Shown: in pieces, positions 1 to 64,000 of the stretch
Layout of the letters: each line of letters begins with the position of its first letter
Numbering within the stretch: the stretch's first letter is position 1
Assembly (NCBI GenBank): GCA_020402865.1
Contig: JADBYT010000006.1
Span: 1-64,000 of the forward strand
From: Bacteroidota bacterium
GTDB taxonomy: Bacteria; Bacteroidota; Bacteroidia; Palsa-965
DNA: 64,000 bases
Reading direction: 5' to 3'
Made by a program: the position numbers and the translations under genes
Notes under the pieces: generated by a model
The model's database searches: none
What the model saw: only the letters and a program-made list of their open reading frames with translations
What the model was told of the DNA's origin: nothing

Positions 1-1677
1 GTTAAGCTGCTCAGAACGGATCTGACGGCCGTTGAGGTCGTAGATATTGAGCATGGCCACACCGGCATTTTCAACCACATTGAAGTTGATTACCGTTTGC
101 TGGTTGAACGGATTGGGTACGTTCTGCTGCAGGTTACCCAGAGCAGGATTTACCGGAAGCTGATCCTGGAATGAACCCATGGGTACGGCATTGGTGCTGG
201 CTTTGGTGAGTGCTGCCACCTGTGCTTCGAGGGTTTCGATGCGCTGCTGCTGGGTTTTGATGGTTTCCTGCTGTGCAGTGATGTTGTTTTGCTGCACTTT
301 GATACCTTCCACCAGCAGCGGTGTGAGCGCGTTGTAGTTTACGGCATAAATTCCGTCGGTGCCCTGCACTACCGCTTCAGGAACAACCTGCTGCAGCTCC
401 TGAGCAATGAAACCAATTTGCTGTGCACCCTGTTCGCCTTCTTTGGCTGTGGGGCTGTTGAAGGTGTAGCTGGTGCCACGCATTTTCATAATCCGTTCCA
501 TCGGGTTTTCAATGCTTTTCACATTGGTTTTGAGGTTCTGGTCAGAAAATGCCCAGAAACCTTCGGCACGCACACCACCGTTTACGTCGAGGAAGAAGTT
601 GATGTTATTGCCGGCAGCAGGAGCCACGTTGGTTATACCGGCCGCAACAGGCGTGCTGGTATTAATACCCACACGGCCGTTGGCCAGAATGGTCATTACT
701 TCGCGGCTGTTGCCGGCAACGCAGGGCCCGGGCTGGTTGTTGCGGAAATTAAATGTAAAACGCGACTCGGTACCCGTGGTGGCATTTACATTACCCGCAT
801 AGCTTAGATCCTGCCAGCTCAGTGCGGCATTTGAAGCATCTACCTGCACATTCACACCGGCCAACCCATTCTGGCTGCGGAAACCAATTACGCCGGTAGT
901 CGGACAAACTGAACTTTCGAGCTCACCAATGGAAGCAAAAGACGCGGTGGCAGGTGATGTAAAGGCACCGTTGGTGAGAACCGAAATAGCGCGGATGCTG
1001 GCGCCGGGCAAAGCGGTGGGAGTGGCATCCACTACAAACGCTGCCGTACCCGGATCGGTATTAAAACCTACATAGCCACGCCAGTCGGCCACCATAATAT
1101 CTTTCTGGAAGGTGGGCGTAGTGGTATTGGTATAGTCGGTAAGAATGCTGCGCAGATAAAATTTCTGGCGCGGCCTTACCTGTGTGGGTATGCTGGCATC
1201 ATAGCCAAAACCCAGCACCAGATCTTTTGCGCCACTCGTATTATCAATGAGATTGAGATAAGCAGCCGATGCATTGCGGGTCATGGCCAAACCATACACG
1301 TTGTTAATCGGGAATGCGGCAGTGCCGGCTATTCCGAGGCCAATCCAATCGTTAAAGGCAAGAAAACTGCCAAACGTACCCGCTTCCACCTGCGAAATCT
1401 GGCCGTTGCGCACCTGAAGACGGGAGTTGGGTGTGGTGGTATTCAGTCCGAAAAATCCCTGATTGGGACCTGCTAAACCCACCAGCGTCATACGGGTTAC
1501 GTTATTACTTTCGAACAATACATTCTGAGCATTGTTTGAACCCATGGCGGTTGCGGCAAAAAGGTTATTACCCCCCAGTGCCCACTGTGCTTCTGCCTGC
1601 TGCGAAAAAGCAAACATGGCCACTACCGAAGCAAAAAATGCCGTGTGGCGTACTTTGTTGTAGTTAATTTGTTTCAT
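1..1677 (-). CDS. T9SS-secreted protein with peptidase S74 domain (3' end cut by window)
   Basis: Open frame from ATG at 1677 to the window edge, 559 residues and no stop, so the last ~35 residues lie outside. It starts with the same MKQINYNKVR signal peptide as the neighbour at 1938-3935, ending near QAEAQ. The body is a low-complexity, beta-rich region. A peptidase S74 domain follows (SDQNLKTN, then GFIAQEL and PLLVEGIK), then a Gln-rich coiled coil, then the beginning of a T9SS type A sorting domain (VPNPFNQQTVINF). S74 domains are intramolecular chaperones that trimerise and often self-cleave. Paralogue of the next gene, shorter in the middle. An in-frame ATG at 1701 is possible, but the 1677 start gives a cleaner signal peptide. 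Function of the passenger is unknown; probably a surface or secreted fibre-like protein. Confidence 0.85.
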   Translation of the reverse strand, partial: MKQINYNKVRHTAFFASVVAMFAFSQQAEAQWALGGNNLFAATAMGSNNAQNVLFESNNVTRMTLVGLAGPNQGFFGLNTTTPNSRLQVRNGQISQVEAGTFGSFLAFNDWIGLGIAGTAAFPINNVYGLAMTRNASAAYLNLIDNTSGAKDLVLGFGYDASIPTQVRPRQKFYLRSILTDYTNTTTPTFQKDIMVADWRGYVGFNTDPGTAAFVVDATPTALPGASIRAISVLTNGAFTSPATASFASIGELESSVCPTTGVIGFRSQNGLAGVNVQVDASNAALSWQDLSYAGNVNATTGTESRFTFNFRNNQPGPCVAGNSREVMTILANGRVGINTSTPVAAGITNVAPAAGNNINFFLDVNGGVRAEGFWAFSDQNLKTNVKSIENPMERIMKMRGTSYTFNSPTAKEGEQGAQQIGFIAQELQQVVPEAVVQGTDGIYAVNYNALTPLLVEGIKVQQNNITAQQETIKTQQQRIETLEAQVAALTKASTNAVPMGSFQDQLPVNPALGNLQQNVPNPFNQQTVINFNVVENAGVAMLNIYDLNGRQIRSEQLN

Positions 1678-1887
1678 AATCCTGATTATTATGTGAAACA
1701 TGAGGCGGCTCCTGAACCAACAGAAGCTGTTACACCCTACTGCATAACATCCCGTATTTGTTTAATGTTTTCTATTTAATTTGCAATAAATGCAAATTGC
1801 ATAATTTTCATAGTACCGTAAAATACAGTATTTATCCCTATTTTAAAGCCAATGAAGATCTGTTAATATTTAAATACTTATAAAATA

Positions 1888-1923
1888 AAAATCTCCGCCG
1901 GAAAGCTTACCGGCGGAGATTTT
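1888..1923 (-). terminator. Rho-independent terminator after the S74 gene
   Basis: Perfect 14-bp stem (1888-1901 with 1910-1923) and 8-nt loop, 14 nt past the stop at 1938. On the minus strand it is followed by a T-rich tract (complement of 1881-1890). It separates the two S74 paralogues, so each is probably its own transcription unit. Confidence 0.85.
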
Positions 1924-1937
1924 GCTACCTGATTGCA

Positions 1938-3935
1938 TTACTCGGTTACAATCATACGTTTGCTGTCGGCGGCTTTACCATCCACAATAAGTGCATAAAT
2001 GTACATGCCGGGCGCCAGTTCGTTGGCGTTGATTACAAGCTGACCTGCACCACGCTGATTAAGCTGCTCAGCGCGGATCTGACGGCCGTTGAGGTCGTAG
2101 ATGGTAAGCATGGCCACACCGGCATTTTGAGCTACCGTGTAGTTAATTACAGTTTGCTGATTGAACGGATTGGGTACGTTCTGCTGCAGGTTGCCCAGAG
2201 CAGGATTAACCGGAAGCGGTTCCTGAAAGCCTCCGGTGGGTGCAGTATTACCCTGCTGCGCGGCTAATTGTTTTTCGAGTTCGGCCACACGGTTGGTGAG
2301 GGTAACAATGGTATTTTGCTGCTCCTTGATGCCTTCAACCAGCAGCGGAGTGATGGAGTTGTAGTTTACAGCATACACGCCGTTGTTGCCTTGTACTACT
2401 GCTTCGGGAACCACCTGTTCAAGCTCTTGTGCAATGAAGCCAAGCTGTAATGTACCTTGTTGCCCTTCGGTATTGGAAGGTGCATTGAAAATATAGCTGG
2501 TACCTCGCATTTTCATAATGCGCTCAATGGGGCTTTCGATAGTTTGAACGTTTGTTTTGAAACGCTGATCCGAAAATGCAAAATAACCTTCGGCAAGTAC
2601 ACCACCAATTACTTCAAGATAGAAATTGGCACTACCTCCTACCGGAGGCACATTATAAATTCCGCTTGTATTAGGAATCCCCGGAGCTGTGTTAATACCA
2701 ACCCGTCCATTAGCAAGAATAGTCATTACTTCGCGACTGTTTGCCGGGTTACACGGTCCGGGCTGGTTGTTGCGGAAATTAAAGTTCATTCGTACTTCAT
2801 TGCCGGTAGTTGCACTTACATTACCCGAATAGTTTAAATCCTGCCACACTAATTCTGCTGTGCTGTTATTTACCTGAAGGTTTACACCGGACAGTCCATT
2901 TTGCCCTCTCATACCTACAACAAAATTAGTAGCGCATGAACTACTCACTAATTCACCTATTGACGCAAAAGAAGCAGTAGCGGGGGAGGTAAAACTTCCA
3001 CTGGTTAATACAGAAATACCGCGAACCAATCCGGCAACTGCGGGCAGTACAGCAGGAGTTGCATCTACCGCAAAAGCAACTGCGCCCGGGTCATTTCCTA
3101 CACCCACATAGCCATTCGGATTAATCACCATAATATCACGGTTTACCGGGGCTGATGTACCATTGGTGCGAATGCTTCTAATCCGTAAACGTTCTGAACT
3201 AAGCGTGGTTCCTTCATTACCAAAACCAATAATCATGTCTTTCACACTGCCGTTGTCCACCAGATTATAATATCCGGCAAATCCACCGCGCGACATTGCA
3301 AGACCATATACAGAAGTAATAGGAAATGCCGTTGTTCCGGCTACACCCATCCCAATCCATTCGTTACCGGCAGTAAACAACCCAAAACTACCCGTTTGCA
3401 ACTGCGAAATCTGCCCGCCAAACACCTGCAGCCGCGAACTGGGCGCTGTAGTGCCCAAGCCCGTAAAACCATTGTCGAGAATAGTCATTAGCGCATTACT
3501 AGGGATACCGCTGTTAATTACAAATCGACCACCGGTTGCGAATGTGTTCAGGATATTGGCGGTACTGCTCACCCGCAGTTCACCAGCGGCATCAACCAAT
3601 ACTCTCGATCCTGCGGTAGTGGTTAAACTTGTTCCGAAAGCGGTACTTGTAACCCTTGAATTATCCAGCACCTCCAGCCGTGTGGCAGGGTTGCCAATTC
3701 CGATCCCGAAAAAGCCCTGATTTACACCGGTGGCTCCCACCAGCGTCATACGCGTTACGTTGTTGGTTTCGAAAAGCACATTTACGTTGTTGTTCGAACC
3801 CATAGCCTGAGGCGTCATAAGCGTATTGCCCCCAAGTTGCCATTGCGCCTGAGCCTGCTGCGAAAACGCAAACATTGCCACCACCGATGCAAAAAATGCG
3901 GTACGGCGTACTTTATTGTAATTTATTTGTTTCAT
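1938..3935 (-). CDS. T9SS-secreted protein with peptidase S74 (endosialidase chaperone) domain
   Basis: 665 residues from ATG 3935; an upstream in-frame ATG at 3959 would add eight residues and spoil the signal peptide. Order: signal peptide 1-31 (ending QAQAQ); beta-rich repetitive passenger ~35-450 with VGIG/GIGNPATRLEV-type phrases common in trimeric fibre proteins; S74 domain ~453-545 beginning AFSDQRFKTN, where the Ser of the SD pair is the candidate autocleavage residue; coiled coil ~540-562; T9SS type A domain ~580-665 (NVPNPFNQQTVINY to KRMIVTE). S74 domains fold and trimerise phage tail fibres and are then released. Here the sorting signal lies downstream of the predicted cleavage site, so cleavage would detach the passenger. 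Paralogue of the gene at 1-1677. Passenger function unknown. Confidence 0.85.
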   Translation of the reverse strand: MKQINYNKVRRTAFFASVVAMFAFSQQAQAQWQLGGNTLMTPQAMGSNNNVNVLFETNNVTRMTLVGATGVNQGFFGIGIGNPATRLEVLDNSRVTSTAFGTSLTTTAGSRVLVDAAGELRVSSTANILNTFATGGRFVINSGIPSNALMTILDNGFTGLGTTAPSSRLQVFGGQISQLQTGSFGLFTAGNEWIGMGVAGTTAFPITSVYGLAMSRGGFAGYYNLVDNGSVKDMIIGFGNEGTTLSSERLRIRSIRTNGTSAPVNRDIMVINPNGYVGVGNDPGAVAFAVDATPAVLPAVAGLVRGISVLTSGSFTSPATASFASIGELVSSSCATNFVVGMRGQNGLSGVNLQVNNSTAELVWQDLNYSGNVSATTGNEVRMNFNFRNNQPGPCNPANSREVMTILANGRVGINTAPGIPNTSGIYNVPPVGGSANFYLEVIGGVLAEGYFAFSDQRFKTNVQTIESPIERIMKMRGTSYIFNAPSNTEGQQGTLQLGFIAQELEQVVPEAVVQGNNGVYAVNYNSITPLLVEGIKEQQNTIVTLTNRVAELEKQLAAQQGNTAPTGGFQEPLPVNPALGNLQQNVPNPFNQQTVINYTVAQNAGVAMLTIYDLNGRQIRAEQLNQRGAGQLVINANELAPGMYIYALIVDGKAADSKRMIVTE

Positions 3936-4163
3936 AATCCTGATTATTATGTAAAACATCAGGCTGCTTCCGAACCGACGAAAGCTACTTAACCCACACG
4001 CATAACAACAGCATCATTCATCTTGTTGATTTAAGACTTTGCGAAAACTGCAAAACGCTACACAAATAAACCTTTCAAAATAATCAACACAACCAATCGC
4101 AACAAGCACTTGAAAGACTGTTGATAAAACAATTGATGTATATACACTATTGAAAAACAACGA

Positions 4164-4185
4164 CCCGGCTTTATTCAAAGCCGGG
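4164..4185 (-). terminator. Rho-independent terminator after the sigma/anti-sigma-like pair
   Basis: Perfect 9-bp GC-rich stem (4164-4172 with 4177-4185) and 4-nt loop, about 28 nt beyond the stop at 4213, followed on the minus strand by a T-rich run. It closes the sigma-factor operon before the S74 gene. The rest of 3936-4212 is AT-rich leader without a convincing gene. Confidence 0.8.
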
Positions 4186-4212
4186 CCTGTATTTAACCAA
4201 AACAAAAGGAAA

Positions 4213-4842
4213 TTATCGCGGTGTCTGCACGTCTTCTGATGACTTGTCGTTGTTACCGGTACTTTCGGGTTTCTTGTTTAAATCGGCCGATGAATCCACC
4301 GCTTTGTGAATGAACGGGGTGAGCGACGGAGGCGACTGATCAGGTACGTGCAGCGTATCCATTTTTTCGCTGGTTGGATTTACAAAGCCGCGCAGCGGAT
4401 CAATCTGATCGCCGAAGCGGAGATTGGATACATCTGGCTGGCTTTGGTTGAGATAGGTTTTTCGCTGAACACGAACGGGCAGTGCTGCCATAATACTTTC
4501 GGGCCGCACCGAGGGCGTATTATCTGCAATAGCGGGCGGTGAAGGTGTGTTTGTGTGCGAAGGCTGGGTGTATTTAGCGGCCGGTTTAGCCACTACCTCC
4601 TGCACGGCGGTATCGCTACGCGTAAGCAGCCAGGTGGCCAGCACAATGGCTCCTGTGGCACCAATAAGTGCCAGCACCGTATTCAGGCTGAACCGGAAAC
4701 GGAAGCGGTTGTTTTTGGGCAGTTGGTTCAGCGAACGGTTCATGGCGTCCCAGTCGGCTCCGTCGTACGGAGTTTCATAGTCGCCCAGCCGTTCCTGCAC
4801 TGCCCGGAAAAGCGGGTCATCGTGTAGTTGTCCGTTGTTCAT
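4213..4842 (-). CDS. Single-pass membrane protein coupled to ECF sigma factor (anti-sigma-like)
   Basis: 209 residues. Cytoplasmic N-terminus ~1-50 with the W-D-A-M-N-R segment often seen at the start of Bacteroidota sigma-coupled membrane proteins, one membrane helix ~53-73, then a Pro/Ser/Thr-rich extracytoplasmic tail without a recognised fold. Its start lies inside the 3' end of the sigma-factor gene (26-nt overlap), implying translational coupling. Position and architecture suggest an anti-sigma or regulatory partner, but no zinc-binding anti-sigma motif (HxxxCxxC) is visible, so this is inference from context. Confidence 0.65.
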   Translation of the reverse strand: MNNGQLHDDPLFRAVQERLGDYETPYDGADWDAMNRSLNQLPKNNRFRFRFSLNTVLALIGATGAIVLATWLLTRSDTAVQEVVAKPAAKYTQPSHTNTPSPPAIADNTPSVRPESIMAALPVRVQRKTYLNQSQPDVSNLRFGDQIDPLRGFVNPTSEKMDTLHVPDQSPPSLTPFIHKAVDSSADLNKKPESTGNNDKSSEDVQTPR

Positions 4843-5401
4843 CGGCAGATTTTCTGCTTAAATGCGTGAGTAATTTCTTGAGTTGAAACCGGGCCTTGGC
4901 CAGATTGGACTTTGAAGTCCCTTCGCTGATATTGAGCTGCTCGGCGATTTCCTTGTGCGAAAAATTTTCGAGCACATAGAGGTTAAACACCGTGCGGTAG
5001 GCCGGACTGAGCTGCTGAACTGCCTGAAGAATCTGTTCTTCGGAAAGCGCGGCAATCAAATCCTCCTCTTCCACCTCATCCGTATGATCGGGCACATCGC
5101 CGTCGCGCATGTGTACGGTTGACACGATGAGGTATTCATGCTTATTTCGGCGGAGGTGATCCACTGCGGTATTTACCACAATACGTCTCACCCAGCCTTC
5201 CAGCGATCCTCTGCCAGCAAAATTGCGGATGGTGGAAAACACTTTAATCATTCCATCCTGAAGCATATCGCGCGCCTGCTCACGATCTTTGGCATAACGC
5301 AGGCATACACCCAGCATTTTACCATAAAACCGCTTGTATAATGCCTCCTGACAGGATCTGTCCTGCCTGATGCAACCCGCGATCAGTTCATTTTCAGTCA
5401 T
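4817..5401 (-). CDS. RNA polymerase ECF sigma-70 factor
   Basis: 194 residues from ATG 5401 (MTENELIAGC); a longer frame to 5455 adds a basic, unlikely leader. Region 2 is clear (YAKDREQARDMLQDGMIKVF, then FAGRGSLEGWVRRI and NTAVDHLRR). Region 4 carries the helix-turn-helix (LSPAYRTVFNLYVLE, then SHKEIAEQLNISEGTSKSNL). Length and motifs fit Bacteroidota ECF factors. The stop codon lies inside the following membrane-protein gene, which is probably its regulator. Targets are unknown; the downstream S74 proteins are candidates by position only. Confidence 0.92.
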   Translation of the reverse strand: MTENELIAGCIRQDRSCQEALYKRFYGKMLGVCLRYAKDREQARDMLQDGMIKVFSTIRNFAGRGSLEGWVRRIVVNTAVDHLRRNKHEYLIVSTVHMRDGDVPDHTDEVEEEDLIAALSEEQILQAVQQLSPAYRTVFNLYVLENFSHKEIAEQLNISEGTSKSNLAKARFQLKKLLTHLSRKSADEQRTTTR

Positions 5402-5520
5402 ACGTGCAGCTTGGCTCCGCCGGATTCTACGTGTAAAAGACGCTAAAAGGTACAACAGGTTGCCCCGGCCAACAGATAAAAATACGATTAAAAGGGGATA
5501 GACTTGAAAAGCCGGGGAGT

Positions 5521-6252
5521 TCAGAGCAGCCCCAGTTCAACCAGACAGGCGCCGGCGGCTTCCTGTTCGGCCCGCTTTTTCGATTGATGCTGGCTGCGGC
5601 CGTGTACTTTGCCATCGATGGTAATTTCGATCACAAACATGCGCTGCTGCCCGGTGCCGTTTTCCTCTACCAGATTGAAGCGAAGCTCTTTTTTGTTTTT
5701 CTGGCACCACTCAATGAGTTTACTCTTAAAATCGGTGTCCGTGCTTTCGATTTCATCAATATCGAGGTGGTGACGGATAATTTTTTCGTTGATGAAGCGG
5801 GCCGTGAAGGCATAACCCCGATCGAGGTAAATGGCCCCGATGAGGGCTTCAAACACATCGCCATTTATGGAATTGCTTCGGCCGGTAAGTCCGCTTTCGG
5901 CTTCGATGAATTTATCAAGTCCGAATTTTACGGCCAGTTTGCCCAACTGCTGCCGGCTCACAATGCGCGAGCGGAGTTTGGTAAGGAAGCCTTCGTCGCG
6001 GTAGGGGAATTTTTTGAAGAGGTAATCGGCAATTACGGCACTCAGTACGGCATCGCCCAAAAACTCAAGCCGTTCATAGCTTTCTTTCTGTTCATTGCGG
6101 TCGCGGGCCTGATTGGCGGCCGAACTATGCGTGAAGGCTTTACGAAATAGCGAGAGGTTGCGGGGATAAAATCCCAGCATATTGCGGAGGGAACGGCAGA
6201 ACGCCTTATCATTTCCGCTTGTGAACAGAATGATTCTCAGTGCAGTAATCAC
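5521..6252 (-). CDS. rnc: Ribonuclease III
   Basis: 243 residues. Double-stranded-RNA endonuclease for rRNA and mRNA processing. The signature E-R-L-E-F-L-G-D-A-V-L is at ~60-70, the second catalytic region GDVFEALIGAIYLD at ~130-143, and a C-terminal dsRNA-binding domain (SKLIEWCQKNK to SKKRAEQEAAGACL) at ~172-240. It starts 8 nt after the fabF stop, giving the widespread acpP-fabF-rnc order; cotranscription is likely. No key residues are missing. Confidence 0.96.
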   Translation of the reverse strand: MITALRIILFTSGNDKAFCRSLRNMLGFYPRNLSLFRKAFTHSSAANQARDRNEQKESYERLEFLGDAVLSAVIADYLFKKFPYRDEGFLTKLRSRIVSRQQLGKLAVKFGLDKFIEAESGLTGRSNSINGDVFEALIGAIYLDRGYAFTARFINEKIIRHHLDIDEIESTDTDFKSKLIEWCQKNKKELRFNLVEENGTGQQRMFVIEITIDGKVHGRSQHQSKKRAEQEAAGACLVELGLL

Positions 6253-6260
6253 TGGCGCAA

Positions 6261-7514
6261 TTAAGCAGAATACTTCTTAAACACAGCTGCGGCATTATGG
6301 CCGCCGAAGCCGAATGTATTGCTGATTGCCGCACGAACCACACGCTGCTGGGCTTTGCCGAACGTCAGGTTCAGACGGGCATCGATTTCCGGATCAGGGG
6401 TGGAGTGATTGATGGTGGGGGGAACGATGTCGTTTTGTACCGCCAGCACCGTGGCGATTGCTTCAATTGCTCCGGCAGCACCAAGCAGGTGGCCGGTCAT
6501 TGATTTGGTGGCGCTGATGTTCATGGCATAAGCCTGCTCACCGAATACTTTCTGAATGGCCTTGAGTTCGGCTACATCGCCCAATGGAGTAGAAGTACCG
6601 TGGGTGTTGATGTAGTCGATGTCTTCGGGCTGAAGTTCAGCATCTTCGAGGGCATTGCGCATTACAAGTGCAGCGCCGAGGCCTTCGGGATGCGGTGCAG
6701 TGATGTGGTGTGCATCGGCACTCAGGCCGCCGCCAACCACTTCGCAATAAATTTTGGCACCACGTGCAAGAGCGTGGTTCAATTCTTCAAGCACCAGTGA
6801 GCCACCACCTTCACCAAGTACAAAACCATCGCGGTCTTTGTCGTAAGGACGCGAAGCCGCTGCAGGATTGTCGTTGCGGGTGCTCATTGCCTGACAGGCG
6901 TTGAAACCACCCACTCCGGCTTCATTCACGGCCGACTCAGAGCCGCCGGTTACAATTACGTTGGCCTTACCCAGGCGAATGTAATTGAACGCATCAATAA
7001 GTGCATTGGTGGAAGAAGCACAGGCCGAAACCGTGGTAAAATTGGGGCCGTGAAAGCCGTAGCGCATGGAAATATGCCCGGCGCAAATATCGGCTATCAT
7101 TTTCGGAATGAAGAACGGATTGAAACGCGGCGTACCATCGCCTTTGGCAAATGCAAAACACTCGTCCTGGAATGTCTCCAGTCCGCCAATGCCCGACCCC
7201 CAGATCACACCTACACGGGTGCGGTCAATGGTTTCGGCATTCACACCGGCGTCGCGCACGGCCTGATCGGCCGCGGCGATGCCATAATGTGAAAATGCAT
7301 CAAGCTTGCGCGCTTCCTTGCGGTCGAAATACTCTTCCAGATTGAAGTTCTTCACTTCGCACGCAAACTGTGTTTTGAATTTCGATGCATCAAAACGGGT
7401 AATCGGGGCTGCGCCGCTTACTCCCGCCAGCAGATTTGTCCAATACTCCTGAACATTATTGCCCAGCGGTGTTACTGCGCCAAGGCCTGTTACAACAACC
7501 CGTTTTAACTGCAT
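6261..7514 (-). CDS. fabF: Beta-ketoacyl-ACP synthase II
   Basis: 417 residues, the usual length. Condenses malonyl-ACP with acyl-ACP in type II fatty-acid elongation. Catalytic Cys165 lies in TVSACASSTN, His305 in NTHGTSTPLGD and His342 in SMTGHLLGAAGA. The N-terminal VVVTGLGAVTPLG is typical. It lies 31 nt after acpP, encoding its carrier protein substrate, and 8 nt before rnc. Confidence 0.97.
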   Translation of the reverse strand: MQLKRVVVTGLGAVTPLGNNVQEYWTNLLAGVSGAAPITRFDASKFKTQFACEVKNFNLEEYFDRKEARKLDAFSHYGIAAADQAVRDAGVNAETIDRTRVGVIWGSGIGGLETFQDECFAFAKGDGTPRFNPFFIPKMIADICAGHISMRYGFHGPNFTTVSACASSTNALIDAFNYIRLGKANVIVTGGSESAVNEAGVGGFNACQAMSTRNDNPAAASRPYDKDRDGFVLGEGGGSLVLEELNHALARGAKIYCEVVGGGLSADAHHITAPHPEGLGAALVMRNALEDAELQPEDIDYINTHGTSTPLGDVAELKAIQKVFGEQAYAMNISATKSMTGHLLGAAGAIEAIATVLAVQNDIVPPTINHSTPDPEIDARLNLTFGKAQQRVVRAAISNTFGFGGHNAAAVFKKYSA

Positions 7515-7545
7515 ACGTTTACTTCAAAAGTTGAATCCAGTAGGA

Positions 7546-7785
7546 TTACTTGGTAGCGTGTTCCTGAATGTAGGTAACAGCGTCACCCACAGTGGCGATT
7601 TTCTCAGCCTGATCGTCAGGAATAGCAATGTTGAACTCTTTTTCAAATTCCATGATGAGCTCAACGGTATCAAGCGAGTCAGCACCAAGATCGTTGGTAA
7701 AGCTGGCAGACTCGGTTACTTCGCTGGCTTCAACACCGAGTTTGTCAACAATGATGCTTTTCACTTTTTCAGCAATATCAGACAT
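7546..7785 (-). CDS. acpP: Acyl carrier protein
   Basis: 79 residues from ATG 7785 ([11 protein letters not shown]); the longer frame from 7818 starts inside the untranslated leader downstream of the promoter. Ser37 in [10 protein letters not shown] is the 4'-phosphopantetheine attachment site. Very acidic, as expected. First gene of acpP-fabF-rnc, with its own promoter-like sequence upstream. Confidence 0.96.
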
Positions 7786-7815
7786 TGTATTAGGTTTTTG
7801 GTTATAGTTTGCGTG

Positions 7816-7844
7816 CAAAGATAGCCGGAGGGGACGAAAAACAA
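7816..7844 (-). promoter_or_regulatory. Bacteroidota-type promoter of acpP-fabF-rnc
   Basis: Minus strand: TTG at 7844-7842, 18-nt spacer, TATCTTTG at 7823-7816, matching the -33 TTG / -7 TAnnTTTG consensus. Predicted start near 7809 gives a leader of about 24 nt before the acpP ATG. Confidence 0.75.
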
Positions 7845-7878
7845 AACCTTTTTTGCCTTTCGGCTGATAATCAGCCTA

Positions 7879-8544
7879 TTACTTATAGACAAAGCAAATC
7901 TCTTCCAGACTTTTACGCTTTAAATCGGGAACAAGGCAATTTTCGGCCACGTAACCAACCGGAATAAGCAGGAAAGGCCGCTCGTTTTCGGGCCTGTTGA
8001 GCAATGTGCTTAAAAAGTTCATCGGGCTTGGCGTGTGCGTAAGTGCCGACAGCCCGGCCTGATGAATAGCCGCAAGCAAAAACCCGCAGGCCAGTCCCAC
8101 CGATTCATTTACATAATAATTGTTCTTTTTACGTCCGTTTACCTCTTCATACGCCCGCCTGAACACCACAATAAGCGCGGGTGCGGTTTCCAGAAAAGGC
8201 TTCTGCCAGTCGGTCCCGAGCGGCGCCAGATCATCGAGCCAGTCTTGCGGCATACGGCCGTTATAACTTTCATATTCTTCCTTTTCTGCCGCTTCGCGTA
8301 TCCGGCGTTTCAGCTCGGCATTGGTAACAAGACAAAACGACCAGGGCTGTTTATGTGCGCCCGAAGGAGCGGTGGATGCCGTAAGGATAAGTTGTTCGAG
8401 CACCCCTTCCGGAATGGGATCGGGCAAAAATTCGCGCACCGTGCGGCGGCTGTCCATATAATGATAAAAACGGGCAGCACGCTCCTGCATTTCAGCAGGC
8501 AACAACCGGGGGCGCGAATAAGGAATGTGCGGATAATCAGACAT
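7879..8544 (-). CDS. Nitroreductase-fold flavoprotein, iodotyrosine deiodinase (IYD)-like
   Basis: 221 residues. FMN-binding start RRTVREFLPDPIP, then STAPSGAHKQPW, a hallmark of the IYD branch of the nitroreductase superfamily. The substrate-lid residues that bind the halotyrosine zwitterion in mammalian IYD (Glu, Tyr, Lys) appear here as Glu90, Tyr94 and Lys115, with the same 4 and 21 residue spacing, in a region reading RMPQDWLDDL. The C-terminal PVGYVAENCLVPDLKRK also matches the family. Bacterial IYDs reductively dehalogenate halotyrosines; the physiological substrate here is unknown. Soluble, no signal peptide. Encoded alone, same strand as but separate from acpP. Confidence 0.8.
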   Translation of the reverse strand: MSDYPHIPYSRPRLLPAEMQERAARFYHYMDSRRTVREFLPDPIPEGVLEQLILTASTAPSGAHKQPWSFCLVTNAELKRRIREAAEKEEYESYNGRMPQDWLDDLAPLGTDWQKPFLETAPALIVVFRRAYEEVNGRKKNNYYVNESVGLACGFLLAAIHQAGLSALTHTPSPMNFLSTLLNRPENERPFLLIPVGYVAENCLVPDLKRKSLEEICFVYK

Positions 8545-8639
8545 TATAAAAATAACGGCAGGGTGAATAGCATGACCTGCACATCAGGCACAAGTTCGTA
8601 ATTATCGGGAGAATTGAAAAAAGGGGAATCGGCAAGGGG

Positions 8640-8879
8640 TTAGCCGTGAGCGGGGCATTTTTTGCAGCGCTTCTTCTCTTTCCAGGCTTTGCAGCACTTT
8701 TTTTTCTTCTTCAGCTCAATGGCAAATTGCTGCCACGAACAGCCAAAACAGGCAGGCGTAGTGTTTTCGGGAGAAATAGCCGGACGAAGCAGTTGAGGAT
8801 TCACGGTGCAAAGAACGGCCAGCCTGCCGGGAGCGACAATACCCAAAAGAGGGTAAATTGATCCCGGCAGACACTGCAA
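8640..8879 (-). CDS. Small Cys/Lys-rich protein, unknown function
   Basis: 79-codon frame whose last ~36 residues are striking: CFGCSW, then a run of five Lys, a Cys-Cys pair, and a closing CKKCP segment, i.e. two CxxC pairs plus CC in a basic tail. This composition is unlikely as an accidental translation and suggests a metal- or nucleic-acid-binding peptide. The start is uncertain: the first in-frame ATG (8879) gives an unremarkable N-terminus, and a GTG within the frame could give about 54 residues. It lies between a minus-strand gene and a divergent promoter. Confidence 0.45.
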   Translation of the reverse strand: MQCLPGSIYPLLGIVAPGRLAVLCTVNPQLLRPAISPENTTPACFGCSWQQFAIELKKKKKCCKAWKEKKRCKKCPAHG

Positions 8880-8890
8880 TGCTAACTTTG
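8858..8890 (+). promoter_or_regulatory. Promoter of DAHP synthase gene
   Basis: TTG at 8858-8860, 22-nt spacer, TAACTTTG at 8883-8890, matching the Bacteroidota -33/-7 consensus with a slightly long spacer. The start of transcription would fall near 8896, about 44 nt before the ATG at 8940, which argues against the GTG at 8916 as sole start. Confidence 0.6.
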
Positions 8891-8939
8891 CAAGCCACCG
8901 GGTACAACACTTGCCGTGTTTACCTGTTATTTAGATACT

Positions 8940-10040
8940 ATGCCTGATACCCGTCTTGACCTCGATCTTGAACCCGTAAGCCACTGGTTGCCTGCACGGT
9001 GGAAGAAAATACTGATTACAGGGCCTTGCGGCGCCGAAAGCGAAGCACAGGTGCTTGAAACAGCCCGTGGTATTGCCGCACACGGACAAGCCTCATTATT
9101 CAGGGCGGGTGTGTGGAAACCGCGTACACGTCCGGGCGCATTTGAAGGCATGGGCGAAGCGGCGCTGGAATGGCTGAAAATGGTAAAAGCCGAAACCGGT
9201 TTGCCCGTAACCGTTGAGGTAGCTACGGCCGCACACACTGAGCTGGCGCTCAAAGCCGGCATTGATGTGTTGTGGATTGGTGCACGCACTACGGTTAATC
9301 CGTTTTCGGTACAGGAAATTGCGGATGCGCTGGCTGGCAGCAATGTGCCTGTACTGGTAAAAAATCCGGTTAATCCTGATCTCATGCTCTGGTTTGGCGC
9401 CCTCGAACGGCTTAACCGCGCCGGCATCCGCAAACTGGGCGCTATTCACCGTGGCTTCAGCACCGGCACCAAAACACAATACCGCAATGCCCCGCTCTGG
9501 GAAATGGCCATTGCCCTTCGCAGCGCCTGCCCTGCCCTGCCCCTGATTTGCGATCCCAGCCACATCAGCGGCCGCCGCGATCTGATTGAACCGGTGTCGC
9601 AGCAGGCACTTGATCTGGACATGGACGGACTGATGATTGAAACGCACCGCGACCCAGCTACTGCGCTCAGCGATGCCGCACAGCAACTCACGCCCACACT
9701 GTTGCAGCTGCTGCTTCAGAAATTAGTGGTGCGCGACAAAGGCTGCAGTGATGCCAATTTTGGTCATCAGCTCAACTCGCTGCGCACGGTAATCGACGAT
9801 ATTGATGCCGAAATGGTGCAGGCGCTTGCCCGGCGTATGCAGGTGGTGGAAGAAATTGGCAGCTACAAAAAAGAGCACGGCGTTACCATACTTCAAATCG
9901 AACGCTGGCTGCATATCCTGCAAACACGCACCGCACAGGGCGAAGCACTTGGCCTTGATAAAGATATTATTGCAGAACTCTGTCAGCTGCTTCACAAAGC
10001 ATCCATTCGCAGACAAACGGAAGTGATGAACAGGGGGTGA
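8940..10040 (+). CDS. Bifunctional DAHP synthase / chorismate mutase
   Basis: 366 residues from ATG 8940 (MPDTRLDLDL); a GTG at 8916 would add eight residues. N-terminal domain ~20-260 is a KDO8P/DAHP synthase-type barrel (ITGPCGAESEAQ, FRAGVWKPRTRPGAFEG, VLVKNPVNPD, CDPSHISGRR). C-terminal ~275-366 is an AroQ-type chorismate mutase (LRTVIDDIDAEMVQALARRM, VEEIGSYKK). The fusion joins the first step of the shikimate pathway to the committed step toward phenylalanine and tyrosine, and often makes the synthase prephenate-sensitive. It stands alone here. Confidence 0.92.
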   Translation: MPDTRLDLDLEPVSHWLPARWKKILITGPCGAESEAQVLETARGIAAHGQASLFRAGVWKPRTRPGAFEGMGEAALEWLKMVKAETGLPVTVEVATAAHTELALKAGIDVLWIGARTTVNPFSVQEIADALAGSNVPVLVKNPVNPDLMLWFGALERLNRAGIRKLGAIHRGFSTGTKTQYRNAPLWEMAIALRSACPALPLICDPSHISGRRDLIEPVSQQALDLDMDGLMIETHRDPATALSDAAQQLTPTLLQLLLQKLVVRDKGCSDANFGHQLNSLRTVIDDIDAEMVQALARRMQVVEEIGSYKKEHGVTILQIERWLHILQTRTAQGEALGLDKDIIAELCQLLHKASIRRQTEVMNRG

Positions 10041-10121
10041 TATCTGACTAATACAAACTATACACAAATAATTTTTTTATACTTAGTAATTAAACAATAA
10101 AATAGTCGTATTCATACTTAA

Positions 10122-10151
10122 TTGAATATTATCGGAAAAACGGTAGTATTG
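10122..10151 (+). promoter_or_regulatory. Possible promoter of the HsdR-N protein
   Basis: TTG at 10122-10124, 19-nt spacer, TAGTATTG at 10144-10151 (one mismatch to TAnnTTTG). It lies in a conspicuously AT-rich stretch (10041-10179) just before the gene at 10180. Confidence 0.4.
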
Positions 10152-10179
10152 TAGAAAATAACCTACACAACTACCCACA

Positions 10180-11280
10180 ATGGATTTCAAAGACCAGATC
10201 AAACAGATCGGCGAACGCGCCGTAAAACTCCGCGACCAGATTCTAACCGAAGAGGCAACCAAAAACGCATTGGTCATGCCAATGTTGCAGGCATTGGGCT
10301 ACGACATATTCAATCCACTAGAAGTGGTTCCCGAATTTATTTCTGATGTAGGTCTTAAAAAGGGGGAGAAGATTGACTATGCAATAATGAAAGATAATCT
10401 TCCCGTGCTGCTCGTTGAATGCAAGCACTGGTCAAAAAACCTTGACCTGCACGATGGACAATTGCTCCGCTATTTCCACGTATCAAAATCACGTTTCGGT
10501 GTGCTTACCAACGGAATCGTTTATCGTTTCTATTCCGATCTGGTTGAGACAAATAAAATGGATGAAAAACCGTTTCTTGAATTTTCGGTAATTGATATTA
10601 AAGAGAATCAACTTGAAGAACTCAAGAAATTTCACAAATCCTATTTCGATATCGAAAACATTATCAGCGCAGCAAGTGAATTGAAATATATGAATGAGCT
10701 AAGAAGCCTCATTTCCGCCGAGTTTACCAATCCCGGCGAAAATTTTGTACGTCATTTTGCGAAACAGGTTTATCCCGGTATGATTACAGCAAAAGTACTT
10801 GATCAGTTTACTACACTTACCCGAAAATCAATGCAGATCTATATTTCGGACATTATTACTGAACGCCTCAAAACAGCTCTTTCCAATGAGAATGAAACGG
10901 TAAAATCAGAAACGATATCAACTGCTGAAATACCCGAACAAAAATCAAAAATTACAACCACCGAAGAAGAACTTGAGGCCTACCTGATTGTAAAATCTGT
11001 ATTGCGACTGTTGATAAGCCCTAATCGCATTCATTACCGCGATGCACAATCGTACTTTTCGATTTTGCTGGATGATAACAACAGGAAACCGGTTTGCCGA
11101 TTTTATCTCGAAGGTGAAAAGAAACAGATTTCATTCCTTGATGCGCAGAAAAAGGAAACGAAATACGAACTAAAATCACTGAACGATATTTATTCGTATT
11201 CCGAACAGCTTACTTCAGCAGCAGTCATGTACGACCAGACAAAAGAAGGTAATCAGGATCCCGAAAATACAGGGAACTGA
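10180..11280 (+). CDS. Stand-alone HsdR N-terminal domain (PD-(D/E)XK nuclease-like) protein
   Basis: 366 residues. Residues ~20-170 match the N-terminal nuclease domain of type I restriction HsdR subunits as found in stand-alone proteins (COG4748 type): MPMLQALGYDIFNP, then the candidate metal-binding set Asp66 (KIDYAI), Glu80 and Lys82 (LLVECKHW), and HDGQLLRYF. The C-terminal ~260-366 is a separate Lys/Glu-rich segment of unknown fold. There is no helicase and no hsdM or hsdS partner nearby. More AT-rich than its neighbours, which fits acquisition by transfer. A role in defence or DNA repair is possible but unproven. Its stop is 2 nt from that of the convergent CotH gene. Confidence 0.75.
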   Translation: MDFKDQIKQIGERAVKLRDQILTEEATKNALVMPMLQALGYDIFNPLEVVPEFISDVGLKKGEKIDYAIMKDNLPVLLVECKHWSKNLDLHDGQLLRYFHVSKSRFGVLTNGIVYRFYSDLVETNKMDEKPFLEFSVIDIKENQLEELKKFHKSYFDIENIISAASELKYMNELRSLISAEFTNPGENFVRHFAKQVYPGMITAKVLDQFTTLTRKSMQIYISDIITERLKTALSNENETVKSETISTAEIPEQKSKITTTEEELEAYLIVKSVLRLLISPNRIHYRDAQSYFSILLDDNNRKPVCRFYLEGEKKQISFLDAQKKETKYELKSLNDIYSYSEQLTSAAVMYDQTKEGNQDPENTGN

Positions 11281-11282
11281 TT

Positions 11283-13382
11283 TCAATTCCCTTTCACCAC
11301 CCGCTGCACACGCACCACATTACCGGTTTGCACACGCAGCAGATACACACCCGCAGGCAGCTGCGACGCATCAATGCTTACTGTTTGCAAACCTGTGTTT
11401 AGCTGCTGCAGCGGCGTAATAAGCACTGTGCGCCCCGCCAGATCGGTAAAAGAAATTTCTACCGGCGATGCCTGTGCAACATCAAGCTGCACATTGAGCA
11501 AGCCCGTAAACGGATTGGGATAAACCGTCACACTGCCCTGCGGTGTGGCGGTTTCGTTTACCGAAGTAAGGTTACAGCCATTCATATTGCCGGGCATATT
11601 GGCATCAAGAAACGCCAGACGCAAACGGATAAACTGCTTCAGCCTGTCAATCTCTTCCTGATACGATTGTGCAGGCGGATCCACTTCGGGCGCTCCGGTG
11701 GCCTGCCCCATGTGGCCCCAGTAATCGTAATGCCGCTGCTGCGCTTCGTTTACCAAAGCAGCTACCGAATCCATATAATTGAACAAATAGGTGGTATCTA
11801 ATACAGTTTCGCGAAGTTCAAACCAGCGGCAGTGGAGCTGATTGGCGAAATTGGTGTCCTGCAACAAACGCACATACCACGCCGGCGAATTCACATCGGG
11901 CGAACAGTCGTTTACCAGATAAGACCAGCCGGAGCCATCAGTCATTTGCGAATTTACACAGCCCGGAATATTCTTCCACGCCCAGTCGAAATCCCAAACC
12001 GGGCCGGCTTTCATTTTACCGATGGTGCCGTTTGCATTATCTTTTTCCTTATAATAATAACAGCTTTTCTTGTGCCCGTCCACATTGCGAGAAAGTTCAT
12101 TTACAATCCAGTAATCCATAAATGAGCGCACACTGATGTATTTGCGGTAGCCCACAGCCGTATCGGCAAAAGCCGCTCCGTAGAGTGCAGTTTCGTAATC
12201 GTTTACGAATGTCTGAATGTAAGTTTGCTGCTGGGGTACAAGGTCGGCCGGATCGGGATATACATACACCATGTGTACATCCATGTTCGGGTAGCCGATG
12301 GGCGAAAAACCAAGCTGCCAGGAATTGGCATTGTCCCAGTAATCTGTTTTCAGCATGTAACCGCCTGATACATCGGGCCAGGTGGTTTCGTTCGGATCGA
12401 GACGGGCAATATCCACGCGGTTTGCATCGCGTTTAATTGTTTCGCAAAGCAGATATACGCCCTGATATTCGCCGTTGAGCACCACTTCAACCAGCCTTGC
12501 GCGCGGGGCATAGTGGCCGGTTTTGTCAAACACATCAAACGCCAGCAAATTACGCATAAACGATTTGTCGTTGTAGTTGGCCAGCAGCGCCCAGTCGTTT
12601 TCCGAGGGCATTCCCAGCAACGGTACATTGAGTGAGTTGCCATTCACATCACGCGTTTCAATGCCGTAAGGTTTTTGCGGGAGAATGGCCGAATAGTTGC
12701 CACGAATATCAATTCCGATTTTCCCGTTATAATCGTTAAACGGATCGGTAAGGTAGTTGCGCACACTGGGACCGTTGTAGATAATTCCCATATCGGCCAT
12801 AATTTTCGGGCCCTGCGGGATGGGCTGGTTGTTTGTGTTGAGTACAACAATAGGCAGATTGGAAGAAGAAAAACCCAAGTTGCTGGCCGGATTGTTGCCA
12901 AACGTGAGTGACCAGCTGATTACATTGCCCACATCACCGCCATATAAATCAGTGATGCGCAGTGTCCAGTTTCCGTTGCCGTTTTGTCCGTTGTTTATAC
13001 GCCCCATGAAACCCTGCGGAACATAGCTGCCGGTAAACGGAGGCGAACCCAGCGTGATGCTGGTGGAGGCAGTTTCGTTAAAACAGGTATTGGTGAAATT
13101 ATCGCCCGACCCGCCCTGCTCGCGTGAAAGCGTGATGGTAGTGCTATCAGGCGCAAGCAATTCAATGAGCAGATCACCGTCGTAGGTATGCGTGAGATTG
13201 ATGCACACGGTTTCAAGACCAAATGCAGCCGTGTCAATGGTAGCCGGAGAAAGGCCTGACACGTTACAGTTAAATGAATTTACGGCCAGGTCATTAATTG
13301 CGCCGCCGGTGCCGTTGTAGGTTTGGGCACGAAGCGGAACTAAACAGCCAAGACAGAGAATGAACGCGAAAAGGTGTTTCAT
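11283..13382 (-). CDS. Secreted P-domain / CotH-kinase / T9SS protein (copy 1)
   Basis: 699 residues. Signal peptide ends LRAQ (~20). Proprotein convertase P-domain ~25-165 (GLETVCINLTHTYDGDL, NNGQNGNGNWTLRITD). CotH kinase domain ~180-600 (KPYGIETRDVNGN, LNGEYQGVYLLCETIKRD, GGYMLKTD, and the metal-site-like WDFDWAWKN). T9SS type A domain ~615-699 (VYPNPFTG, PAGVYLLRV). CotH kinases phosphorylate spore-coat proteins in Bacillus; this homologue would act outside the cell on unknown targets. Most diverged of the four copies and separated from the other three by the BNR protein. Its start region is divergent from the gene at 13508. Confidence 0.88.
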   Translation of the reverse strand: MKHLFAFILCLGCLVPLRAQTYNGTGGAINDLAVNSFNCNVSGLSPATIDTAAFGLETVCINLTHTYDGDLLIELLAPDSTTITLSREQGGSGDNFTNTCFNETASTSITLGSPPFTGSYVPQGFMGRINNGQNGNGNWTLRITDLYGGDVGNVISWSLTFGNNPASNLGFSSSNLPIVVLNTNNQPIPQGPKIMADMGIIYNGPSVRNYLTDPFNDYNGKIGIDIRGNYSAILPQKPYGIETRDVNGNSLNVPLLGMPSENDWALLANYNDKSFMRNLLAFDVFDKTGHYAPRARLVEVVLNGEYQGVYLLCETIKRDANRVDIARLDPNETTWPDVSGGYMLKTDYWDNANSWQLGFSPIGYPNMDVHMVYVYPDPADLVPQQQTYIQTFVNDYETALYGAAFADTAVGYRKYISVRSFMDYWIVNELSRNVDGHKKSCYYYKEKDNANGTIGKMKAGPVWDFDWAWKNIPGCVNSQMTDGSGWSYLVNDCSPDVNSPAWYVRLLQDTNFANQLHCRWFELRETVLDTTYLFNYMDSVAALVNEAQQRHYDYWGHMGQATGAPEVDPPAQSYQEEIDRLKQFIRLRLAFLDANMPGNMNGCNLTSVNETATPQGSVTVYPNPFTGLLNVQLDVAQASPVEISFTDLAGRTVLITPLQQLNTGLQTVSIDASQLPAGVYLLRVQTGNVVRVQRVVKGN

Positions 13383-13413
13383 GAGCAGCTGAAGTTGTGG
13401 AAAGGGAGCTATG

Positions 13414-13421
13414 TAAAGATA
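13414..13421 (-). promoter_or_regulatory. Promoter -7 box of CotH copy 1
   Basis: Minus-strand TATCTTTA, 32 nt before the ATG at 13382; resembles TAnnTTTG. No clear -33 TTG at the ideal spacing. Confidence 0.4.
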
Positions 13422-13442
13422 AGATTATGCAAATGTGAATAG

Positions 13443-13470
13443 TTGTTTCGCATAATTTTTCTTATTTTCA
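13443..13470 (+). promoter_or_regulatory. Possible promoter of BNR-repeat protein
   Basis: TTG at 13443-13445, 17-nt spacer, TATTTTCA at 13463-13470, 37 nt before the ATG at 13508. Two mismatches to the -7 consensus. Confidence 0.35.
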
Positions 13471-13507
13471 CTGCTACATCTCCCACTCTTTTATAAATCA
13501 TTCTCTC

Positions 13508-16168
13508 ATGAAACGCATATTACTTGCTATTGCTGTGCTTTTTGCTGCCGTTCAGGCCAATGCACAAAAACCATTTGCGGTAAAAAATCCGGGCGATGCA
13601 CGTTCGTTCAATGAACACCAGCGGCAATACAATGCCTGGAAAGACAGCACCGATCTTCGATCAGCCAAACACTGGAAGGCACACGCCCGCTGGATGGCTG
13701 ATGAGCAACTGCATCTCGGTGCTAATGGTGAGCCGGTTGATCCTTCAGGTTACATTGCCGCCGCTGTTGATCATTCGGCGCAGCAGCAGGCTATGCAGAA
13801 TGCGCGTTTCAGCAGCACAGGCTGGTATCCGTTCGGACCCAATGCCGTGCCGCAAAACAACACGGGCTACATGGAAAACGGCATTGGCCGTATAAACTGC
13901 ATTGCCTTTCATCCTAGCGCTGCCAACACCTACTTTGTGGGCGTGGCGCAGGGCGGTGTGTGGAAAACTACCGATAACGGTAATACATGGACGCCCCTCA
14001 CCGACAACCTTCCGATTACACGCATCAGCGATATTGCCATTGACCCGGTGAACCCGAACACCATGTACATTTCGGTTGGCGATTATGCCTATATCGACTT
14101 CGGCAACCTTGTGTTCGGGCGAAAGCGCCACTCGCATTACGGCATTGGCGTGTATAAAACCACCGACGGCGGACTTACCTGGCAACCTACCGGACTTACG
14201 TACCAGCTTACAGATGGCGATGCTTCACTCATACGCAAAGTACTGGTGCATCCGTCAAACACCAATACATTGCTGGCCTGCGGTGTGAGCGGCATGTTTC
14301 GCAGCACCGACGGCGGCGCAACATGGAGCACGCAGCTCGACTCGCTGTTCTGGGATCTTGTGGCCGATCCTACACAGCCCAATGTAGTGTATGCCGCCAC
14401 CGGCTGGCTCAGCTTTTCAAACATCGGCAATGCTGCCATCTATAAATCAACCGACTTCGGTGTAACCTGGACCATGCTTAACACCGGTATTCCGGCCACG
14501 GGCTCGGTACAGCGTATCAAGCTCGCCGTAGCGCCATCAGACAACAACCGCATTTACGCCCTCGCTGTTGATCAGTTTCGCGGCTACTACGGTATGTACA
14601 AATCATCCAATGCCGGAAACACGTGGACGTTTTTGCCACCCACGCTGAACATTCTCGAAGCCGGCGAAGGCTCCGGGCAGGGCGGACAAGGCACATACGA
14701 TCTTGCGTTGCTTGTGCATCCTACCAATGCCAACACGGTGTACACAGGCGGTATCAATCTGTGGGGTTCGGTTGATGGTGCCGTTTCGTTTAACCCGATC
14801 AGCCACTGGACACTTTACTACGGCCCCACATTGCACGGCGATATTCATTTCCTCGAACGGCAACCCCTTACGGGAAATATTTTCTGCTGCAACGACGGTG
14901 GCATTTACCGCACCACAAATGTGCAGATCAGCACATGGAATGATGCCAACAATGGGGTGCCCTGGCCCACGCAATGGACAAACATCAGCAACGGCATGCA
15001 GGTTACTTCGTTTTACCGCCTCTCTGCACCAAGAAACGGACTCGTTAACGTGGTGGCCGGCGCGCAGGATAATGCCACTTTTTATTACGATGGTTCGGCA
15101 TGGTCAACCGTTTATGGCGGCGATGGAATGGACAACCTGATGCACCCCACTTCGGCATCCACGTTTTTTGCCTCGTCGCAATACGGCTATTTTGACCTGA
15201 CTTACGACGGACAAAATTTTGTGGGCATTCCGCTTACGCAGGGCGGCAATGGCGAATGGGTTACACCTATTACACAAAACGGGGCAGGAACCGTATATAT
15301 CGGCTTCCGCGATGTAATGATGAGTACTGATTTCGGTAATTCGTGGACTCAAATCTCTAGCTTCCCGCAGCAGTTTTATACGCCCGAAATTTCGGCCATT
15401 GCAGCATCCAACAGCAATTCACAAACCGTAATTGCATCTACACGTGTACGCTACGAGTACAGTCTTCCGTCGGCGTTTTATATCACTACCAACAACGGTA
15501 ACACATGGACCACAATTACCGGGCTACCCGATTCGCTTTATTGCACGGGACTTGAGTTTGACGAAAACAACAGCAGTATTGTGTATGCCTGCTTTGCCGG
15601 TTTCAGCGCCGGAAACAAAGTGTTTAAAAGCACAAACGGTGGCGCAAGCTGGACCAACATCAGCTACAACCTGCCTAATATTCCGGTAAACTGCATCAAA
15701 TATATTCCTGCCAGCGGAGGCAAAATGATAATCGCCACTGATATTGGTGTTTATACCTTACAGCCCAATGCCACACAATGGCAAAACGAAAGCACCGGCC
15801 TGCCCAACGTAATTGCCAGCGATATTGATATTGATCCCAGCACCAACACCATTTACCTGAGCACATTCGGCCGTGGTATCTGGGCTGCGCCGCTCAGCGG
15901 ATTTACATCCGTAACCACGGTTAGCATGGCTGCGCCCGAACTTTATCCCTCACTCAACAATGGTTTGTTTACCATTCAGCTTCCTGAATCGCTCGCCGGA
16001 CAGGCGCTCACGCTTGATGTAATTGATGTGATGGGTCGAACAGTGAACACACAGCCGCTAACCGGCAGCAGCCGCCACGAGCTGAATCTTCTGCTTGCGC
16101 CCGGCCAGTATGTTGCCCGTATTTCGGGGAACAATTATGTGGGCGTGAAACAGTTTGTAGTACAGTAA
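13508..16168 (+). CDS. Secreted BNR/Asp-box beta-propeller protein with T9SS tail
   Basis: 886 residues. Signal peptide 1-19 (VQANAQ). The body carries many Asp-box repeats of the S/T-x-D-x-G-x-T-W type (KTTDNGNTW, KTTDGGLTW, RSTDGGATW, KSTDFGVTW, KSSNAGNTW, KSTNGGASW), giving one or two beta-propellers as in sialidase, sortilin or xyloglucanase folds. The C-terminus (~805-886) is a T9SS type A-like domain (LYPSLNNGLFTIQL, LAPGQYVARISG) without a strict PNP turn. No catalytic residues can be assigned, so it may be a binding protein rather than an enzyme. It sits between the CotH copies, convergent with copy 2. Confidence 0.85.
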   Translation: MKRILLAIAVLFAAVQANAQKPFAVKNPGDARSFNEHQRQYNAWKDSTDLRSAKHWKAHARWMADEQLHLGANGEPVDPSGYIAAAVDHSAQQQAMQNARFSSTGWYPFGPNAVPQNNTGYMENGIGRINCIAFHPSAANTYFVGVAQGGVWKTTDNGNTWTPLTDNLPITRISDIAIDPVNPNTMYISVGDYAYIDFGNLVFGRKRHSHYGIGVYKTTDGGLTWQPTGLTYQLTDGDASLIRKVLVHPSNTNTLLACGVSGMFRSTDGGATWSTQLDSLFWDLVADPTQPNVVYAATGWLSFSNIGNAAIYKSTDFGVTWTMLNTGIPATGSVQRIKLAVAPSDNNRIYALAVDQFRGYYGMYKSSNAGNTWTFLPPTLNILEAGEGSGQGGQGTYDLALLVHPTNANTVYTGGINLWGSVDGAVSFNPISHWTLYYGPTLHGDIHFLERQPLTGNIFCCNDGGIYRTTNVQISTWNDANNGVPWPTQWTNISNGMQVTSFYRLSAPRNGLVNVVAGAQDNATFYYDGSAWSTVYGGDGMDNLMHPTSASTFFASSQYGYFDLTYDGQNFVGIPLTQGGNGEWVTPITQNGAGTVYIGFRDVMMSTDFGNSWTQISSFPQQFYTPEISAIAASNSNSQTVIASTRVRYEYSLPSAFYITTNNGNTWTTITGLPDSLYCTGLEFDENNSSIVYACFAGFSAGNKVFKSTNGGASWTNISYNLPNIPVNCIKYIPASGGKMIIATDIGVYTLQPNATQWQNESTGLPNVIASDIDIDPSTNTIYLSTFGRGIWAAPLSGFTSVTTVSMAAPELYPSLNNGLFTIQLPESLAGQALTLDVIDVMGRTVNTQPLTGSSRHELNLLLAPGQYVARISGNNYVGVKQFVVQ

Positions 16169-16183
16169 ACGTTACTACACAAA

Positions 16184-16215
16184 AAATGCCGGTCAGTACG
16201 TGCTGTCCGGCATTT
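16184..16215. terminator. Bidirectional terminator between BNR and CotH genes
   Basis: Nine-bp stem 16184-16192 with 16207-16215, extendable past one mismatch by three inner pairs, with A-rich left and T-rich right flanks. It lies between the convergent stops at 16168 and 16238 and can serve both strands. Confidence 0.75.
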
Positions 16216-16237
16216 ATTATTTCAATGATTTTACATG

Positions 16238-18304
16238 CTATTCAGACTTCAGCACCTGCTGCGTCCAGATATTATTTCCGGCTGAAATGCGCAGGAAATA
16301 CACGCCCCCGCTCATTCCGTCAGGCACGGTAAACTGATACATACTACCCGAAGAAACCGGAGCAAGCTGTGTGGCATATACCGTTTGTCCCAATGTATTG
16401 ATGAGTTGGATTTGCACCGGCGCCGAAGGCGTGAGGCCCAATGTAAAGCCGAGCGACTGTGTAAACGGATTGGGGAATACATTGCCCGATAATGAAGTAT
16501 AATCGGGCAAACCGGTGAGGTTACAATTTGGATTACCCGGCAAATTACCATCGAGCCATACGCCACGCTGCTGAATCCAGAGTTTAAGTTCGGCAATTTC
16601 CCCGGCATAATCGGCCGGAATAGGCGAAGGATTAGGCCATACATAAGTGCCAAGTATAGGCCATACCTGAAAATTGCGCTGCTGGCTTTCGTTCAGGTAA
16701 AGCGCCATCGAATCGCAGTAATTATATAGTCGTTGCTGACTGAGAATTGTTTGGCGGAGCTCCTGCCAGCGGCATTGCACTTTGTTTGCAAAAGCAGTAT
16801 CCTGTACCAGACGCGCCCACCACGTAGGCACATCTTCACCGCCAGGACAAAGCACCGTAGTATTGTAAGCCCACCCGTTTATCTGATCGCCGCCACAATA
16901 GTCGGCGTTATGCCAGCTCAGGTCATAATCCCACACCGGGCCGATTACCAGCTTGCCTCCGTCTGAATCTTTTCGTTTATACAGAAACGTAGATAGCCGA
17001 TAACCATCTACATTCTTGCTGAATTCATTGATGATGAAATAATCTACAAATGAATTCACATCAATATACTTTGCATAACCCGTGAGCGGATCGGCAAAGT
17101 TTGCACCGTCAAGCGCTGTTTCAAAACTATCCACGTAGCTTTGAATATAGGCTTGCTGCTGAGGCACAATATCATCGCCATTCGGATATACATACTGAAT
17201 AAACACCGAGCCGCCCGTCGATCCCGGATAGCTGCTGGTCCAACCGGGCGAGTTTTGTCTGTCCACTTTAATGATATACCCACCGGTGAGTTCATCACCA
17301 GCGATATCAGTTACCTGAAGTTTGGCAATATCCACTCTGTCGTTGTCGCGTTTTACTTTTTCTATAAACAGGTAATTACCCATGTACTCGCCATTGAGCA
17401 CAAGTTCCACGTGCTGCGTACGGGGTGCGTACCAGCCCATATCGCGTGCAAGCTGGTAGGAAAGTGCATTGTTCAGCAATGATTTATCGGCATAATTTGC
17501 CGCAAGAATCCAATCACTTTCTTTGGGCATACCAAACATCGACGAATCAATATCATTACCGTTTACATCCCAAAGTTCGATGCCGTATGATTTTTTGGGC
17601 ATACCCTGCGAACTTGCCCCGCGCAATTCAATGCCAATTTTTCCATTGTAATGATTAAAAGGATCGGTGATGTAGTTACGCGCGGCTCCGTTCCAGATCA
17701 CTCCCATATCGGCCATAATTTTAGGCTCATCTGAAATCGACAGGCTGTTTGTATTGATTACGATAATGGGTAAGTTGGAGGAAACAAATGGAATATAGGC
17801 GGCGGGATTGTTTCCGAACGTGATGCTCCAGCTTATGAGCGTGCCGTTATCAGCCGGATAGGTATCGGTAATGCGGAGCATCCAGGTACCGTTTCCGTTC
17901 TGGCCGTTGTTTACGCGGCCCATCTGCCCCATTGGTTTAAACGTGCCGGTAAAGGGCGCAGTGCCCTGCGTAATGGTTTGCGTGGTATTCTGATTGAAAC
18001 AGGTGTTTGTGTAATTATCGTCTGAGCCGCCCTGACCTGCCACCAGCATGCCCGAAGTACCATCGGGCGCAACAATGTAAATTTCAAGGTCGGCATTCCA
18101 GGTATGCGTGAGGTCGATACACACGGTTTCGAGACCGAATGTGGAGGTATCAATTGTTGACGGTGAAAGCCCGCTCACGGTGAGCGGATAATCGGTGGTG
18201 GCGTAATCGTTTATGGTTTGATTAGGGCTGGCGGTAAAGGTTTGAGCCTTAACAAGGCTCGCCAGAATAATCAACAGCAGTGCAGCAATACATTTTGGTC
18301 TCAT
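16238..18304 (-). CDS. Secreted P-domain / CotH-kinase / T9SS protein (copy 2)
   Basis: 688 residues. Signal peptide ends VKAQ (~21). P-domain ~25-170 (GLETVCIDLTHTWNADLEI, NNGQNGNGTWMLRITD). CotH kinase ~185-600 (KKSYGIELWDVNGN, LNGEYMGNYLFIEKVKRD, GGYIIKVDR, WDYDLSWHNAD). T9SS tail ~605-688 (VFPNPFTQ, SGGVYFLRIS). Last gene of the three-gene operon: its ATG overlaps the upstream stop by 4 nt. The kinase core resembles copy 4, while the P-domain is closest to copy 3. Extracellular protein kinase activity is inferred from family. Confidence 0.88.
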   Translation of the reverse strand: MRPKCIAALLLIILASLVKAQTFTASPNQTINDYATTDYPLTVSGLSPSTIDTSTFGLETVCIDLTHTWNADLEIYIVAPDGTSGMLVAGQGGSDDNYTNTCFNQNTTQTITQGTAPFTGTFKPMGQMGRVNNGQNGNGTWMLRITDTYPADNGTLISWSITFGNNPAAYIPFVSSNLPIIVINTNSLSISDEPKIMADMGVIWNGAARNYITDPFNHYNGKIGIELRGASSQGMPKKSYGIELWDVNGNDIDSSMFGMPKESDWILAANYADKSLLNNALSYQLARDMGWYAPRTQHVELVLNGEYMGNYLFIEKVKRDNDRVDIAKLQVTDIAGDELTGGYIIKVDRQNSPGWTSSYPGSTGGSVFIQYVYPNGDDIVPQQQAYIQSYVDSFETALDGANFADPLTGYAKYIDVNSFVDYFIINEFSKNVDGYRLSTFLYKRKDSDGGKLVIGPVWDYDLSWHNADYCGGDQINGWAYNTTVLCPGGEDVPTWWARLVQDTAFANKVQCRWQELRQTILSQQRLYNYCDSMALYLNESQQRNFQVWPILGTYVWPNPSPIPADYAGEIAELKLWIQQRGVWLDGNLPGNPNCNLTGLPDYTSLSGNVFPNPFTQSLGFTLGLTPSAPVQIQLINTLGQTVYATQLAPVSSGSMYQFTVPDGMSGGVYFLRISAGNNIWTQQVLKSE

Positions 18305-20394
18305 TGCGGCGTCTTGATTAGCAGTTGTGTATGAAGCGAGGTGTGTTCACCGTTTATACGGATGAAATAATTGCCTGGTGCAAGTGTGGCAAGATTAAGC
18401 GTAACTGAATTGGCACCGGCAAAAGCCTGAAGCGAAACCGGCTGTACTACTTCGCGGCCGGCAATATCGCATACGGTTATTTGCACACGGTCGGCAGCAG
18501 GCAGTGTGAATGTAGCCGTGGAAAAACCATTGGCCGGATTGGGATACAACAGCAGTGAGCCGGCGGATGATGAGCTGTTTACCGAAAGTGGATTGCAGCC
18601 CGCAACAGTACCCGGCAAATTATTATCCAGCCACAGCATGCGTTCATTGGTCCACCATTTCAGCGTATCCACTTCCTCCTGATAATTCTGGCCAATGTAA
18701 TAGTTGGGCCACACGTACGAACCCATAATCGGCCACACGGTAAAATTCCAGCCCTGCGATTCATTCATATAAGCAGCCGTAGAATCAATCCAGTTGTTGA
18801 GATATGCCTGACTGAGCACTGTGCCGCGAAGTTCTTCCCAGCGGCAGCGCACCTGCTGCATAAAGATGGAATCCTGTGTCATACGTTCAAACCAGAACGG
18901 ATTGAGCCAGTAATCGCCGCCGCATACATAGTTGAAGTTATATTGCCAGCCGGTGTAATCCTGTCCATTACAAAAATCCACGTTCCCATACGTAAGGTCG
19001 TAATCCCAGATGGGTGCCATTACCAGCTTCCCGCCTTTACTGTCGCGGTCTTTATAGATGTAGAAACTCTTGCGGTACGCATCAATACTTTTCGAAAGTT
19101 CCTGCACGATAAACGCATCCACGCATGAATTTATATCTGCGTATTTGCGATAACCCGTTTGCATATTCATAAATCCGGGGCCTATCAGCGCGGTTTCAAA
19201 ACTATCCACATACGCGCGGATATAGGCTTCCTGCTGGGGTACAATGTCGGCGCCATCGGGATAATAGTAATTGATGTAAATAGAATCGCCGGCGGGCCAG
19301 GGCATGTAGTTTGAATTCCAGCCCGGATCGCTGCTGCCCGAATTTTTATCGAGTTTGAGAATGTATCCGCCGGTAAGCTGGTCGCCGCTGATGTCGGTAG
19401 GCTGCAGTTTTGAAATGTCTATCCGGTCGCCATCACGTTTCACTTTTTCCATGAGGATGTAAACGCCCAGGTACTCGCCGTTGATGATGAGTTCAACCGG
19501 TTTGCAGCGCGGCGCATACCAGCCCATCTGGTTAAAAATGTGAAACGTGAGCATACCGCGCATGAGCGTTTTATCAGTGTACTGCGCGCTTAGCACAAAA
19601 TCTGCTTCTTTCGGAAAGCCGCAGAGTGCGCTGTCGATATCGTTTCCGTTTACATCGCGCAGCTCAATATCGTACGACTTTTTCGGGAAACCGCCCGAAC
19701 TGGCTCCGCGTGTTTCAATGCCCACTTTTCCGTTGTAGTGGTTAAACGGATTATTCAGGTAATTGCGGTTACCATCGCCGTTCCAGATTACGCCCATATC
19801 AGCCATAATCTTTGGTTCGTCGGGGATGGCCTGTGAATTGGTGTTGATGACAAAAATGGGCAGGTTTGATTCGGTGATTGAAAAGAAGTTGGCGGGATTA
19901 TTTCCGAATGTCATGCTCCAGCTGATGAGCGTGCCGTTGTCGGCCGGATACGTATCGGTGATGCGGAGTGTCCAGGTGCCATTTCCGTTCTGGCCATTGT
20001 TTACGCGGCCCATCTGCCCCATTGGTTTAAATGTGCCGGTAAATGGCGCCGTGCCTTGTGTAATGGATTGCACCGTGTACACATTGAAACAGGTGTTTGT
20101 GTAGTTGTCGTCTGATCCGCCCTGTCCCGCAACCAGCATGGCAGTAGTGCCATCGGGCGCAATGAGAAAAATGTCGAGATCGGCATTCCACGTATGCGTG
20201 AGGTCGATACATACGGTTTCAAGGCCGAACGTAAGTGTATCAATGGTTGCGGGCGAAAGTCCGCTCACGGTGAGCGGGTAATCGGTGGTGGCGAAATCGT
20301 TAATGGTTTGATTGAGTGTGACTGAAAACGTTTGAGCCCGTGTGCTGCCCGCCAGCGTGAGCAACGCCAGCAATGCAATCAGTTTTAGTTTCAT
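18301..20394 (-). CDS. Secreted P-domain / CotH-kinase / T9SS protein (copy 3)
   Basis: 697 residues. Signal peptide ends TRAQ (~21). The P-domain is almost the same as in copy 2 (GLETVCIDLTHTWNADLDI, GTFKPMGQMGRVNNGQNG). CotH kinase ~190-605 (KKSYDIELRDVNGN, INGEYLGVYILMEKVKRD, WDYDLTYGNVD) is distinct from copies 2 and 4. The T9SS domain ~612-697 is nearly identical to that of copy 4 (YPNPANGFSTATFTLPAADR). Middle gene of an operon with 4-nt overlaps on both sides. The two ends resemble different neighbours, suggesting recombination among the copies. Confidence 0.88.
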   Translation of the reverse strand: MKLKLIALLALLTLAGSTRAQTFSVTLNQTINDFATTDYPLTVSGLSPATIDTLTFGLETVCIDLTHTWNADLDIFLIAPDGTTAMLVAGQGGSDDNYTNTCFNVYTVQSITQGTAPFTGTFKPMGQMGRVNNGQNGNGTWTLRITDTYPADNGTLISWSMTFGNNPANFFSITESNLPIFVINTNSQAIPDEPKIMADMGVIWNGDGNRNYLNNPFNHYNGKVGIETRGASSGGFPKKSYDIELRDVNGNDIDSALCGFPKEADFVLSAQYTDKTLMRGMLTFHIFNQMGWYAPRCKPVELIINGEYLGVYILMEKVKRDGDRIDISKLQPTDISGDQLTGGYILKLDKNSGSSDPGWNSNYMPWPAGDSIYINYYYPDGADIVPQQEAYIRAYVDSFETALIGPGFMNMQTGYRKYADINSCVDAFIVQELSKSIDAYRKSFYIYKDRDSKGGKLVMAPIWDYDLTYGNVDFCNGQDYTGWQYNFNYVCGGDYWLNPFWFERMTQDSIFMQQVRCRWEELRGTVLSQAYLNNWIDSTAAYMNESQGWNFTVWPIMGSYVWPNYYIGQNYQEEVDTLKWWTNERMLWLDNNLPGTVAGCNPLSVNSSSSAGSLLLYPNPANGFSTATFTLPAADRVQITVCDIAGREVVQPVSLQAFAGANSVTLNLATLAPGNYFIRINGEHTSLHTQLLIKTPQ

Positions 20395-22496
20395 TGCGGA
20401 GTATTGATTAGTAATGGTGTGTGAAGCGAGGTGTGTGTGCCGTTTATGCGGATGAAATAATTACCGGGTGCAAGTGCGGCGAGATTAAGCGTAACGGAAT
20501 TGGATCCTTCAAAAGCCTGTAATACCTGCGGCTGCATTACTTCACGGCCGGCAATATCACACACGGTTATTTGCACACGATCAGCAGCAGGCAGGGTGAA
20601 TGTGGCTGTGGAAAAGCCATTGGCCGGATTCGGATACACCAGCATCGAAGCCGCGGATGATGTGTTGTGTACTGAAAGCGGATTGCAGCCGGCGAGTGTA
20701 CCGGGCATGTTGGCATCCATCCAGTTACGGCGTGCGGTAATCCACTGCTTGAGTTCATCCACTTCGCCCTGATAGGTTGCGGGCTGCGGCGAAGGATTGG
20801 GCCACACATATGTGCCAAGTATAGGCCATTGCTGGAAATTGCGCTGCTGCCCTTCATTGAGCCACGCGGCGGTAGTATCGCACCAGTTGTGCAGGTAGGT
20901 TTCGCTGAGTGTGGTGGTTTTGAGTTCTTCCCAGCGGCAGCGCACTTTGTCGCGAAACGCCGGATCCTGCATGAGCCGCGTCCACCAGAAAGGCACCTGC
21001 CAGTAATCGCCGCTGCACACCTGCCCGAACTGATAAGCCCAGCCTGTAGTATCGCTGCCGCTGCAATAGTCGGCATTGCCCCAGGCAATATCATAATCCC
21101 ATGCCGGGCCGATAAACAATTTGTTCCCTGCCGTTATTTTCTCTTTGTAGAGATATGTACTCAGCCGGTAGCCATCCACATTGCGGCTTATTTCATTGAG
21201 CAGAAAATAATCCACAAACGAATTCACATCAATATACTTTGCATAACCCGTAAGCGGATCGGCAAAACTGGCGCCGTTCAGCGCAGTTTCAAAACTATCC
21301 ACATACGCCTGAATGTAGGCTTCCTGCTGCGGCACAATTACATCATCGGCCGGATATTCGTACTGAAAGAAAATGGTTTGCCCGTTGGGCGCCACATCAG
21401 GCGCATAGTTTGATGTCCAGCCGCCGCCACCGTTACCGGTGCCTTTATCCACTTTAATAATATATCCCCCTGTAAGCTCCGGCCCCGAAATATCGGTTAC
21501 CTGCAAATTGGCAATATCCACCCGGTTATTATCGCGTTTTATTTTTTCCATCATCACATACACACCCTGATATTGCCCGTCAATTACAAGTTCCACATAT
21601 ACCGTGCGTGGCGCATACCAGCCCATTTGCCCCGCCAGATGATAGGAAAGTACATTGTTCATGAGTGATTTATCCGAATAACTGGCACTCAGAATCCAGT
21701 CGCTTTCCTTGGGCATTCCCAATATCGACGAATCAATTTCGTTTCCGTTTACATCCCACAATTCAAGTCCGAAACCTTTTTTGGGAAACATCTGCGAACT
21801 TGATCCGCGCACTTCAATTCCTGCTTTCCCGTTGTAATGGTTAAGCGGATCAGTCATGTAATTGCGGGCATTGTTTGCATTCCAGATAATCCCCATATCC
21901 ACCATTATTTTCGGATCGTCGGGAATGGTCTGGTTTCCGGTATTGATAATTACGATAGGTAAATTGGAGGAAGTGAAATTGAGATTGGCAGCGGGTGTGC
22001 TGCTGAATGTGACACTCCAGCTGATGAGGGTTCCGGTATTGTTCCCCGTGTTGTTGTCGTCGTAAATGCGAAGGCGCCAGTTGCCGTTGCCGTTTTGTCC
22101 GTTGTTGAGCATGGGCATATTGCCCTCCGGTTTAAACGAACCGGTAAAGGGTGCTGTGCCGTTGATGATAAGATTCTGCACATCCCAACGGAAGCAGGTG
22201 TTGGTGTAATCATCATCCAGATCACCATTATCGGTGGTGAGTTCTACGATTGTGCCATCGGGCGATTCGACGTAAATATCGAGGTCGCGGTCTTTCGTAT
22301 GTGTGAGATCAATACATACCTGTTCGAGACCGAAGCTGCTGTTGATGACAGCCGGTGTGAGACCTGATACGGGGATAATGAAGTAAGTGGTATCCAGGTT
22401 GTCGGAAATGGCTCCACCGGTTCCTGTGAACGTTTGTGCACCAAGCGATGCAACAACGGTTAAAGCGAGCGAAGTAGTAAGTAGTGTTTTGTACAT
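20391..22496 (-). CDS. Secreted P-domain / CotH-kinase / T9SS protein (copy 4, first in operon)
   Basis: 701 residues. Signal peptide ends SLGAQ (~21). P-domain ~25-170 (GLEQVCIDLTHTKDRDLDI). CotH kinase ~190-610 (KKGFGLELWDVNGN, IDGQYQGVYVMMEKIKRD, GGYIIKVDKGTG, WDYDIAWGNAD). T9SS tail ~616-701 shared with copy 3. First gene of the three-gene unit, overlapping the next by an ATGA. The 100-nt gap to divergent recJ should hold the operon promoter, though I see no strong TAnnTTTG box there. Confidence 0.88.
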   Translation of the reverse strand: MYKTLLTTSLALTVVASLGAQTFTGTGGAISDNLDTTYFIIPVSGLTPAVINSSFGLEQVCIDLTHTKDRDLDIYVESPDGTIVELTTDNGDLDDDYTNTCFRWDVQNLIINGTAPFTGSFKPEGNMPMLNNGQNGNGNWRLRIYDDNNTGNNTGTLISWSVTFSSTPAANLNFTSSNLPIVIINTGNQTIPDDPKIMVDMGIIWNANNARNYMTDPLNHYNGKAGIEVRGSSSQMFPKKGFGLELWDVNGNEIDSSILGMPKESDWILSASYSDKSLMNNVLSYHLAGQMGWYAPRTVYVELVIDGQYQGVYVMMEKIKRDNNRVDIANLQVTDISGPELTGGYIIKVDKGTGNGGGGWTSNYAPDVAPNGQTIFFQYEYPADDVIVPQQEAYIQAYVDSFETALNGASFADPLTGYAKYIDVNSFVDYFLLNEISRNVDGYRLSTYLYKEKITAGNKLFIGPAWDYDIAWGNADYCSGSDTTGWAYQFGQVCSGDYWQVPFWWTRLMQDPAFRDKVRCRWEELKTTTLSETYLHNWCDTTAAWLNEGQQRNFQQWPILGTYVWPNPSPQPATYQGEVDELKQWITARRNWMDANMPGTLAGCNPLSVHNTSSAASMLVYPNPANGFSTATFTLPAADRVQITVCDIAGREVMQPQVLQAFEGSNSVTLNLAALAPGNYFIRINGTHTSLHTPLLINTPQ

Positions 22497-22598
22497 AGGC
22501 GGTAACTGGAACTAAGTTAAGAAATTATTATGCGACAGATCAGAATGTTAGACGCGGGTAAAGAATCAAAAGGGGGGAGTTGTGCGTAATTTCACGCC

Positions 22599-24305
22599 GT
22601 GAACAACCGGTGGACTCTTTTGCCGCATCCGAATCCTGCGCAGGCGCACCTGCTCAGCATTGATCTGGGTGTGCCGCCGTTAATTGCGCGTTTGCTGGTG
22701 CAGCGCGGCATTCACACGTTTGAGGAAGCCCGCCGTTTTTTCCGCCCCGCACTCACCGATTTACACAATCCGTTTTTAATGTGCGACATGGATAAAGCGG
22801 TGGATCGCATTGAACGCGCCATTGCTGCCGGCGAAAAAATTCTGGTGTATGGCGATTATGACGTGGACGGTACCACAGCTGTGGCGCTGGTGTGGAGCTA
22901 CCTGCAAAGCCGCGGTGTGCAGGCCGGCTTTTACATTCCCGACCGGTACAAGGAGGGCTACGGCATTTCGTTTACCGGCATTGAGTATGCGGCTGCGCAT
23001 GGCTATTCGCTTATTGTGGCGCTCGACTGCGGTATTAAGGCGGTGGATAAGGTGGAGTTTGCCAATTCGCTGCGCGTTGATTTTATTATCTGCGATCACC
23101 ACCGCCCCGGCCACACACTGCCGGCTGCCGTGGCCGTGCTTGATCCGAAACGCAGCGACTGTAATTATCCTTACGACGAGCTTACGGGCTGCGGCATTGG
23201 CTTTAAGCTGGTGCAGGCACTCGAACAGCAGCGCGGCCACACAGCGGATACCCTGGCCCCCTACCTCGATCTGGTAGCGGTGAGCATAGCGGCTGATATT
23301 GTGCCCATAACCGGTGAAAACCGCGCGCTTACCACCTTCGGGCTGGAGCGGATTAATGCTGCACCCCGGCCGGGGTTTGCGGCTATTCTTAAACTGGCAA
23401 GGCCACGGGGCGCCATCACCGTAAATGACCTCGTGTTTTTGCTGGCGCCGCGCATTAATGCGGCCGGACGAGTGCAGCACGGTACAAAAGCGGTAGAACT
23501 GCTTGTGGCCGGCAACACCACGCAAGCCGAAGCTGAAGCCGAAATCATTCAACGCCACAACACCGAACGAAAAGACCTCGACGTGCAGATTACACGCGAG
23601 GCACTTGAGGAACTTGACCTGAAGTCAGAGTGGACCGGCCGCAAATCAACCGTGCTGTTCAACAGCAACTGGCACAAAGGCGTGGTAGGCATTGTGGCTT
23701 CGCGGCTCATCGACCGCTACTACCGGCCTACCATTGTGCTTACGGCGGTTGATGGCGTGGCAACCGGCTCGGCCCGCTCCGTGCGCGATTTTGACGTGTA
23801 CGAAGCCATTGAGGCCTGCTCCGATCTGCTCATTCAGTTTGGCGGACATAAATACGCCGCCGGCCTTACATTAAAAACCGAAAACGTAGAACTTTTCCGC
23901 GCCCGTTTCGAAGAAGTAGTAAGCCGCACCATCACGCCCGATCAGCTCATCCCGGAAATTACCATCGACGCACCCCTCCCCCTCAACGATATCGACCCGA
24001 AAACAATCCGCCTGCTCAGGCAGTTTGCTCCCTTCGGACCGGGCAACATGAATCCGGTATTTCTGGCAAAAAGCGTGGCCGACAGAGGTTGGGCGCGCAT
24101 GGTGGGCAACAATCACCTCAAAGCCGACCTCATTGACCCCGCACAGCCCAACCGCATTTTCCCCGCCATCGGATTCGGGCTGGGCCAGCATACAGCTACC
24201 CTGCAACGCGGCAATCAGGCCGATATTTGTTATTGTATTGAAGAAAATACATGGAACAATACGGTTTCTCTTCAGCTCAACATAAAAGATATCCGCCCCG
24301 CCTGA
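22599..24305 (+). CDS. recJ: Single-stranded-DNA-specific exonuclease RecJ
   Basis: 568 residues from GTG 22599 (reading NNRWTLLPHPNP, as in other Bacteroidota RecJ). The DHH phosphoesterase motifs are intact: VYGDYDVDGTTAV (~83-95), ALDCGIK (~141-147), CDHHRPGH (165-172), and a C-terminal DHHA1 region with GGHKYAAGL. 5'-3' ssDNA exonuclease of recombination and mismatch repair. A TAATTTCA box lies only 4 nt before the GTG, so the leader would be very short. Monocistronic as far as visible. Confidence 0.95.
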   Translation: MNNRWTLLPHPNPAQAHLLSIDLGVPPLIARLLVQRGIHTFEEARRFFRPALTDLHNPFLMCDMDKAVDRIERAIAAGEKILVYGDYDVDGTTAVALVWSYLQSRGVQAGFYIPDRYKEGYGISFTGIEYAAAHGYSLIVALDCGIKAVDKVEFANSLRVDFIICDHHRPGHTLPAAVAVLDPKRSDCNYPYDELTGCGIGFKLVQALEQQRGHTADTLAPYLDLVAVSIAADIVPITGENRALTTFGLERINAAPRPGFAAILKLARPRGAITVNDLVFLLAPRINAAGRVQHGTKAVELLVAGNTTQAEAEAEIIQRHNTERKDLDVQITREALEELDLKSEWTGRKSTVLFNSNWHKGVVGIVASRLIDRYYRPTIVLTAVDGVATGSARSVRDFDVYEAIEACSDLLIQFGGHKYAAGLTLKTENVELFRARFEEVVSRTITPDQLIPEITIDAPLPLNDIDPKTIRLLRQFAPFGPGNMNPVFLAKSVADRGWARMVGNNHLKADLIDPAQPNRIFPAIGFGLGQHTATLQRGNQADICYCIEENTWNNTVSLQLNIKDIRPA

Positions 24306-24514
24306 AATAAAAGCACTTCCGGGAAACAATGGATTAGTTACATTGTTTTAAGTAAAAAACGGGGGCTTGAGACACTTTTTTTCAGGTAGAAACACCCATT
24401 CTTTACCTATCCCGCATCAGAAAAACGGTACTGCACCGGCATCTGAGAATAACCGGACATACGGGTAACCATATTTTAACAAAACGGCACATTGGGTTTG
24501 CATATATTTGCCGA

Positions 24515-25258
24515 ATGAAGAATTTGAATCGCGGCTTGCACTTGTTGTTCCTGCTTTGCATAGGCGTAGCAGCCGCATCGTGCGTGTCAAAAAAGAAATA
24601 CAATGAGACACAACAGCAACTTACTCAGCAGCGCGAAATAAGTCAGAATTACCGCCTGCGTATAGATACACTTCAACAACAGGTTGTGCTGCTCACCGAT
24701 AGTGTAAAAGAGCTCGACAGCCTGCTTGAAAGTGAAAAGCAAAAGTTAATCGCAAGCCGCAATGCCAACCGCCCAAAAGCCTCGGGGCCGGTTAAAAAAA
24801 GCAGCCTCACAAAAGAAGAAGAGTCAGGCAAAAAAGCTGTCTTCATGCTTTCATTTGCCCGAAACGTAATCTGGCCGGCCAACTTTATGCCCGGCAAAAT
24901 TGTAATTGGTGTGGTTGATGATGATAATTTATTTTACAGCCAGCTCCGCAAAACGCTCGAGGGTAAAACCGCCGGAGGAAAACCCATTGAAGTAAAAAAG
25001 TATCCGGCTGCTGCCGTTGCTCCCTGTCACATTCTCTACATCGCGCACGATCAGATTGGCAATTTCCAGAAAATAAAAACAGGCTTAAAATCCAGCCCCA
25101 CACTGCTCGTTACCGAAGAAGGTGTATCCGGCTATACAAATTCCCACATCAATTATTACATCAACGACACCAAGGTTCAGTATTCACTCAACCAGCCACT
25201 CATTGATAAGGCCGGATTGAAAATTACACAGGACCTGATCAAGTTTGCAGATAAGTAA
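24515..25258 (+). CDS. Lipoprotein with coiled coil and YfiR-like (DUF4154) domain
   Basis: 247 residues. Lipobox at VAAASC (Cys23) followed by VSKKKYNETQQQL, the start often seen in OmpA-type lipoproteins. A coiled coil fills ~26-80 and a Lys/Ser-rich linker follows. From ~95 the sequence resembles YfiR/DUF4154 (MLSFARNVIWP, IVIGVVDDD, and VAPCHILYIA), a periplasmic fold that represses diguanylate cyclases in Pseudomonas. Joining it to a lipidated coiled coil is unusual. A TATATTTG box (24503-24510) abuts the ATG. No cyclase is encoded nearby. Assignment is moderate. Confidence 0.7.
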   Translation: MKNLNRGLHLLFLLCIGVAAASCVSKKKYNETQQQLTQQREISQNYRLRIDTLQQQVVLLTDSVKELDSLLESEKQKLIASRNANRPKASGPVKKSSLTKEEESGKKAVFMLSFARNVIWPANFMPGKIVIGVVDDDNLFYSQLRKTLEGKTAGGKPIEVKKYPAAAVAPCHILYIAHDQIGNFQKIKTGLKSSPTLLVTEEGVSGYTNSHINYYINDTKVQYSLNQPLIDKAGLKITQDLIKFADK

Positions 25259-25274
25259 GATGTCACATCAGCAA

Positions 25275-25313
25275 AAAAAGAGACTGTATGGCAACCACCT
25301 GCAGTCTCTTTTT
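25275..25313. terminator. Rho-independent terminator
   Basis: Perfect 12-bp stem 25275-25286 with 25302-25313, A-rich left and T-rich right. It lies between convergent stops at 25258 (+) and 25357 (-), so it is probably bidirectional. Confidence 0.85.
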
Positions 25314-25356
25314 CATTCAACCAAACATCCCTGCACAAGCCGTATGAAACCGTTTA

Positions 25357-26136
25357 TTATTCACTGTAGCTTTCCAAAGCAGAACGCTCAACCCGCCAGG
25401 CCTTCACAGGAAATCGGGTAAGATGTGAAAACTCAGCAATAACCTCGCCTTTAAATGCGGTATCACTTGCAGACGCAGGCACCGTGCCAAGAATTATCTG
25501 CTTCGCTATCCGCACTTTTTTGACTACAGCGGTTGAATCGGAAAAATAATCAACCAGACCTCCGTCCTCCACAGGTCTTCCCGCTGCAACCGGATCTGGA
25601 ATAAGCAATACGTATTGATCTTGCTCTAACCTATTTACCTGCACCGTAATAATTGCCAGCCGGCTATCCGTAAACATCAGAAAGTCGCCGGGGCGAGCGT
25701 GCTGAAACTCATCTTTTAAGCTGTACGCACTCACCGGAACCTGCGCATCTTCACTGAAGTATTCATTTAATTCGGGCGAATCAGCCAAAAGCTCTTGCAT
25801 TGCGGCATTTCGGTTACGGATTTCAACCGCAGAAAAAATCAGAAAACCTACCAGCGCGGCACCCACCAGCATCAGTCCGGTAAAAGAATACCATGGTGTT
25901 TTAGGCTTTACTCCATATTGCTCAAGCCAGCTTTTTACCTGCGGCGACATTTCGTAAAGCTGTCCGTTTTGCTTCAGCGCCCACACTTTTCCAATACTGA
26001 AAAACGGGATCCAGAAAAGGTGAAAATATTTCTGCCGTATCTCTACTTCCACATCATGTGTAAAGTTTTGTCCGAACGGAAACTGATGAATGGGTGCTTT
26101 GAAAAGTGTAAAGGAATTCCAACCGTAAACAATCAT
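25357..26136 (-). CDS. Membrane protein of unknown function
   Basis: 259 residues. The N-terminal ~1-60 (VEVEIRQKYFHLFWIPFFSIGKVWAL) resembles the segment after the zinc ribbon in Bacteroidota zinc-ribbon membrane proteins, but the expected Cys pairs are absent; HQFPFGQNF stands there instead. One membrane helix ~83-104, then a soluble region (~110-259) without recognised motifs. Lone gene between two terminators or gaps. Function unknown. Confidence 0.7.
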   Translation of the reverse strand: MIVYGWNSFTLFKAPIHQFPFGQNFTHDVEVEIRQKYFHLFWIPFFSIGKVWALKQNGQLYEMSPQVKSWLEQYGVKPKTPWYSFTGLMLVGAALVGFLIFSAVEIRNRNAAMQELLADSPELNEYFSEDAQVPVSAYSLKDEFQHARPGDFLMFTDSRLAIITVQVNRLEQDQYVLLIPDPVAAGRPVEDGGLVDYFSDSTAVVKKVRIAKQIILGTVPASASDTAFKGEVIAEFSHLTRFPVKAWRVERSALESYSE

Positions 26137-26221
26137 AATTGAAGGAGAAGAAATTAGTTGAAGAAGAAAGTACTTCCCCCCTTTGGAGAGAAGTACTTAA
26201 ACCCTACTCAATCAGGCAAAT

Positions 26222-26635
26222 GCCATTCTGCTATTCGCGTATGAATTTCTCGGTAAATACAGTTCCGTTTCGTTCTATACGCAGCAGGTAAATACCGGCA
26301 GGCCACCCGGCCACATTCAGTACGGAGCGGTTTGCAGCTGAAACATCGCTGTACACAAGCTGACCGGATGTATTGTACACGTCGATGCGCACTGTTGCTT
26401 CGGTTTCCGAGTCGAATACTACATTAACTGTATGCTGTGCAGGATTGGGGAACACAGCGGGAGTTGGTGTTAGCACAGTTTCAATGGCAGGTTCATCGGT
26501 CTCCGCTTCACGAAGTGAAAGTCCTCCAACTGTGCGGTAGCGCCACACAAAACTGTTAAACGTATTGGCTGTGGAAGTGAGCGGCGAGTTGGCTGCAATA
26601 TCGTTTTCCATTTGGACTGTGCCTTTGTAAGAACC
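26222..26635. repeat. Long direct repeat, copy A (3' end of T9SS paralogue)
   Basis: Matches 29412-29825 at a constant offset of 3,190 bp. Positions 26222-26306 are identical, about 115 bp then diverge, and 26423 to about 26635 is again nearly identical. The match begins 9 nt outside the coding region, so it is not only protein-level conservation. Confidence 0.8.
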
Positions 26636-29293
26636 ACTTACATACACATAATCCGAATTTGCCGCAACCCGTGCCGGTGCTACAAAATCGCTCGCACTGT
26701 TGTTGACATAAGAATGGTTGCGCCAGTTTGATGGTGCATTGTACACTCCATTCACCCGAATCTGAGCCAAGTACATGTGCGGATTATTCGGAACTGTGGT
26801 GGCGAACGGACTACTCTGAATATAGAAGTTGGATCCTTCCCAAAATCCAGTGAAAAACAAATCGAAACCATTATACGCAACATCTACTCCACGCGTATTA
26901 CCGTCACACTGAAAATAGCGCGCCCAATTACTGGCCGGAGCAGAATTGCTTATCAGTATGCCGTATGCACTCGAAAACGAGGCATTACCCGATATTAACT
27001 TACCCGTTGAAAATGAATTATTCGTTGTGGAAATGTAGGTGCCGGTTAACACGATCTCATTGAGTGTTAATACTGTGACACCGGTGCCTGATGATACGGC
27101 TGAAACTGCGGATGGATACAAATCTTTGGTTTGGGAAGGGAAAATACTCGGAGCTGAAAGATTATTCACATCACTCATCGTGGCCACAAAAGCCTCGTTC
27201 ACGCCCACATTGCCCGAACCAAATGGCGTGGTTGAGGTATTCCAGTAAATATCCTTGTCGAAAGCACCAGTTACTGAAATCGTACTTTTGAAACTACCTA
27301 TATCATTCACAACGGCCGATCCGGTTGAACGCAATGGAACAATCCATACACTTGCAAATGCGCCGGAACCATTCACTACATAAGAAAAAATCCGAACCTT
27401 GTTTTGTGTACTGGTTGTTTCATTCACCGCCACATAAACCCGGTTCTGACTACCGCTGGGGGTGGATACTCTCGACTGTGTAATGTGCGAGGAGGCGTGT
27501 GTATAGGTTGCATCGTTGGGTATAGTGAGTACATTTTTAAGGCATCCGGTGTAATCATAAACGGCTATGTAAATTCCAGCACCACTTATCGTATTCGTTG
27601 ATGTACATACTGAAGTTGCGGGCGAGCTCAAACCTGAATAAAAAGTAATTTGCCCACTGTAACGACCGGTAAGCATCACAAAACCTGACGATGTACCTAC
27701 GTTCATTGATGTACAGGTGATTGAGCCGTTTGGCGTGACGGGAACTGCTCTGGCTACCCATTCAAGACCGCTGCAATTATCATATTTGGTGAGATACACA
27801 CTGCCAAGTGGCATACCGGTAATTGCAATATTCTCAAATGTGGTGCCTTGCTTGTATTCTCCGGCCGAGTACACATCATTATTCCCATCAATATCTACCA
27901 TTGTACTTCGGTCGTTGGCAAGCGTGTTGAGTGTGGTTTTAGGCCATTCGGAAATAGTTGCGGTAAACGTGGGTGATGTTGTAAATGCGTCAATATTGTT
28001 GGGCAGTGATGCATGTGCATCAGTAGCTATGGAATTTGATATTTGAATTGACATGGGTTGATAGCCGATGTTAGCACAGCCAATTTGATTCGGATTTTGG
28101 ATTACATCAATAAATTGTTCGCCTCTGCGGGTGCGCACAATGCGGTTATCGGGTGTAAGCTGAAGCTTTGATAGCTTGGAAGAAGTTGCAAACGGAACCG
28201 TTGTATGATATTCACAGACCGAATAACTAAGCCCAAAATTACACCCGGGCGATCCTAGCGAAAATTGCATCAACACCTCATCAGCCAACTGGCTGGATGT
28301 AGCGGGTCTTACACCTGTGGCATAAAGAATACTTGAGTTCGGGCTGAAAGATATACTCCACGGAGAATATCCGGCTGCCATATCCAGTACGGCCAACAGC
28401 GAAAGCTGTCCTGTGGCATTATTGAATGTATAAAGCCATACCTTGCCATTAGCAGCATCGGTCCGGTTTGTTATCGCTATATATTTCCCATCAGGTGAGC
28501 ATCTGATTTCCTGAACAAAATTATTTCCTGTCACATAATCCGATTCAAACCCAGCATCGCTGATTACTGGTGTGGCACTCACTAATAGGGGTGAACACTG
28601 ATAGGCATATATGCTACTGTTGGTTGCACCGGCCGGATTATTGAACGCCGGAACCGGATTAATGATGGAAGCCGGTGCTCCTGACGGTACAATTACAGGT
28701 TTTACAATTACCCAGAAATCAACACCATTGGCATGACGAACCGCCGTAATACCCTCTGTTGTGTGTGATCCGAAAGTCCCCACCGAAGAACCCATTCCTA
28801 TTCCGGCAGTACATCCACCCGTATTGGGGAAATAGTCATGGTAAACCAGCCCGTTATTCGTTATATTGGTGGAAGATGAACTCCCTCTGTCAGACACGGT
28901 AAAAATACGAAACGAAGGTACCATACCTGTTGTTCTTGGAAGGATTAATACGCCCTGAATGGCACTGGTGTTATTCGGATTTCCCTGAAGACACCCTGTA
29001 GTGCTAATTGAATTTTGCACGTTAGTAATATTCTCTCCATCTGTGTAAAACCACAAATTACCCGTTGCATCACACCATGAAGCGGCACTCATCAACGTAT
29101 TGATTCCTGGAGTTACGGCAAGTGGCCCCGACGGGGCATTGAAATTATACCCGGCCTGACTGCCAAATGCCCATTGGTTGTATTGCTGAGCAACTACATT
29201 TTGATTGGGGATAATACACATCAATCCCAACAGGAAGAGCAGAATGGGCAATCTATAATATTCAGGCTGATTGTTTTTGCAAAATGTTTTCAT
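26231..29293 (-). CDS. Large T9SS-secreted protein, propeller-like (paralogue A)
   Basis: 1,020 residues. Signal peptide ends NVVAQ (~35). N-terminal half ~36-430 has WD40/propeller-like phrases (IRCSPDGKYIAITN, WSISFSPNSSILYATG, KLQLTPDNRIVRTR). The second half ~450-900 has SBBP-like repeats (VDIDGNNDVYSAGEY, VYLTKYDNCSGLEWV, YVYVSGSYKGTVQME). T9SS type A tail ~935-1020 (VFPNPAQHTVNV, PAGIYLLRIERNG, EKFIRE). Its paralogue lies directly upstream. Surface or secreted; no enzymatic motif seen. Confidence 0.8.
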   Translation of the reverse strand: MKTFCKNNQPEYYRLPILLFLLGLMCIIPNQNVVAQQYNQWAFGSQAGYNFNAPSGPLAVTPGINTLMSAASWCDATGNLWFYTDGENITNVQNSISTTGCLQGNPNNTSAIQGVLILPRTTGMVPSFRIFTVSDRGSSSSTNITNNGLVYHDYFPNTGGCTAGIGMGSSVGTFGSHTTEGITAVRHANGVDFWVIVKPVIVPSGAPASIINPVPAFNNPAGATNSSIYAYQCSPLLVSATPVISDAGFESDYVTGNNFVQEIRCSPDGKYIAITNRTDAANGKVWLYTFNNATGQLSLLAVLDMAAGYSPWSISFSPNSSILYATGVRPATSSQLADEVLMQFSLGSPGCNFGLSYSVCEYHTTVPFATSSKLSKLQLTPDNRIVRTRRGEQFIDVIQNPNQIGCANIGYQPMSIQISNSIATDAHASLPNNIDAFTTSPTFTATISEWPKTTLNTLANDRSTMVDIDGNNDVYSAGEYKQGTTFENIAITGMPLGSVYLTKYDNCSGLEWVARAVPVTPNGSITCTSMNVGTSSGFVMLTGRYSGQITFYSGLSSPATSVCTSTNTISGAGIYIAVYDYTGCLKNVLTIPNDATYTHASSHITQSRVSTPSGSQNRVYVAVNETTSTQNKVRIFSYVVNGSGAFASVWIVPLRSTGSAVVNDIGSFKSTISVTGAFDKDIYWNTSTTPFGSGNVGVNEAFVATMSDVNNLSAPSIFPSQTKDLYPSAVSAVSSGTGVTVLTLNEIVLTGTYISTTNNSFSTGKLISGNASFSSAYGILISNSAPASNWARYFQCDGNTRGVDVAYNGFDLFFTGFWEGSNFYIQSSPFATTVPNNPHMYLAQIRVNGVYNAPSNWRNHSYVNNSASDFVAPARVAANSDYVYVSGSYKGTVQMENDIAANSPLTSTANTFNSFVWRYRTVGGLSLREAETDEPAIETVLTPTPAVFPNPAQHTVNVVFDSETEATVRIDVYNTSGQLVYSDVSAANRSVLNVAGWPAGIYLLRIERNGTVFTEKFIRE

Positions 29294-29324
29294 GTGTCGG
29301 TGAATTTATTTTTTCTACTCATTA

Positions 29325-29364
29325 TCCAGCTATCCATACATTATGGAGTGTATGGATAGCTGGA
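29325..29364. terminator. Perfect 16-bp inverted repeat between the two T9SS paralogues
   Basis: Arms 29325-29340 and 29349-29364 are perfectly complementary with an 8-nt loop. It lies between the stop of paralogue B (29421) and the start of paralogue A (29293). There is no good T-run on the minus strand, so it could be a terminator, an mRNA-stabilising hairpin or a protein-binding site. Confidence 0.55.
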
Positions 29365-29411
29365 ATAAAAATGCTGAATCAATGAAATGCGTTAGCAAAA
29401 GCACATTTTTC

Positions 29412-29825
29412 GCCATTCTGCTATTCGCGTATGAATTTCTCGGTAAATACAGTTCCGTTTCGTTCTATACGCAGCAGGTAAATACCGGCAGGCCACTCGG
29501 CCACACCGAGCTGTGAATTGTTTGAATTAGTAGTTTCTGTGTAAATGAGTTGACCCGATGTATTGTACACTTCTATTGTTGCAATTCCCCCAGATTCGTC
29601 ACCAAAAGCAATATTAACTGTATGCTGTGCAGGATTGGGGAACACAGCGGGAGTTGGTGTTAGCACAGTTTCAATGGCAGGTTCATCGGTCTCCGCTTCA
29701 CGAAGTGAAAGGCCTCCAACTGTGCGGTAGCGCCACACAAAACTGTTAAACGTATTGGCTGTGGAAGTGAGCGGCGAGTTGGCTGCAATGTCGTTTTCCA
29801 TTTGGGCTGTGCCTTTGTAAGCACC
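29412..29825. repeat. Long direct repeat, copy B (3' end of T9SS paralogue)
   Basis: Partner of 26222-26635 at offset 3,190 bp. Two near-identical blocks flank a ~115-bp diverged patch in the middle of the sorting domain. Confidence 0.8.
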
Positions 29826-32462
29826 ATTCACATAAACGTAATCAAGATTAACTGCTATACGCGCAGGTCGTATATAATCAGTAAGATCATTGGTAGTGTA
29901 TGAATGGTTGCGCCAGTTGGTAACAGAATTAATCACGCCGTTTAATCTTATATTAAGCACATACATGTGCAGCTTTAGCGGAACGGTTGTAGGCATAATG
30001 GTACCTTGAACCTTAAATGTTGTCCCCTCCCACAAACCGGTAAGGTAGATGTTACTGTTGTTGAATGCCACATCTACTCCTTGTGTATAACCATCACTCT
30101 GAATGTATCTTGCCCAGTTCACAACCGAATTTGCACTATTGATACGCACGGCATAAGCGCTGGAAAATGGCCCGTTTGCAGGTATGGAAGGGCCTATACC
30201 AAATACATTTGTTGCTGTATTGGTATAGGTACCCGTAAGAAAAATATCAGTAAGTGAATATACTGCCACACCTGTTCCTGCAGAAGTTGATGCATTTAAT
30301 GCCGGTTCAAAGCCTTTTGTAAATTGTGTAATCACATTGGGCAATGAGGGCACGGAATTTACATCGCTAAGCCCGATTATAAATGCTTCGTTTACACCTG
30401 ATGCACCGGTGGCAAAAGGCGGTGAGGTATTCCATGCAACATTTCCCTGAAATGTTCCGGTAAGCGCTACAGTATTTTGAAAACTGCCAATATCGTTTAC
30501 TACAGCTATAGCAGTAGAACGTACCGGAGCAACCCATGCGCCCGAAAATGACGCAGCTGCATTTACCACAAATGCAAACACCTGTACTTTATCTGAAGTA
30601 GTGGTGGTTTCATTTACCGCTACATATACGCGATTCTGCGAACCGGTTGGCATGGATACGCGTGCCTGAGTGATGTGCGAGGATACGTGAGTGTAGGTCG
30701 GATTGTTCGCTATTGTTTGAACATTCAGCAAACAGCCATTGTAATCATACACCGCAATATAAATACCTGCGCCATTTATGGTCATTGAAGAAGAACAAAC
30801 GGAAGTGGAAGACGGTGTTACTGCCGATGAAAAAACAATTTGTCCGCTGTACCGGCCGGTAACCATTACATGCCCCAAAGACGAGCCAATACTCATTGAG
30901 GTGGTGCTTAATGTACCATTGGGTGTTAGCGGCACACCTTTAGCTACCCATTCAAGTCCCGAACAGTTATCGTACTTTGTAAGATACATGCTTGTTGACG
31001 ATCCCGTCATTCCGGTAATTGTCAGATTGTCGAAGGTGGTGTTAAGTTTAAATTCGCCTGCTGAATACACATCATTGAAGGGATCAACATCAACCGCTAT
31101 GGCTTTATCGGCCGTATTGGTATTTGTGGTTGTTTTGGGCCATTCGGTTATTGCAGATGTGGATTGCTGGATGTTAAATGCGTCAATATTGTTGGGCAGT
31201 GAATTATGTGCATTTGCAGCCGAAAACGAAATATCAATCCAGTTATCCTGATAGCCCATAAAATTACAGCCTGCAGCATTCGGATTGTTAAGTACATCAA
31301 TGTTGTCGGAGCCTTTTCGAGTACGAATAATTCGTCCTTCAGGAGTTAATTGCAACTTTGAATACATAGTCTCCGGGAAGGGAGATGTTGTATAATAATC
31401 ACAAAACGGAACCGGTGTTCCTAATGCACAAAGCAAATTACCTAAGTCAAACTGACGCAAAACCTCACCATCACTTGCATTAATTAGTCCTGTGGCATAA
31501 AATACCCTTGAGTTGGGACTAAAGGAAATACTCCACGGACTATAACCGGATGGCATAGGCAAAGTTTGAATAAATTGCATCTGGCCTGTAGCATTATCAA
31601 AACTGTAAAGCTTAATATCGCCTGAAGTAGGGCTGATCCGGTTTGTGATCGCTACTAATCTCCCATCAGGAGAACATCTAATTTCCTGTTGAAGATTAAC
31701 GCCCCCCATAAAATCCGAAGCAAAGCCTGCGTTGCTCACAACAGGTGTGGCGCTTGGTCCGTTTGCGGTAACCAGATAGGCATATACACTTGAGTTGGTA
31801 CCGCCCGGAACAGGATTTGTAGGGTGCGAGGAACCAATGAGCGCCCCAGGTGTACCCGGTGTGAAAATTACAGGCTTTACAATCACCCAAAAATCCGTAC
31901 CGTTGGCATGACGGGCTGCTGTAAGCCCCTCTGTGGTAAACGACCCTTTATAATTCGGCACAAAACCTAGCGAGGTTCCCCCACATGATGTATGGCTAGT
32001 TGCATCATAACAATCCCAAACCAATCCTGTATTAATACTACCTCGGTCGGATACGGTAAAGATATGAAACCTGTCTGCGGCACCCTGATACCCGGGAACG
32101 ATAAGTGCACCTTGAATTGCACTTGTATTATTAGGATTTCCATCGAACCAGCCCAAACCGGGATTTAAAGGCCCGGCAGGAATCTGTGTATTGTAAATAT
32201 CTCTCCCGTTTGTATAAAACCACAAATTACCGGCATTGTTACACCATGATGCTGCAGATTCAGTAGTGGATATTAAGGGATTAGTGGGAAGCGGACCGTT
32301 TGTATTGTTTACATTACTCGCGCCACTCCCGAATGCCCATTGCTGATACTGATTTTGTGCTTGCAATCCGATACAATTCAACACCGAGCAGATGGCGAGA
32401 ATAGCGAATGCAGGCATAAATCCATGCAATTTTTGGAAAAAGCGATTTACAAGTTGTTTCAT
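29421..32462 (-). CDS. Large T9SS-secreted protein, propeller-like (paralogue B)
   Basis: 1,013 residues. Signal region ends GLQAQ (~35), after which the order is the same as in paralogue A: propeller-like ~36-430 (IRCSPDGRLVAITN, WSISFSPNSRVFYATG), SBBP-like repeats ~450-900 (VDVDPFNDVYSAGEF, MYLTKYDNCSGLEWV), and T9SS tail ~930-1013 with the same closing sequence. The bodies of A and B have clearly diverged, while their 3' ends are almost identical in DNA. Lies 250 nt downstream of a LytTR regulator on the same strand. Function unknown. Confidence 0.8.
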   Translation of the reverse strand: MKQLVNRFFQKLHGFMPAFAILAICSVLNCIGLQAQNQYQQWAFGSGASNVNNTNGPLPTNPLISTTESAASWCNNAGNLWFYTNGRDIYNTQIPAGPLNPGLGWFDGNPNNTSAIQGALIVPGYQGAADRFHIFTVSDRGSINTGLVWDCYDATSHTSCGGTSLGFVPNYKGSFTTEGLTAARHANGTDFWVIVKPVIFTPGTPGALIGSSHPTNPVPGGTNSSVYAYLVTANGPSATPVVSNAGFASDFMGGVNLQQEIRCSPDGRLVAITNRISPTSGDIKLYSFDNATGQMQFIQTLPMPSGYSPWSISFSPNSRVFYATGLINASDGEVLRQFDLGNLLCALGTPVPFCDYYTTSPFPETMYSKLQLTPEGRIIRTRKGSDNIDVLNNPNAAGCNFMGYQDNWIDISFSAANAHNSLPNNIDAFNIQQSTSAITEWPKTTTNTNTADKAIAVDVDPFNDVYSAGEFKLNTTFDNLTITGMTGSSTSMYLTKYDNCSGLEWVAKGVPLTPNGTLSTTSMSIGSSLGHVMVTGRYSGQIVFSSAVTPSSTSVCSSSMTINGAGIYIAVYDYNGCLLNVQTIANNPTYTHVSSHITQARVSMPTGSQNRVYVAVNETTTTSDKVQVFAFVVNAAASFSGAWVAPVRSTAIAVVNDIGSFQNTVALTGTFQGNVAWNTSPPFATGASGVNEAFIIGLSDVNSVPSLPNVITQFTKGFEPALNASTSAGTGVAVYSLTDIFLTGTYTNTATNVFGIGPSIPANGPFSSAYAVRINSANSVVNWARYIQSDGYTQGVDVAFNNSNIYLTGLWEGTTFKVQGTIMPTTVPLKLHMYVLNIRLNGVINSVTNWRNHSYTTNDLTDYIRPARIAVNLDYVYVNGAYKGTAQMENDIAANSPLTSTANTFNSFVWRYRTVGGLSLREAETDEPAIETVLTPTPAVFPNPAQHTVNIAFGDESGGIATIEVYNTSGQLIYTETTNSNNSQLGVAEWPAGIYLLRIERNGTVFTEKFIRE

Positions 32463-32713
32463 AGCGTTGTTGGTTTTTGAACGTTACACACATAAGCGGG
32501 GATTGGCTATTTATGCGCATTAACAGAAAACTGCCAACAGCTATCATCACCGGGAGGATGTGAAAATAAAAGGCAATTGCGAATGGGGATGAATTCGCAA
32601 AATGGGTGCTGGCGTCATTTCCGTTAGACGCAAATATCCTGCTTGCATGCTGCGGGAAGCTGTGGGTGTAACGAAACCGGCACTGCGTGTAACCAACGGC
32701 AATAAACTTGTAA

Positions 32714-33439
32714 TTAACGGCCACCGCGCTTCATAAACTCCATAAATTCAAGTTTCTTCCGGCGCGAAATTTCTATGTGCATACCATTGTTCAATTCTAC
32801 AAATCCGCCATCGGTTTGTAAAATGCGTACGACTTCATTAATATTTACAAGCCATGATTTGTGAATGCGGAAAAAGCCATACGGCTGCAACTCCTGCTCA
32901 AACTCGCCGATGTTTCGGGTTACCACTACCGGGCGCTGATTGCGCAACACAACTTCCGAATAACGCCCGTCGGCTTTAATACAGATAATTTCTGCAGGGG
33001 GATAAAAACGAACTTCTGAGTTGGTAATAATTTTCACCCGGAACGACTCGCCCGGCAATGCTGTTTTCACAGTATTCATTCGAACAATTATACGATCAAC
33101 TGCTCCCCTTAACTCATCAATAGCAACCGGCTTCAGCAAATAATCGTCAACCGACTCGCGCAAGGCGCGTATGGAATAACTCGGATGTGCGGTAACAAAA
33201 ACAACCTGTGTCTGTGGTAACCGAATATGCTCAAGCAGCTCAAAACCATTCGCAACCGGCATTTCCACATCGAGGAAAACAACATCGGGCTGCTCGGTTT
33301 TTACAAGGCTTATTGCCTGAAGTGCATTGGTGGCTGTGCCGCAAACCTGTATTTCGGGACAAGCTATTTTTAGCAGTTGCTGCATACCGGAAATTGCGTC
33401 CGGTTCATCATCAATGAGTATTGCCCTGATTGCTTTCAT
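32714..33439 (-). CDS. LytTR-family response regulator
   Basis: 241 residues from ATG 33439 (MKAIRAILIDDEPD). Receiver domain ~1-120 with Asp10/Asp11, phospho-acceptor Asp57 (VVFLDVEMP) and DDYLLKPV. LytTR DNA-binding domain ~140-238 (IICIKADGRYSEVVL, RNIGEFEQEL, FFRIHKSWLVNINEV). It overlaps the 3' end of the histidine-kinase gene by 29 nt, so the two are translationally coupled. Direct targets are unknown; the adjacent T9SS paralogues are candidates by position only. Confidence 0.95.
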   Translation of the reverse strand: MKAIRAILIDDEPDAISGMQQLLKIACPEIQVCGTATNALQAISLVKTEQPDVVFLDVEMPVANGFELLEHIRLPQTQVVFVTAHPSYSIRALRESVDDYLLKPVAIDELRGAVDRIIVRMNTVKTALPGESFRVKIITNSEVRFYPPAEIICIKADGRYSEVVLRNQRPVVVTRNIGEFEQELQPYGFFRIHKSWLVNINEVVRILQTDGGFVELNNGMHIEISRRKKLEFMEFMKRGGR

Positions 33440-36353
33440 TGCGCTGTTCATTATCCGATTTTGAAAATGGCACATTCATATACACACGCGTGCCGGCCGG
33501 CTGCTTATGTTCATCCGTCAAATCCTCCGTTTCGAAATAGTACGGAACAGATGTAAGATTACATAGCGTCTTCAGTCGCTCGGCTGTAATTCCGCTGCCT
33601 GCCGACTGATGATTAATTTCCCTTCGATGTTTTGAGGCTTCGCGCCCCACACCATTGTCTTCAATAATTATCCGAAGCCACGCGCGTTCTTTGTGAAGCG
33701 ATATGGTGATAAGTCCTTTATGACTGATTCCGATTATGCCGTGGCGAACCGCATTTTCGGCAATTGGCTGCAGTAAAAGCGGAGGCACCTGAATAAGCTG
33801 TAAATCGATATCAGGATCCTTTACAATTTCAAAATCAAAGCGATTGTGAAACCGTGTCTTTTCAATTTCCAGATAAAGAGCCAGCGACTCAAGTTCTTCA
33901 TGCAAACTAATCCAGCCGCTCGATACGCTTTCGAAATTGCTGCGCATGAGTTTGGCAAAACGACTTATGGTTTGCAGGGCTTCGGTTTGATTGGAGTTAA
34001 GCACATTACTTTGAATGGTATTGAGTGCATTGAAAATAAAATGCGGATTCATTTGCGCAGCAAGTACCTGCTGCCGGAATTCCAGCACCTGCACGCGAAG
34101 TTTATTCCTGCGCCGGATACGGTTTATCTGAAAGCGCACCAGCAGAAATGTGAGCAAAATGAAACTTACCCCTGTTAACACGATAAACCACCACGTGCGC
34201 CAGAATGGCGGGTGAATGGTAAAAGAAAACACAGCCGGCATATCGCTCCAGACCCCGTTTTCATTCTGCGCATACACTTCAAACTTGTATTGCCCGTGCG
34301 ACAAAAACGGAAAAGTAAGTTCGTGCGAGTTGGTATAAATCCATTCGTCAGAAGGTTTAAGCCTGTAACGATAACGCACATTCCCGCCCAAACGATAGGA
34401 CAAACCTGCAAAACTGATTTTGATATTTACCTGATCAGGCCCGAAGCCATTTTCAGTTTGTGCAAAAATCGTTGAATCATTCACAACTATTTTTCTGATG
34501 AGCACAGGAGGCGGTGGAAGTTTTTTCGAAAGGCTGCTGGTACTGCAACGAATAATATCCTGCCACCCTTTCAACACAAATGCCCCTTTCGATACCATGG
34601 GCCATTGCTTGCCGGGCGGCGCAAACAGATTGAAAAGTGTATATGGAAACACATGCACTGATTTCCCCATTACATGTATTGCACAAATCCCCTTTGATGT
34701 GCCTGCCCAGATCAGCCCTTTATCGTCAACCATCACCGTATGCACCAGCATCGAGGGTAAACCTTCTTTTAATCCAACTGAAATAATTTCCTCCGAGTCA
34801 TCAATAAGAATTCCTTTACCCAGTGTTGCCATCACACGTCTCCCGTCGGGCAAAACGGCAATCGAATTAATGCGCACATTCAATCTTTCATCACGATGAT
34901 TTTCGGAAAATAAACTATCTCCCTTCCGTAAAAGCAATCCGGTAATCGAGGCAATCCAATGCCGGCCCGATGAGTCAACACACATATCCGTAGGGCGTAT
35001 GCGCACACCATCTCTCCAATGAAAACGACTCAATGCAGCCGGCTGGTTAAGGGCAGCACTCCACGAGCTAATGACATAAATAGAGGTATCAGTCACAGGC
35101 AAAGCCCCAAGAAAATTGCCCAGGTTCAAATACTTCTGCTTCACATCCCGGCTGCTCATCTCAATCTCACTCAACCCGATGAATGAGCAAAACAAAATCC
35201 GGTTGTGCGTTTCGTCAGCCAGAAGCTGATTACCTGTACCCGACAGTTCACATACATTACTGATCTCCTTTCCATTATCGTACACCAGGTTGTTCTGTTC
35301 GTCCACATAATACAATACATCATGATAAAATGTCATCAACGGAAAAACCATTGCCGATAAAGCACGTCTTTCACACACTTTAATATCCACATCGGGCAAA
35401 TACAGAATACCCGTATTCTGTGTGCATAACCAGAAACCGCCTTCGTGATCTTGTCCAACTGATATTACAGACTCTCCCTTCAGCCAATACTCAGGCGTTT
35501 CGTGAAGCGCCATTCCCGGCCTGTGATAATACACGCCTTCCTTGGCACCCGTCCAGAAACCACCTTTGCTGTCTTCAAACAAACAAATTGGCTCTTCTGC
35601 ATACCTGCAAAAGGAGCCCACCCCTTCTTCAAACTTCAATACTTTAGTACGATAAATGAGCATCACATTCCCATCTCTGCGTTTCAATACATCTACTCGT
35701 CTGCTGAAATTGAAAGTAATTCCAACTGACAAAATCCGGTCCTTGCCATTCACACGTGAAACAATTTTACAATTTGTCGTTTTCGACTGATCAGTGTATA
35801 AATCTTTAATCCCAATCATTACCTGGCCTTCTCTGTTTTTTTCCATGTGTAAAACCTGATCGGCTTCAGCATGTACACCTCTCCATCTGGAAATAATGCC
35901 GGATACCGAAACATGGATAATGCCCGACGAAAGAAAACCAATATCAATTGACCCGTCCCTGTTTACGTGAAAAGTGAGAATGATTTCGGACCCTCTCAGG
36001 AAATTAGAAAGCTGCCGGTTAAATTTATATTCATACACGGTTCGGTTTTGCATGTAGCATAAGCGGCCGTTAAGTGTAACCATCCATATCTTACCTTCCC
36101 AATCTTCGCGCAACTGAAAAACCGTATTATCAGTTAAGCCATCGGCCACGGTATATACATCAAACTGGTAACCGTCATAACAGGCAACACCTCTGTCGGT
36201 AGCAAACCAAAGCAATCCGGTACGATCTTTCAATACGTCATACACTTCGTTTGACGGAAGTCCGTTCCGCATATCGTATCTCACAGTTGCAGGTTGATAT
36301 GCGTAAAGTCTGGTTACTGTAAAAAGCAGAAATAACAGAAATATACGGGGCAT
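33411..36353 (-). CDS. Sensor histidine kinase with Reg_prop propeller and Y_Y_Y domain (LytS type)
   Basis: 980 residues. Signal peptide, then a large periplasmic propeller (~25-620) of Reg_prop repeats (VYDVLKDRTGLLWFATDRGV, DWEGKIWMVTLNG, VDDKGLIWAGTSKGI). Y_Y_Y domain ~640-705 (YRYRLKPSDEWIYTN, LSHGQYKFEVYAQNENG). Membrane helix ~712-735. LytS-type kinase domain with phosphorylated His771 (MNPHFIFNALN), N-box AENAVRHG (~865-872) and G-box EDNGVGR (~898). A hybrid-like periplasmic sensor without its own receiver; the LytTR partner overlaps its 3' end. Ligand unknown, often a polysaccharide in this family. Confidence 0.93.
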   Translation of the reverse strand: MPRIFLLFLLFTVTRLYAYQPATVRYDMRNGLPSNEVYDVLKDRTGLLWFATDRGVACYDGYQFDVYTVADGLTDNTVFQLREDWEGKIWMVTLNGRLCYMQNRTVYEYKFNRQLSNFLRGSEIILTFHVNRDGSIDIGFLSSGIIHVSVSGIISRWRGVHAEADQVLHMEKNREGQVMIGIKDLYTDQSKTTNCKIVSRVNGKDRILSVGITFNFSRRVDVLKRRDGNVMLIYRTKVLKFEEGVGSFCRYAEEPICLFEDSKGGFWTGAKEGVYYHRPGMALHETPEYWLKGESVISVGQDHEGGFWLCTQNTGILYLPDVDIKVCERRALSAMVFPLMTFYHDVLYYVDEQNNLVYDNGKEISNVCELSGTGNQLLADETHNRILFCSFIGLSEIEMSSRDVKQKYLNLGNFLGALPVTDTSIYVISSWSAALNQPAALSRFHWRDGVRIRPTDMCVDSSGRHWIASITGLLLRKGDSLFSENHRDERLNVRINSIAVLPDGRRVMATLGKGILIDDSEEIISVGLKEGLPSMLVHTVMVDDKGLIWAGTSKGICAIHVMGKSVHVFPYTLFNLFAPPGKQWPMVSKGAFVLKGWQDIIRCSTSSLSKKLPPPPVLIRKIVVNDSTIFAQTENGFGPDQVNIKISFAGLSYRLGGNVRYRYRLKPSDEWIYTNSHELTFPFLSHGQYKFEVYAQNENGVWSDMPAVFSFTIHPPFWRTWWFIVLTGVSFILLTFLLVRFQINRIRRRNKLRVQVLEFRQQVLAAQMNPHFIFNALNTIQSNVLNSNQTEALQTISRFAKLMRSNFESVSSGWISLHEELESLALYLEIEKTRFHNRFDFEIVKDPDIDLQLIQVPPLLLQPIAENAVRHGIIGISHKGLITISLHKERAWLRIIIEDNGVGREASKHRREINHQSAGSGITAERLKTLCNLTSVPYYFETEDLTDEHKQPAGTRVYMNVPFSKSDNEQRNESNQGNTH

Positions 36354-36386
36354 AAAAAGAGCTTCTGGTTTACTGTCTTGAGTTAA

Positions 36387-37052
36387 TTATCGGACTTTCT
36401 CTGCTTTGGGTTTGTATTTTCCAATTACCAAAAGCACCACAGGCACACCAATTGCGGAAGGCAACAACCAAAGCCACAAAGGCGGAATAAAGGGAAACCA
36501 GTTATCATTATTCACTAAAAATGCCGTAGTGGAGGCAATGTAGCTGATTGACATGCCGCGAATGTGCATACGCAGCCAGTGTTTGGAGTCGGGCGCTTTT
36601 CGGTTGAATGTACGGTAGTAATCGTAACTCACAAACAAGCCAAGCAAACCAAATACCAGCGCCACAATTCCGAATGCACCGCCTGAAAGCATAATGCGGA
36701 GGCCCCAGCCAATAATACCCGCACTCATGGCTGCATTGCCAAGCACAAGCAACCAGTCGCGATAATCAGGTGGTTGTGGTGAGGTAATTTGTTTGCGCGA
36801 TAAAATACGATAGCCGCGTGCTGCTGATTCGAAGGTGATGAATGCAAGAAAAAAGAAAAACCATTTGTGAAACAACGCACCCACCAGCAATGCCGTGGCG
36901 CAGGATACTACCATTGACCAGAAATAAATTTTCCCGAAAATACGATGCAATCTTCCACCTTTTGAAGAAAACATGGCCAGCAATCCGGTAAGTAATGCCG
37001 AAAAGCCAGCCACAACATGCACAATAACAAGAATACGGTGGAGCGTTTGCAT
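36387..37052 (-). CDS. DUF2306-like integral membrane protein
   Basis: 221 residues from ATG 37052 (MQTLHRILVIVHVVAGFSALLTG). The longer frame (to 37196) would overlap the upstream gene and adds an unconvincing N-terminus. About six or seven membrane helices. The opening helix with HVVAG, followed by GGRLHRIFGKIYFW, matches the COG5395/DUF2306 family of predicted membrane proteins. Function unknown. Same strand as, and 43 nt after, the DUF1761 gene. Confidence 0.75.
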   Translation of the reverse strand: MQTLHRILVIVHVVAGFSALLTGLLAMFSSKGGRLHRIFGKIYFWSMVVSCATALLVGALFHKWFFFFLAFITFESAARGYRILSRKQITSPQPPDYRDWLLVLGNAAMSAGIIGWGLRIMLSGGAFGIVALVFGLLGLFVSYDYYRTFNRKAPDSKHWLRMHIRGMSISYIASTTAFLVNNDNWFPFIPPLWLWLLPSAIGVPVVLLVIGKYKPKAEKVR

Positions 37053-37095
37053 AAAAAGCCACCGGACAACTTGTCCGGCGGCTATAAATATAAGA

Positions 37096-37518
37096 TTAAT
37101 GCCAGATGGAAATGATAATGCCGCACAACACTGCACCCACAATATGGTAGCCGGCATCAATGCACCACAATTTAACCGACTTACCGAGATAGGCATAATT
37201 TATTGCCGTACAGGCGCCCATAAGCGCACCGCAAAGCAAACCTATTTTCAAGCCACTCATCACCGTTTGCGAATACAATGCGGAAACAAGAAACGCCGTA
37301 AGCATTGCCACGCCAATGGTTAACACCACCGTAAGCGACATAATTACGGGCATTTGTTTTTTTGCCTTTTCGGGATCAATGTTAATGTTGTGGCCTGCAA
37401 TCCATGCGTTGCCAAAAACAGGACGCTGATACCATACTGCACCTACTGCAAAGTAGGCTAAACCGGCAACGATAATAGCCAGCCAGTTGGCGTGTGAGAG
37501 GAAATGACTGAGGAACAT
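37096..37518 (-). CDS. DUF1761 family membrane protein
   Basis: 140 residues from ATG 37518 (MFLSHFLSHANWL). Four membrane helices; the N-terminal ANWLAIIVAGLAYFAVGAVW and C-terminal WCIDAGYHIVGAVLCGIII match DUF1761. Function unknown. Probably cotranscribed with the following DUF2306-like gene. Confidence 0.8.
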   Translation of the reverse strand: MFLSHFLSHANWLAIIVAGLAYFAVGAVWYQRPVFGNAWIAGHNINIDPEKAKKQMPVIMSLTVVLTIGVAMLTAFLVSALYSQTVMSGLKIGLLCGALMGACTAINYAYLGKSVKLWCIDAGYHIVGAVLCGIIISIWH

Positions 37519-37543
37519 CTGTAGTGCGTTTTGGTTTGTAACA

Positions 37544-37572
37544 GCAAGGTAAATCAATTCGGTTTACCTTGC
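37544..37572 (-). terminator. Terminator-like hairpin after the TPR-like lipoprotein gene
   Basis: Twelve-bp stem (37544-37555 with 37561-37572, one G-T pair) and 5-nt loop, 14 nt past the stop at 37586. The T-run is weak on the minus strand. Confidence 0.5.
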
Positions 37573-37585
37573 AACAATTCAAACC

Positions 37586-38731
37586 CTAATCAAAAAACGC
37601 ACTCACACGCGGATCTGCAGCCATATCAGGATTCAAAATGAAATAACCATACAAATCATTTTTATCAAACGCTGCCTGATCAATCATTTCTTTGGCTGTT
37701 TCTATTGCCTTGTCTGTATTATCCTGCCGCACGTATAATTTCAGCAGAAGTGAATATACTACCTGCCGGTGTTCGTTGCCCGTGGCTTTTTTTGCACGCA
37801 GTAAACTTGCTTCAGCTTTATCTATTTCATCAACGGCCACATACAATGGCGCGCGCAACAAATCGATCATCGGATCTTTCAGAATAGCTTCTGCCTGATC
37901 GCAGCATTTGAGGGCTTCGCGGGCATTGCCGCAATACGCATAAACCCGATACAACAAGAGACAGCGGGCATTTTTTGTTTTCGAAAATCCTTCCGTGCGC
38001 TTACGCAAACGCTCAGCCCGCATCGAATCGCCGGTAACTGCACAAACCAGCATTTCATACTGCTGAACCGTTATGGTTTCCTGCACCGGCGATGGAAGAC
38101 TACGAATAATGTTCATCGCCTCAGAAAAATCACCCTGATAAAGATTAATCTGAACAGCCCTGATACTGTTTGCGATCGCTTCTGTATTGATGTTCAGCGC
38201 ATCATTGCCCGGAAGCAGCTTGTTGTCATCAACAAATACCGAACGGTAAAAATCAACGATTGTTTCCGAAAACGACATACCCGTATTAAATAACATCAGG
38301 TCTGAAATAAGCAACCCGCTCGCGCCGGGCACTACATCAACAGAAAGATATTCGGTAAGGTTGCTGTGAAACGAACGGAAATAGTAGGTAGCGGTATCGC
38401 CATTTCTGACTGTATGCAAATGCTTGAAAAACTCGCGGTCAGGACGTTCAGCAAGCGTAATGATGACATTGTTTACTTCCTTTTGGCACTGCTTGCGCGC
38501 ATCTTCGGCAGCCAGCAAACTGGCCTTTACCTGTTTCACAAAATTATCCTGAATATGCTGCATGTGAAAATGAGCCATCAGAAATGAAGTATCAGCATTA
38601 CGGATCGCAAAGCCAAGACTGTCGGCAAATTTTGTGTAATCGGCTTCTGTGAACGTGCGCGGTGCGGGTGCATTGCTGCACGATTGAAACAGCAAAACAG
38701 CCACAAATGCAAAAACGAGTGTGCGTAACAT
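37586..38731 (-). CDS. Lipoprotein with TPR-like repeats, unknown function
   Basis: 381 residues. Lipobox LLFQSC (Cys18). The N-terminal ~25-200 is an alpha/beta region without a recognised family (FTEADYTKFADSLGFAI). The C-terminal ~205-375 is alpha-helical with TPR-like periodicity (YRVYAYCGNAREALKCCDQAEAI, IDKAEASLLRAKKATG, NTDKAIETAKEMI). Probably an outer-membrane or periplasmic anchored scaffold. Starts 34 nt after the ALDH stop on the same strand. Confidence 0.7.
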   Translation of the reverse strand: MLRTLVFAFVAVLLFQSCSNAPAPRTFTEADYTKFADSLGFAIRNADTSFLMAHFHMQHIQDNFVKQVKASLLAAEDARKQCQKEVNNVIITLAERPDREFFKHLHTVRNGDTATYYFRSFHSNLTEYLSVDVVPGASGLLISDLMLFNTGMSFSETIVDFYRSVFVDDNKLLPGNDALNINTEAIANSIRAVQINLYQGDFSEAMNIIRSLPSPVQETITVQQYEMLVCAVTGDSMRAERLRKRTEGFSKTKNARCLLLYRVYAYCGNAREALKCCDQAEAILKDPMIDLLRAPLYVAVDEIDKAEASLLRAKKATGNEHRQVVYSLLLKLYVRQDNTDKAIETAKEMIDQAAFDKNDLYGYFILNPDMAADPRVSAFFD

Positions 38732-38764
38732 TACTATGCGTTGAAATTTATTGTATTAATATTT

Positions 38765-40207
38765 CTAAAGTTTCACGCACACGTTTTTCGCTTCCGTGAA
38801 AAACCGGAGTGCCTCAAACCCGCCCTCACGGCCTACGCCCGATTGTTTTACGCCACCAAACGGCGTACGCAAATCGCGCAGCAGCCAGCAGTTAATCCAC
38901 ACAATGCCGCTTTCGAGTTTTGCGGCCACGCGGTGTGCGCGCGTAAGGTGTTGTGTCCACACGCTTGCGGCAAGTCCGTAGGGTGTGCTGTTAGCCATCA
39001 TCAGCACTTCTTCCTCCGTATCAAACGGCATGATGGTTACTACCGGCCCGAAAATTTCTTCCTGATTGGTGCGGCAGTTGTAGCTGAGTCCTTCAATAAC
39101 GGTGGGCGCAATGTACCAGCCGTTGCTCAGTTCGCCATTCATCATTACACGATGTCCGCCGCAGAGTACAGTGCCGCCTTCTTCTTTGGCAAGCTCTACA
39201 TACGAAAGTACTTTTTCCATGTGCGGCTGCGACACTACTGCGCCCAAACGTGTGTTATCCTCGGCCGGATTGCCGGGCACGAGTTGTTTCACACGCTCCA
39301 CAAATGCCGCTTTGAATTTTTCGTAAATCGGGCGCTCGATAAAAATGCGTGAACCGCAAAGGCAAATCTGCCCCTGATTGGCAAACGACGATTGCACGGT
39401 TGTTTTAAGCATCTGATCGAAATCGCAATCCGCAAAAATGATGTTCGGATTTTTGCCGCCGAGTTCGAGCGAGAGTTTTTTAAACATGGGAGCGGCTGTA
39501 GCTGCAAGTCCGGCTCCGGTTTTAGTGCCACCGGTAAACGAAATGGCTTTTATTTCAGGATGCTCCACAATGGCTTGTCCGGCACGGCCGCCCAGGCCGT
39601 GTACAATGTTGAGCACACCCGCAGGCAGTCCGGCTTCGATACAAAGTTCGGAAAGCATAAATGCAGTCATCGGTGTAATTTCCGAAGGTTTTGCCACTAC
39701 ACAATTTCCTGCAGCAAGCGCCGGTGCAATTTTCCACGTAAACAAATACAGCGGCAAATTCCACGGCGAAATGCAACCCACCACACCAATTGGCTGACGC
39801 ATGGTGTAGTTAATTGCGCTGTCTTCCATCACATGCGACTCGGCCGCAAAGTGCATAATAGCCGTGGCAAAAAACTCAAAATTGCTGATGCCCCGTGGAA
39901 TATCCACCGCACGTGCCAGCGACACCGGCTTGCCATTGTCTTTTGATTCGGCCTGCGCCATTTTCTCCATATCGCGGCGTATGAGATCAGCAATCTTCAA
40001 CATGATCTTCGCACGCTGCTCGGCCGGCGTAGCCGACCAGCCCGGGAATGCAGCTTTAGCCGCTTCCACAGCCGCCTGCACATCGCGGCTGTCTGAATCA
40101 GGAATAAGTGAATAGACGTGGCCGGTGGCAGGATGGTGGTTGTCAATATATGTTCCGCCTACAGGCGAAACCAGCTGGCCGTTTATGTAGTTGGCAAGGT
40201 GTTGCAT
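38765..40207 (-). CDS. Aldehyde dehydrogenase, ALDH8 / muconic-semialdehyde type
   Basis: 480 residues. NAD-dependent aldehyde oxidation. Asn150 (SPWNLP), Glu248 (LELGGKNPN) and nucleophile Cys282 (NQGQICLCGSR) are all present. The ICLCGSR signature and overall look fit ALDH8A1 and bacterial 2-aminomuconic / 2-hydroxymuconic semialdehyde dehydrogenases, which act in the kynurenine and catechol meta-cleavage pathways. No other genes of those pathways are in view, so substrate assignment is tentative. A TATCTTTA box lies 8 nt before the ATG. Confidence 0.85.
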   Translation of the reverse strand: MQHLANYINGQLVSPVGGTYIDNHHPATGHVYSLIPDSDSRDVQAAVEAAKAAFPGWSATPAEQRAKIMLKIADLIRRDMEKMAQAESKDNGKPVSLARAVDIPRGISNFEFFATAIMHFAAESHVMEDSAINYTMRQPIGVVGCISPWNLPLYLFTWKIAPALAAGNCVVAKPSEITPMTAFMLSELCIEAGLPAGVLNIVHGLGGRAGQAIVEHPEIKAISFTGGTKTGAGLAATAAPMFKKLSLELGGKNPNIIFADCDFDQMLKTTVQSSFANQGQICLCGSRIFIERPIYEKFKAAFVERVKQLVPGNPAEDNTRLGAVVSQPHMEKVLSYVELAKEEGGTVLCGGHRVMMNGELSNGWYIAPTVIEGLSYNCRTNQEEIFGPVVTIMPFDTEEEVLMMANSTPYGLAASVWTQHLTRAHRVAAKLESGIVWINCWLLRDLRTPFGGVKQSGVGREGGFEALRFFTEAKNVCVKL

Positions 40208-40327
40208 AGTGAGGGTAAAGATAGGGAGAAGATGTTTTCAATTTTATATTCCTCCTGCCACCAAATCTTCCCGTGTATAAACTGCTCCACCCGCCTGCCT
40301 AATCACATTTAAATATCAAAATACTGA

Positions 40328-40609
40328 AATGCGCGCTTTTCAAAACGTTTGCTTTGCAGCGCAATCAACTCAACATCCTTGCCGCTAAATACTACGAAAC
40401 AGGCTACGCTATCATGGGAATTTACAGACGAAACGATGGCTGTTTTTACGCTCTTTAATGCACAGGGACAGCAAGTTTCATCTCAGGTTCTTACTGCTCA
40501 AACAGGAACATTAGAAATTGATATTGCTAATTTGTCCGCAGGTGTGTATTTCTGGAACATTACTCAGAATAACTCCATTGTTAAGACCGATAAGTTGATA
40601 GTGTTTTAA
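40328..40609 (+). pseudogene. Remnant of a T9SS type A C-terminal domain
   Basis: The frame opens directly after a stop at 40325-40327 with no good start (first candidate TTG at 40349), and encodes ~90 residues matching the end of T9SS sorting domains (FTLFNAQGQQVSSQVL, LSAGVYFWNITQ, KTDKLIVF). It lacks a signal peptide and passenger. Most likely the surviving tail of a deleted secreted-protein gene; an ATG in another frame at 40329 stops after 19 codons. It is followed by a terminator. Confidence 0.55.
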
Positions 40610-40617
40610 TTAATACA

Positions 40618-40654
40618 TAAAAGGGTCTGATGTTCAAATCATCAGACCCTTTTA
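40618..40654 (+). terminator. Rho-independent terminator after the T9SS remnant
   Basis: Perfect 15-bp stem 40618-40632 with 40640-40654 and 7-nt loop, ending in a short T-run. Retained just after the remnant's stop and 15 nt before the next gene. Confidence 0.7.
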
Positions 40655-40669
40655 TGTAATTTTATTCGT

Positions 40670-41809
40670 ATGGGACGATTAGAGACCTCACTTACTTTCT
40701 TTTTTCTGCTGCTTCTGCGAATTTGTTCATCGCAGAATTTGGTATTAAATCCCTCTTTTGAAAGCTACGATTCTTGTCCCAACTATGCAGGGGGTATAAA
40801 CTCTATCTCTCAGTGGAATGAGATAAACTATTATTATTCTCCTGATTGTTATAATTCTTGTGCAGACAGTGGCGAATATGACTCGCCATACAACTTCTTT
40901 GGCTATCAAAAAGCATCACATGGAACTAGTTATGCCGGGATAGTAACATGGGTGAATAGTCTAGCTTCGTTACGTGAAACAGTTTGCGGTAGATTAGTTG
41001 ATTCACTCCCTCCAAATCACATCTATTGTATTGCTTTTTATGTAAATTTATCTGATAGTAGTGATTATGCTATTAATAGAATTGGGGCATTACTTAGTGA
41101 TTCAGCTTTTGACATTGCTACAGATCCACCTAACTGGATGTATGATATAGATCCAAGTATAGAATCTGACACCAATCTAATTCTCAATGACACTTTGAAT
41201 TGGATAAAAATTGAAAATAAATACACATCTCAGGGGGGAGAAATTAATATTATTATTGGTAATTTCAGAACAAATTCTGAAACAGAAGTAGAATATATAA
41301 ACTATTCTAATATACTTAATAATGAAGCCTACTACTTCATCGACCAAGTCTCCGTAGAAGAAATAAAACCCGCCCACGCAGGCAGCAACCAAACCATAAC
41401 CTCTGGCCAGCAAGTACAACTAGGCAACAATGTAACCGAAGATGCCTCCTACCAGTGGCTGCCAGCTACCGGCCTTTCTGACCCCACTGCGCCAAACCCA
41501 ATTGCACAGCCGTTTAGTACCACTACGTACACCGTCACCAAAACACAATGCAGTGCCGTAACAACCGATGAAGTGACGGTAACTGTAAATACCAACCCGG
41601 CCATTGTGGTGCAGGGAACATTCACGCTTCCACAGTTGTGCGCAGAAAATTCTACTGCGGAAATTTTTGATGCACGTGGCAGAAAGGTGTCTGCTTTTGC
41701 TACCTCACAAGAAGAAGCTTTAGTTGCACTTGCTCCTGGCATGTACTTTTTGCGTTTTCAATGTGTGAATGGCGATGTGATTGTGCGCAGGTTGGTGGTG
41801 CAGGAGTAG
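40670..41809 (+). CDS. Secreted protein with Ig-like module and degenerate T9SS tail
   Basis: 379 residues. Signal peptide ends ICSSQ (~22). N-terminal ~23-225 begins NLVLNPSFESYDSCPNYAG, a jelly-roll-like module often found at the start of Bacteroidota secreted and OmpA proteins, ending ...YYFIDQVSVEEI. Then a PKD/Ig-like module ~232-305 (GSNQTITSGQQVQLG, YQWLPATGLSD, YTVTKTQC). The C-terminal ~312-379 resembles a T9SS tail (IFDARGRKVS, LAPGMYFLRF, VRRLVVQE) but lacks the PNP turn. The first ~670 nt are very AT-rich while the rest is GC-rich like the surroundings, suggesting a fused origin. Confidence 0.75.
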   Translation: MGRLETSLTFFFLLLLRICSSQNLVLNPSFESYDSCPNYAGGINSISQWNEINYYYSPDCYNSCADSGEYDSPYNFFGYQKASHGTSYAGIVTWVNSLASLRETVCGRLVDSLPPNHIYCIAFYVNLSDSSDYAINRIGALLSDSAFDIATDPPNWMYDIDPSIESDTNLILNDTLNWIKIENKYTSQGGEINIIIGNFRTNSETEVEYINYSNILNNEAYYFIDQVSVEEIKPAHAGSNQTITSGQQVQLGNNVTEDASYQWLPATGLSDPTAPNPIAQPFSTTTYTVTKTQCSAVTTDEVTVTVNTNPAIVVQGTFTLPQLCAENSTAEIFDARGRKVSAFATSQEEALVALAPGMYFLRFQCVNGDVIVRRLVVQE

Positions 41810-41954
41810 CTGCAAAGAAGCTGCCCTCCTGCAATTTCACACCAACTGCCTGAACGGAAACGACGGACGTTTTTACGATGTAAACACACAAATTGCGTAA
41901 AACAGATATTCCACCAAAGTAACACCCGTCACACAACTATTCCCAAATCCCCCT

Positions 41955-41962
41955 TACCTTTG
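41955..41962 (+). promoter_or_regulatory. Promoter -7 box of the sulfur-detoxification operon
   Basis: TACCTTTG, a perfect TAnnTTTG match, immediately before the operator-like repeat. No TTG at ideal -33 spacing, as expected for a regulated promoter. Predicted start near 41968 lies inside the inverted repeat. Confidence 0.6.
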
Positions 41963-41988
41963 TATCGAAATATCCACATATCTCGATA
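41963..41988. promoter_or_regulatory. ArsR-type operator (inverted repeat)
   Basis: Two 11-nt arms, TATCGAAATAT (41963-41973) and ATATCTCGATA (41978-41988), are inverted repeats matching at 10 of 11 positions with a 4-nt centre. It sits between the -7 box and the ArsR ATG (41988), overlapping the predicted transcription start. The 26-bp length suits a winged-helix dimer, so autorepression is likely. Confidence 0.75.
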
Positions 41989-42293
41989 TGTCGTACCCGG
42001 CAACCGATACCGAACACCTCACCCGCCAGGCCGAGCTCCTGAAGGCACTCGCCCATCCGGTGCGGCTGGCTATGCTGGAACTGTTCAGTCTGGAGGGGGC
42101 GCTTACGGTGACTGAAATACACTGTCGGCTTAGGTTGGAGCAGGCGGCGGCATCGCACCATCTGGGTATTCTCAAAAGCCGTGGCATTGTGGCCGTGGAA
42201 CGCGAAGGGCGCAACTCGGTCTATCAGCTGCGGCATGGCTGCCTTTCGCAAATTCTCTTCTGCCTGAACCAATGTAACCCGCCCGCGAAATGA
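41988..42293 (+). CDS. ArsR-family transcriptional repressor
   Basis: 101 residues. Winged helix: LKALAHPVRLAMLELF, recognition region AAASHHLGILKSRGIV, wing VEREGRNSVYQL. Cysteines at 46, 85, 92 and 96 could serve as sensors. They are not placed like the two cysteines of BigR/SqrR (the position of the first is Glu here), so the sensing chemistry is open. Its stop overlaps the TauE ATG by 4 nt. It probably represses its own operon through the repeat at 41963-41988. Confidence 0.92.
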   Translation: MSYPATDTEHLTRQAELLKALAHPVRLAMLELFSLEGALTVTEIHCRLRLEQAAASHHLGILKSRGIVAVEREGRNSVYQLRHGCLSQILFCLNQCNPPAK

Positions 42294-43153
42294 TGGTGAT
42301 TCTGGCATACGCGGCGGCGGTGGTCATGGGCGTGCTGCTCGGGCTTATTGGTGGTGGGGGAAGCATTCTTACCCTGCCGGTAATGGTGTACATGCTGGGC
42401 ATTCCGGCCACTGAAGCTACTTTTTACTCGCTGTTTGTGGTGGGGCTTGCGGCGCTAACCGGCTCGGTTGACTATGTGCGCAAGCAATATGTGTGCTGGC
42501 GCACGGTGCTGTTTTTTGGAGCACCCTCGCTGGTGGCTACGTGGTTTTCGCGCAGTGTGTTGTTTCCGGCCATTCCGGTGCAACTTAGCTTTGGCAGCGT
42601 TACCATAAGTAAGGATGTGTTTTTGCTGCTGGTGTTTGCGCTGTTTATGCTGGCTGCGGCATCGAGCATGATCAGGCCGCCCAAGGTAATCCGCAAAGAT
42701 GAATACACCGAGGCCCGGCGCTACCGCTATATGCTTATCCTGCTTACCGGTGCGGGCGTGGGACTTATTGTGGGGCTGCTTGCGGCTGGCGGCGGTTTCC
42801 TGATTATTCCGGCGCTGGTTATTCTGGCCAACCTGCCCATGAAAATGGCGGTAGGTACCTCGCTTGTGCTCATTTTCATAAATTCGGGTATTGGTTTTGG
42901 CAGCCAGCTCATGGAAGGCGCTATGCCCGATTGGCCGTTGCTTTTGCGTTTCACTGCTTTTGCTGTGGTGGGCATTGGTGCCGGGCTTTGGATTGCGCAC
43001 CGCGTATCAGGCGCAAAGCTTCGTCCGTTTTTTGGCTGGTTTGTGCTGGCTACCGGATTGTTTATCATTACCAAAGAATACATACACTACAGAAATACCT
43101 CCCAAAACAACGCACATGTACATCGAACAGCTTTATACCAACTGCCTCGCTGA
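42290..43153 (+). CDS. TauE/SafE family sulfite/organosulfonate exporter
   Basis: 287 residues, about eight membrane helices in two repeats (MGVLLGLIGGGGSILTLPV near the start and GLIVGLLAAGGGFLIIPALV at ~160), the glycine-rich pair that defines TauE/SafE. Overlaps the ArsR gene by 4 nt, and its last 38 nt overlap the following dioxygenase gene. In this context it probably exports sulfite or thiosulfate formed from persulfide oxidation. Confidence 0.9.
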   Translation: MMVILAYAAAVVMGVLLGLIGGGGSILTLPVMVYMLGIPATEATFYSLFVVGLAALTGSVDYVRKQYVCWRTVLFFGAPSLVATWFSRSVLFPAIPVQLSFGSVTISKDVFLLLVFALFMLAAASSMIRPPKVIRKDEYTEARRYRYMLILLTGAGVGLIVGLLAAGGGFLIIPALVILANLPMKMAVGTSLVLIFINSGIGFGSQLMEGAMPDWPLLLRFTAFAVVGIGAGLWIAHRVSGAKLRPFFGWFVLATGLFIITKEYIHYRNTSQNNAHVHRTALYQLPR

Positions 43154-44510
43154 AGCGGCTTACTGGATAGAGTCAAACGGCGAAGCAGCCGTAATTGATC
43201 CCATCCGCGAAACGGAACCTTACCTGAAAAAAGCCGCTGAACGCGGTGTGAAAATTAAATACGTGTTTGAAACACATTTTCACGCCGACTTTGTTTCCGG
43301 CCACATTGATCTGGCTAAAGCAACCGGCGCAACCATTGTCTTTGGTCCCGAAGCCTACACCGGCTATGCCGTGCACAACGCCGCCGATGGCGAAGAATTT
43401 AAAGTGGGCAGCCTCACCCTGCGTGTGCTGCACACCCCCGGCCACACGCCCGAATCGTCGTGCTTTCTGCTGTTTGACGAACACGGAAAAGAGCACGCCG
43501 TATTTACCGGCGATACACTTTTTGTAGGCGATGTAGGCCGGCCTGATTTGCTTGATGGCAAGATGACCAAAGAAGAACTTGCTTCACTGCTGTTCGATTC
43601 GCTGAACACCAAACTCAAGCCGCTGGCTGATGAGGTGCTGGTGTATCCGGCACACGGCCCGGGCTCGGCCTGCGGAAAAAATATCGGCAAGGAAACCTGG
43701 TCAACCATTGGTCAGCAGAAGCGCACCAACTACGCCATGCTGGAAACCGACCGTGCCAAGTTTATTGAAGTGGTTACTGACGGGCTTGCAGCGCCGCCGG
43801 CCTATTTTTTCAAAGATGCGCAAATCAATAAGCACGGTTACGAAAGTATTTCAAATGTGCTTGAGCGCAATGTGAAACCACTTACCGCGCTTGAAGTAAA
43901 AAACCGCATTGAGCATGGTGCACTGGTGCTGGATACGCGCAGTGCCGATGAATTTGAAGCCGGCTTTATTCCCGGTGCCATAAACATTGGTCTCGACGGC
44001 ACGTATGCCGTGTGGGTGGGCTCGCTCATCAGCATCAATGCGGAGCTGGTGATTGTAGCGCCCGAAGGCCGCGAAAGCGAAGCCATTCTGCGACTGGCGC
44101 GTGTAGGCTACGAAAACGTGGCGGGTTTTCTGCAGGGCGGCGTTGCCACCTGGCAACAGGCAGGCATGCCGGTTGATACGGTAAACTCCGTAAACCCCGA
44201 TGCGTTTGCGGCGCAATACAATGCTTCGCATCCGCATGTGGTGGATGTGCGCCGCAAAGGCGAATTTGAAGGCGGCCACATCGAAGATGCCGAAAACGTA
44301 TGTCTAAGCAAATTCGACAAGCCCGAAACACTCGAAGCCTTGCGCGCCGCACAGCCGTTTATGTTACACTGCGCCGGCGGCTATCGTTCCATGATTGCAG
44401 CTTCTATTCTCAAGGCAAACGGAATTCACCAGTTTACCAACATCCGTAAAGGCTGGTCTGCCCTGCGCAACGAAACTTCGCTGCCGGTGGTAATGGCCGA
44501 AACGGTGTAA
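43116..44510 (+). CDS. Persulfide dioxygenase-like metallo-beta-lactamase fused to two rhodanese domains
   Basis: 464 residues from ATG 43116 (MYIEQLYTNCLAEAAY); the longer frame to 42891 would overlap TauE. MBL domain ~1-240 with THFHADFVSGH (His54, His56, Asp58), His110 and Asp133; the ETHE1-type iron ligands are two His and one Asp, matching His54, His110 and Asp133. First rhodanese ~265-360 has VIVAPEGRES where the catalytic Cys loop should be, so it is inactive. The second ~370-460 has an active-type loop, Cys419 in HCAGGYRS. Predicted to oxidise glutathione or other persulfides to sulfite and shuttle sulfane sulfur. Third gene of the operon. Confidence 0.92.
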   Translation: MYIEQLYTNCLAEAAYWIESNGEAAVIDPIRETEPYLKKAAERGVKIKYVFETHFHADFVSGHIDLAKATGATIVFGPEAYTGYAVHNAADGEEFKVGSLTLRVLHTPGHTPESSCFLLFDEHGKEHAVFTGDTLFVGDVGRPDLLDGKMTKEELASLLFDSLNTKLKPLADEVLVYPAHGPGSACGKNIGKETWSTIGQQKRTNYAMLETDRAKFIEVVTDGLAAPPAYFFKDAQINKHGYESISNVLERNVKPLTALEVKNRIEHGALVLDTRSADEFEAGFIPGAINIGLDGTYAVWVGSLISINAELVIVAPEGRESEAILRLARVGYENVAGFLQGGVATWQQAGMPVDTVNSVNPDAFAAQYNASHPHVVDVRRKGEFEGGHIEDAENVCLSKFDKPETLEALRAAQPFMLHCAGGYRSMIAASILKANGIHQFTNIRKGWSALRNETSLPVVMAETV

Positions 44511-44522
44511 TACAGATACACA

Positions 44523-44558
44523 AAAAAAACCGGGACATACTTATGTTCCGGTTTTTTT
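44523..44558. terminator. Bidirectional terminator
   Basis: Stem 44523-44539 with 44542-44558 (innermost pairs open to form the loop), one G-T pair, seven A left and seven T right. It lies between convergent stops at 44510 (+) and 44575 (-). Confidence 0.88.
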
Positions 44559-44574
44559 ATGCAGGAATAATCGC

Positions 44575-45186
44575 TTACAGTAATCCGAATTTCCAGCCTT
44601 CCCCCAGCATGGTTTCAAGGTAACGCGGCAAGGCATAAAGCATGCGCGGCGCGGCTTTCAGACTATCGTGAAAAACCACAATGGAACCGGGACGGCTGTA
44701 AAGCAGGGCAAGATTCAGGCAGGCATCGCCGCCCAGCCTTGTGTCGAAATCACAGGTGAGCACATCCCACATTACTACTTTGTAATGTTTGCGTATGGCG
44801 TGATGCTGTGAGCGACGCATACGTCCGTGGGGCGGGCGAAACAAGTTACTTTGCACCACACCCGCACATTGCTGCACATTGCGCAGGTAGCTCATGCGCG
44901 AGTGCTTCCAGCCGTCGTAGTGATTAAACGTGTGGTTGCCCGTGCTGTGGCCGTCGGCCAGCATCTGCGTAAAAATTTCTGGATGCTTTTGTACGTTATC
45001 GCCCACGCAGAAGAAGGTGGCGCGTACATCGAACTGCTTTAAAACGGCCAGTGCCTCGGTGGTTACACCGGGCACTGGTCCGTCGTCGAAAGTAAGGTAA
45101 ATGGTTTTATCGGTAGCGGGCATTCTCCACAGGGCTCCGGGATAAACCTGCTGAAGCAGGCGTGGCGGGCGCACCAGTGCATTCAT
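44575..45186 (-). CDS. Polysaccharide deacetylase (NodB-type) family protein
   Basis: 203 residues. NodB motifs: LTFDDGP with Asp34 and Asp35, HTFNH with metal ligands His85 and His89, FRPPHGR, and a C-terminal VVFHDS. Metal-dependent N-deacetylation of cell-wall or capsule glycans. No signal peptide is visible, unusual for a deacetylase of peptidoglycan. It starts 9 nt after the stop of the DUF2723 gene and is likely cotranscribed. Confidence 0.9.
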   Translation of the reverse strand: MNALVRPPRLLQQVYPGALWRMPATDKTIYLTFDDGPVPGVTTEALAVLKQFDVRATFFCVGDNVQKHPEIFTQMLADGHSTGNHTFNHYDGWKHSRMSYLRNVQQCAGVVQSNLFRPPHGRMRRSQHHAIRKHYKVVMWDVLTCDFDTRLGGDACLNLALLYSRPGSIVVFHDSLKAAPRMLYALPRYLETMLGEGWKFGLL

Positions 45187-45195
45187 GCCGTGCGG

Positions 45196-48100
45196 TTATT
45201 TTCCGTTGCCACCCTGTTTGGGTTTGTCGCCCGCGGGCACAGCAGGTGCGGCAGACGGCGCAGCAGCGGGCTGCGCAGTACCGTTGCCCTGCACGGGTGC
45301 AGCAGGCATTTGCCCCGGTTGCAGTACCGAGTCCTGAATGGCTGGCGGCAGTTGCATTTGCGGGCGCTGCGGTTGCTCATAATTATTAAAATCAATGCCC
45401 ATATCGGCCGCTTTTTTAGCAAGCTCGTTCGCTATTTCCGTTTGGCCGTTGTCGCGGGCGTTGCGATAAAGGATGAAATAGCTAAACTCGAGACGGCTCA
45501 GTTCGCGGTCAGCATCTTCGCCGGCGTTTTGTGCTTTAAGCATTATCCGGTTGGTATAACGGATTTCCTCTTCGAGATAAGCAGCAAGAGATTTCGAGAG
45601 TTTGTTGGCTTTTTGAGGCGCACCGCCACGGTAGTATTGCTCTACCATGTAGGTCATTACCGGCTCATAGGGCACATGTTTCACCGGCATCCAGCGCTGG
45701 CAGCTGTCAAGCAGCGTCACCGCCTTGTCTTTCATGCCATCGTCAATAAGGAAACGTGCAAGCGAGGTAATTTGCAAACGCTGGTTGGTGGTAAAACGAC
45801 GGTTGTTTTCGTCCATGTAAATAGACACCGTAGTATCCTGCAGCCCGCCCCATTTGAAATCTTTCATAATGGTGTTGTACATTTTTTCGGGCTGGCAGCG
45901 CACTACACCGCCTGCAAACTCGTCTCTGCGGTCGCCGCGCATGGGAACAAGACGGTAGGCGAGGCCTTCGAGCTGGAAGTAATCATCGAGGCCGAGGTAG
46001 CTGTCGTTGCCGGCAGTTACGGCAAAGTACATCGGGCGTTTCCATTTTCCGGTAGCCAGCAGGTCCATCATCATCAGCTCTGATTTGAGCAGGTATGATT
46101 TGTTGATGGTCCACTCAATGCGGTCGAGCACAAGGCTGTCGGGCATGTTGGCCGGAATGGCTCCGGTGGCACGCGCAGCGGCTTTGTCCACTGTGAGGTA
46201 GAATTTACGTGTGGGCAGGCGGTAAAGGGTGTCGATAAAGGTTTCCTTGTCGTCGTCCTGATTACGGCGCAGTTCAAGTGCCTGCTGATCGCGGTTGTGA
46301 ATCAGGCGCATGGCTTCGCTCACATCCATAGCGGGAGCTTTTGCATCGCCAAGGAAAACCTGATCGCCAAGTCCCTGACGGGTGTCGTTTGCGGTGAGCG
46401 AGAACGGCAGCGCGTCAGAATCATAAGCCTTGCGGCGTGCCTGATCAATGTACCAGTCGGTATTAAGCAGGCTCAGGTTAAGCACGCGTACATCGGTACG
46501 ATAGCCTTCTACTTCCTGACAATACCAGAGCGGGAAGGTGTCGTTATCGCCATTGGTAAACAGAATGGCATTTTTGGCGCACGAAGAAAGGTAGTTCTTG
46601 GCGAAGTCGCGTGCAGTATAACGGTGTGAACGGTTGTGATCATCCCAGCCCTGTTTGGCCATGATAAACGGCACACCTGAACCAAGCACGGTAGCCAGGC
46701 CTGCGCCTGCAATGCCCGCCACTTTTGCGCGTGTGCTCAGCAAATCATAAATGGCATACACGCCCATACCAATCCACATGGCAAAGGCAAAGAACGAACC
46801 CACGTAGGCGTAGTCACGTTCGCGCGGCTGCAGCGGATACTGGTTGAGATAAAACACAATGGCTAAGCCTGTAAACAGGAACAGCAGCAGCACTACCAGC
46901 GCACTGCGCCAGTCGCGGCTGAAGTGGAAGAGCAACCCGATAATGCCCAGCAGCAGCGGCAGGTAGAAGAATGCGTTGCGGGCTTTGTTGTTGGCCAGAC
47001 GCACGGGCTGGTTTTTCATTTTGCTGCCGTCAAGTGCCGTAATGCCCGACATCGACTCGCCGTACAGGCCGGGCTGGTGGCCCTGAATATCGTTCTGGCG
47101 GCCTACAAAGTTCCAGCCGAAATAGCGCCAGTACATCCAGCCCATCTGAAACTTAAACATGTAGCGCAGGTTGGCGCCCATCGTAGGTACATAAAGCGGC
47201 TGCGGATCTTCGGTATTGGCCGTTTTCGGATCTACATACGGTGTTTTGCGGCGGTTTTTCTTTACGTTGCCCCAGTACTCGTATTCCGGCACGTGGCTGC
47301 GGTTGTTCATTTCCCACATACGCGGCAGCAGGGTGCTCAGCTCCTCGTCGAAATTGTAAATCGACTGCTTGCGTGAGTCCACAATGCCATATTCGCCGGT
47401 AACTTCGTTGCGGCCATATACAGGCACACCATCGTCGGCCGGATTCTGATCGTCGAGCATGGCATTGTAATACGGGCCGTAAAGCAACGGCCAGTCGCCA
47501 TACTGTTCGCGGTTAAGGTAAGAAAGCAGGCTGATGGCGTTTTCCGGGTTGTTTTCATCCATCGGTGTATTGGCCTGCGAACGGATAACAAGTACGGCAA
47601 TGGTAGAGTAACCGATAAGCAGCACGGCAAACGACATAAGTGCGGTGTTAAGCACGCGCAGGTTGTTGCGGAAGTAGTAAATCAAACCGCCTGTGGCCGC
47701 CGCTGTAATAAAGATCATTCCATATTTGGTGTAGATTAACCCACCCAGAAATGCAAACAGGAAGAAAAGACCTGTGCTTACGTAGAAAATCTTGCGCACT
47801 TGTGCCGAGCCGGTTACGGTGTAGTAAATACCCGAAACCACAAAGCCGATGAGCAGCAGCATGAATATGATTGTGCCCGAGTTAAAGGGCAAACCAAAAG
47901 TATTTACAAAGAAAAGCTCGTAGTTGGCAATGCCGCTTACAATACCGGGAATGATACCGTTTTGAATGGCGCCGAGCAGAATAACTGAAATTACACCGGT
48001 GAGGAGTACGCCCTGGGTGCTGGGTTTGTATTTCTTGAAATACACCACAAACACAATGGCCGGAATAGCCAGCAGGTTAAGTAAGTGAACACCGATGGAA

Positions 48101-48657
48101 AGGCCAACCATGTAGGCAATAAACACCAGCCAGCGGTCGGCACGGTCGCTGTCGTCGGCATCCCAGCGCAGAATGGCCCAGAATACCACGGCCGTAAAGA
48201 ACGACGACATGGCATATACTTCGCCTTCAACGGCCGAGAACCAGAACGAGTCGGAGAACGTGTAGGCCAGACTGCCGATGGCAGCCGAGCCCAGTACGGC
48301 CCACATGCGGCCACCTTCGAAAGCCTGCCCCATGGCATTTACCAAACGGCGGCCCAGCAGCGTAAGCGACCAGAACATAAACAGGATGGTGAATGCCGAA
48401 GAAAGCGCCGACGACATGTTTACCCAGTAGGCCACCATGCTTTCATCAGCAGCCATGAGCGAAAACGCACGGCCAATGATAAGGAAGGTAGGCGCTCCGG
48501 GCGGGTGACCCACTTCCAGCTTGTAGGCGCAGGCAATGTACTCGCCGCAGTCCCAGAAACTGGTGGTTGACTCAATGGTAGAGCAGTAGGTGAACGCGGC
48601 GATGAGGAAAATTCCCCAGCCAAAAATGTTATTCAACAATCGGAAACTTAAGTTCAT
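45196..48657 (-). CDS. DUF2723 multi-spanning glycosyltransferase-like protein
   Basis: 1,153 residues from ATG 48657 (MNLSFRLLNNIFGW); the frame extends to 48711, but that leader is not hydrophobic. The N-terminal ~500 residues have about ten membrane helices with the family motif TTSFWDCGEYIACAYKLEVGHPPGAP, then DUF2723 core segments. Middle ~580-720 has further helices (QYPLQPRERDYAYVGS), then a soluble region. The C-terminal ~60 residues are Gln/Pro/Ala-rich. DUF2723 is grouped with GT-C mannosyltransferases implicated in protein O-glycosylation in Bacteroidota. Activity is not shown for this protein. A TATCTTCG box lies 42 nt upstream. Confidence 0.88.
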   Translation of the reverse strand: MNLSFRLLNNIFGWGIFLIAAFTYCSTIESTTSFWDCGEYIACAYKLEVGHPPGAPTFLIIGRAFSLMAADESMVAYWVNMSSALSSAFTILFMFWSLTLLGRRLVNAMGQAFEGGRMWAVLGSAAIGSLAYTFSDSFWFSAVEGEVYAMSSFFTAVVFWAILRWDADDSDRADRWLVFIAYMVGLSIGVHLLNLLAIPAIVFVVYFKKYKPSTQGVLLTGVISVILLGAIQNGIIPGIVSGIANYELFFVNTFGLPFNSGTIIFMLLLIGFVVSGIYYTVTGSAQVRKIFYVSTGLFFLFAFLGGLIYTKYGMIFITAAATGGLIYYFRNNLRVLNTALMSFAVLLIGYSTIAVLVIRSQANTPMDENNPENAISLLSYLNREQYGDWPLLYGPYYNAMLDDQNPADDGVPVYGRNEVTGEYGIVDSRKQSIYNFDEELSTLLPRMWEMNNRSHVPEYEYWGNVKKNRRKTPYVDPKTANTEDPQPLYVPTMGANLRYMFKFQMGWMYWRYFGWNFVGRQNDIQGHQPGLYGESMSGITALDGSKMKNQPVRLANNKARNAFFYLPLLLGIIGLLFHFSRDWRSALVVLLLFLFTGLAIVFYLNQYPLQPRERDYAYVGSFFAFAMWIGMGVYAIYDLLSTRAKVAGIAGAGLATVLGSGVPFIMAKQGWDDHNRSHRYTARDFAKNYLSSCAKNAILFTNGDNDTFPLWYCQEVEGYRTDVRVLNLSLLNTDWYIDQARRKAYDSDALPFSLTANDTRQGLGDQVFLGDAKAPAMDVSEAMRLIHNRDQQALELRRNQDDDKETFIDTLYRLPTRKFYLTVDKAAARATGAIPANMPDSLVLDRIEWTINKSYLLKSELMMMDLLATGKWKRPMYFAVTAGNDSYLGLDDYFQLEGLAYRLVPMRGDRRDEFAGGVVRCQPEKMYNTIMKDFKWGGLQDTTVSIYMDENNRRFTTNQRLQITSLARFLIDDGMKDKAVTLLDSCQRWMPVKHVPYEPVMTYMVEQYYRGGAPQKANKLSKSLAAYLEEEIRYTNRIMLKAQNAGEDADRELSRLEFSYFILYRNARDNGQTEIANELAKKAADMGIDFNNYEQPQRPQMQLPPAIQDSVLQPGQMPAAPVQGNGTAQPAAAPSAAPAVPAGDKPKQGGNGK

Positions 48658-48835
48658 AGGATTGAATAAGGTTACAACGGGTTGTAGTTGTTCGACGGCG
48701 AAGATAGGCAATCTGAACTATCAGAATGTGCTAAAATGCAGGGTTTACACGATAAAAAATGTAAAAAATGTCGCTTTTTCACGTTCTTTCGGATCCAGCC
48801 TCTGAGGCTGCACACGAAATTTTTAACCCAAAAAT

Positions 48836-48866
48836 TTGGTCGAATCAATTCTGGCACTTACTTTTG
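48836..48866 (+). promoter_or_regulatory. Promoter of tRNA-Gln
   Basis: TTG at 48836-48838, 20-nt spacer, TACTTTTG at 48859-48866. A perfect Bacteroidota consensus. Predicted start near 48872 is 37 nt before the mature tRNA. Confidence 0.75.
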
Positions 48867-48908
48867 TCGTCCGAAAATAAACCGGATTGTATTTTTATCT
48901 GGTTTTAC

Positions 48909-48981
48909 TGACCGATGGTGTAACTGGCAACACGTCTGGTTTTGGTTCAGAAGAGTCTAGGTTCGAGCCCTAGTCGGTCAA
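48909..48981 (+). tRNA. tRNA-Gln (anticodon TTG)
   Basis: 73-nt cloverleaf read directly: acceptor TGACCGA/TCGGTCA, D stem GTGT/ACAC, anticodon stem TCTGG/TCAGA with loop TTTTGGT (anticodon TTG, reads CAA/CAG), variable AGAGT, T stem CTAGG/CCTAG with loop TTCGAGC, discriminator A. CCA is not encoded. Stand-alone gene with its own promoter and terminator. Confidence 0.95.
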
Positions 48982-48987
48982 CAGATT

Positions 48988-49015
48988 CCCTCCGCATTGC
49001 TGCGGAGGGTTTTTT
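48988..49015 (+). terminator. Rho-independent terminator of tRNA-Gln
   Basis: Perfect 9-bp GC-rich stem 48988-48996 with 49001-49009, 4-nt loop, T6 tail. It begins 7 nt after the tRNA. Confidence 0.9.
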
Positions 49016-49073
49016 GTTTTTCGGGCGGCGGCTTTGCAAAATTTTCTCACCCGCGTATCCGCCCCAAATCACT

Positions 49074-49081
49074 TACCTTTG
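49074..49081 (+). promoter_or_regulatory. Promoter -7 box of panD
   Basis: TACCTTTG, ending 8 nt before the panD ATG at 49090, so the leader would be only a few nucleotides. No TTG at -33 spacing. Confidence 0.45.
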
Positions 49082-49089
49082 TCCACGTC

Positions 49090-49443
49090 ATGCTCATACA
49101 AGTGATGAAATCCAAGATCCACCGGGTTCGGGTAACCGAGGCGGATCTCAATTACATTGGCAGTATTACCATTGATGAAAATCTGATGGAAGCCGCCAAC
49201 CTCCAGGAAAACGAAAAAGTACAGGTGGTAAACATCAACAACGGCGAACGGTTAGAGACGTATGTCATAACCGGTGCGCGCGGTTCGGGTGTAATCTGCC
49301 TCAACGGGCCGGCGGCGCGTAAAGTAGCCGTGGGCGATATTGTAATTGTAATCGGCTACGGCCTTATGGAGCAGGAGGCGGCAAAAAGTTTCCGCCCCGC
49401 CGTAGTGTTCCCCGACGAAGTCACCAACCAAATCCGCTCCTGA
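49090..49443 (+). CDS. panD: Aspartate 1-decarboxylase (pyruvoyl)
   Basis: 117 residues from ATG 49090; this start puts the Gly24-Ser25 processing site exactly where it is in E. coli PanD. Motifs: [28 protein letters not shown] (self-cleavage before Ser25), [25 protein letters not shown]. Makes beta-alanine for pantothenate and CoA. Its stop overlaps the ATG of the following flippase-like gene by one base. Confidence 0.96.
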
Positions 49444-50456
49444 TGGCCGAAAGCAGCCGCCTGCGCAGTGCGATACGCATCGGGATTTTTCTGCTTATTG
49501 GCGGGGCGCTGGTGGTATTGCCGTTTCTGTGGTTTACACCCGAAGAAAAGGCCGCGTTTTTCGATGCCGTAAAGCGGGCCGATTATTTCTGGATGGTGGT
49601 AGCCATTGGCATTGGCTTTCTGGCGCACCTGAGCCGCGCGGTACGTTGGCGAATGCTCATGGAGCCGCTCAACCACCATCCGCGCCTGAGCACCACGTTT
49701 GCAGCGGTTATGATTGGCTATTTAGCCAACTATGCCGTGCCGCGTTTGGGCGAAGTATCGCGCTGCGGTGTGCTTAACCGCTACGACAAAGTACCTTTTA
49801 CTGAGTCGTTCGGCACTGTAATCGTGGAGCGCCTTTTCGATTTGCTGACCATGGTGCTTATTTGCGTAATTACGCTTATTCTGCAATTCGATAAGCTCTC
49901 GCTGGCGGCCGATCAGTTTTTGTTTTCCAAAATCCGCGCCTTTGGTGCCGGCATTCTGCACAGCCCCACAAAACTTATCATTCTGGCGCTGGTGCTGGCG
50001 GCGGGTGTGGCGGGCTGGCTGTTTATCCGCAAACGCCTCAAAGGTGCGCTGGGCGATAAAGTACGCGGCTTCGTAAAAGGCTTTACCGACGGACTCAAAG
50101 CCGTTCGCCGGCTGCGCAGTCCGTGGCTGTTTCTGATGCATTCGCTCTTTATCTGGGCCATGTACTGGATGGCGCTCTTTGTGTGCTTTTTCTGCTTGCC
50201 CGAAACCTCGCATTTCACACTCAACGATGCACTTATACTGCTCATCTTCGGCACTATCGGCGTAGTGTTTACGCCGGGCGGACTTGGCGCTTATCAGGGT
50301 CTTGTGGCGGGCGTGCTGTTTACGCTTTACAAATTCCCCACCGAAATAGGCACCGCCTTCGGGTGGATTGCCTGGGTGCCGCAGCTGTTGTGCGTGCTGT
50401 TTTTCGGACTGCTTTCGATAATTATGCTTCCGCTGCTAAACCGCAAAAACACATGA
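49443..50456 (+). CDS. Lysylphosphatidylglycerol-synthase TM-region family (flippase-like) protein
   Basis: 337 residues, about eight membrane helices. Characteristic segments: HLSRAVRWRMLMEPL, AVMIGYLANYAVPRLGEVSRC, FGTVIVERLFDLLTM, and GTIGVVFTPGGLGAYQGL. No C-terminal synthase (MprF) domain, so it is the stand-alone AglD/flippase-like type. Substrate unknown. Overlaps panD by one base and the next gene by four, so the three are one operon. Confidence 0.9.
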   Translation: MAESSRLRSAIRIGIFLLIGGALVVLPFLWFTPEEKAAFFDAVKRADYFWMVVAIGIGFLAHLSRAVRWRMLMEPLNHHPRLSTTFAAVMIGYLANYAVPRLGEVSRCGVLNRYDKVPFTESFGTVIVERLFDLLTMVLICVITLILQFDKLSLAADQFLFSKIRAFGAGILHSPTKLIILALVLAAGVAGWLFIRKRLKGALGDKVRGFVKGFTDGLKAVRRLRSPWLFLMHSLFIWAMYWMALFVCFFCLPETSHFTLNDALILLIFGTIGVVFTPGGLGAYQGLVAGVLFTLYKFPTEIGTAFGWIAWVPQLLCVLFFGLLSIIMLPLLNRKNT

Positions 50457-50950
50457 GAGCACCCGCCGATCTGATGAGCCGCAAAATAATGACCCGCGAA
50501 GCACTGGCTCCGCTGCTGGAGCAGATGCGCTTTTTCGGCCGTAAAGTGGTTTTCACCAACGGCTGCTTTGACCTGCTGCATCTTGGTCATGTCGATTACT
50601 TAGCTAAAGCAGCTGCGTTTGGCGATTATTTTATTGTTGGCCTCAACAGCGATGCATCGGTGAAACTGCTCAACAAAGGCGCTGCACGTCCGCTGCAGGA
50701 CGAACGCTCGCGCAGCCACATTCTGGCCGCGTTGCAGGTAGTAGATGCGGTGGTGCTGTTTGACGAGGAAACGCCCTACGAACTCATCAAAGCCATACAG
50801 CCCGATGTACTGGTGAAAGGCGCCGATTACAAAGTAGAGCAGATTGCCGGACACGATATTGTGCTGGCACGCGGCGGAAAAGTAGAACTTGTTGAGTTTG
50901 TGCCGGGCTATTCCACATCGGCCATTGAGCGCAAGATTAAGAGCGAATAA
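50453..50950 (+). CDS. rfaE2: RfaE2-type heptose-1-phosphate adenylyltransferase
   Basis: 165 residues from ATG 50453. Cytidylyltransferase-fold nucleotidyltransferase: VVFTNGCFDLLHLGH (the HxGH motif His43-Leu-Gly-His46), GLNSDASVKLLNKG, RPLQDERSR, VDAVVLFDEETP, VLVKGADY and the C-terminal YSTSAIERKI. Matches the stand-alone HldE C-terminal half, which activates D-glycero-beta-D-manno-heptose 1-phosphate for lipopolysaccharide core. ATGA overlap with the upstream gene. Other heptose genes are not in view. Confidence 0.9.
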   Translation: MRAPADLMSRKIMTREALAPLLEQMRFFGRKVVFTNGCFDLLHLGHVDYLAKAAAFGDYFIVGLNSDASVKLLNKGAARPLQDERSRSHILAALQVVDAVVLFDEETPYELIKAIQPDVLVKGADYKVEQIAGHDIVLARGGKVELVEFVPGYSTSAIERKIKSE

Positions 50951-50954
50951 GTGT

Positions 50955-53075
50955 TTACTGAAACACCTTTATCTCCATATCATCCCACCACACTGTTTCA
51001 CCATTGTTGTCATAATTCCACAGGAATATTTTCACCCTGTCTTCTTCAAAATCATTCGGGATTGAGAATTTTATCGAGAGTTTTTCCCATCCGTCAGGCG
51101 TTTTCTCATAGGGTTTATCAATAGAAATATTGATTTTGCTGCTTTTCAAATTCAGACTTCGGCTGTATGTATTCCCTTTGCACCAGATACTTACTTCGTA
51201 ATTAAACCCTTTCGCAACAGCTAATTCTAATCCGCCGGCATAGGCTTCTTTTGATGAAAAGGCGAGTGATGTTTTTCCGCTTCGTGCCTGTGTGGTGGTT
51301 TTTAAATTCGCATTGCCTATGTAAATACTTTTCTGTGAAGAAGTGAACACAGAGTCGCCAAGTGTGGTTTCAAAATCAGAATTGATTGTGGCTATAAGAT
51401 TAAATCGTTTTCCGGCACGCGTGGTGTCAGAGGTAATCAGCCATATTTCTTCTTTTGTTACAGGATGCCGGTACACTCTTTTGGTTTCTACGTAATTCCC
51501 GTTCGCGTCGGTAAATTCTGCCAGTTTTTTAAGTTCCGGATAGGCCTGCAGCGTGTCGGAAGAATGGATATAGAATAAAAACCGGGGATAGCGTTTGGTG
51601 AAATCACTGGTTAAGGCGGTTTCTAAAAAGTTGTCGTACTCGCCATTTGAGGAATTGAAGATCCAGCTATCGGGATAGTATTTGAGGATACGCGCAGCAA
51701 ATTTCATACGAATATCGCCCGAAAAGGCCAGACCAAAGCGGAATCCACAAATTGGTGAAGGGCCATTGCAATAGGTGCTGCTGAATATTGCCGGTAATTT
51801 CCCCTGCGCATTAAACGCTTCAATTACTTCGGCTGAATGATCCTGGGGCTGAAAATTGAAATTATAATATACACGATGCGGATACAGCAGCACAACCGAA
51901 AAGACGCACACAGCCGGAATAAGTAATGTATTACGCGCAACCAACTGCAGTTTTAATTTAAGCTGCGGCCAGATTGAAAATACTGTTAGCAGTGCAGTAA
52001 GCAAAGCCAGCCCGCTGAGTATTTGTACCGAAATCAGATAATGATAGGCAAATTCTTTTGAGGCCATCGCGAGATTGGCCGCCGCGGCAATAAGAATACC
52101 GCCCAGAAGCCTGAATTTTAAGGCGTTTGGTGCCATCCATTTTTTATAACGGATAAATCCGGCTATTAAAAGTAGGGCACAAACAATTAATAGAATAATA
52201 TAAATTTTGTTATGCAGATAATGCGTATAAAGATTGTTTGTAAAATCGTTTTTATTTACAAATCCTTCTTCTCCTGAACCGTATCTCCCTTTATGGGTTA
52301 GTATTCCGAAAAGGAATTGAAAAAAATGGGCGATTTTATTTTTGGCCGGAAGTACGAACAACGCAGTGCATATAAATGCACCGGTCAGATAAATTAGTTT
52401 GTAGATATTTCCGCTGAGGAGGAATAAGGGAATTGCAAAAAGTACAACTGCCGGAAATTTTGTGACAGCCATAAATGCGGTGACTATCGAAAACGCAATG
52501 GCATATCTTATTTTTCGTGCATGTGTAAGCTCCTTACAATAAAGCATGTGAATACATATTCCGCTCAGGACAATACCGCCACTGATCAGAAAAGCTTCGG
52601 GCATGAGTAAGGTGAAATAGATAATCAGAAACTGCGAAAAAAAGAGCATACACTGCATGAGCAGCGCCACTCCCATTTTTTTGCCCGAATGTTTCCACAC
52701 AAAAAAGCCAAGCCACATCAGTAAAAGTGTATTTATAATGAACATGCCTGTGCGTCCGGCCATGATATACACTTCCGGATTTGCTACCACATCATCAACA
52801 ACCGACGGCGCACTGCGGAAAAGATAGACTATACGTATAACCACCGCCTGAAACACCTGCACGGTGGTACCCGGGTTATCCGTATGCCCGATATCGAATG
52901 AACCGGTGGCGAGTGTGAGGCCGTTCATGAGATAGGCATAAGCCGGATCGGAACTTGTGTAGTGGCTGATGGGGTGCTGTTTAATATGCATCACGCCCAA
53001 AACCGCAACCACAGCGGGCAGGAGGAACAAAAACAGTTGTTCGCGCTTGAGATTTATGAACGACAATAGTTTCAT
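50955..53075 (-). CDS. Polytopic GT-C-like membrane protein with C-terminal beta-sandwich
   Basis: 706 residues. Around 10-11 membrane helices in ~15-415. The opening loop has TSSDPAYAYLMNGL and GHTDNPGTTVQVF, which resembles GT39-type glycosyltransferases with an acidic first loop. The region ~430-545 is soluble. The C-terminal ~555-706 looks like a carbohydrate-binding or galactose-binding-like sandwich (LKTTTQARSGKTSLAFSS, WEKLSIKFSIPND, NGETVWWDDMEI). More AT-rich than its neighbours. The C-terminal module on the outer side suggests glycan recognition. Identity is moderate. Stop is 4 nt from the convergent rfaE2 stop. Confidence 0.7.
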   Translation of the reverse strand: MKLLSFINLKREQLFLFLLPAVVAVLGVMHIKQHPISHYTSSDPAYAYLMNGLTLATGSFDIGHTDNPGTTVQVFQAVVIRIVYLFRSAPSVVDDVVANPEVYIMAGRTGMFIINTLLLMWLGFFVWKHSGKKMGVALLMQCMLFFSQFLIIYFTLLMPEAFLISGGIVLSGICIHMLYCKELTHARKIRYAIAFSIVTAFMAVTKFPAVVLFAIPLFLLSGNIYKLIYLTGAFICTALFVLPAKNKIAHFFQFLFGILTHKGRYGSGEEGFVNKNDFTNNLYTHYLHNKIYIILLIVCALLLIAGFIRYKKWMAPNALKFRLLGGILIAAAANLAMASKEFAYHYLISVQILSGLALLTALLTVFSIWPQLKLKLQLVARNTLLIPAVCVFSVVLLYPHRVYYNFNFQPQDHSAEVIEAFNAQGKLPAIFSSTYCNGPSPICGFRFGLAFSGDIRMKFAARILKYYPDSWIFNSSNGEYDNFLETALTSDFTKRYPRFLFYIHSSDTLQAYPELKKLAEFTDANGNYVETKRVYRHPVTKEEIWLITSDTTRAGKRFNLIATINSDFETTLGDSVFTSSQKSIYIGNANLKTTTQARSGKTSLAFSSKEAYAGGLELAVAKGFNYEVSIWCKGNTYSRSLNLKSSKINISIDKPYEKTPDGWEKLSIKFSIPNDFEEDRVKIFLWNYDNNGETVWWDDMEIKVFQ

Positions 53076-53212
53076 ATCAGGTGCGAAAGATAACGAATCT
53101 CTGGTAAGCTGTACTGCGTAATTACGGGTGAGCTATGCCAAAAACCTGTTGATGAATTGGTTCCGGCGGCGATGCAAAAAGGTGTTTTCGGCAGTATCTT
53201 CGTAAGCACATT

Positions 53213-54586
53213 ATGGCCAAAACCAAGTCTGTTTATTTCTGTCAAAACTGCGGTGCGCAGTCGCCCAAGTGGATTGGTAAATGCCCTTCGTGCGGGGAGT
53301 GGAACACGTATGCGGAGGAAATTGTGAGCAAGGTTTCACATCCTCAGGCTCCGGCGTTTGTGAGTAAGTCGTCGGGCGGGCGGGTGGCCAGGCCGCAGTT
53401 GCTGAGTGCTGTTACCGTGGGCGAAGAAGTGCGGCTGCCGGTTTACGACAAAGAGCTGAGCCGTGTGCTTGGCGGCGGACTGGTGCCGGGTTCGCTCATT
53501 CTTTTTGGCGGCGAGCCGGGCATTGGCAAATCCACACTCATGCTGCAACTGGCCGTAAACCTCAAAGGCATGCGTGTGCTGTATGTGTCGGGCGAGGAAA
53601 GTGAACAGCAGATACGCATGCGCGCCGAGCGTATTGGCATTCATAATCCCGATTGTTTCATTCTCACCGAAACGAGCACGCAGCATATTTTCCAGCAGAT
53701 TGCTGAAATAGAGCCGCAACTGCTTATCATCGACTCGATACAAACCCTGCATACGGCACATGTAGAATCATCGCCGGGCAGTGTGTCGCAGGTGCGCGAG
53801 TGTGCGGCTGAGCTTTTGCGCTATGCCAAAGAGTCGGATGTGCCGGTGTTTCTCATCGGCCATATTACCAAGGAAGGTTCGCTGGCCGGGCCCAAGGTAC
53901 TTGAGCACATGGTGGATACCGTGCTTCAGTTTGAAGGCGACCGCAACCATGTGTATCGTTTGCTGCGCACCGTGAAAAACCGTTTCGGCAGCACTTCCGA
54001 GCTTGGCATTTATGAAATGCAGGGCAGCGGCCTGCGCGAAGTAAGTAACCCTTCGGAAATTCTCATCACCGCGCGCGAAGAACCGGTGAGCGGAGTAACC
54101 ATAGCCGTACTGCTCGAAGGCATGCGGCCCATGCTCATTGAAACGCAGGCATTGGTAAGTACTGCGGCCTACGGCACACCGCAACGCTCAAGCACCGGTT
54201 TCGATTTGCGCCGCTTAGCCATGCTGCTCGCCGTACTCGAAAAACGTTGCGGCTTCCGCCTCGGACAAAAAGATGTATTCCTGAACATAGCCGGCGGCCT
54301 CAAAGTAGAAGACCCCGGCATTGACCTTGCCGTGGTGTGCGCCGTACTTTCCAGCAATGCCGATATTCCCATTGCTCCCGGCGTGTGCTTTGCCGCCGAA
54401 GTAGGCCTGAGCGGCGAAATACGCCCTGTAAACCGCATTGAGCAGCGCATTGCCGAAGCCGAGAAATTAGGCTTTAAGGAAATTTATATTTCCAAATACC
54501 ACAAAGGCTTAAAGCCCGGCGATTACGGCATTAAGCTGCATCAGGTGGGGAAAATTGAGGAAGTGTTTGGCGGGTTGTTCGGGTAA
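53213..54586 (+). CDS. radA: DNA repair protein RadA/Sms
   Basis: 457 residues, normal length. N-terminal zinc finger Cys10, Cys13, Cys24, Cys27; RecA-like ATPase with Walker A GGEPGIGKST (99-108) and LLIIDSIQT; the RadA-specific KNRFGS motif at 255-260; C-terminal Lon-like domain (GGLKVEDPGIDLAV, AAEVGLSGEIRPV). Branch-migration helicase in recombinational repair. A TATCTTCG box at 53195-53202 ends 10 nt before the ATG. Stop is 12 nt from the convergent gene. Confidence 0.96.
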   Translation: MAKTKSVYFCQNCGAQSPKWIGKCPSCGEWNTYAEEIVSKVSHPQAPAFVSKSSGGRVARPQLLSAVTVGEEVRLPVYDKELSRVLGGGLVPGSLILFGGEPGIGKSTLMLQLAVNLKGMRVLYVSGEESEQQIRMRAERIGIHNPDCFILTETSTQHIFQQIAEIEPQLLIIDSIQTLHTAHVESSPGSVSQVRECAAELLRYAKESDVPVFLIGHITKEGSLAGPKVLEHMVDTVLQFEGDRNHVYRLLRTVKNRFGSTSELGIYEMQGSGLREVSNPSEILITAREEPVSGVTIAVLLEGMRPMLIETQALVSTAAYGTPQRSSTGFDLRRLAMLLAVLEKRCGFRLGQKDVFLNIAGGLKVEDPGIDLAVVCAVLSSNADIPIAPGVCFAAEVGLSGEIRPVNRIEQRIAEAEKLGFKEIYISKYHKGLKPGDYGIKLHQVGKIEEVFGGLFG

Positions 54587-54598
54587 TTATGTAACACA

Positions 54599-55933
54599 CT
54601 AACGCAAACCATCTTTCACATCCTGCACGCGCGGCCCGCCAAACGCATAGGTAATGCCCAGCCGCGAGCCCAGCGACGATTGCTGCTGCTGCGTTTCAGT
54701 GTTAATGGTGAAATCATTGCCAAACGTGTAAGTAAGCAGCATATCCTGCGTGAGCCGGTAATTGGCCGTGAGCGAAGTTTTGAAATCCGCATTGTATTTC
54801 AACGTCACCTGTCCGCTGCTGCCTGAAGATGATGCGCCAATCACTTCCCACTGAAAACGCTGAATGAGTTCGGCATTGATGCTCCAGCGCTCACCTTCAA
54901 TCATTACCCTTCCGCCAAAATCGAAATTATTGAAACGCGAAAGCGTATCAAATTTAGAAGAAAGAAAACGCGCCAGCCCTCCAACTTCGAAATGCCCGTT
55001 TTCGGTGCGATACGTGCCGGTAAACCAGATTCCGAATTTGGGCACTTTTGAAAACGTAATATCATTTCCCGGAAAATCAAGCAACATGGCCGCCGCCATT
55101 TCCACACAAAGTCCGTAGCGTTGTGTAAGCGATTCTACAACCTGATTGTAATTCGACATAAAATCAGCCTGCTCAGTAATGGCAATCATGGCCGCATTAA
55201 GCTGAGTAAAAATTTCGGTGTTTGATTTTCCTTCGGCATACATCTGTACAGCTATCTCGCGCAGGTTCTGTTCAATCATGGCATTCACCACGCCTGTATC
55301 AGCCAGATGATTACTGCTTTTGAGTGATTCGGCACAGCTTTTTTTGAGCGTGCTGATCAAACTGTCGGCACTTTTGAACTTGTTTTTTCCGGTTACCTGG
55401 AGTTGTTGAAGTGCGGTGGTAACCGTGAGGATATTGAGCTGTGTGGCCAGCAGTGCCCTGAACGCATAGCGCCCTTTTGAGGTAGGTTTAAATTCGGCCA
55501 ATTGCGTGCGGTAACCCAAACCCATACGCGGATTTGTTTTTGAGGTATCGTTGTAGGTTTTGAAATCGCCGGTGGCAAGCGAGAACGAAGAGTTGATGCG
55601 CAGTGTATTCCAGTTGAATCCGTTGTCTTTTCGACCGTATATAAATGAGGGTGAGTTGGACGGATTGATTTCCCGGAGCGTAAAGAAAGGATTGAATTCA
55701 ACGGCAATGTTTTTGGGAATCACAAATTTGTTGTCCTGAAAAAACGAGTTGGTGAGATTGGTTTCCAGTTCACGCCATGATTTCGGTCGTGAAATTTCGG
55801 TGGGTTGCACGCCAAGAATGGTAAAGCCCGGTGAAGACGGTGTTTTCAGTTCATCAAGTTTAATCTGATCGGTGCTTTTTTGTGCGTGCAGCGAAACAGA
55901 AAGAAGGAGAAAGGCGAGGAAAAATGATTTCAT
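54599..55933 (-). CDS. Probable outer-membrane beta-barrel protein, unknown family
   Basis: 444 residues. Signal peptide ends SLHAQ (~17). The rest alternates polar and aromatic residues in strand-like stretches (FNWNTLRINSSFSLATGD, RFQWEVIGASSSGS, SLTANYRLTQDMLLTYTFG) with a helical insertion at ~165-270. The end GSRLGITYAFGGPRVQDV suggests a barrel close. No T9SS tail. Downstream of, and 11 nt after, the small gene at 55945 on the same strand. Function unknown. Confidence 0.65.
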   Translation of the reverse strand: MKSFFLAFLLLSVSLHAQKSTDQIKLDELKTPSSPGFTILGVQPTEISRPKSWRELETNLTNSFFQDNKFVIPKNIAVEFNPFFTLREINPSNSPSFIYGRKDNGFNWNTLRINSSFSLATGDFKTYNDTSKTNPRMGLGYRTQLAEFKPTSKGRYAFRALLATQLNILTVTTALQQLQVTGKNKFKSADSLISTLKKSCAESLKSSNHLADTGVVNAMIEQNLREIAVQMYAEGKSNTEIFTQLNAAMIAITEQADFMSNYNQVVESLTQRYGLCVEMAAAMLLDFPGNDITFSKVPKFGIWFTGTYRTENGHFEVGGLARFLSSKFDTLSRFNNFDFGGRVMIEGERWSINAELIQRFQWEVIGASSSGSSGQVTLKYNADFKTSLTANYRLTQDMLLTYTFGNDFTINTETQQQQSSLGSRLGITYAFGGPRVQDVKDGLR

Positions 55934-55944
55934 GTGAAAGGGCG

Positions 55945-56292
55945 CTAAATGAAAATGACGGTGATCTTGAACTGAATACTTTCTCCCTGATAGCTGGTTG
56001 TGGCGGTAAATGATTTCGAATATTTACCGCATTTTACAATCACGGTCATTTTATTGCTTTGCGTATCAAAATCAGTTACCAATGCCTGGCAATACATTTT
56101 TTTGCCGTGCAACTGACTGCCTTTTCCAATAGATACGTTTTTTATACTGCCCACCTGCGAGCCGCCTGCGGGTGTTATCAGTGAACAGTCGCCGGTTTGC
56201 GGCGATTCAATGCTCATGGACACTTTTTGCTCCGTGGCCTCATCCTCGGCGGCGAGGGTAATTGTCCAATCGAAATCTTCTGTTTTTGACAT
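55945..56292 (-). CDS. Small protein of unknown function
   Basis: 115 residues from ATG 56292 (MSKTEDFDWTITLAAEDEAT). Predicted all-beta, no signal peptide, no known motif. Precedes the probable outer-membrane protein by 11 nt and is probably cotranscribed. May be a secreted effector or a small beta-sandwich; nothing further can be said. Confidence 0.65.
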   Translation of the reverse strand: MSKTEDFDWTITLAAEDEATEQKVSMSIESPQTGDCSLITPAGGSQVGSIKNVSIGKGSQLHGKKMYCQALVTDFDTQSNKMTVIVKCGKYSKSFTATTSYQGESIQFKITVIFI

Positions 56293-56432
56293 GGTTCGGG
56301 TTATGCACAAGTGAGTAATTGGTTTGGTGCTTTGCGAAAAGTTTGGCCGAAATAATAAACGGATGCTTCCGCAAATGACACAGCCAAATTACAATTAAAT
56401 GCAAACTATTTACGCCGGGCTGTAAAACCTGT

Positions 56433-57455
56433 TCAGCTCACTGCACTTTCGAGGAGCGTAAGCGTGCCGTTATCGGCATCGAGTGTGCAGGAAACACCCA
56501 GGGGCAGGGTGAGTTTATCGCGCACATGTCCAAAGGGGAAACCGGTAACTACCGGGATGCCCAGATTGCCAAGTTTTTGCTGCAGCACTTCGGTAAGTGT
56601 AAACGATTTGTCGGGCTCTTCGGCGTCGCATTTGGTGCAGGCGCCCCACACAATGCCGCTGAGTTTGCGCAATGCGCCGGCCAGTTCGAGTTGCGTGAGG
56701 AGGCGGTCTATGGCGTAGGGTTCTTCTTCGGTTTCTTCGAGGAAGAGGATGGCGTTGGTAAAGTCGGGTTGCCAGGGTGTGCCCAGCAGTGCGCAGAGTA
56801 CGGTGAGGTTTCCGCCCAGCAGGATGCCGGTGTTTTTACCGCCGTGTAAAACGCCATGATTTTGACCGGGTAACAAGCGCAACGTGTGCGGGCCTGTTTG
56901 GGTGGTGAGTTGCAGGAATTGTGTAGTGGTAAAACCTTCCCAGGTGGAATTGCCCACCGGGCCGTGAAACGTAACCATACCGGTGTGTGCCTGAAAGGCA
57001 AGCAGCAGTGTGGTAATATCGCTGAAACCGCTTAGCACTTTTGGGTTTGCCGCAGCTTTTTGCAAATCGAGCAGCGGGAGCAAACGTGCGCAGCCCCAGC
57101 CGCCGCGCATGGCTACGATGCCGTGTACATTGCGGTTTTCGAAGAGTTGTTGAAGTTCGGCAGCGCGTTGTGCATCGGTGCCGGCGAGGTAGCCGTGGCG
57201 GAGTTTGAGCGTGTCGCCGTGCATAACGCGAAAGCCGGCCGCTTCAATGGCCAGCGTGGCCTTTTGTATGCTTTCGTCGTTAAAGATGGCGCCGGCAGGC
57301 GCAGTGAGTGCAATAAAATCGCCTTTACGCAAACGCGGCGGCCTGAGGAGTTTGCGTTCACTTTGCGGCTGCGCGCGAAGCGCGGGCGTAAGTGCCGATG
57401 CGGCGGCAAGCGCCAGTGCGCGTTGCAGAAATAAACGACGGTTGCTGCGATGCAT
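56433..57455 (-). CDS. LD-carboxypeptidase (peptidase S66)
   Basis: 340 residues. Catalytic triad of the LdcA/MccF family in place: Ser145 (LSGFSDITT), a Glu at 240-241 (LFLEE) and His310 (FPFGHVRDKLTLPLG). Motif MRGGWGCARLL at ~116-126. Cleaves the L,D bond of tetrapeptides in murein recycling. Unlike the cytoplasmic E. coli enzyme, it starts with a signal peptide carrying RRLFLQ, a Tat-like twin arginine, ending LRAQ; an exported form is likely. A TATCTTCA box ends 5 nt before the ATG. Confidence 0.92.
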   Translation of the reverse strand: MHRSNRRLFLQRALALAAASALTPALRAQPQSERKLLRPPRLRKGDFIALTAPAGAIFNDESIQKATLAIEAAGFRVMHGDTLKLRHGYLAGTDAQRAAELQQLFENRNVHGIVAMRGGWGCARLLPLLDLQKAAANPKVLSGFSDITTLLLAFQAHTGMVTFHGPVGNSTWEGFTTTQFLQLTTQTGPHTLRLLPGQNHGVLHGGKNTGILLGGNLTVLCALLGTPWQPDFTNAILFLEETEEEPYAIDRLLTQLELAGALRKLSGIVWGACTKCDAEEPDKSFTLTEVLQQKLGNLGIPVVTGFPFGHVRDKLTLPLGVSCTLDADNGTLTLLESAVS

Positions 57456-57618
57456 GTATGTGAAGATAGCAAATTGCGCGCCGCATTGCTTTGCCTGTAC
57501 ACATAACGGGCTGGTATTTTATTGCACCGGACGGTTTGGGTGCATAGCCCGGGGTGTAATGGAAATGCAGCCTTGCAGTATGTATTTTCATTACCATGCT
57601 GCATTGCAATGGAACACC

Positions 57619-57656
57619 GGAGCGAACGTTCTTTTGAAATACCTGTGGTTCGCTCC
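57619..57656. other. Hairpin downstream of methyltransferase gene
   Basis: Nine-bp inverted repeat (57619-57627 with 57648-57656), 20-nt loop, 8 nt past the stop at 57664. No T-run follows on the minus strand, so termination is uncertain. The rest of 57469-57663 has no supported gene. Confidence 0.35.
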
Positions 57657-57663
57657 TCCTCTT

Positions 57664-58428
57664 TTATTTTCGCGCAACAATCAATCGCAATGCCGCCGTG
57701 TATTCAGGTTGTGTGCGGAGATGTCCGTACTTTTTATCCCACTCGCCCGACATAAGTTCGGTTTCCAGACGTTTCACGAGCAGCTCTTCCTCGCCCGGTT
57801 TCAGAAAGCCCCAGGCCGATTGCGACTTACGCACTTCAGGAAGCAGAAACATTTCGGGGCGTCCGAAAAATGCTTCCTGAAAACCGTCGGTACAATGCAG
57901 GGTAACCGGAATTTTTATCACTTCGCAATTATCGCCCAGTGCGGCTGTAATGCGTTCGATTTTCGGGTAGCGGGTTTTTTCCACTTCAATGAGCTCGGGG
58001 AAATAATGCACGTTCCAGAATTCGTGCAGGGCATCGGGATCAAATGTCATTATGACCACCTTGTTTTTTGCTACGCGATGTAGTTCGCGCAGGCCCTGTT
58101 CAATGTCGGGCCAGTGGTGTACGGTAACCATAGCCATTACGGCATCAAATGCATTATCATCAAACGGTAATGCACCTGCCACACCATTTACAGCCGGATT
58201 TTTGCCCGCTTCCAGTCGCTGCATGCGCATGCGTGCTGAAGGTTCAACGGCCACCACATACTTATCTTCCGGTTCATACGAGCCCGCACCTGCGCCTACA
58301 TTGAGCACGGTGTGCGCATTGCCGAGAGCGTGGTGTATGTGGGCGGCTATGTGTTTGTCGGCACGGCGTATCTGGCTGTAGTGCTGCCCGTGTGCGTTGT
58401 AGTCGAAAGCCGGGTTTGCGATTTGCAT
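57664..58428 (-). CDS. SAM-dependent methyltransferase (class I)
   Basis: 254 residues. SAM-binding motif I VLNVGAGAGSYE (~46-57), motif II VVAVEPSARM, post-motif ALPFDDNAFDAVMAMVTVHHW and LHRVAKNKVVI, as in UbiE/Methyltransf_11 proteins. Soluble. Substrate cannot be inferred; the C-terminal half is not like UbiE. Single gene. Confidence 0.88.
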   Translation of the reverse strand: MQIANPAFDYNAHGQHYSQIRRADKHIAAHIHHALGNAHTVLNVGAGAGSYEPEDKYVVAVEPSARMRMQRLEAGKNPAVNGVAGALPFDDNAFDAVMAMVTVHHWPDIEQGLRELHRVAKNKVVIMTFDPDALHEFWNVHYFPELIEVEKTRYPKIERITAALGDNCEVIKIPVTLHCTDGFQEAFFGRPEMFLLPEVRKSQSAWGFLKPGEEELLVKRLETELMSGEWDKKYGHLRTQPEYTAALRLIVARK

Positions 58429-58539
58429 GAGTGGAAGTTTGTGGTGGTGAAAGTAGGGCTAAAGGTGTTTAGAAAAATCACTCTTAATCAATTTAACACT
58501 TATTCCGCCTTCAATTCAAAACCATGTAAATATTAATAA

Positions 58540-58580
58540 ATGAAAACCGGGTTTGTCAAACAGACAAACCCGGTTTTCAT
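58540..58580. terminator. Perfect 18-bp hairpin, probable terminator of the OmpA gene
   Basis: Arms 58540-58557 and 58563-58580 are fully complementary around a 5-nt loop. It lies between the OmpA stop (58689) and the methyltransferase start (58428) on the minus strand; the following minus-strand sequence is moderately T-rich. Confidence 0.65.
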
Positions 58581-58592
58581 TTGAAAATAACT

Positions 58593-58640
58593 ATCGAAAT
58601 ATACAATCGAAAAACATGATCGAAAAAACGATCGAAGAAC
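58593..58640. repeat. Four iterons of ATCGAAR
   Basis: ATCGAAA-type words begin at 58593, 58606, 58619 and 58631, a 12-13-bp spacing close to a helical turn. They lie between the hairpin and the OmpA stop. Confidence 0.5.
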
Positions 58641-58655
58641 CACTCAAGTCACCGC

Positions 58656-58690
58656 AACTGTCATTTCGAGCGGAGCCGAGAAAGACAGTT
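58656..58690. repeat. Palindromic element abutting the OmpA stop
   Basis: Starts AACTGTC and ends GACAGTT (7-bp inverted ends), with a core of TCATTTCGAGCGGAGCCGAG followed by AAA. From memory this core resembles short dispersed palindromes common in Bacteroidota genomes. It overlaps the TAA of the OmpA gene. A single copy is visible here. Confidence 0.5.
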
Positions 58691-59690
58691 AGTTCCCCAG
58701 CACTTTAAACAACTCATCCAGTTTAGGCGTGAGTACAATATCGGTTCGGCGGTTTTTGGCGCGTGCTTCGGGTGTTTTGGCGGCATCTACAGGCATGTGT
58801 TCACCGTGTCCGGCCGCAGTAATACGCTTGGGATCGATGGCTTTGTTCTGCAGCAGAATTTTGGTTACCGAAGTGGCGCGCATTACGCTGAGGTCCCAGT
58901 TGTCTTTTATTTCGCCGGCACCTTTCATGGGCACATCGTCGGTGTGGCCTTCTACCATTACATTAATATCCGTGTTGGCGGCGAGTACATTGGACAGTGT
59001 TTTTAGTGCTTCTTCGCCTTTGGGCTGCACTTTGGTGCTTCCGGTGGCAAAGAGGAGTTTGTCTTCCATCGACACATAAATCTTACCGTTTTTCTGTTCA
59101 ATGGTAAGTCCGTTTCCTTCAAAGCCCACGAGCGCCTGTTTTACTTTGAGTCGGATATCGTTAAGCGCCTGATCTTTTGCAGCCAGTGCGGCTTCGAGTT
59201 CTTTCACACGGGCTTCGCGTTTGCCAAGCTCGGTTGTCAGCGAGTCGAGCGAGCGTTTCTGTGCGCGCATGCTGATGTCCACACGACGCAGCGAATCTTC
59301 CTTGCGGATAAGTTGTTCCTGAGTCAAGTTGAGTTTGCCCACCAGCTGTGTGTTTTCGGTGGTGGTGCGCTGCATGAGTTCGCGGTTTTGCTTGAGCAGC
59401 AATTCGTAGTTGGCCAGCAGCTGGTCGTACTGTGCGGTAATACGGCGGAAAGATGTGCCGCAAATCGACGTATCGCGGCGCAGCCCGTCGAGCTGTTTGT
59501 TGGTTTCGGTAAGCTGGCGGTTAAGCTCGTTTACCTGTGTTTCGTAGTTCTGGTTGCTGGTTTTGGCGGTGGCCAGTTCGGCTTCGGCCGCTTTACGGCG
59601 TGCTACTTCTTCTTCATACTTTCTCCCGCTCACACAACCGGCTGTTACAGCCACGGCAAGTATCAATGCAAAAACGAAAATGTTTCTCAT
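58689..59690 (-). CDS. OmpA-family lipoprotein
   Basis: 333 residues. Lipobox VTAGC (Cys19) followed by VSGRKYEEE, then a long coiled coil ~25-185. C-terminal OmpA domain ~205-325 with NVMVEGHTDDVPM, NWDLSVMRATSV, RITAAGHGEHMPV and NRRTDIVL, the peptidoglycan-binding signature (Asp and Arg in place). Links the outer membrane to murein. A TACCTTTA box lies ~20 nt before the ATG. Its N-terminal architecture resembles that of the YfiR-like lipoprotein at 24515. Confidence 0.93.
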   Translation of the reverse strand: MRNIFVFALILAVAVTAGCVSGRKYEEEVARRKAAEAELATAKTSNQNYETQVNELNRQLTETNKQLDGLRRDTSICGTSFRRITAQYDQLLANYELLLKQNRELMQRTTTENTQLVGKLNLTQEQLIRKEDSLRRVDISMRAQKRSLDSLTTELGKREARVKELEAALAAKDQALNDIRLKVKQALVGFEGNGLTIEQKNGKIYVSMEDKLLFATGSTKVQPKGEEALKTLSNVLAANTDINVMVEGHTDDVPMKGAGEIKDNWDLSVMRATSVTKILLQNKAIDPKRITAAGHGEHMPVDAAKTPEARAKNRRTDIVLTPKLDELFKVLGN

Positions 59691-59789
59691 GGTTATTCAG
59701 GTTAATTGGGTAAAGGTAAATCACCGGTACGGAACCTGAAAACACCTGCAACCAAGTTATTAACTGTTTAGTGTGAGCGCAATTACAAA

Positions 59790-59819
59790 AAAGCCCGGCA
59801 GTTGTGGCTGTCGGGCTTT
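59790..59819 (-). terminator. Rho-independent terminator of the peptide-binding protein gene
   Basis: Twelve-bp stem (59790-59801 with 59808-59819, one G-T pair), 6-nt loop, 17 nt past the stop at 59837, followed by T-rich sequence on the minus strand. Confidence 0.85.
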
Positions 59820-59836
59820 ATTAGGCTATAAGCTGC

Positions 59837-61609
59837 TTATTTTGCGGCCGAATCGCCAGCGGCTTTCTGGTCTTCGGCTTTTTCTTTGTAAAACCACACG
59901 CTTGTAAAATCGCGGAACTCCATCTGGTTAATGTCGAAACCGCGCACGTTTTTGTTTACCAGGCGGTCGTTTTGCTCATAGTAAATGGGCATTACGGCGG
60001 CATCGTTCATGGCCTGCTGTTCGGCCATGGCAAAGAATTTAGCGCGGCTTGCGGGCGCTACCTCGTTCATGGCGGTTACAAAAAGCGAATCGAATCGGGC
60101 GTTTTTGTAACGGCTGGTATTGAGCGGCGATTTTTCCGCATCGGCGGGCACATGTGAGCCGTGGAGAATGGTAAGGAAGGTCTCCGGATCGGGATAATCA
60201 GCATACCATGATGTGCGCCAGAAAAGTACTTTGCCCGACTCTATCGATTCGAGGTTTTGTCCGAAGGGCACTGTTTCAATCCGCACATTAATGTTAAGCA
60301 CTTCGCGCAGCTGGTTGCTCACGTATTCGGCCGTGAGGATGTTTCGGTCGCCGCCGCCGCTGTTTATTTGCAGCGTAATTTCGGGGAAGCCTTTTCCGCC
60401 GGGGTAGCCCGCTTCGGCCAGTAGCTTGCGTGCTTTGTCGGGATCGAAATTAAAACCGGTAATGCTTTTGGCATCATAACCATTCATACAGGGCGGTGTA
60501 ATACCATAATTGGCGGCTTCGGCATCGCCCTGAAGAATTTTATCAGCCACCTGCTCACGGTTTATGGAGTAGCAGAACGCCTGACGCACTTTCACATTGT
60601 TAAACGGAGCTTGTGTGGTAAGGAAGCCGTAGAACGTGGTGCTGAGTGAGGGCGATGTTTGAAGTATAAAGCCATTAGGACGCTTTTTGGCATTTTCCAG
60701 ATCGCCCATAATGTCTTTGCTCATTTCTACCGGCAGGCGGAAAATCATATCAAGCTCATGGCTGTTGAATGCAAGAATTTCGGCACGCTTGTCCTTTATA
60801 AACTTAAACTGAAGCTGATCGAGGTAAGGCAAACGATTGCCCCACTCATCGTATTTCCAGTAGTTGGAATTACGCTCAAGCACAACCGTTTCACTTTTCT
60901 TGATCACTTTTTGCGTAAACGGACCCGTACCCACGTTGTGGTCGTTAATATCCTCGCCGTATTTCTGCACAGCCTCCTTCGGGAAAATCCAGCAGCCGGG
61001 AGTGGCCAGAATATTCAGAAAGCCGGGGTTAGGCGACGTAAGCCTGATTTCAAGGGTAGAGTCGTTCACCACAACCACACCCGAAACTGTTTTCGATTTC
61101 TGGCTGTAGCAATCTGCTGCACCTGCCACACGGTCTTTGAATGTGGACTGGTATTGCTTGTTGCGTGGCGAGGGTGTGCAAAGCAGATCAAAGCAGTATT
61201 TCACATCTGCGGCATTCACCTTGCGGCCTTTACCATCGGGTGTAAAGCAGGCATCGTTGTGAAAAAACACATCGTTACGCAAATGGAACACGTAGCGGGT
61301 TGAACTGTCGGCAACATCCCAGCTGCGCGCAATGGCCGGCATAACCGAAAGGTCTTTCTGGTTGTATTTCACCAGACCTTCGAAAATTTGCGCACCAATG
61401 CGGTAACCCGCCACTTCCGTAATTTCAATAGGAAATAATGAGCGGTAATCTTCCAGCTCATTCATGCGGAATACTCCGCCATATTCAACCTCGCCTTTTG
61501 CTTTACGTGTAGAGTCGCTGGCATTTTTATCTCCGCCACAGGCAGAAATACCGGCCACAACTACCCCAATGGCAAGCAACGGAACGAGCACCGTCTGTAA
61601 ACGTTTCAT
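59837..61609 (-). CDS. Peptide ABC transporter substrate-binding lipoprotein (SBP family 5)
   Basis: 590 residues. Lipobox GISAC (Cys24). Family 5 features: RSLFPIEITEVAGYRIGAQIFEGLVKYN, AIARSWDVADSSTRYVFHLR, VRQAFCYSINREQVADKILQG, and near the end MNDAAVMPIYYEQNDRLV. Captures di- or oligopeptides (DppA/OppA type) at the cell surface or periplasm. No permease or ATPase genes are adjacent. A TACCTTTC box lies 4 nt before the ATG. Confidence 0.93.
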   Translation of the reverse strand: MKRLQTVLVPLLAIGVVVAGISACGGDKNASDSTRKAKGEVEYGGVFRMNELEDYRSLFPIEITEVAGYRIGAQIFEGLVKYNQKDLSVMPAIARSWDVADSSTRYVFHLRNDVFFHNDACFTPDGKGRKVNAADVKYCFDLLCTPSPRNKQYQSTFKDRVAGAADCYSQKSKTVSGVVVVNDSTLEIRLTSPNPGFLNILATPGCWIFPKEAVQKYGEDINDHNVGTGPFTQKVIKKSETVVLERNSNYWKYDEWGNRLPYLDQLQFKFIKDKRAEILAFNSHELDMIFRLPVEMSKDIMGDLENAKKRPNGFILQTSPSLSTTFYGFLTTQAPFNNVKVRQAFCYSINREQVADKILQGDAEAANYGITPPCMNGYDAKSITGFNFDPDKARKLLAEAGYPGGKGFPEITLQINSGGGDRNILTAEYVSNQLREVLNINVRIETVPFGQNLESIESGKVLFWRTSWYADYPDPETFLTILHGSHVPADAEKSPLNTSRYKNARFDSLFVTAMNEVAPASRAKFFAMAEQQAMNDAAVMPIYYEQNDRLVNKNVRGFDINQMEFRDFTSVWFYKEKAEDQKAAGDSAAK

Positions 61610-61621
61610 ATAAGAAAGGTA

Positions 61622-62009
61622 ATCAGCGTTTATTATGATCGTAAGGGCGCCACAATGTAGTCAAAAAAACAAAACGTGTGCAAACAGCTATGCTTTGATA
61701 CTTACTAAAATATCAGAATCCCGACATTGGCTATTGAAATAGCTGAAACAATCGACAAGCTAATTGATTGTATCGACGAGTTGTAATGGTAATGTTAACT
61801 CGCCGATTACAAATTGCACTCCGAAAAGCGGAATTTTCTACTTGTTTCCCCTAATTTTCACTATTAACACCTGTTGCTGTTTTTTTGTTCAGTTTTAGGG
61901 TTGAAATAGGGCTTATTGTTTCTACAAATGAAGTACCGCGGAATGTGTTCATAAGACTTTATTTCCATGAAAAGCAGCTGATATGCCACATATACTGATA
62001 CGCCGTTTT
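61622..62009. other. AT-rich intergenic stretch without gene
   Basis: About 390 bp. I find no frame with coding character, RNA fold or terminator that I can support. It separates the SBP gene start from the probable pseudogene. Confidence 0.6.
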
Positions 62010-62334
62010 TTACATCCGGTGCGTTAAACATTTCCCCACAGCCGTCCAGCCGTCGGCAGTATTAAATCGTTTCCACCGCAGCCTGAATAAGGCAAAGTCG
62101 TATGTAACACCAATGCGCGGATTCTCAAAAAACGAAATCCCCATTGCCCCGTACCAAGCACACACCGCATGCGCCACATGTAGTTGTTGTAGCGGTCTTC
62201 AAAATACCCCATGCTTGAAATAGAGGCTTTGCGTGTAAACGCTTTAATGCTACAGACCAGGCATTTATTAGCGCCGGCAACACAGCAAAAATCAGCACAT
62301 ACGCAAAGCGTTTGAGGAGAATCGGAATTTTCAT
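62010..62334 (-). pseudogene. Probable frameshifted small membrane or lipoprotein gene
   Basis: Three overlapping minus-strand frames each look coding only in part: a signal-like start (MKIPILLKRFAYVLIFAVL, from 62334); a middle frame (KAFTRKASISSMGYFEDRY, then NNYMWRM); and a third (AMGISFFENPRIGVTYDF, then FRLRWKRFNTADGW) ending in TAA at 62010. One shift fits at a run of G near 62135; another is needed upstream. Joined, they read like one exported protein of ~105 residues. It could also be chance or a sequencing error. Confidence 0.4.
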
Positions 62335-62430
62335 CAGGTTTACGCTTAGCTTAAAACAGCAATTTCATTTGCATAAATCCAATGCGTGGGTAAAGCAATG
62401 CAGCAAGCTAAAAAATGTATCTGCACCGGG

Positions 62431-63201
62431 TTAAAAATCCACATCTACCAGAATCGGGCAGTGGTCAGAGTGTACGGCATCGGCCAGTATGGCGGCGCGT
62501 TTCAGCTGCTTTTCCAGTGTGTTGCTTACCATGTTATAGTCAATGCGCCAGCCTAAGTTGCGCGCACGTGAGTTGAAGCGCTGGCTCCACCAGGTATATT
62601 GGTGCGGCTCCGCATTAAAAGCACGGAACGAATCAATAAAGCCGCTGTCTATAAACTTGCCAATCCATTCACGCTCCTCCGGCAAAAAGCCCGATGTTTT
62701 AGCGTTACTCACCGGGTTGTGAATGTCTATCGGCTTGTGGCAAATGTTCCAGTCGCCGCCAATTATCAGCTTCTTGCGCTTTTTCTTCAGCGTATCAATG
62801 TAGGTCTGGAAGTAATCCAGAAACCCGTATTTAAACTGCTGCCGTTCATCGCCCGTTGTGCCCGATGGCATATATACACTCATTACCGATACATCGCCAT
62901 AATCAGCACGCAGTATGCGGCCTTCAAAATCGTAAAGAGCATTGCCGCAACCCACTTCCACATGTGTCGGTTTCTCGCGCGAGAGTATGGCTACACCGCT
63001 GTAGCCCTTTTTCTGTGCCGGATGCCAGTAGTGGTGCGTAAAACCTGCAGCTTCAAAATCAGCCAGATTCAGCTGCTCCGGTTGTGCCTTAATCTCCTGC
63101 AGCAGCACAATATCCGGCGCCGCAGCCTTAACCCAGTCAAACCAGCCTTTATTAATTGCAGCACGTATGCCGTTCACATTGTACGAAATAATTTTGGCCA
63201 T
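62431..63201 (-). CDS. xth: Exodeoxyribonuclease III
   Basis: 256 residues. AP endonuclease/exonuclease family: IISYNVNGIRAA, VLLQEIKAQPEQL (catalytic Glu), YSGVAILSR, VYMPSG, IGGDWNICHKPIDIHNP, RIDYNMVS and the closing HSDHCPILVDVDF (Asp-His pair). Base-excision repair. A TATCTTCG box at 63219-63226 lies 17 nt before the ATG, but without a good -33 element. Confidence 0.95.
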   Translation of the reverse strand: MAKIISYNVNGIRAAINKGWFDWVKAAAPDIVLLQEIKAQPEQLNLADFEAAGFTHHYWHPAQKKGYSGVAILSREKPTHVEVGCGNALYDFEGRILRADYGDVSVMSVYMPSGTTGDERQQFKYGFLDYFQTYIDTLKKKRKKLIIGGDWNICHKPIDIHNPVSNAKTSGFLPEEREWIGKFIDSGFIDSFRAFNAEPHQYTWWSQRFNSRARNLGWRIDYNMVSNTLEKQLKRAAILADAVHSDHCPILVDVDF

Positions 63202-63267
63202 AAGCTAAAGTTGAACAGCGAAGATAAGCCGTTGCGGCCAAATGTGCGGGGCGTTTACCCTATTGCC

Positions 63268-63335
63268 GAAAGTTTCAGCAGACAAAGTCAGCAAACAAGC
63301 TGCCAAGCTGCGGAAAGTTTCAGCAGACAAGCTTA
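63268..63335. repeat. Degenerate partial copies of the repeat
   Basis: The word GAAAGTTTCAGCAGACAA recurs at 63268 and 63313, then at 63345 and 63496 inside the two full units. Spacings are 45, 32 and 151. These look like truncated units at the head of the array. Confidence 0.7.
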
Positions 63336-63486
63336 CAAGCTGCGGAAAGTTTCAGCAGACAAAGTCTGCAAACTTTCCGCCGGGGTTAAACAAGTCTCCA
63401 GACTTGTTTAAAGTGCTAATCACGTAAGAAGGAGCAATTTCTGCTGCATTTCAAACAACCACCTGTCCCGTGTTCCGCTATACTCC
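63336..63486. repeat. 151-bp tandem repeat, unit 1
   Basis: Nearly identical to unit 2. Each unit holds two strong hairpins: one with arms GCGGAAAGTTT.../...AAACTTTCCGC (17 bp with a 2-nt bulge) and one of 10-bp arms AAACAAGTCT/AGACTTGTTT around CC. The remainder is AT-rich. Not coding. Confidence 0.9.
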
Positions 63487-63637
63487 CAAGCTGCGGAAAG
63501 TTTCAGCAGACAAAGTCTGCAAACTTTCCGCTATGGTTAAACAAGTCTCCAGACTTGTTTAAAGTGCTAACCACGTAAGAAGGAGCAATTTCTGCCGCAT
63601 TCCAAACAACCACCTGTCACGTGTTCCGCTATACTCC
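63487..63637. repeat. 151-bp tandem repeat, unit 2
   Basis: Starts at CAAGCTGCGG and runs to ...TATACTCC; differs from unit 1 at only a few positions. Same two-hairpin structure. Lies downstream of the partial gene's stop (63754) and upstream of xth. Confidence 0.9.
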
Positions 63638-63639
63638 TT

Positions 63640-63658
63640 CCCCGCATTTATTGCGGGG
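63640..63658. terminator. GC-rich hairpin, possible terminator
   Basis: CCCCGCA (63640-63646) pairs with TGCGGGG (63652-63658), stem extendable outward by about four pairs with a wobble. It is ~95 nt past the stop of the minus-strand partial gene; no T-run. Confidence 0.35.
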
Positions 63659-63753
63659 AGGGTGCCGCTCCACCCGGGGCTAATTAGTTACGTCAGGTTC
63701 ATTAAAACACCACCTGTTCCCCGCCCCCCGCATTTGCACCGTTCAAAAAATCA

Positions 63754-64000
63754 CTATTTCTCCAAGGCTTGAAATGCAGCTACCTGAACCTTTCTTATCG
63801 TATAAATTGTTTCAGCGCCAGGCATTCCCTGTTTGCCTTGTACACCGTCTGTGCCATTTTTCCCATTCTGCAGGTGTGCACAGGCATTTGGCAGCGACGA
63901 ATAACCGCTAATCGAACCACCTTTGCCGGCAAAGCCGCCCGTGCCGCCATTACCGCCCTTGTTGTACACGGCTATATTCAACTCACCGCGCGTCACATTC
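63754..64000 (-). CDS. 3' end of a Gly-rich protein (5' end outside window)
   Basis: 82 codons remain, open to the window edge; the only possible start (GTG 63996) is not convincing, so the gene continues beyond. The sequence is Gly/Asn-rich with collagen-like turns (NKGGNGGTGGFAGKGGS, NGTDGVQGKQGMPGAE). It ends YTIRKVQVAAFQALEK. Probably a surface or extracellular protein with Gly-rich repeats. No T9SS tail. Confidence 0.55.
   Translation of the reverse strand, partial: NVTRGELNIAVYNKGGNGGTGGFAGKGGSISGYSSLPNACAHLQNGKNGTDGVQGKQGMPGAETIYTIRKVQVAAFQALEK

Follow-up and report, generated by a model that had tools for sequence, protein, structure and literature searches.

The window, that is, the whole stretch of 64,000 nucleotides that was analysed, contains four genes for putative CotH-type kinases (A to D) on the minus strand, together with a gene for a secreted propeller protein and two flanking genes that recur next to such kinases in relatives. 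The features are as follows:

8916..10040, plus strand: DAHP synthase/chorismate mutase, which flanks the kinase pair in relatives as well (synteny)
11283..13382, minus strand: CotH kinase A, 699 aa (P-domain 12900-13211, CotH 11607-12713, T9SS tail 11301-11525)
13508..16168, plus strand: secreted BNR/Vps10-type propeller with a T9SS tail, judged to lie outside the kinase system
16238..18304, minus strand: CotH kinase B, 688 aa, third operon gene (P-domain 17816-18127, CotH 16553-17632, T9SS tail 16259-16480)
18301..20394, minus strand: CotH kinase C, 697 aa, second operon gene (P-domain 19906-20217, CotH 18628-19719, T9SS tail 18319-18549)
20391..22496, minus strand: CotH kinase D, 701 aa, first operon gene (P-domain 22005-22322, CotH 20718-21818, T9SS tail 20427-20639)
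22599..24305, plus strand: single-strand exonuclease, RecJ-like as judged from its sequence, syntenic flank in G007 and G031

Each of the four kinases contains a P_proprotein (furin-type P-domain), a CotH domain and a Por_Secre_tail, all of which exceed the curated Pfam cut-offs. The CotH domain (PF08757) scores 185-230 bits against a cut-off of 23.8 and matches the model over its full length (positions 1-322), and the Por_Secre_tail scores 27.4-49.4 bits against a cut-off of 27, with the lowest value, 27.4, in B; the C-terminal sorting domain is over the cut-off in both PF18962 and TIGR04183. The N-termini display a hydrophobic run up to AQ and are signal-peptide-like as judged by eye. Apart from this visual assignment of the signal peptides, the coordinates and Pfam domains agree with the earlier note, which had described four proteins with signal peptide, P-domain, CotH domain and T9SS tail. 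PorV-like and PorP/SprF proteins are encoded in the source genome, which indicates that a T9SS is present.

Genes D, C and B are joined, in this direction, by 4-nt ATGA overlaps (D/C at 20391/20394 and C/B at 18301/18304) and form the overlapping three-kinase operon that had been proposed, and kinase A lies outside this operon, with the divergent BNR gene in between. A scan of 11000-22800 for promoters and terminators yielded signals no more frequent than in shuffled sequence. A stand-alone ORF of 366 aa with an HsdR-N domain is located at 10180-11280, between the DAHP synthase gene and kinase A, and is missing from the position between DAHP synthase and kinase in the relatives that were read. 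The source genome has eight CotH genes, four of them inside the window. Another tandem array, with four CotH proteins of ~1000 aa on the minus strand, is found in L048 (G041:C38) at 3579-16229, and Hymenobacter sp. BT18 encodes a P-CotH protein with a T9SS tail (L059).

An AlphaFold model of D, built on an alignment of 54 proteins, has a mean pLDDT of 90. Structural alignment of residues 178-600 with B. cereus CotH (5jd9) gives a Z score of 32.6 over 339 residues at 3.0 Å, and the model aligns similarly with the Mg/AMP complex of CotH (5jda; Z 32.3, 341 residues, 3.0 Å). Residues 19-167 match the P-domains of furin (Z 13.8) and Kex2 (Z about 13), and residues 613-701 match T9SS C-terminal domains such as the CTD of NucA/mirolase. 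The CotH fold is assigned to D from this model and to A, B and C from the pairwise identity among the four proteins, which is 47-60% and far beyond chance; the identity of the window kinases to the solved CotH proteins is only 16-19%. The alignments with HipA-like kinases and CtkA (Z 9-12) reflect only a distant common kinase fold.

In B. subtilis CotH, the D228Q and D251A mutants are inactive (PMC7821199). The corresponding residues of D were mapped via 5jd9, in which the pair has the same 23-residue spacing as in B. subtilis, and are encoded at the following positions according to the alignment:

21174..21176, minus strand: codon of Asp441 of D (NxDG motif), first catalytic Asp, D228 in B. 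subtilis
21096..21098, minus strand: codon of Asp467 of D (WDxD motif), second catalytic Asp, D251 in B. subtilis

The position of D441 is occupied by Asp in 53 of the 54 aligned relatives, and that of D467 in all 54. A loss of the catalytic residues, which the earlier note had named as evidence against its proposal, was looked for, and the Asp pair is intact in A, B, C and D; in C, the motif NVDGYR is replaced by SIDAYR with retention of the Asp. At the Lys position K239, near a conserved Arg/Lys segment, the A-type proteins have Gln and so differ from the others.

In a tree of 64 P-CotH domains, A falls in a clade with 100/100 support, and B, C and D lie outside it. The A clade also contains copies from Flavobacteriaceae and from Fluviicola relatives, as well as a source-genome copy on contig C19. 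A search of other Bacteroidota for the same neighbourhood, as the earlier note had recommended, reveals that an A + D pair does recur. An absence of neighbourhood conservation, part of what the earlier note had said would count against its proposal, is not observed. In four relatives (G001, G003, G005 and G007), a D-type gene and, immediately after it, one of the A type lie near the DAHP synthase/chorismate mutase gene, from which the pair is separated by three further genes in G003. The D-type gene stands alone at this locus in G004, and the two types are about 8 kb apart in G006. In a genome of another family (G031), the A + D pair is adjacent to the recJ-like gene, as is D in the window. 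The A type and the B/C/D type are two ancient subfamilies, and because the A + D pair recurs in the neighbourhoods of relatives, this pair is read as an old, conserved working pair and B and C as surplus copies, that is, additional lineage duplicates of one ancestral type.

Adjacent copies also share tracts of unusually similar sequence:

18301..18617, minus strand: T9SS tail tract of C, 83% nucleotide identity to D 20391-20707
17550..18248, minus strand: N-terminal tract of B, 79% nucleotide identity to C 19637-20338 across the P-domain

The nucleotide identity between C and D over their last ~110 codons is 80-81%, whereas that between D and its G006 orthologue is only 44-45% in this region, which is a sign of a recent exchange between C and D or of a duplication of the tail. 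Between B and C, identity is 71-82% over the first ~230 codons, compared with 36-64% for the remainder. The shared tracts are read as the product of gene conversion or unequal crossing-over among neighbours.

The context of related domains points to the cell surface. Single proteins combine the P-CotH unit with 7-12 SprB adhesin repeats (L061, L063 and L091) or with PKD domains (L066, L071 and L107), and CotH domains that lack the P-domain are fused to laminin-G (L114) and CBM9 (L134). These fusions place CotH among surface adhesion and matrix proteins.

Taken together, the domains, the match of the D model to CotH, the intact Asp pair, the A/D pairing in two families and the adhesin fusions suggest that A to D are probably active, exported CotH-fold Ser/Thr kinases that act on exported proteins. 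The proteins would be exported by Sec into the periplasm and fold there, after which the T9SS would carry the folded kinases to the cell surface. The role of the P-domain is probably to stabilise the kinase or to dock it on its targets. These would most likely be further proteins that the cell exports, namely adhesins of the surface or matrix components, phosphorylated in transit or at the surface; the phosphorylation of CotB and CotG by CotH on Bacillus spores serves as a model for such targets. A and D would form the conserved working pair, and B and C probably widen the substrate range or the dosage. The low identity to solved CotH proteins and the Gln at K239 in the A type count against kinase activity, as does the location, since ATP is not expected beyond the inner membrane. 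The architecture, the Asp pair and the kinase neighbourhood favour the extracellular phosphorylation system that the earlier note had suggested, but the word "dedicated" is too strong, because B and C arose by duplication of a single ancestral type and have been shaped by sequence exchange.

A possible source of phosphoryl groups is indicated by another CotH copy of the source genome, which heads an operon on contig C10 (232000-237000; L052:8084-12965) in the order CotH, a 132-aa lipoprotein-like protein, a 197-aa protein, a VTC polyphosphate polymerase domain (PF09359), DUF4956 and DUF2490. The same order, with a lipoprotein and a protein of ~190 aa between CotH and VTC, is repeated in many Bacteroidota families; in L163-L174, the genes that recur at this place encode a lipoprotein-like protein of 128-240 aa and an RHS-like protein of ~190 aa. 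A P-domain CotH of the window type is found inside the VTC operon in L049, L079 and L128, which represent two lineages given that L079 and L128 are closely related. Because the VTC protein has no meaningful match among PDB sequences, its polymerase function is assigned from the Pfam family. Immediately before the VTC operon, L163, L165 and L166 contain genes for an arylsulfotransferase-like and a CBM48-like T9SS protein; the same two genes precede another CotH gene of the source genome, with which they form an arylsulfotransferase-like/CBM48-like/CotH-LTD T9SS cluster on C2 (about 449700-454600; L054:6658-11644).

For 19 of the 38 VTC genes, which come from 33 genomes, there is a CotH gene at a distance of 5 kb or less, compared with 0.5 expected. 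All 40 VTC-positive genomes in a sample of 218 genomes of the phylum carry CotH (both/CotH only/VTC only/neither, 40/46/0/132; p=6e-20), and the association is also observed when each family is represented by a single genome (25/4/0/19; p=8e-10) and in 59 relatives (31/5/2/21; p=2e-9), where the p values treat genomes as independent and the one-per-family count alone eases this assumption. PPK1, the usual bacterial polyphosphate kinase, was used as a control and displays no association with CotH (p=0.89). Arylsulfotransferase (PF05935) had been tried as a neutral control and was replaced by PPK1, as 10 of its 42 copies adjoin CotH and a weak association results (p=0.018). VTC occurs in the absence of CotH in G009, G011 and the control genome of Bacteroides ihuae, and CotH, VTC and DUF4956 are all present in the control genomes of C. 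glutamicum and M. acetivorans.

These observations raise the possibility that CotH kinases use polyphosphate as the phosphoryl donor or attach polyphosphate to surface proteins, with VTC synthesis in the cytosol followed by outward passage via DUF4956 and the DUF2490 outer-membrane protein. The appeal of such a donor is that T9SS cargo acquires its fold in the periplasm, a compartment not expected to contain ATP, and that yeast VTC enzymes couple polyphosphate synthesis to membrane passage. The constant company of CotH in VTC-positive genomes of the phylum sample, the null result for PPK1, the proximity of the genes and the recurring operon order, including the P-CotH members and the C10 copy of the source genome itself, are consistent with it. 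However, the link is one-sided, as 46 of the 86 CotH-positive genomes in the phylum sample are devoid of VTC, and G006, a relative of the same genus as the source, lacks VTC and has nine CotH genes. None of the window kinases A to D adjoins VTC and DUF4956, ATP is a known donor for CotH in vitro, and the transport role of DUF4956 and DUF2490 is a guess, the DUF4956 model being uninformative (pLDDT 50). The involvement of polyphosphate is a tentative proposal of low probability, and it is somewhat more doubtful still that Bacteroidota extracellular phosphorylation is powered by polyphosphate that VTC, DUF4956 and DUF2490 export and that T9SS-exported CotH proteins, including the P-domain type, use. 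As this is a special case of the exported-kinase reading, the confidences attached to the competing explanations overlap.

Alternatively, the CotH fold may be largely or wholly non-catalytic and act at the surface as a ligand or a structural module. The modules to which it is fused (SprB, PKD, laminin-G and CBM9) would fit this role, and fungal CotH3 is a host-cell ligand (PMC12211043); as the Mucor-type CotH proteins are such ligands, a CotH domain need not imply kinase function. The Asp pair, which a pure ligand would not need, is nevertheless near-invariant in the 54 diverse relatives, and a binding protein is considered unlikely. It is improbable that the cluster is a mere duplication array kept by chance and devoid of a dedicated function: the tracts common to neighbouring copies and the variation of CotH copy number among relatives are in line with this explanation, but the A and D types remain adjacent in different genera as well as in one further family, and their catalytic residues are intact. 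The idea that the BNR propeller and the CotH genes are one functional unit, with the BNR protein as the substrate or partner that the earlier note had envisaged, is very improbable and is abandoned. The adjacency, seen in this window only, speaks for it, but the orthologues (56-60% identity) are on contigs other than that of the kinase pair in 6/6 relatives (G001, G003, G004, G005, G006 and G007), the source genome has 19 BNR-family matches that indicate a large paralogous family, and the BNR gene interrupts a kinase pair whose members stand next to each other in most relatives. The adjacency in the window is best regarded as a lineage-specific rearrangement.

The exported-kinase reading bears on how a kinase may function beyond the Gram-negative inner membrane, a question that the CotH neighbourhood and the tie to VTC make experimentally approachable. 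This tie, absent for PPK1, offers a possible answer to how such a kinase works without ATP. To our knowledge, no targets of CotH kinases outside spores have been described, and the conserved kinase-pair neighbourhood together with the CotH-VTC tie makes such targets directly testable as well. Our literature search found no paper that discusses T9SS-exported CotH, and it met the link between CotH and a polymerase only for Gram-positive Pel loci.

Among known systems, Fam20C-type kinases of the secretory pathway resemble A to D in that they act on exported proteins, but they are eukaryotic and are supplied with ATP in the Golgi. The invasins of Mucorales, compared by description, likewise expose a CotH domain on the surface, but they are fungal and are ligands of host GRP78. 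The spore coat kinase CotH of B. subtilis and B. cereus (5jd9, 5jda) is similar in fold (Z 32), in the Asp pair and in its location in an outer surface layer; it differs in sequence (16-19% identity), and the window proteins add a P-domain and a T9SS tail, occur in several copies and belong to a Gram-negative phylum. Finally, a gene set of CotH, a polyphosphate polymerase and DUF4956 is found beside Gram-positive Pel loci (PMC7112168), and the same combination of CotH, a VTC-type polymerase and DUF4956 occurs on C10 of the source genome and across the Bacteroidota. Compared with the Pel-locus set, the four CotH copies of the window are not adjacent to VTC/DUF4956, and in the Bacteroidota form CotH is exported by the T9SS and the set also includes DUF2490 and a small lipoprotein-like gene.
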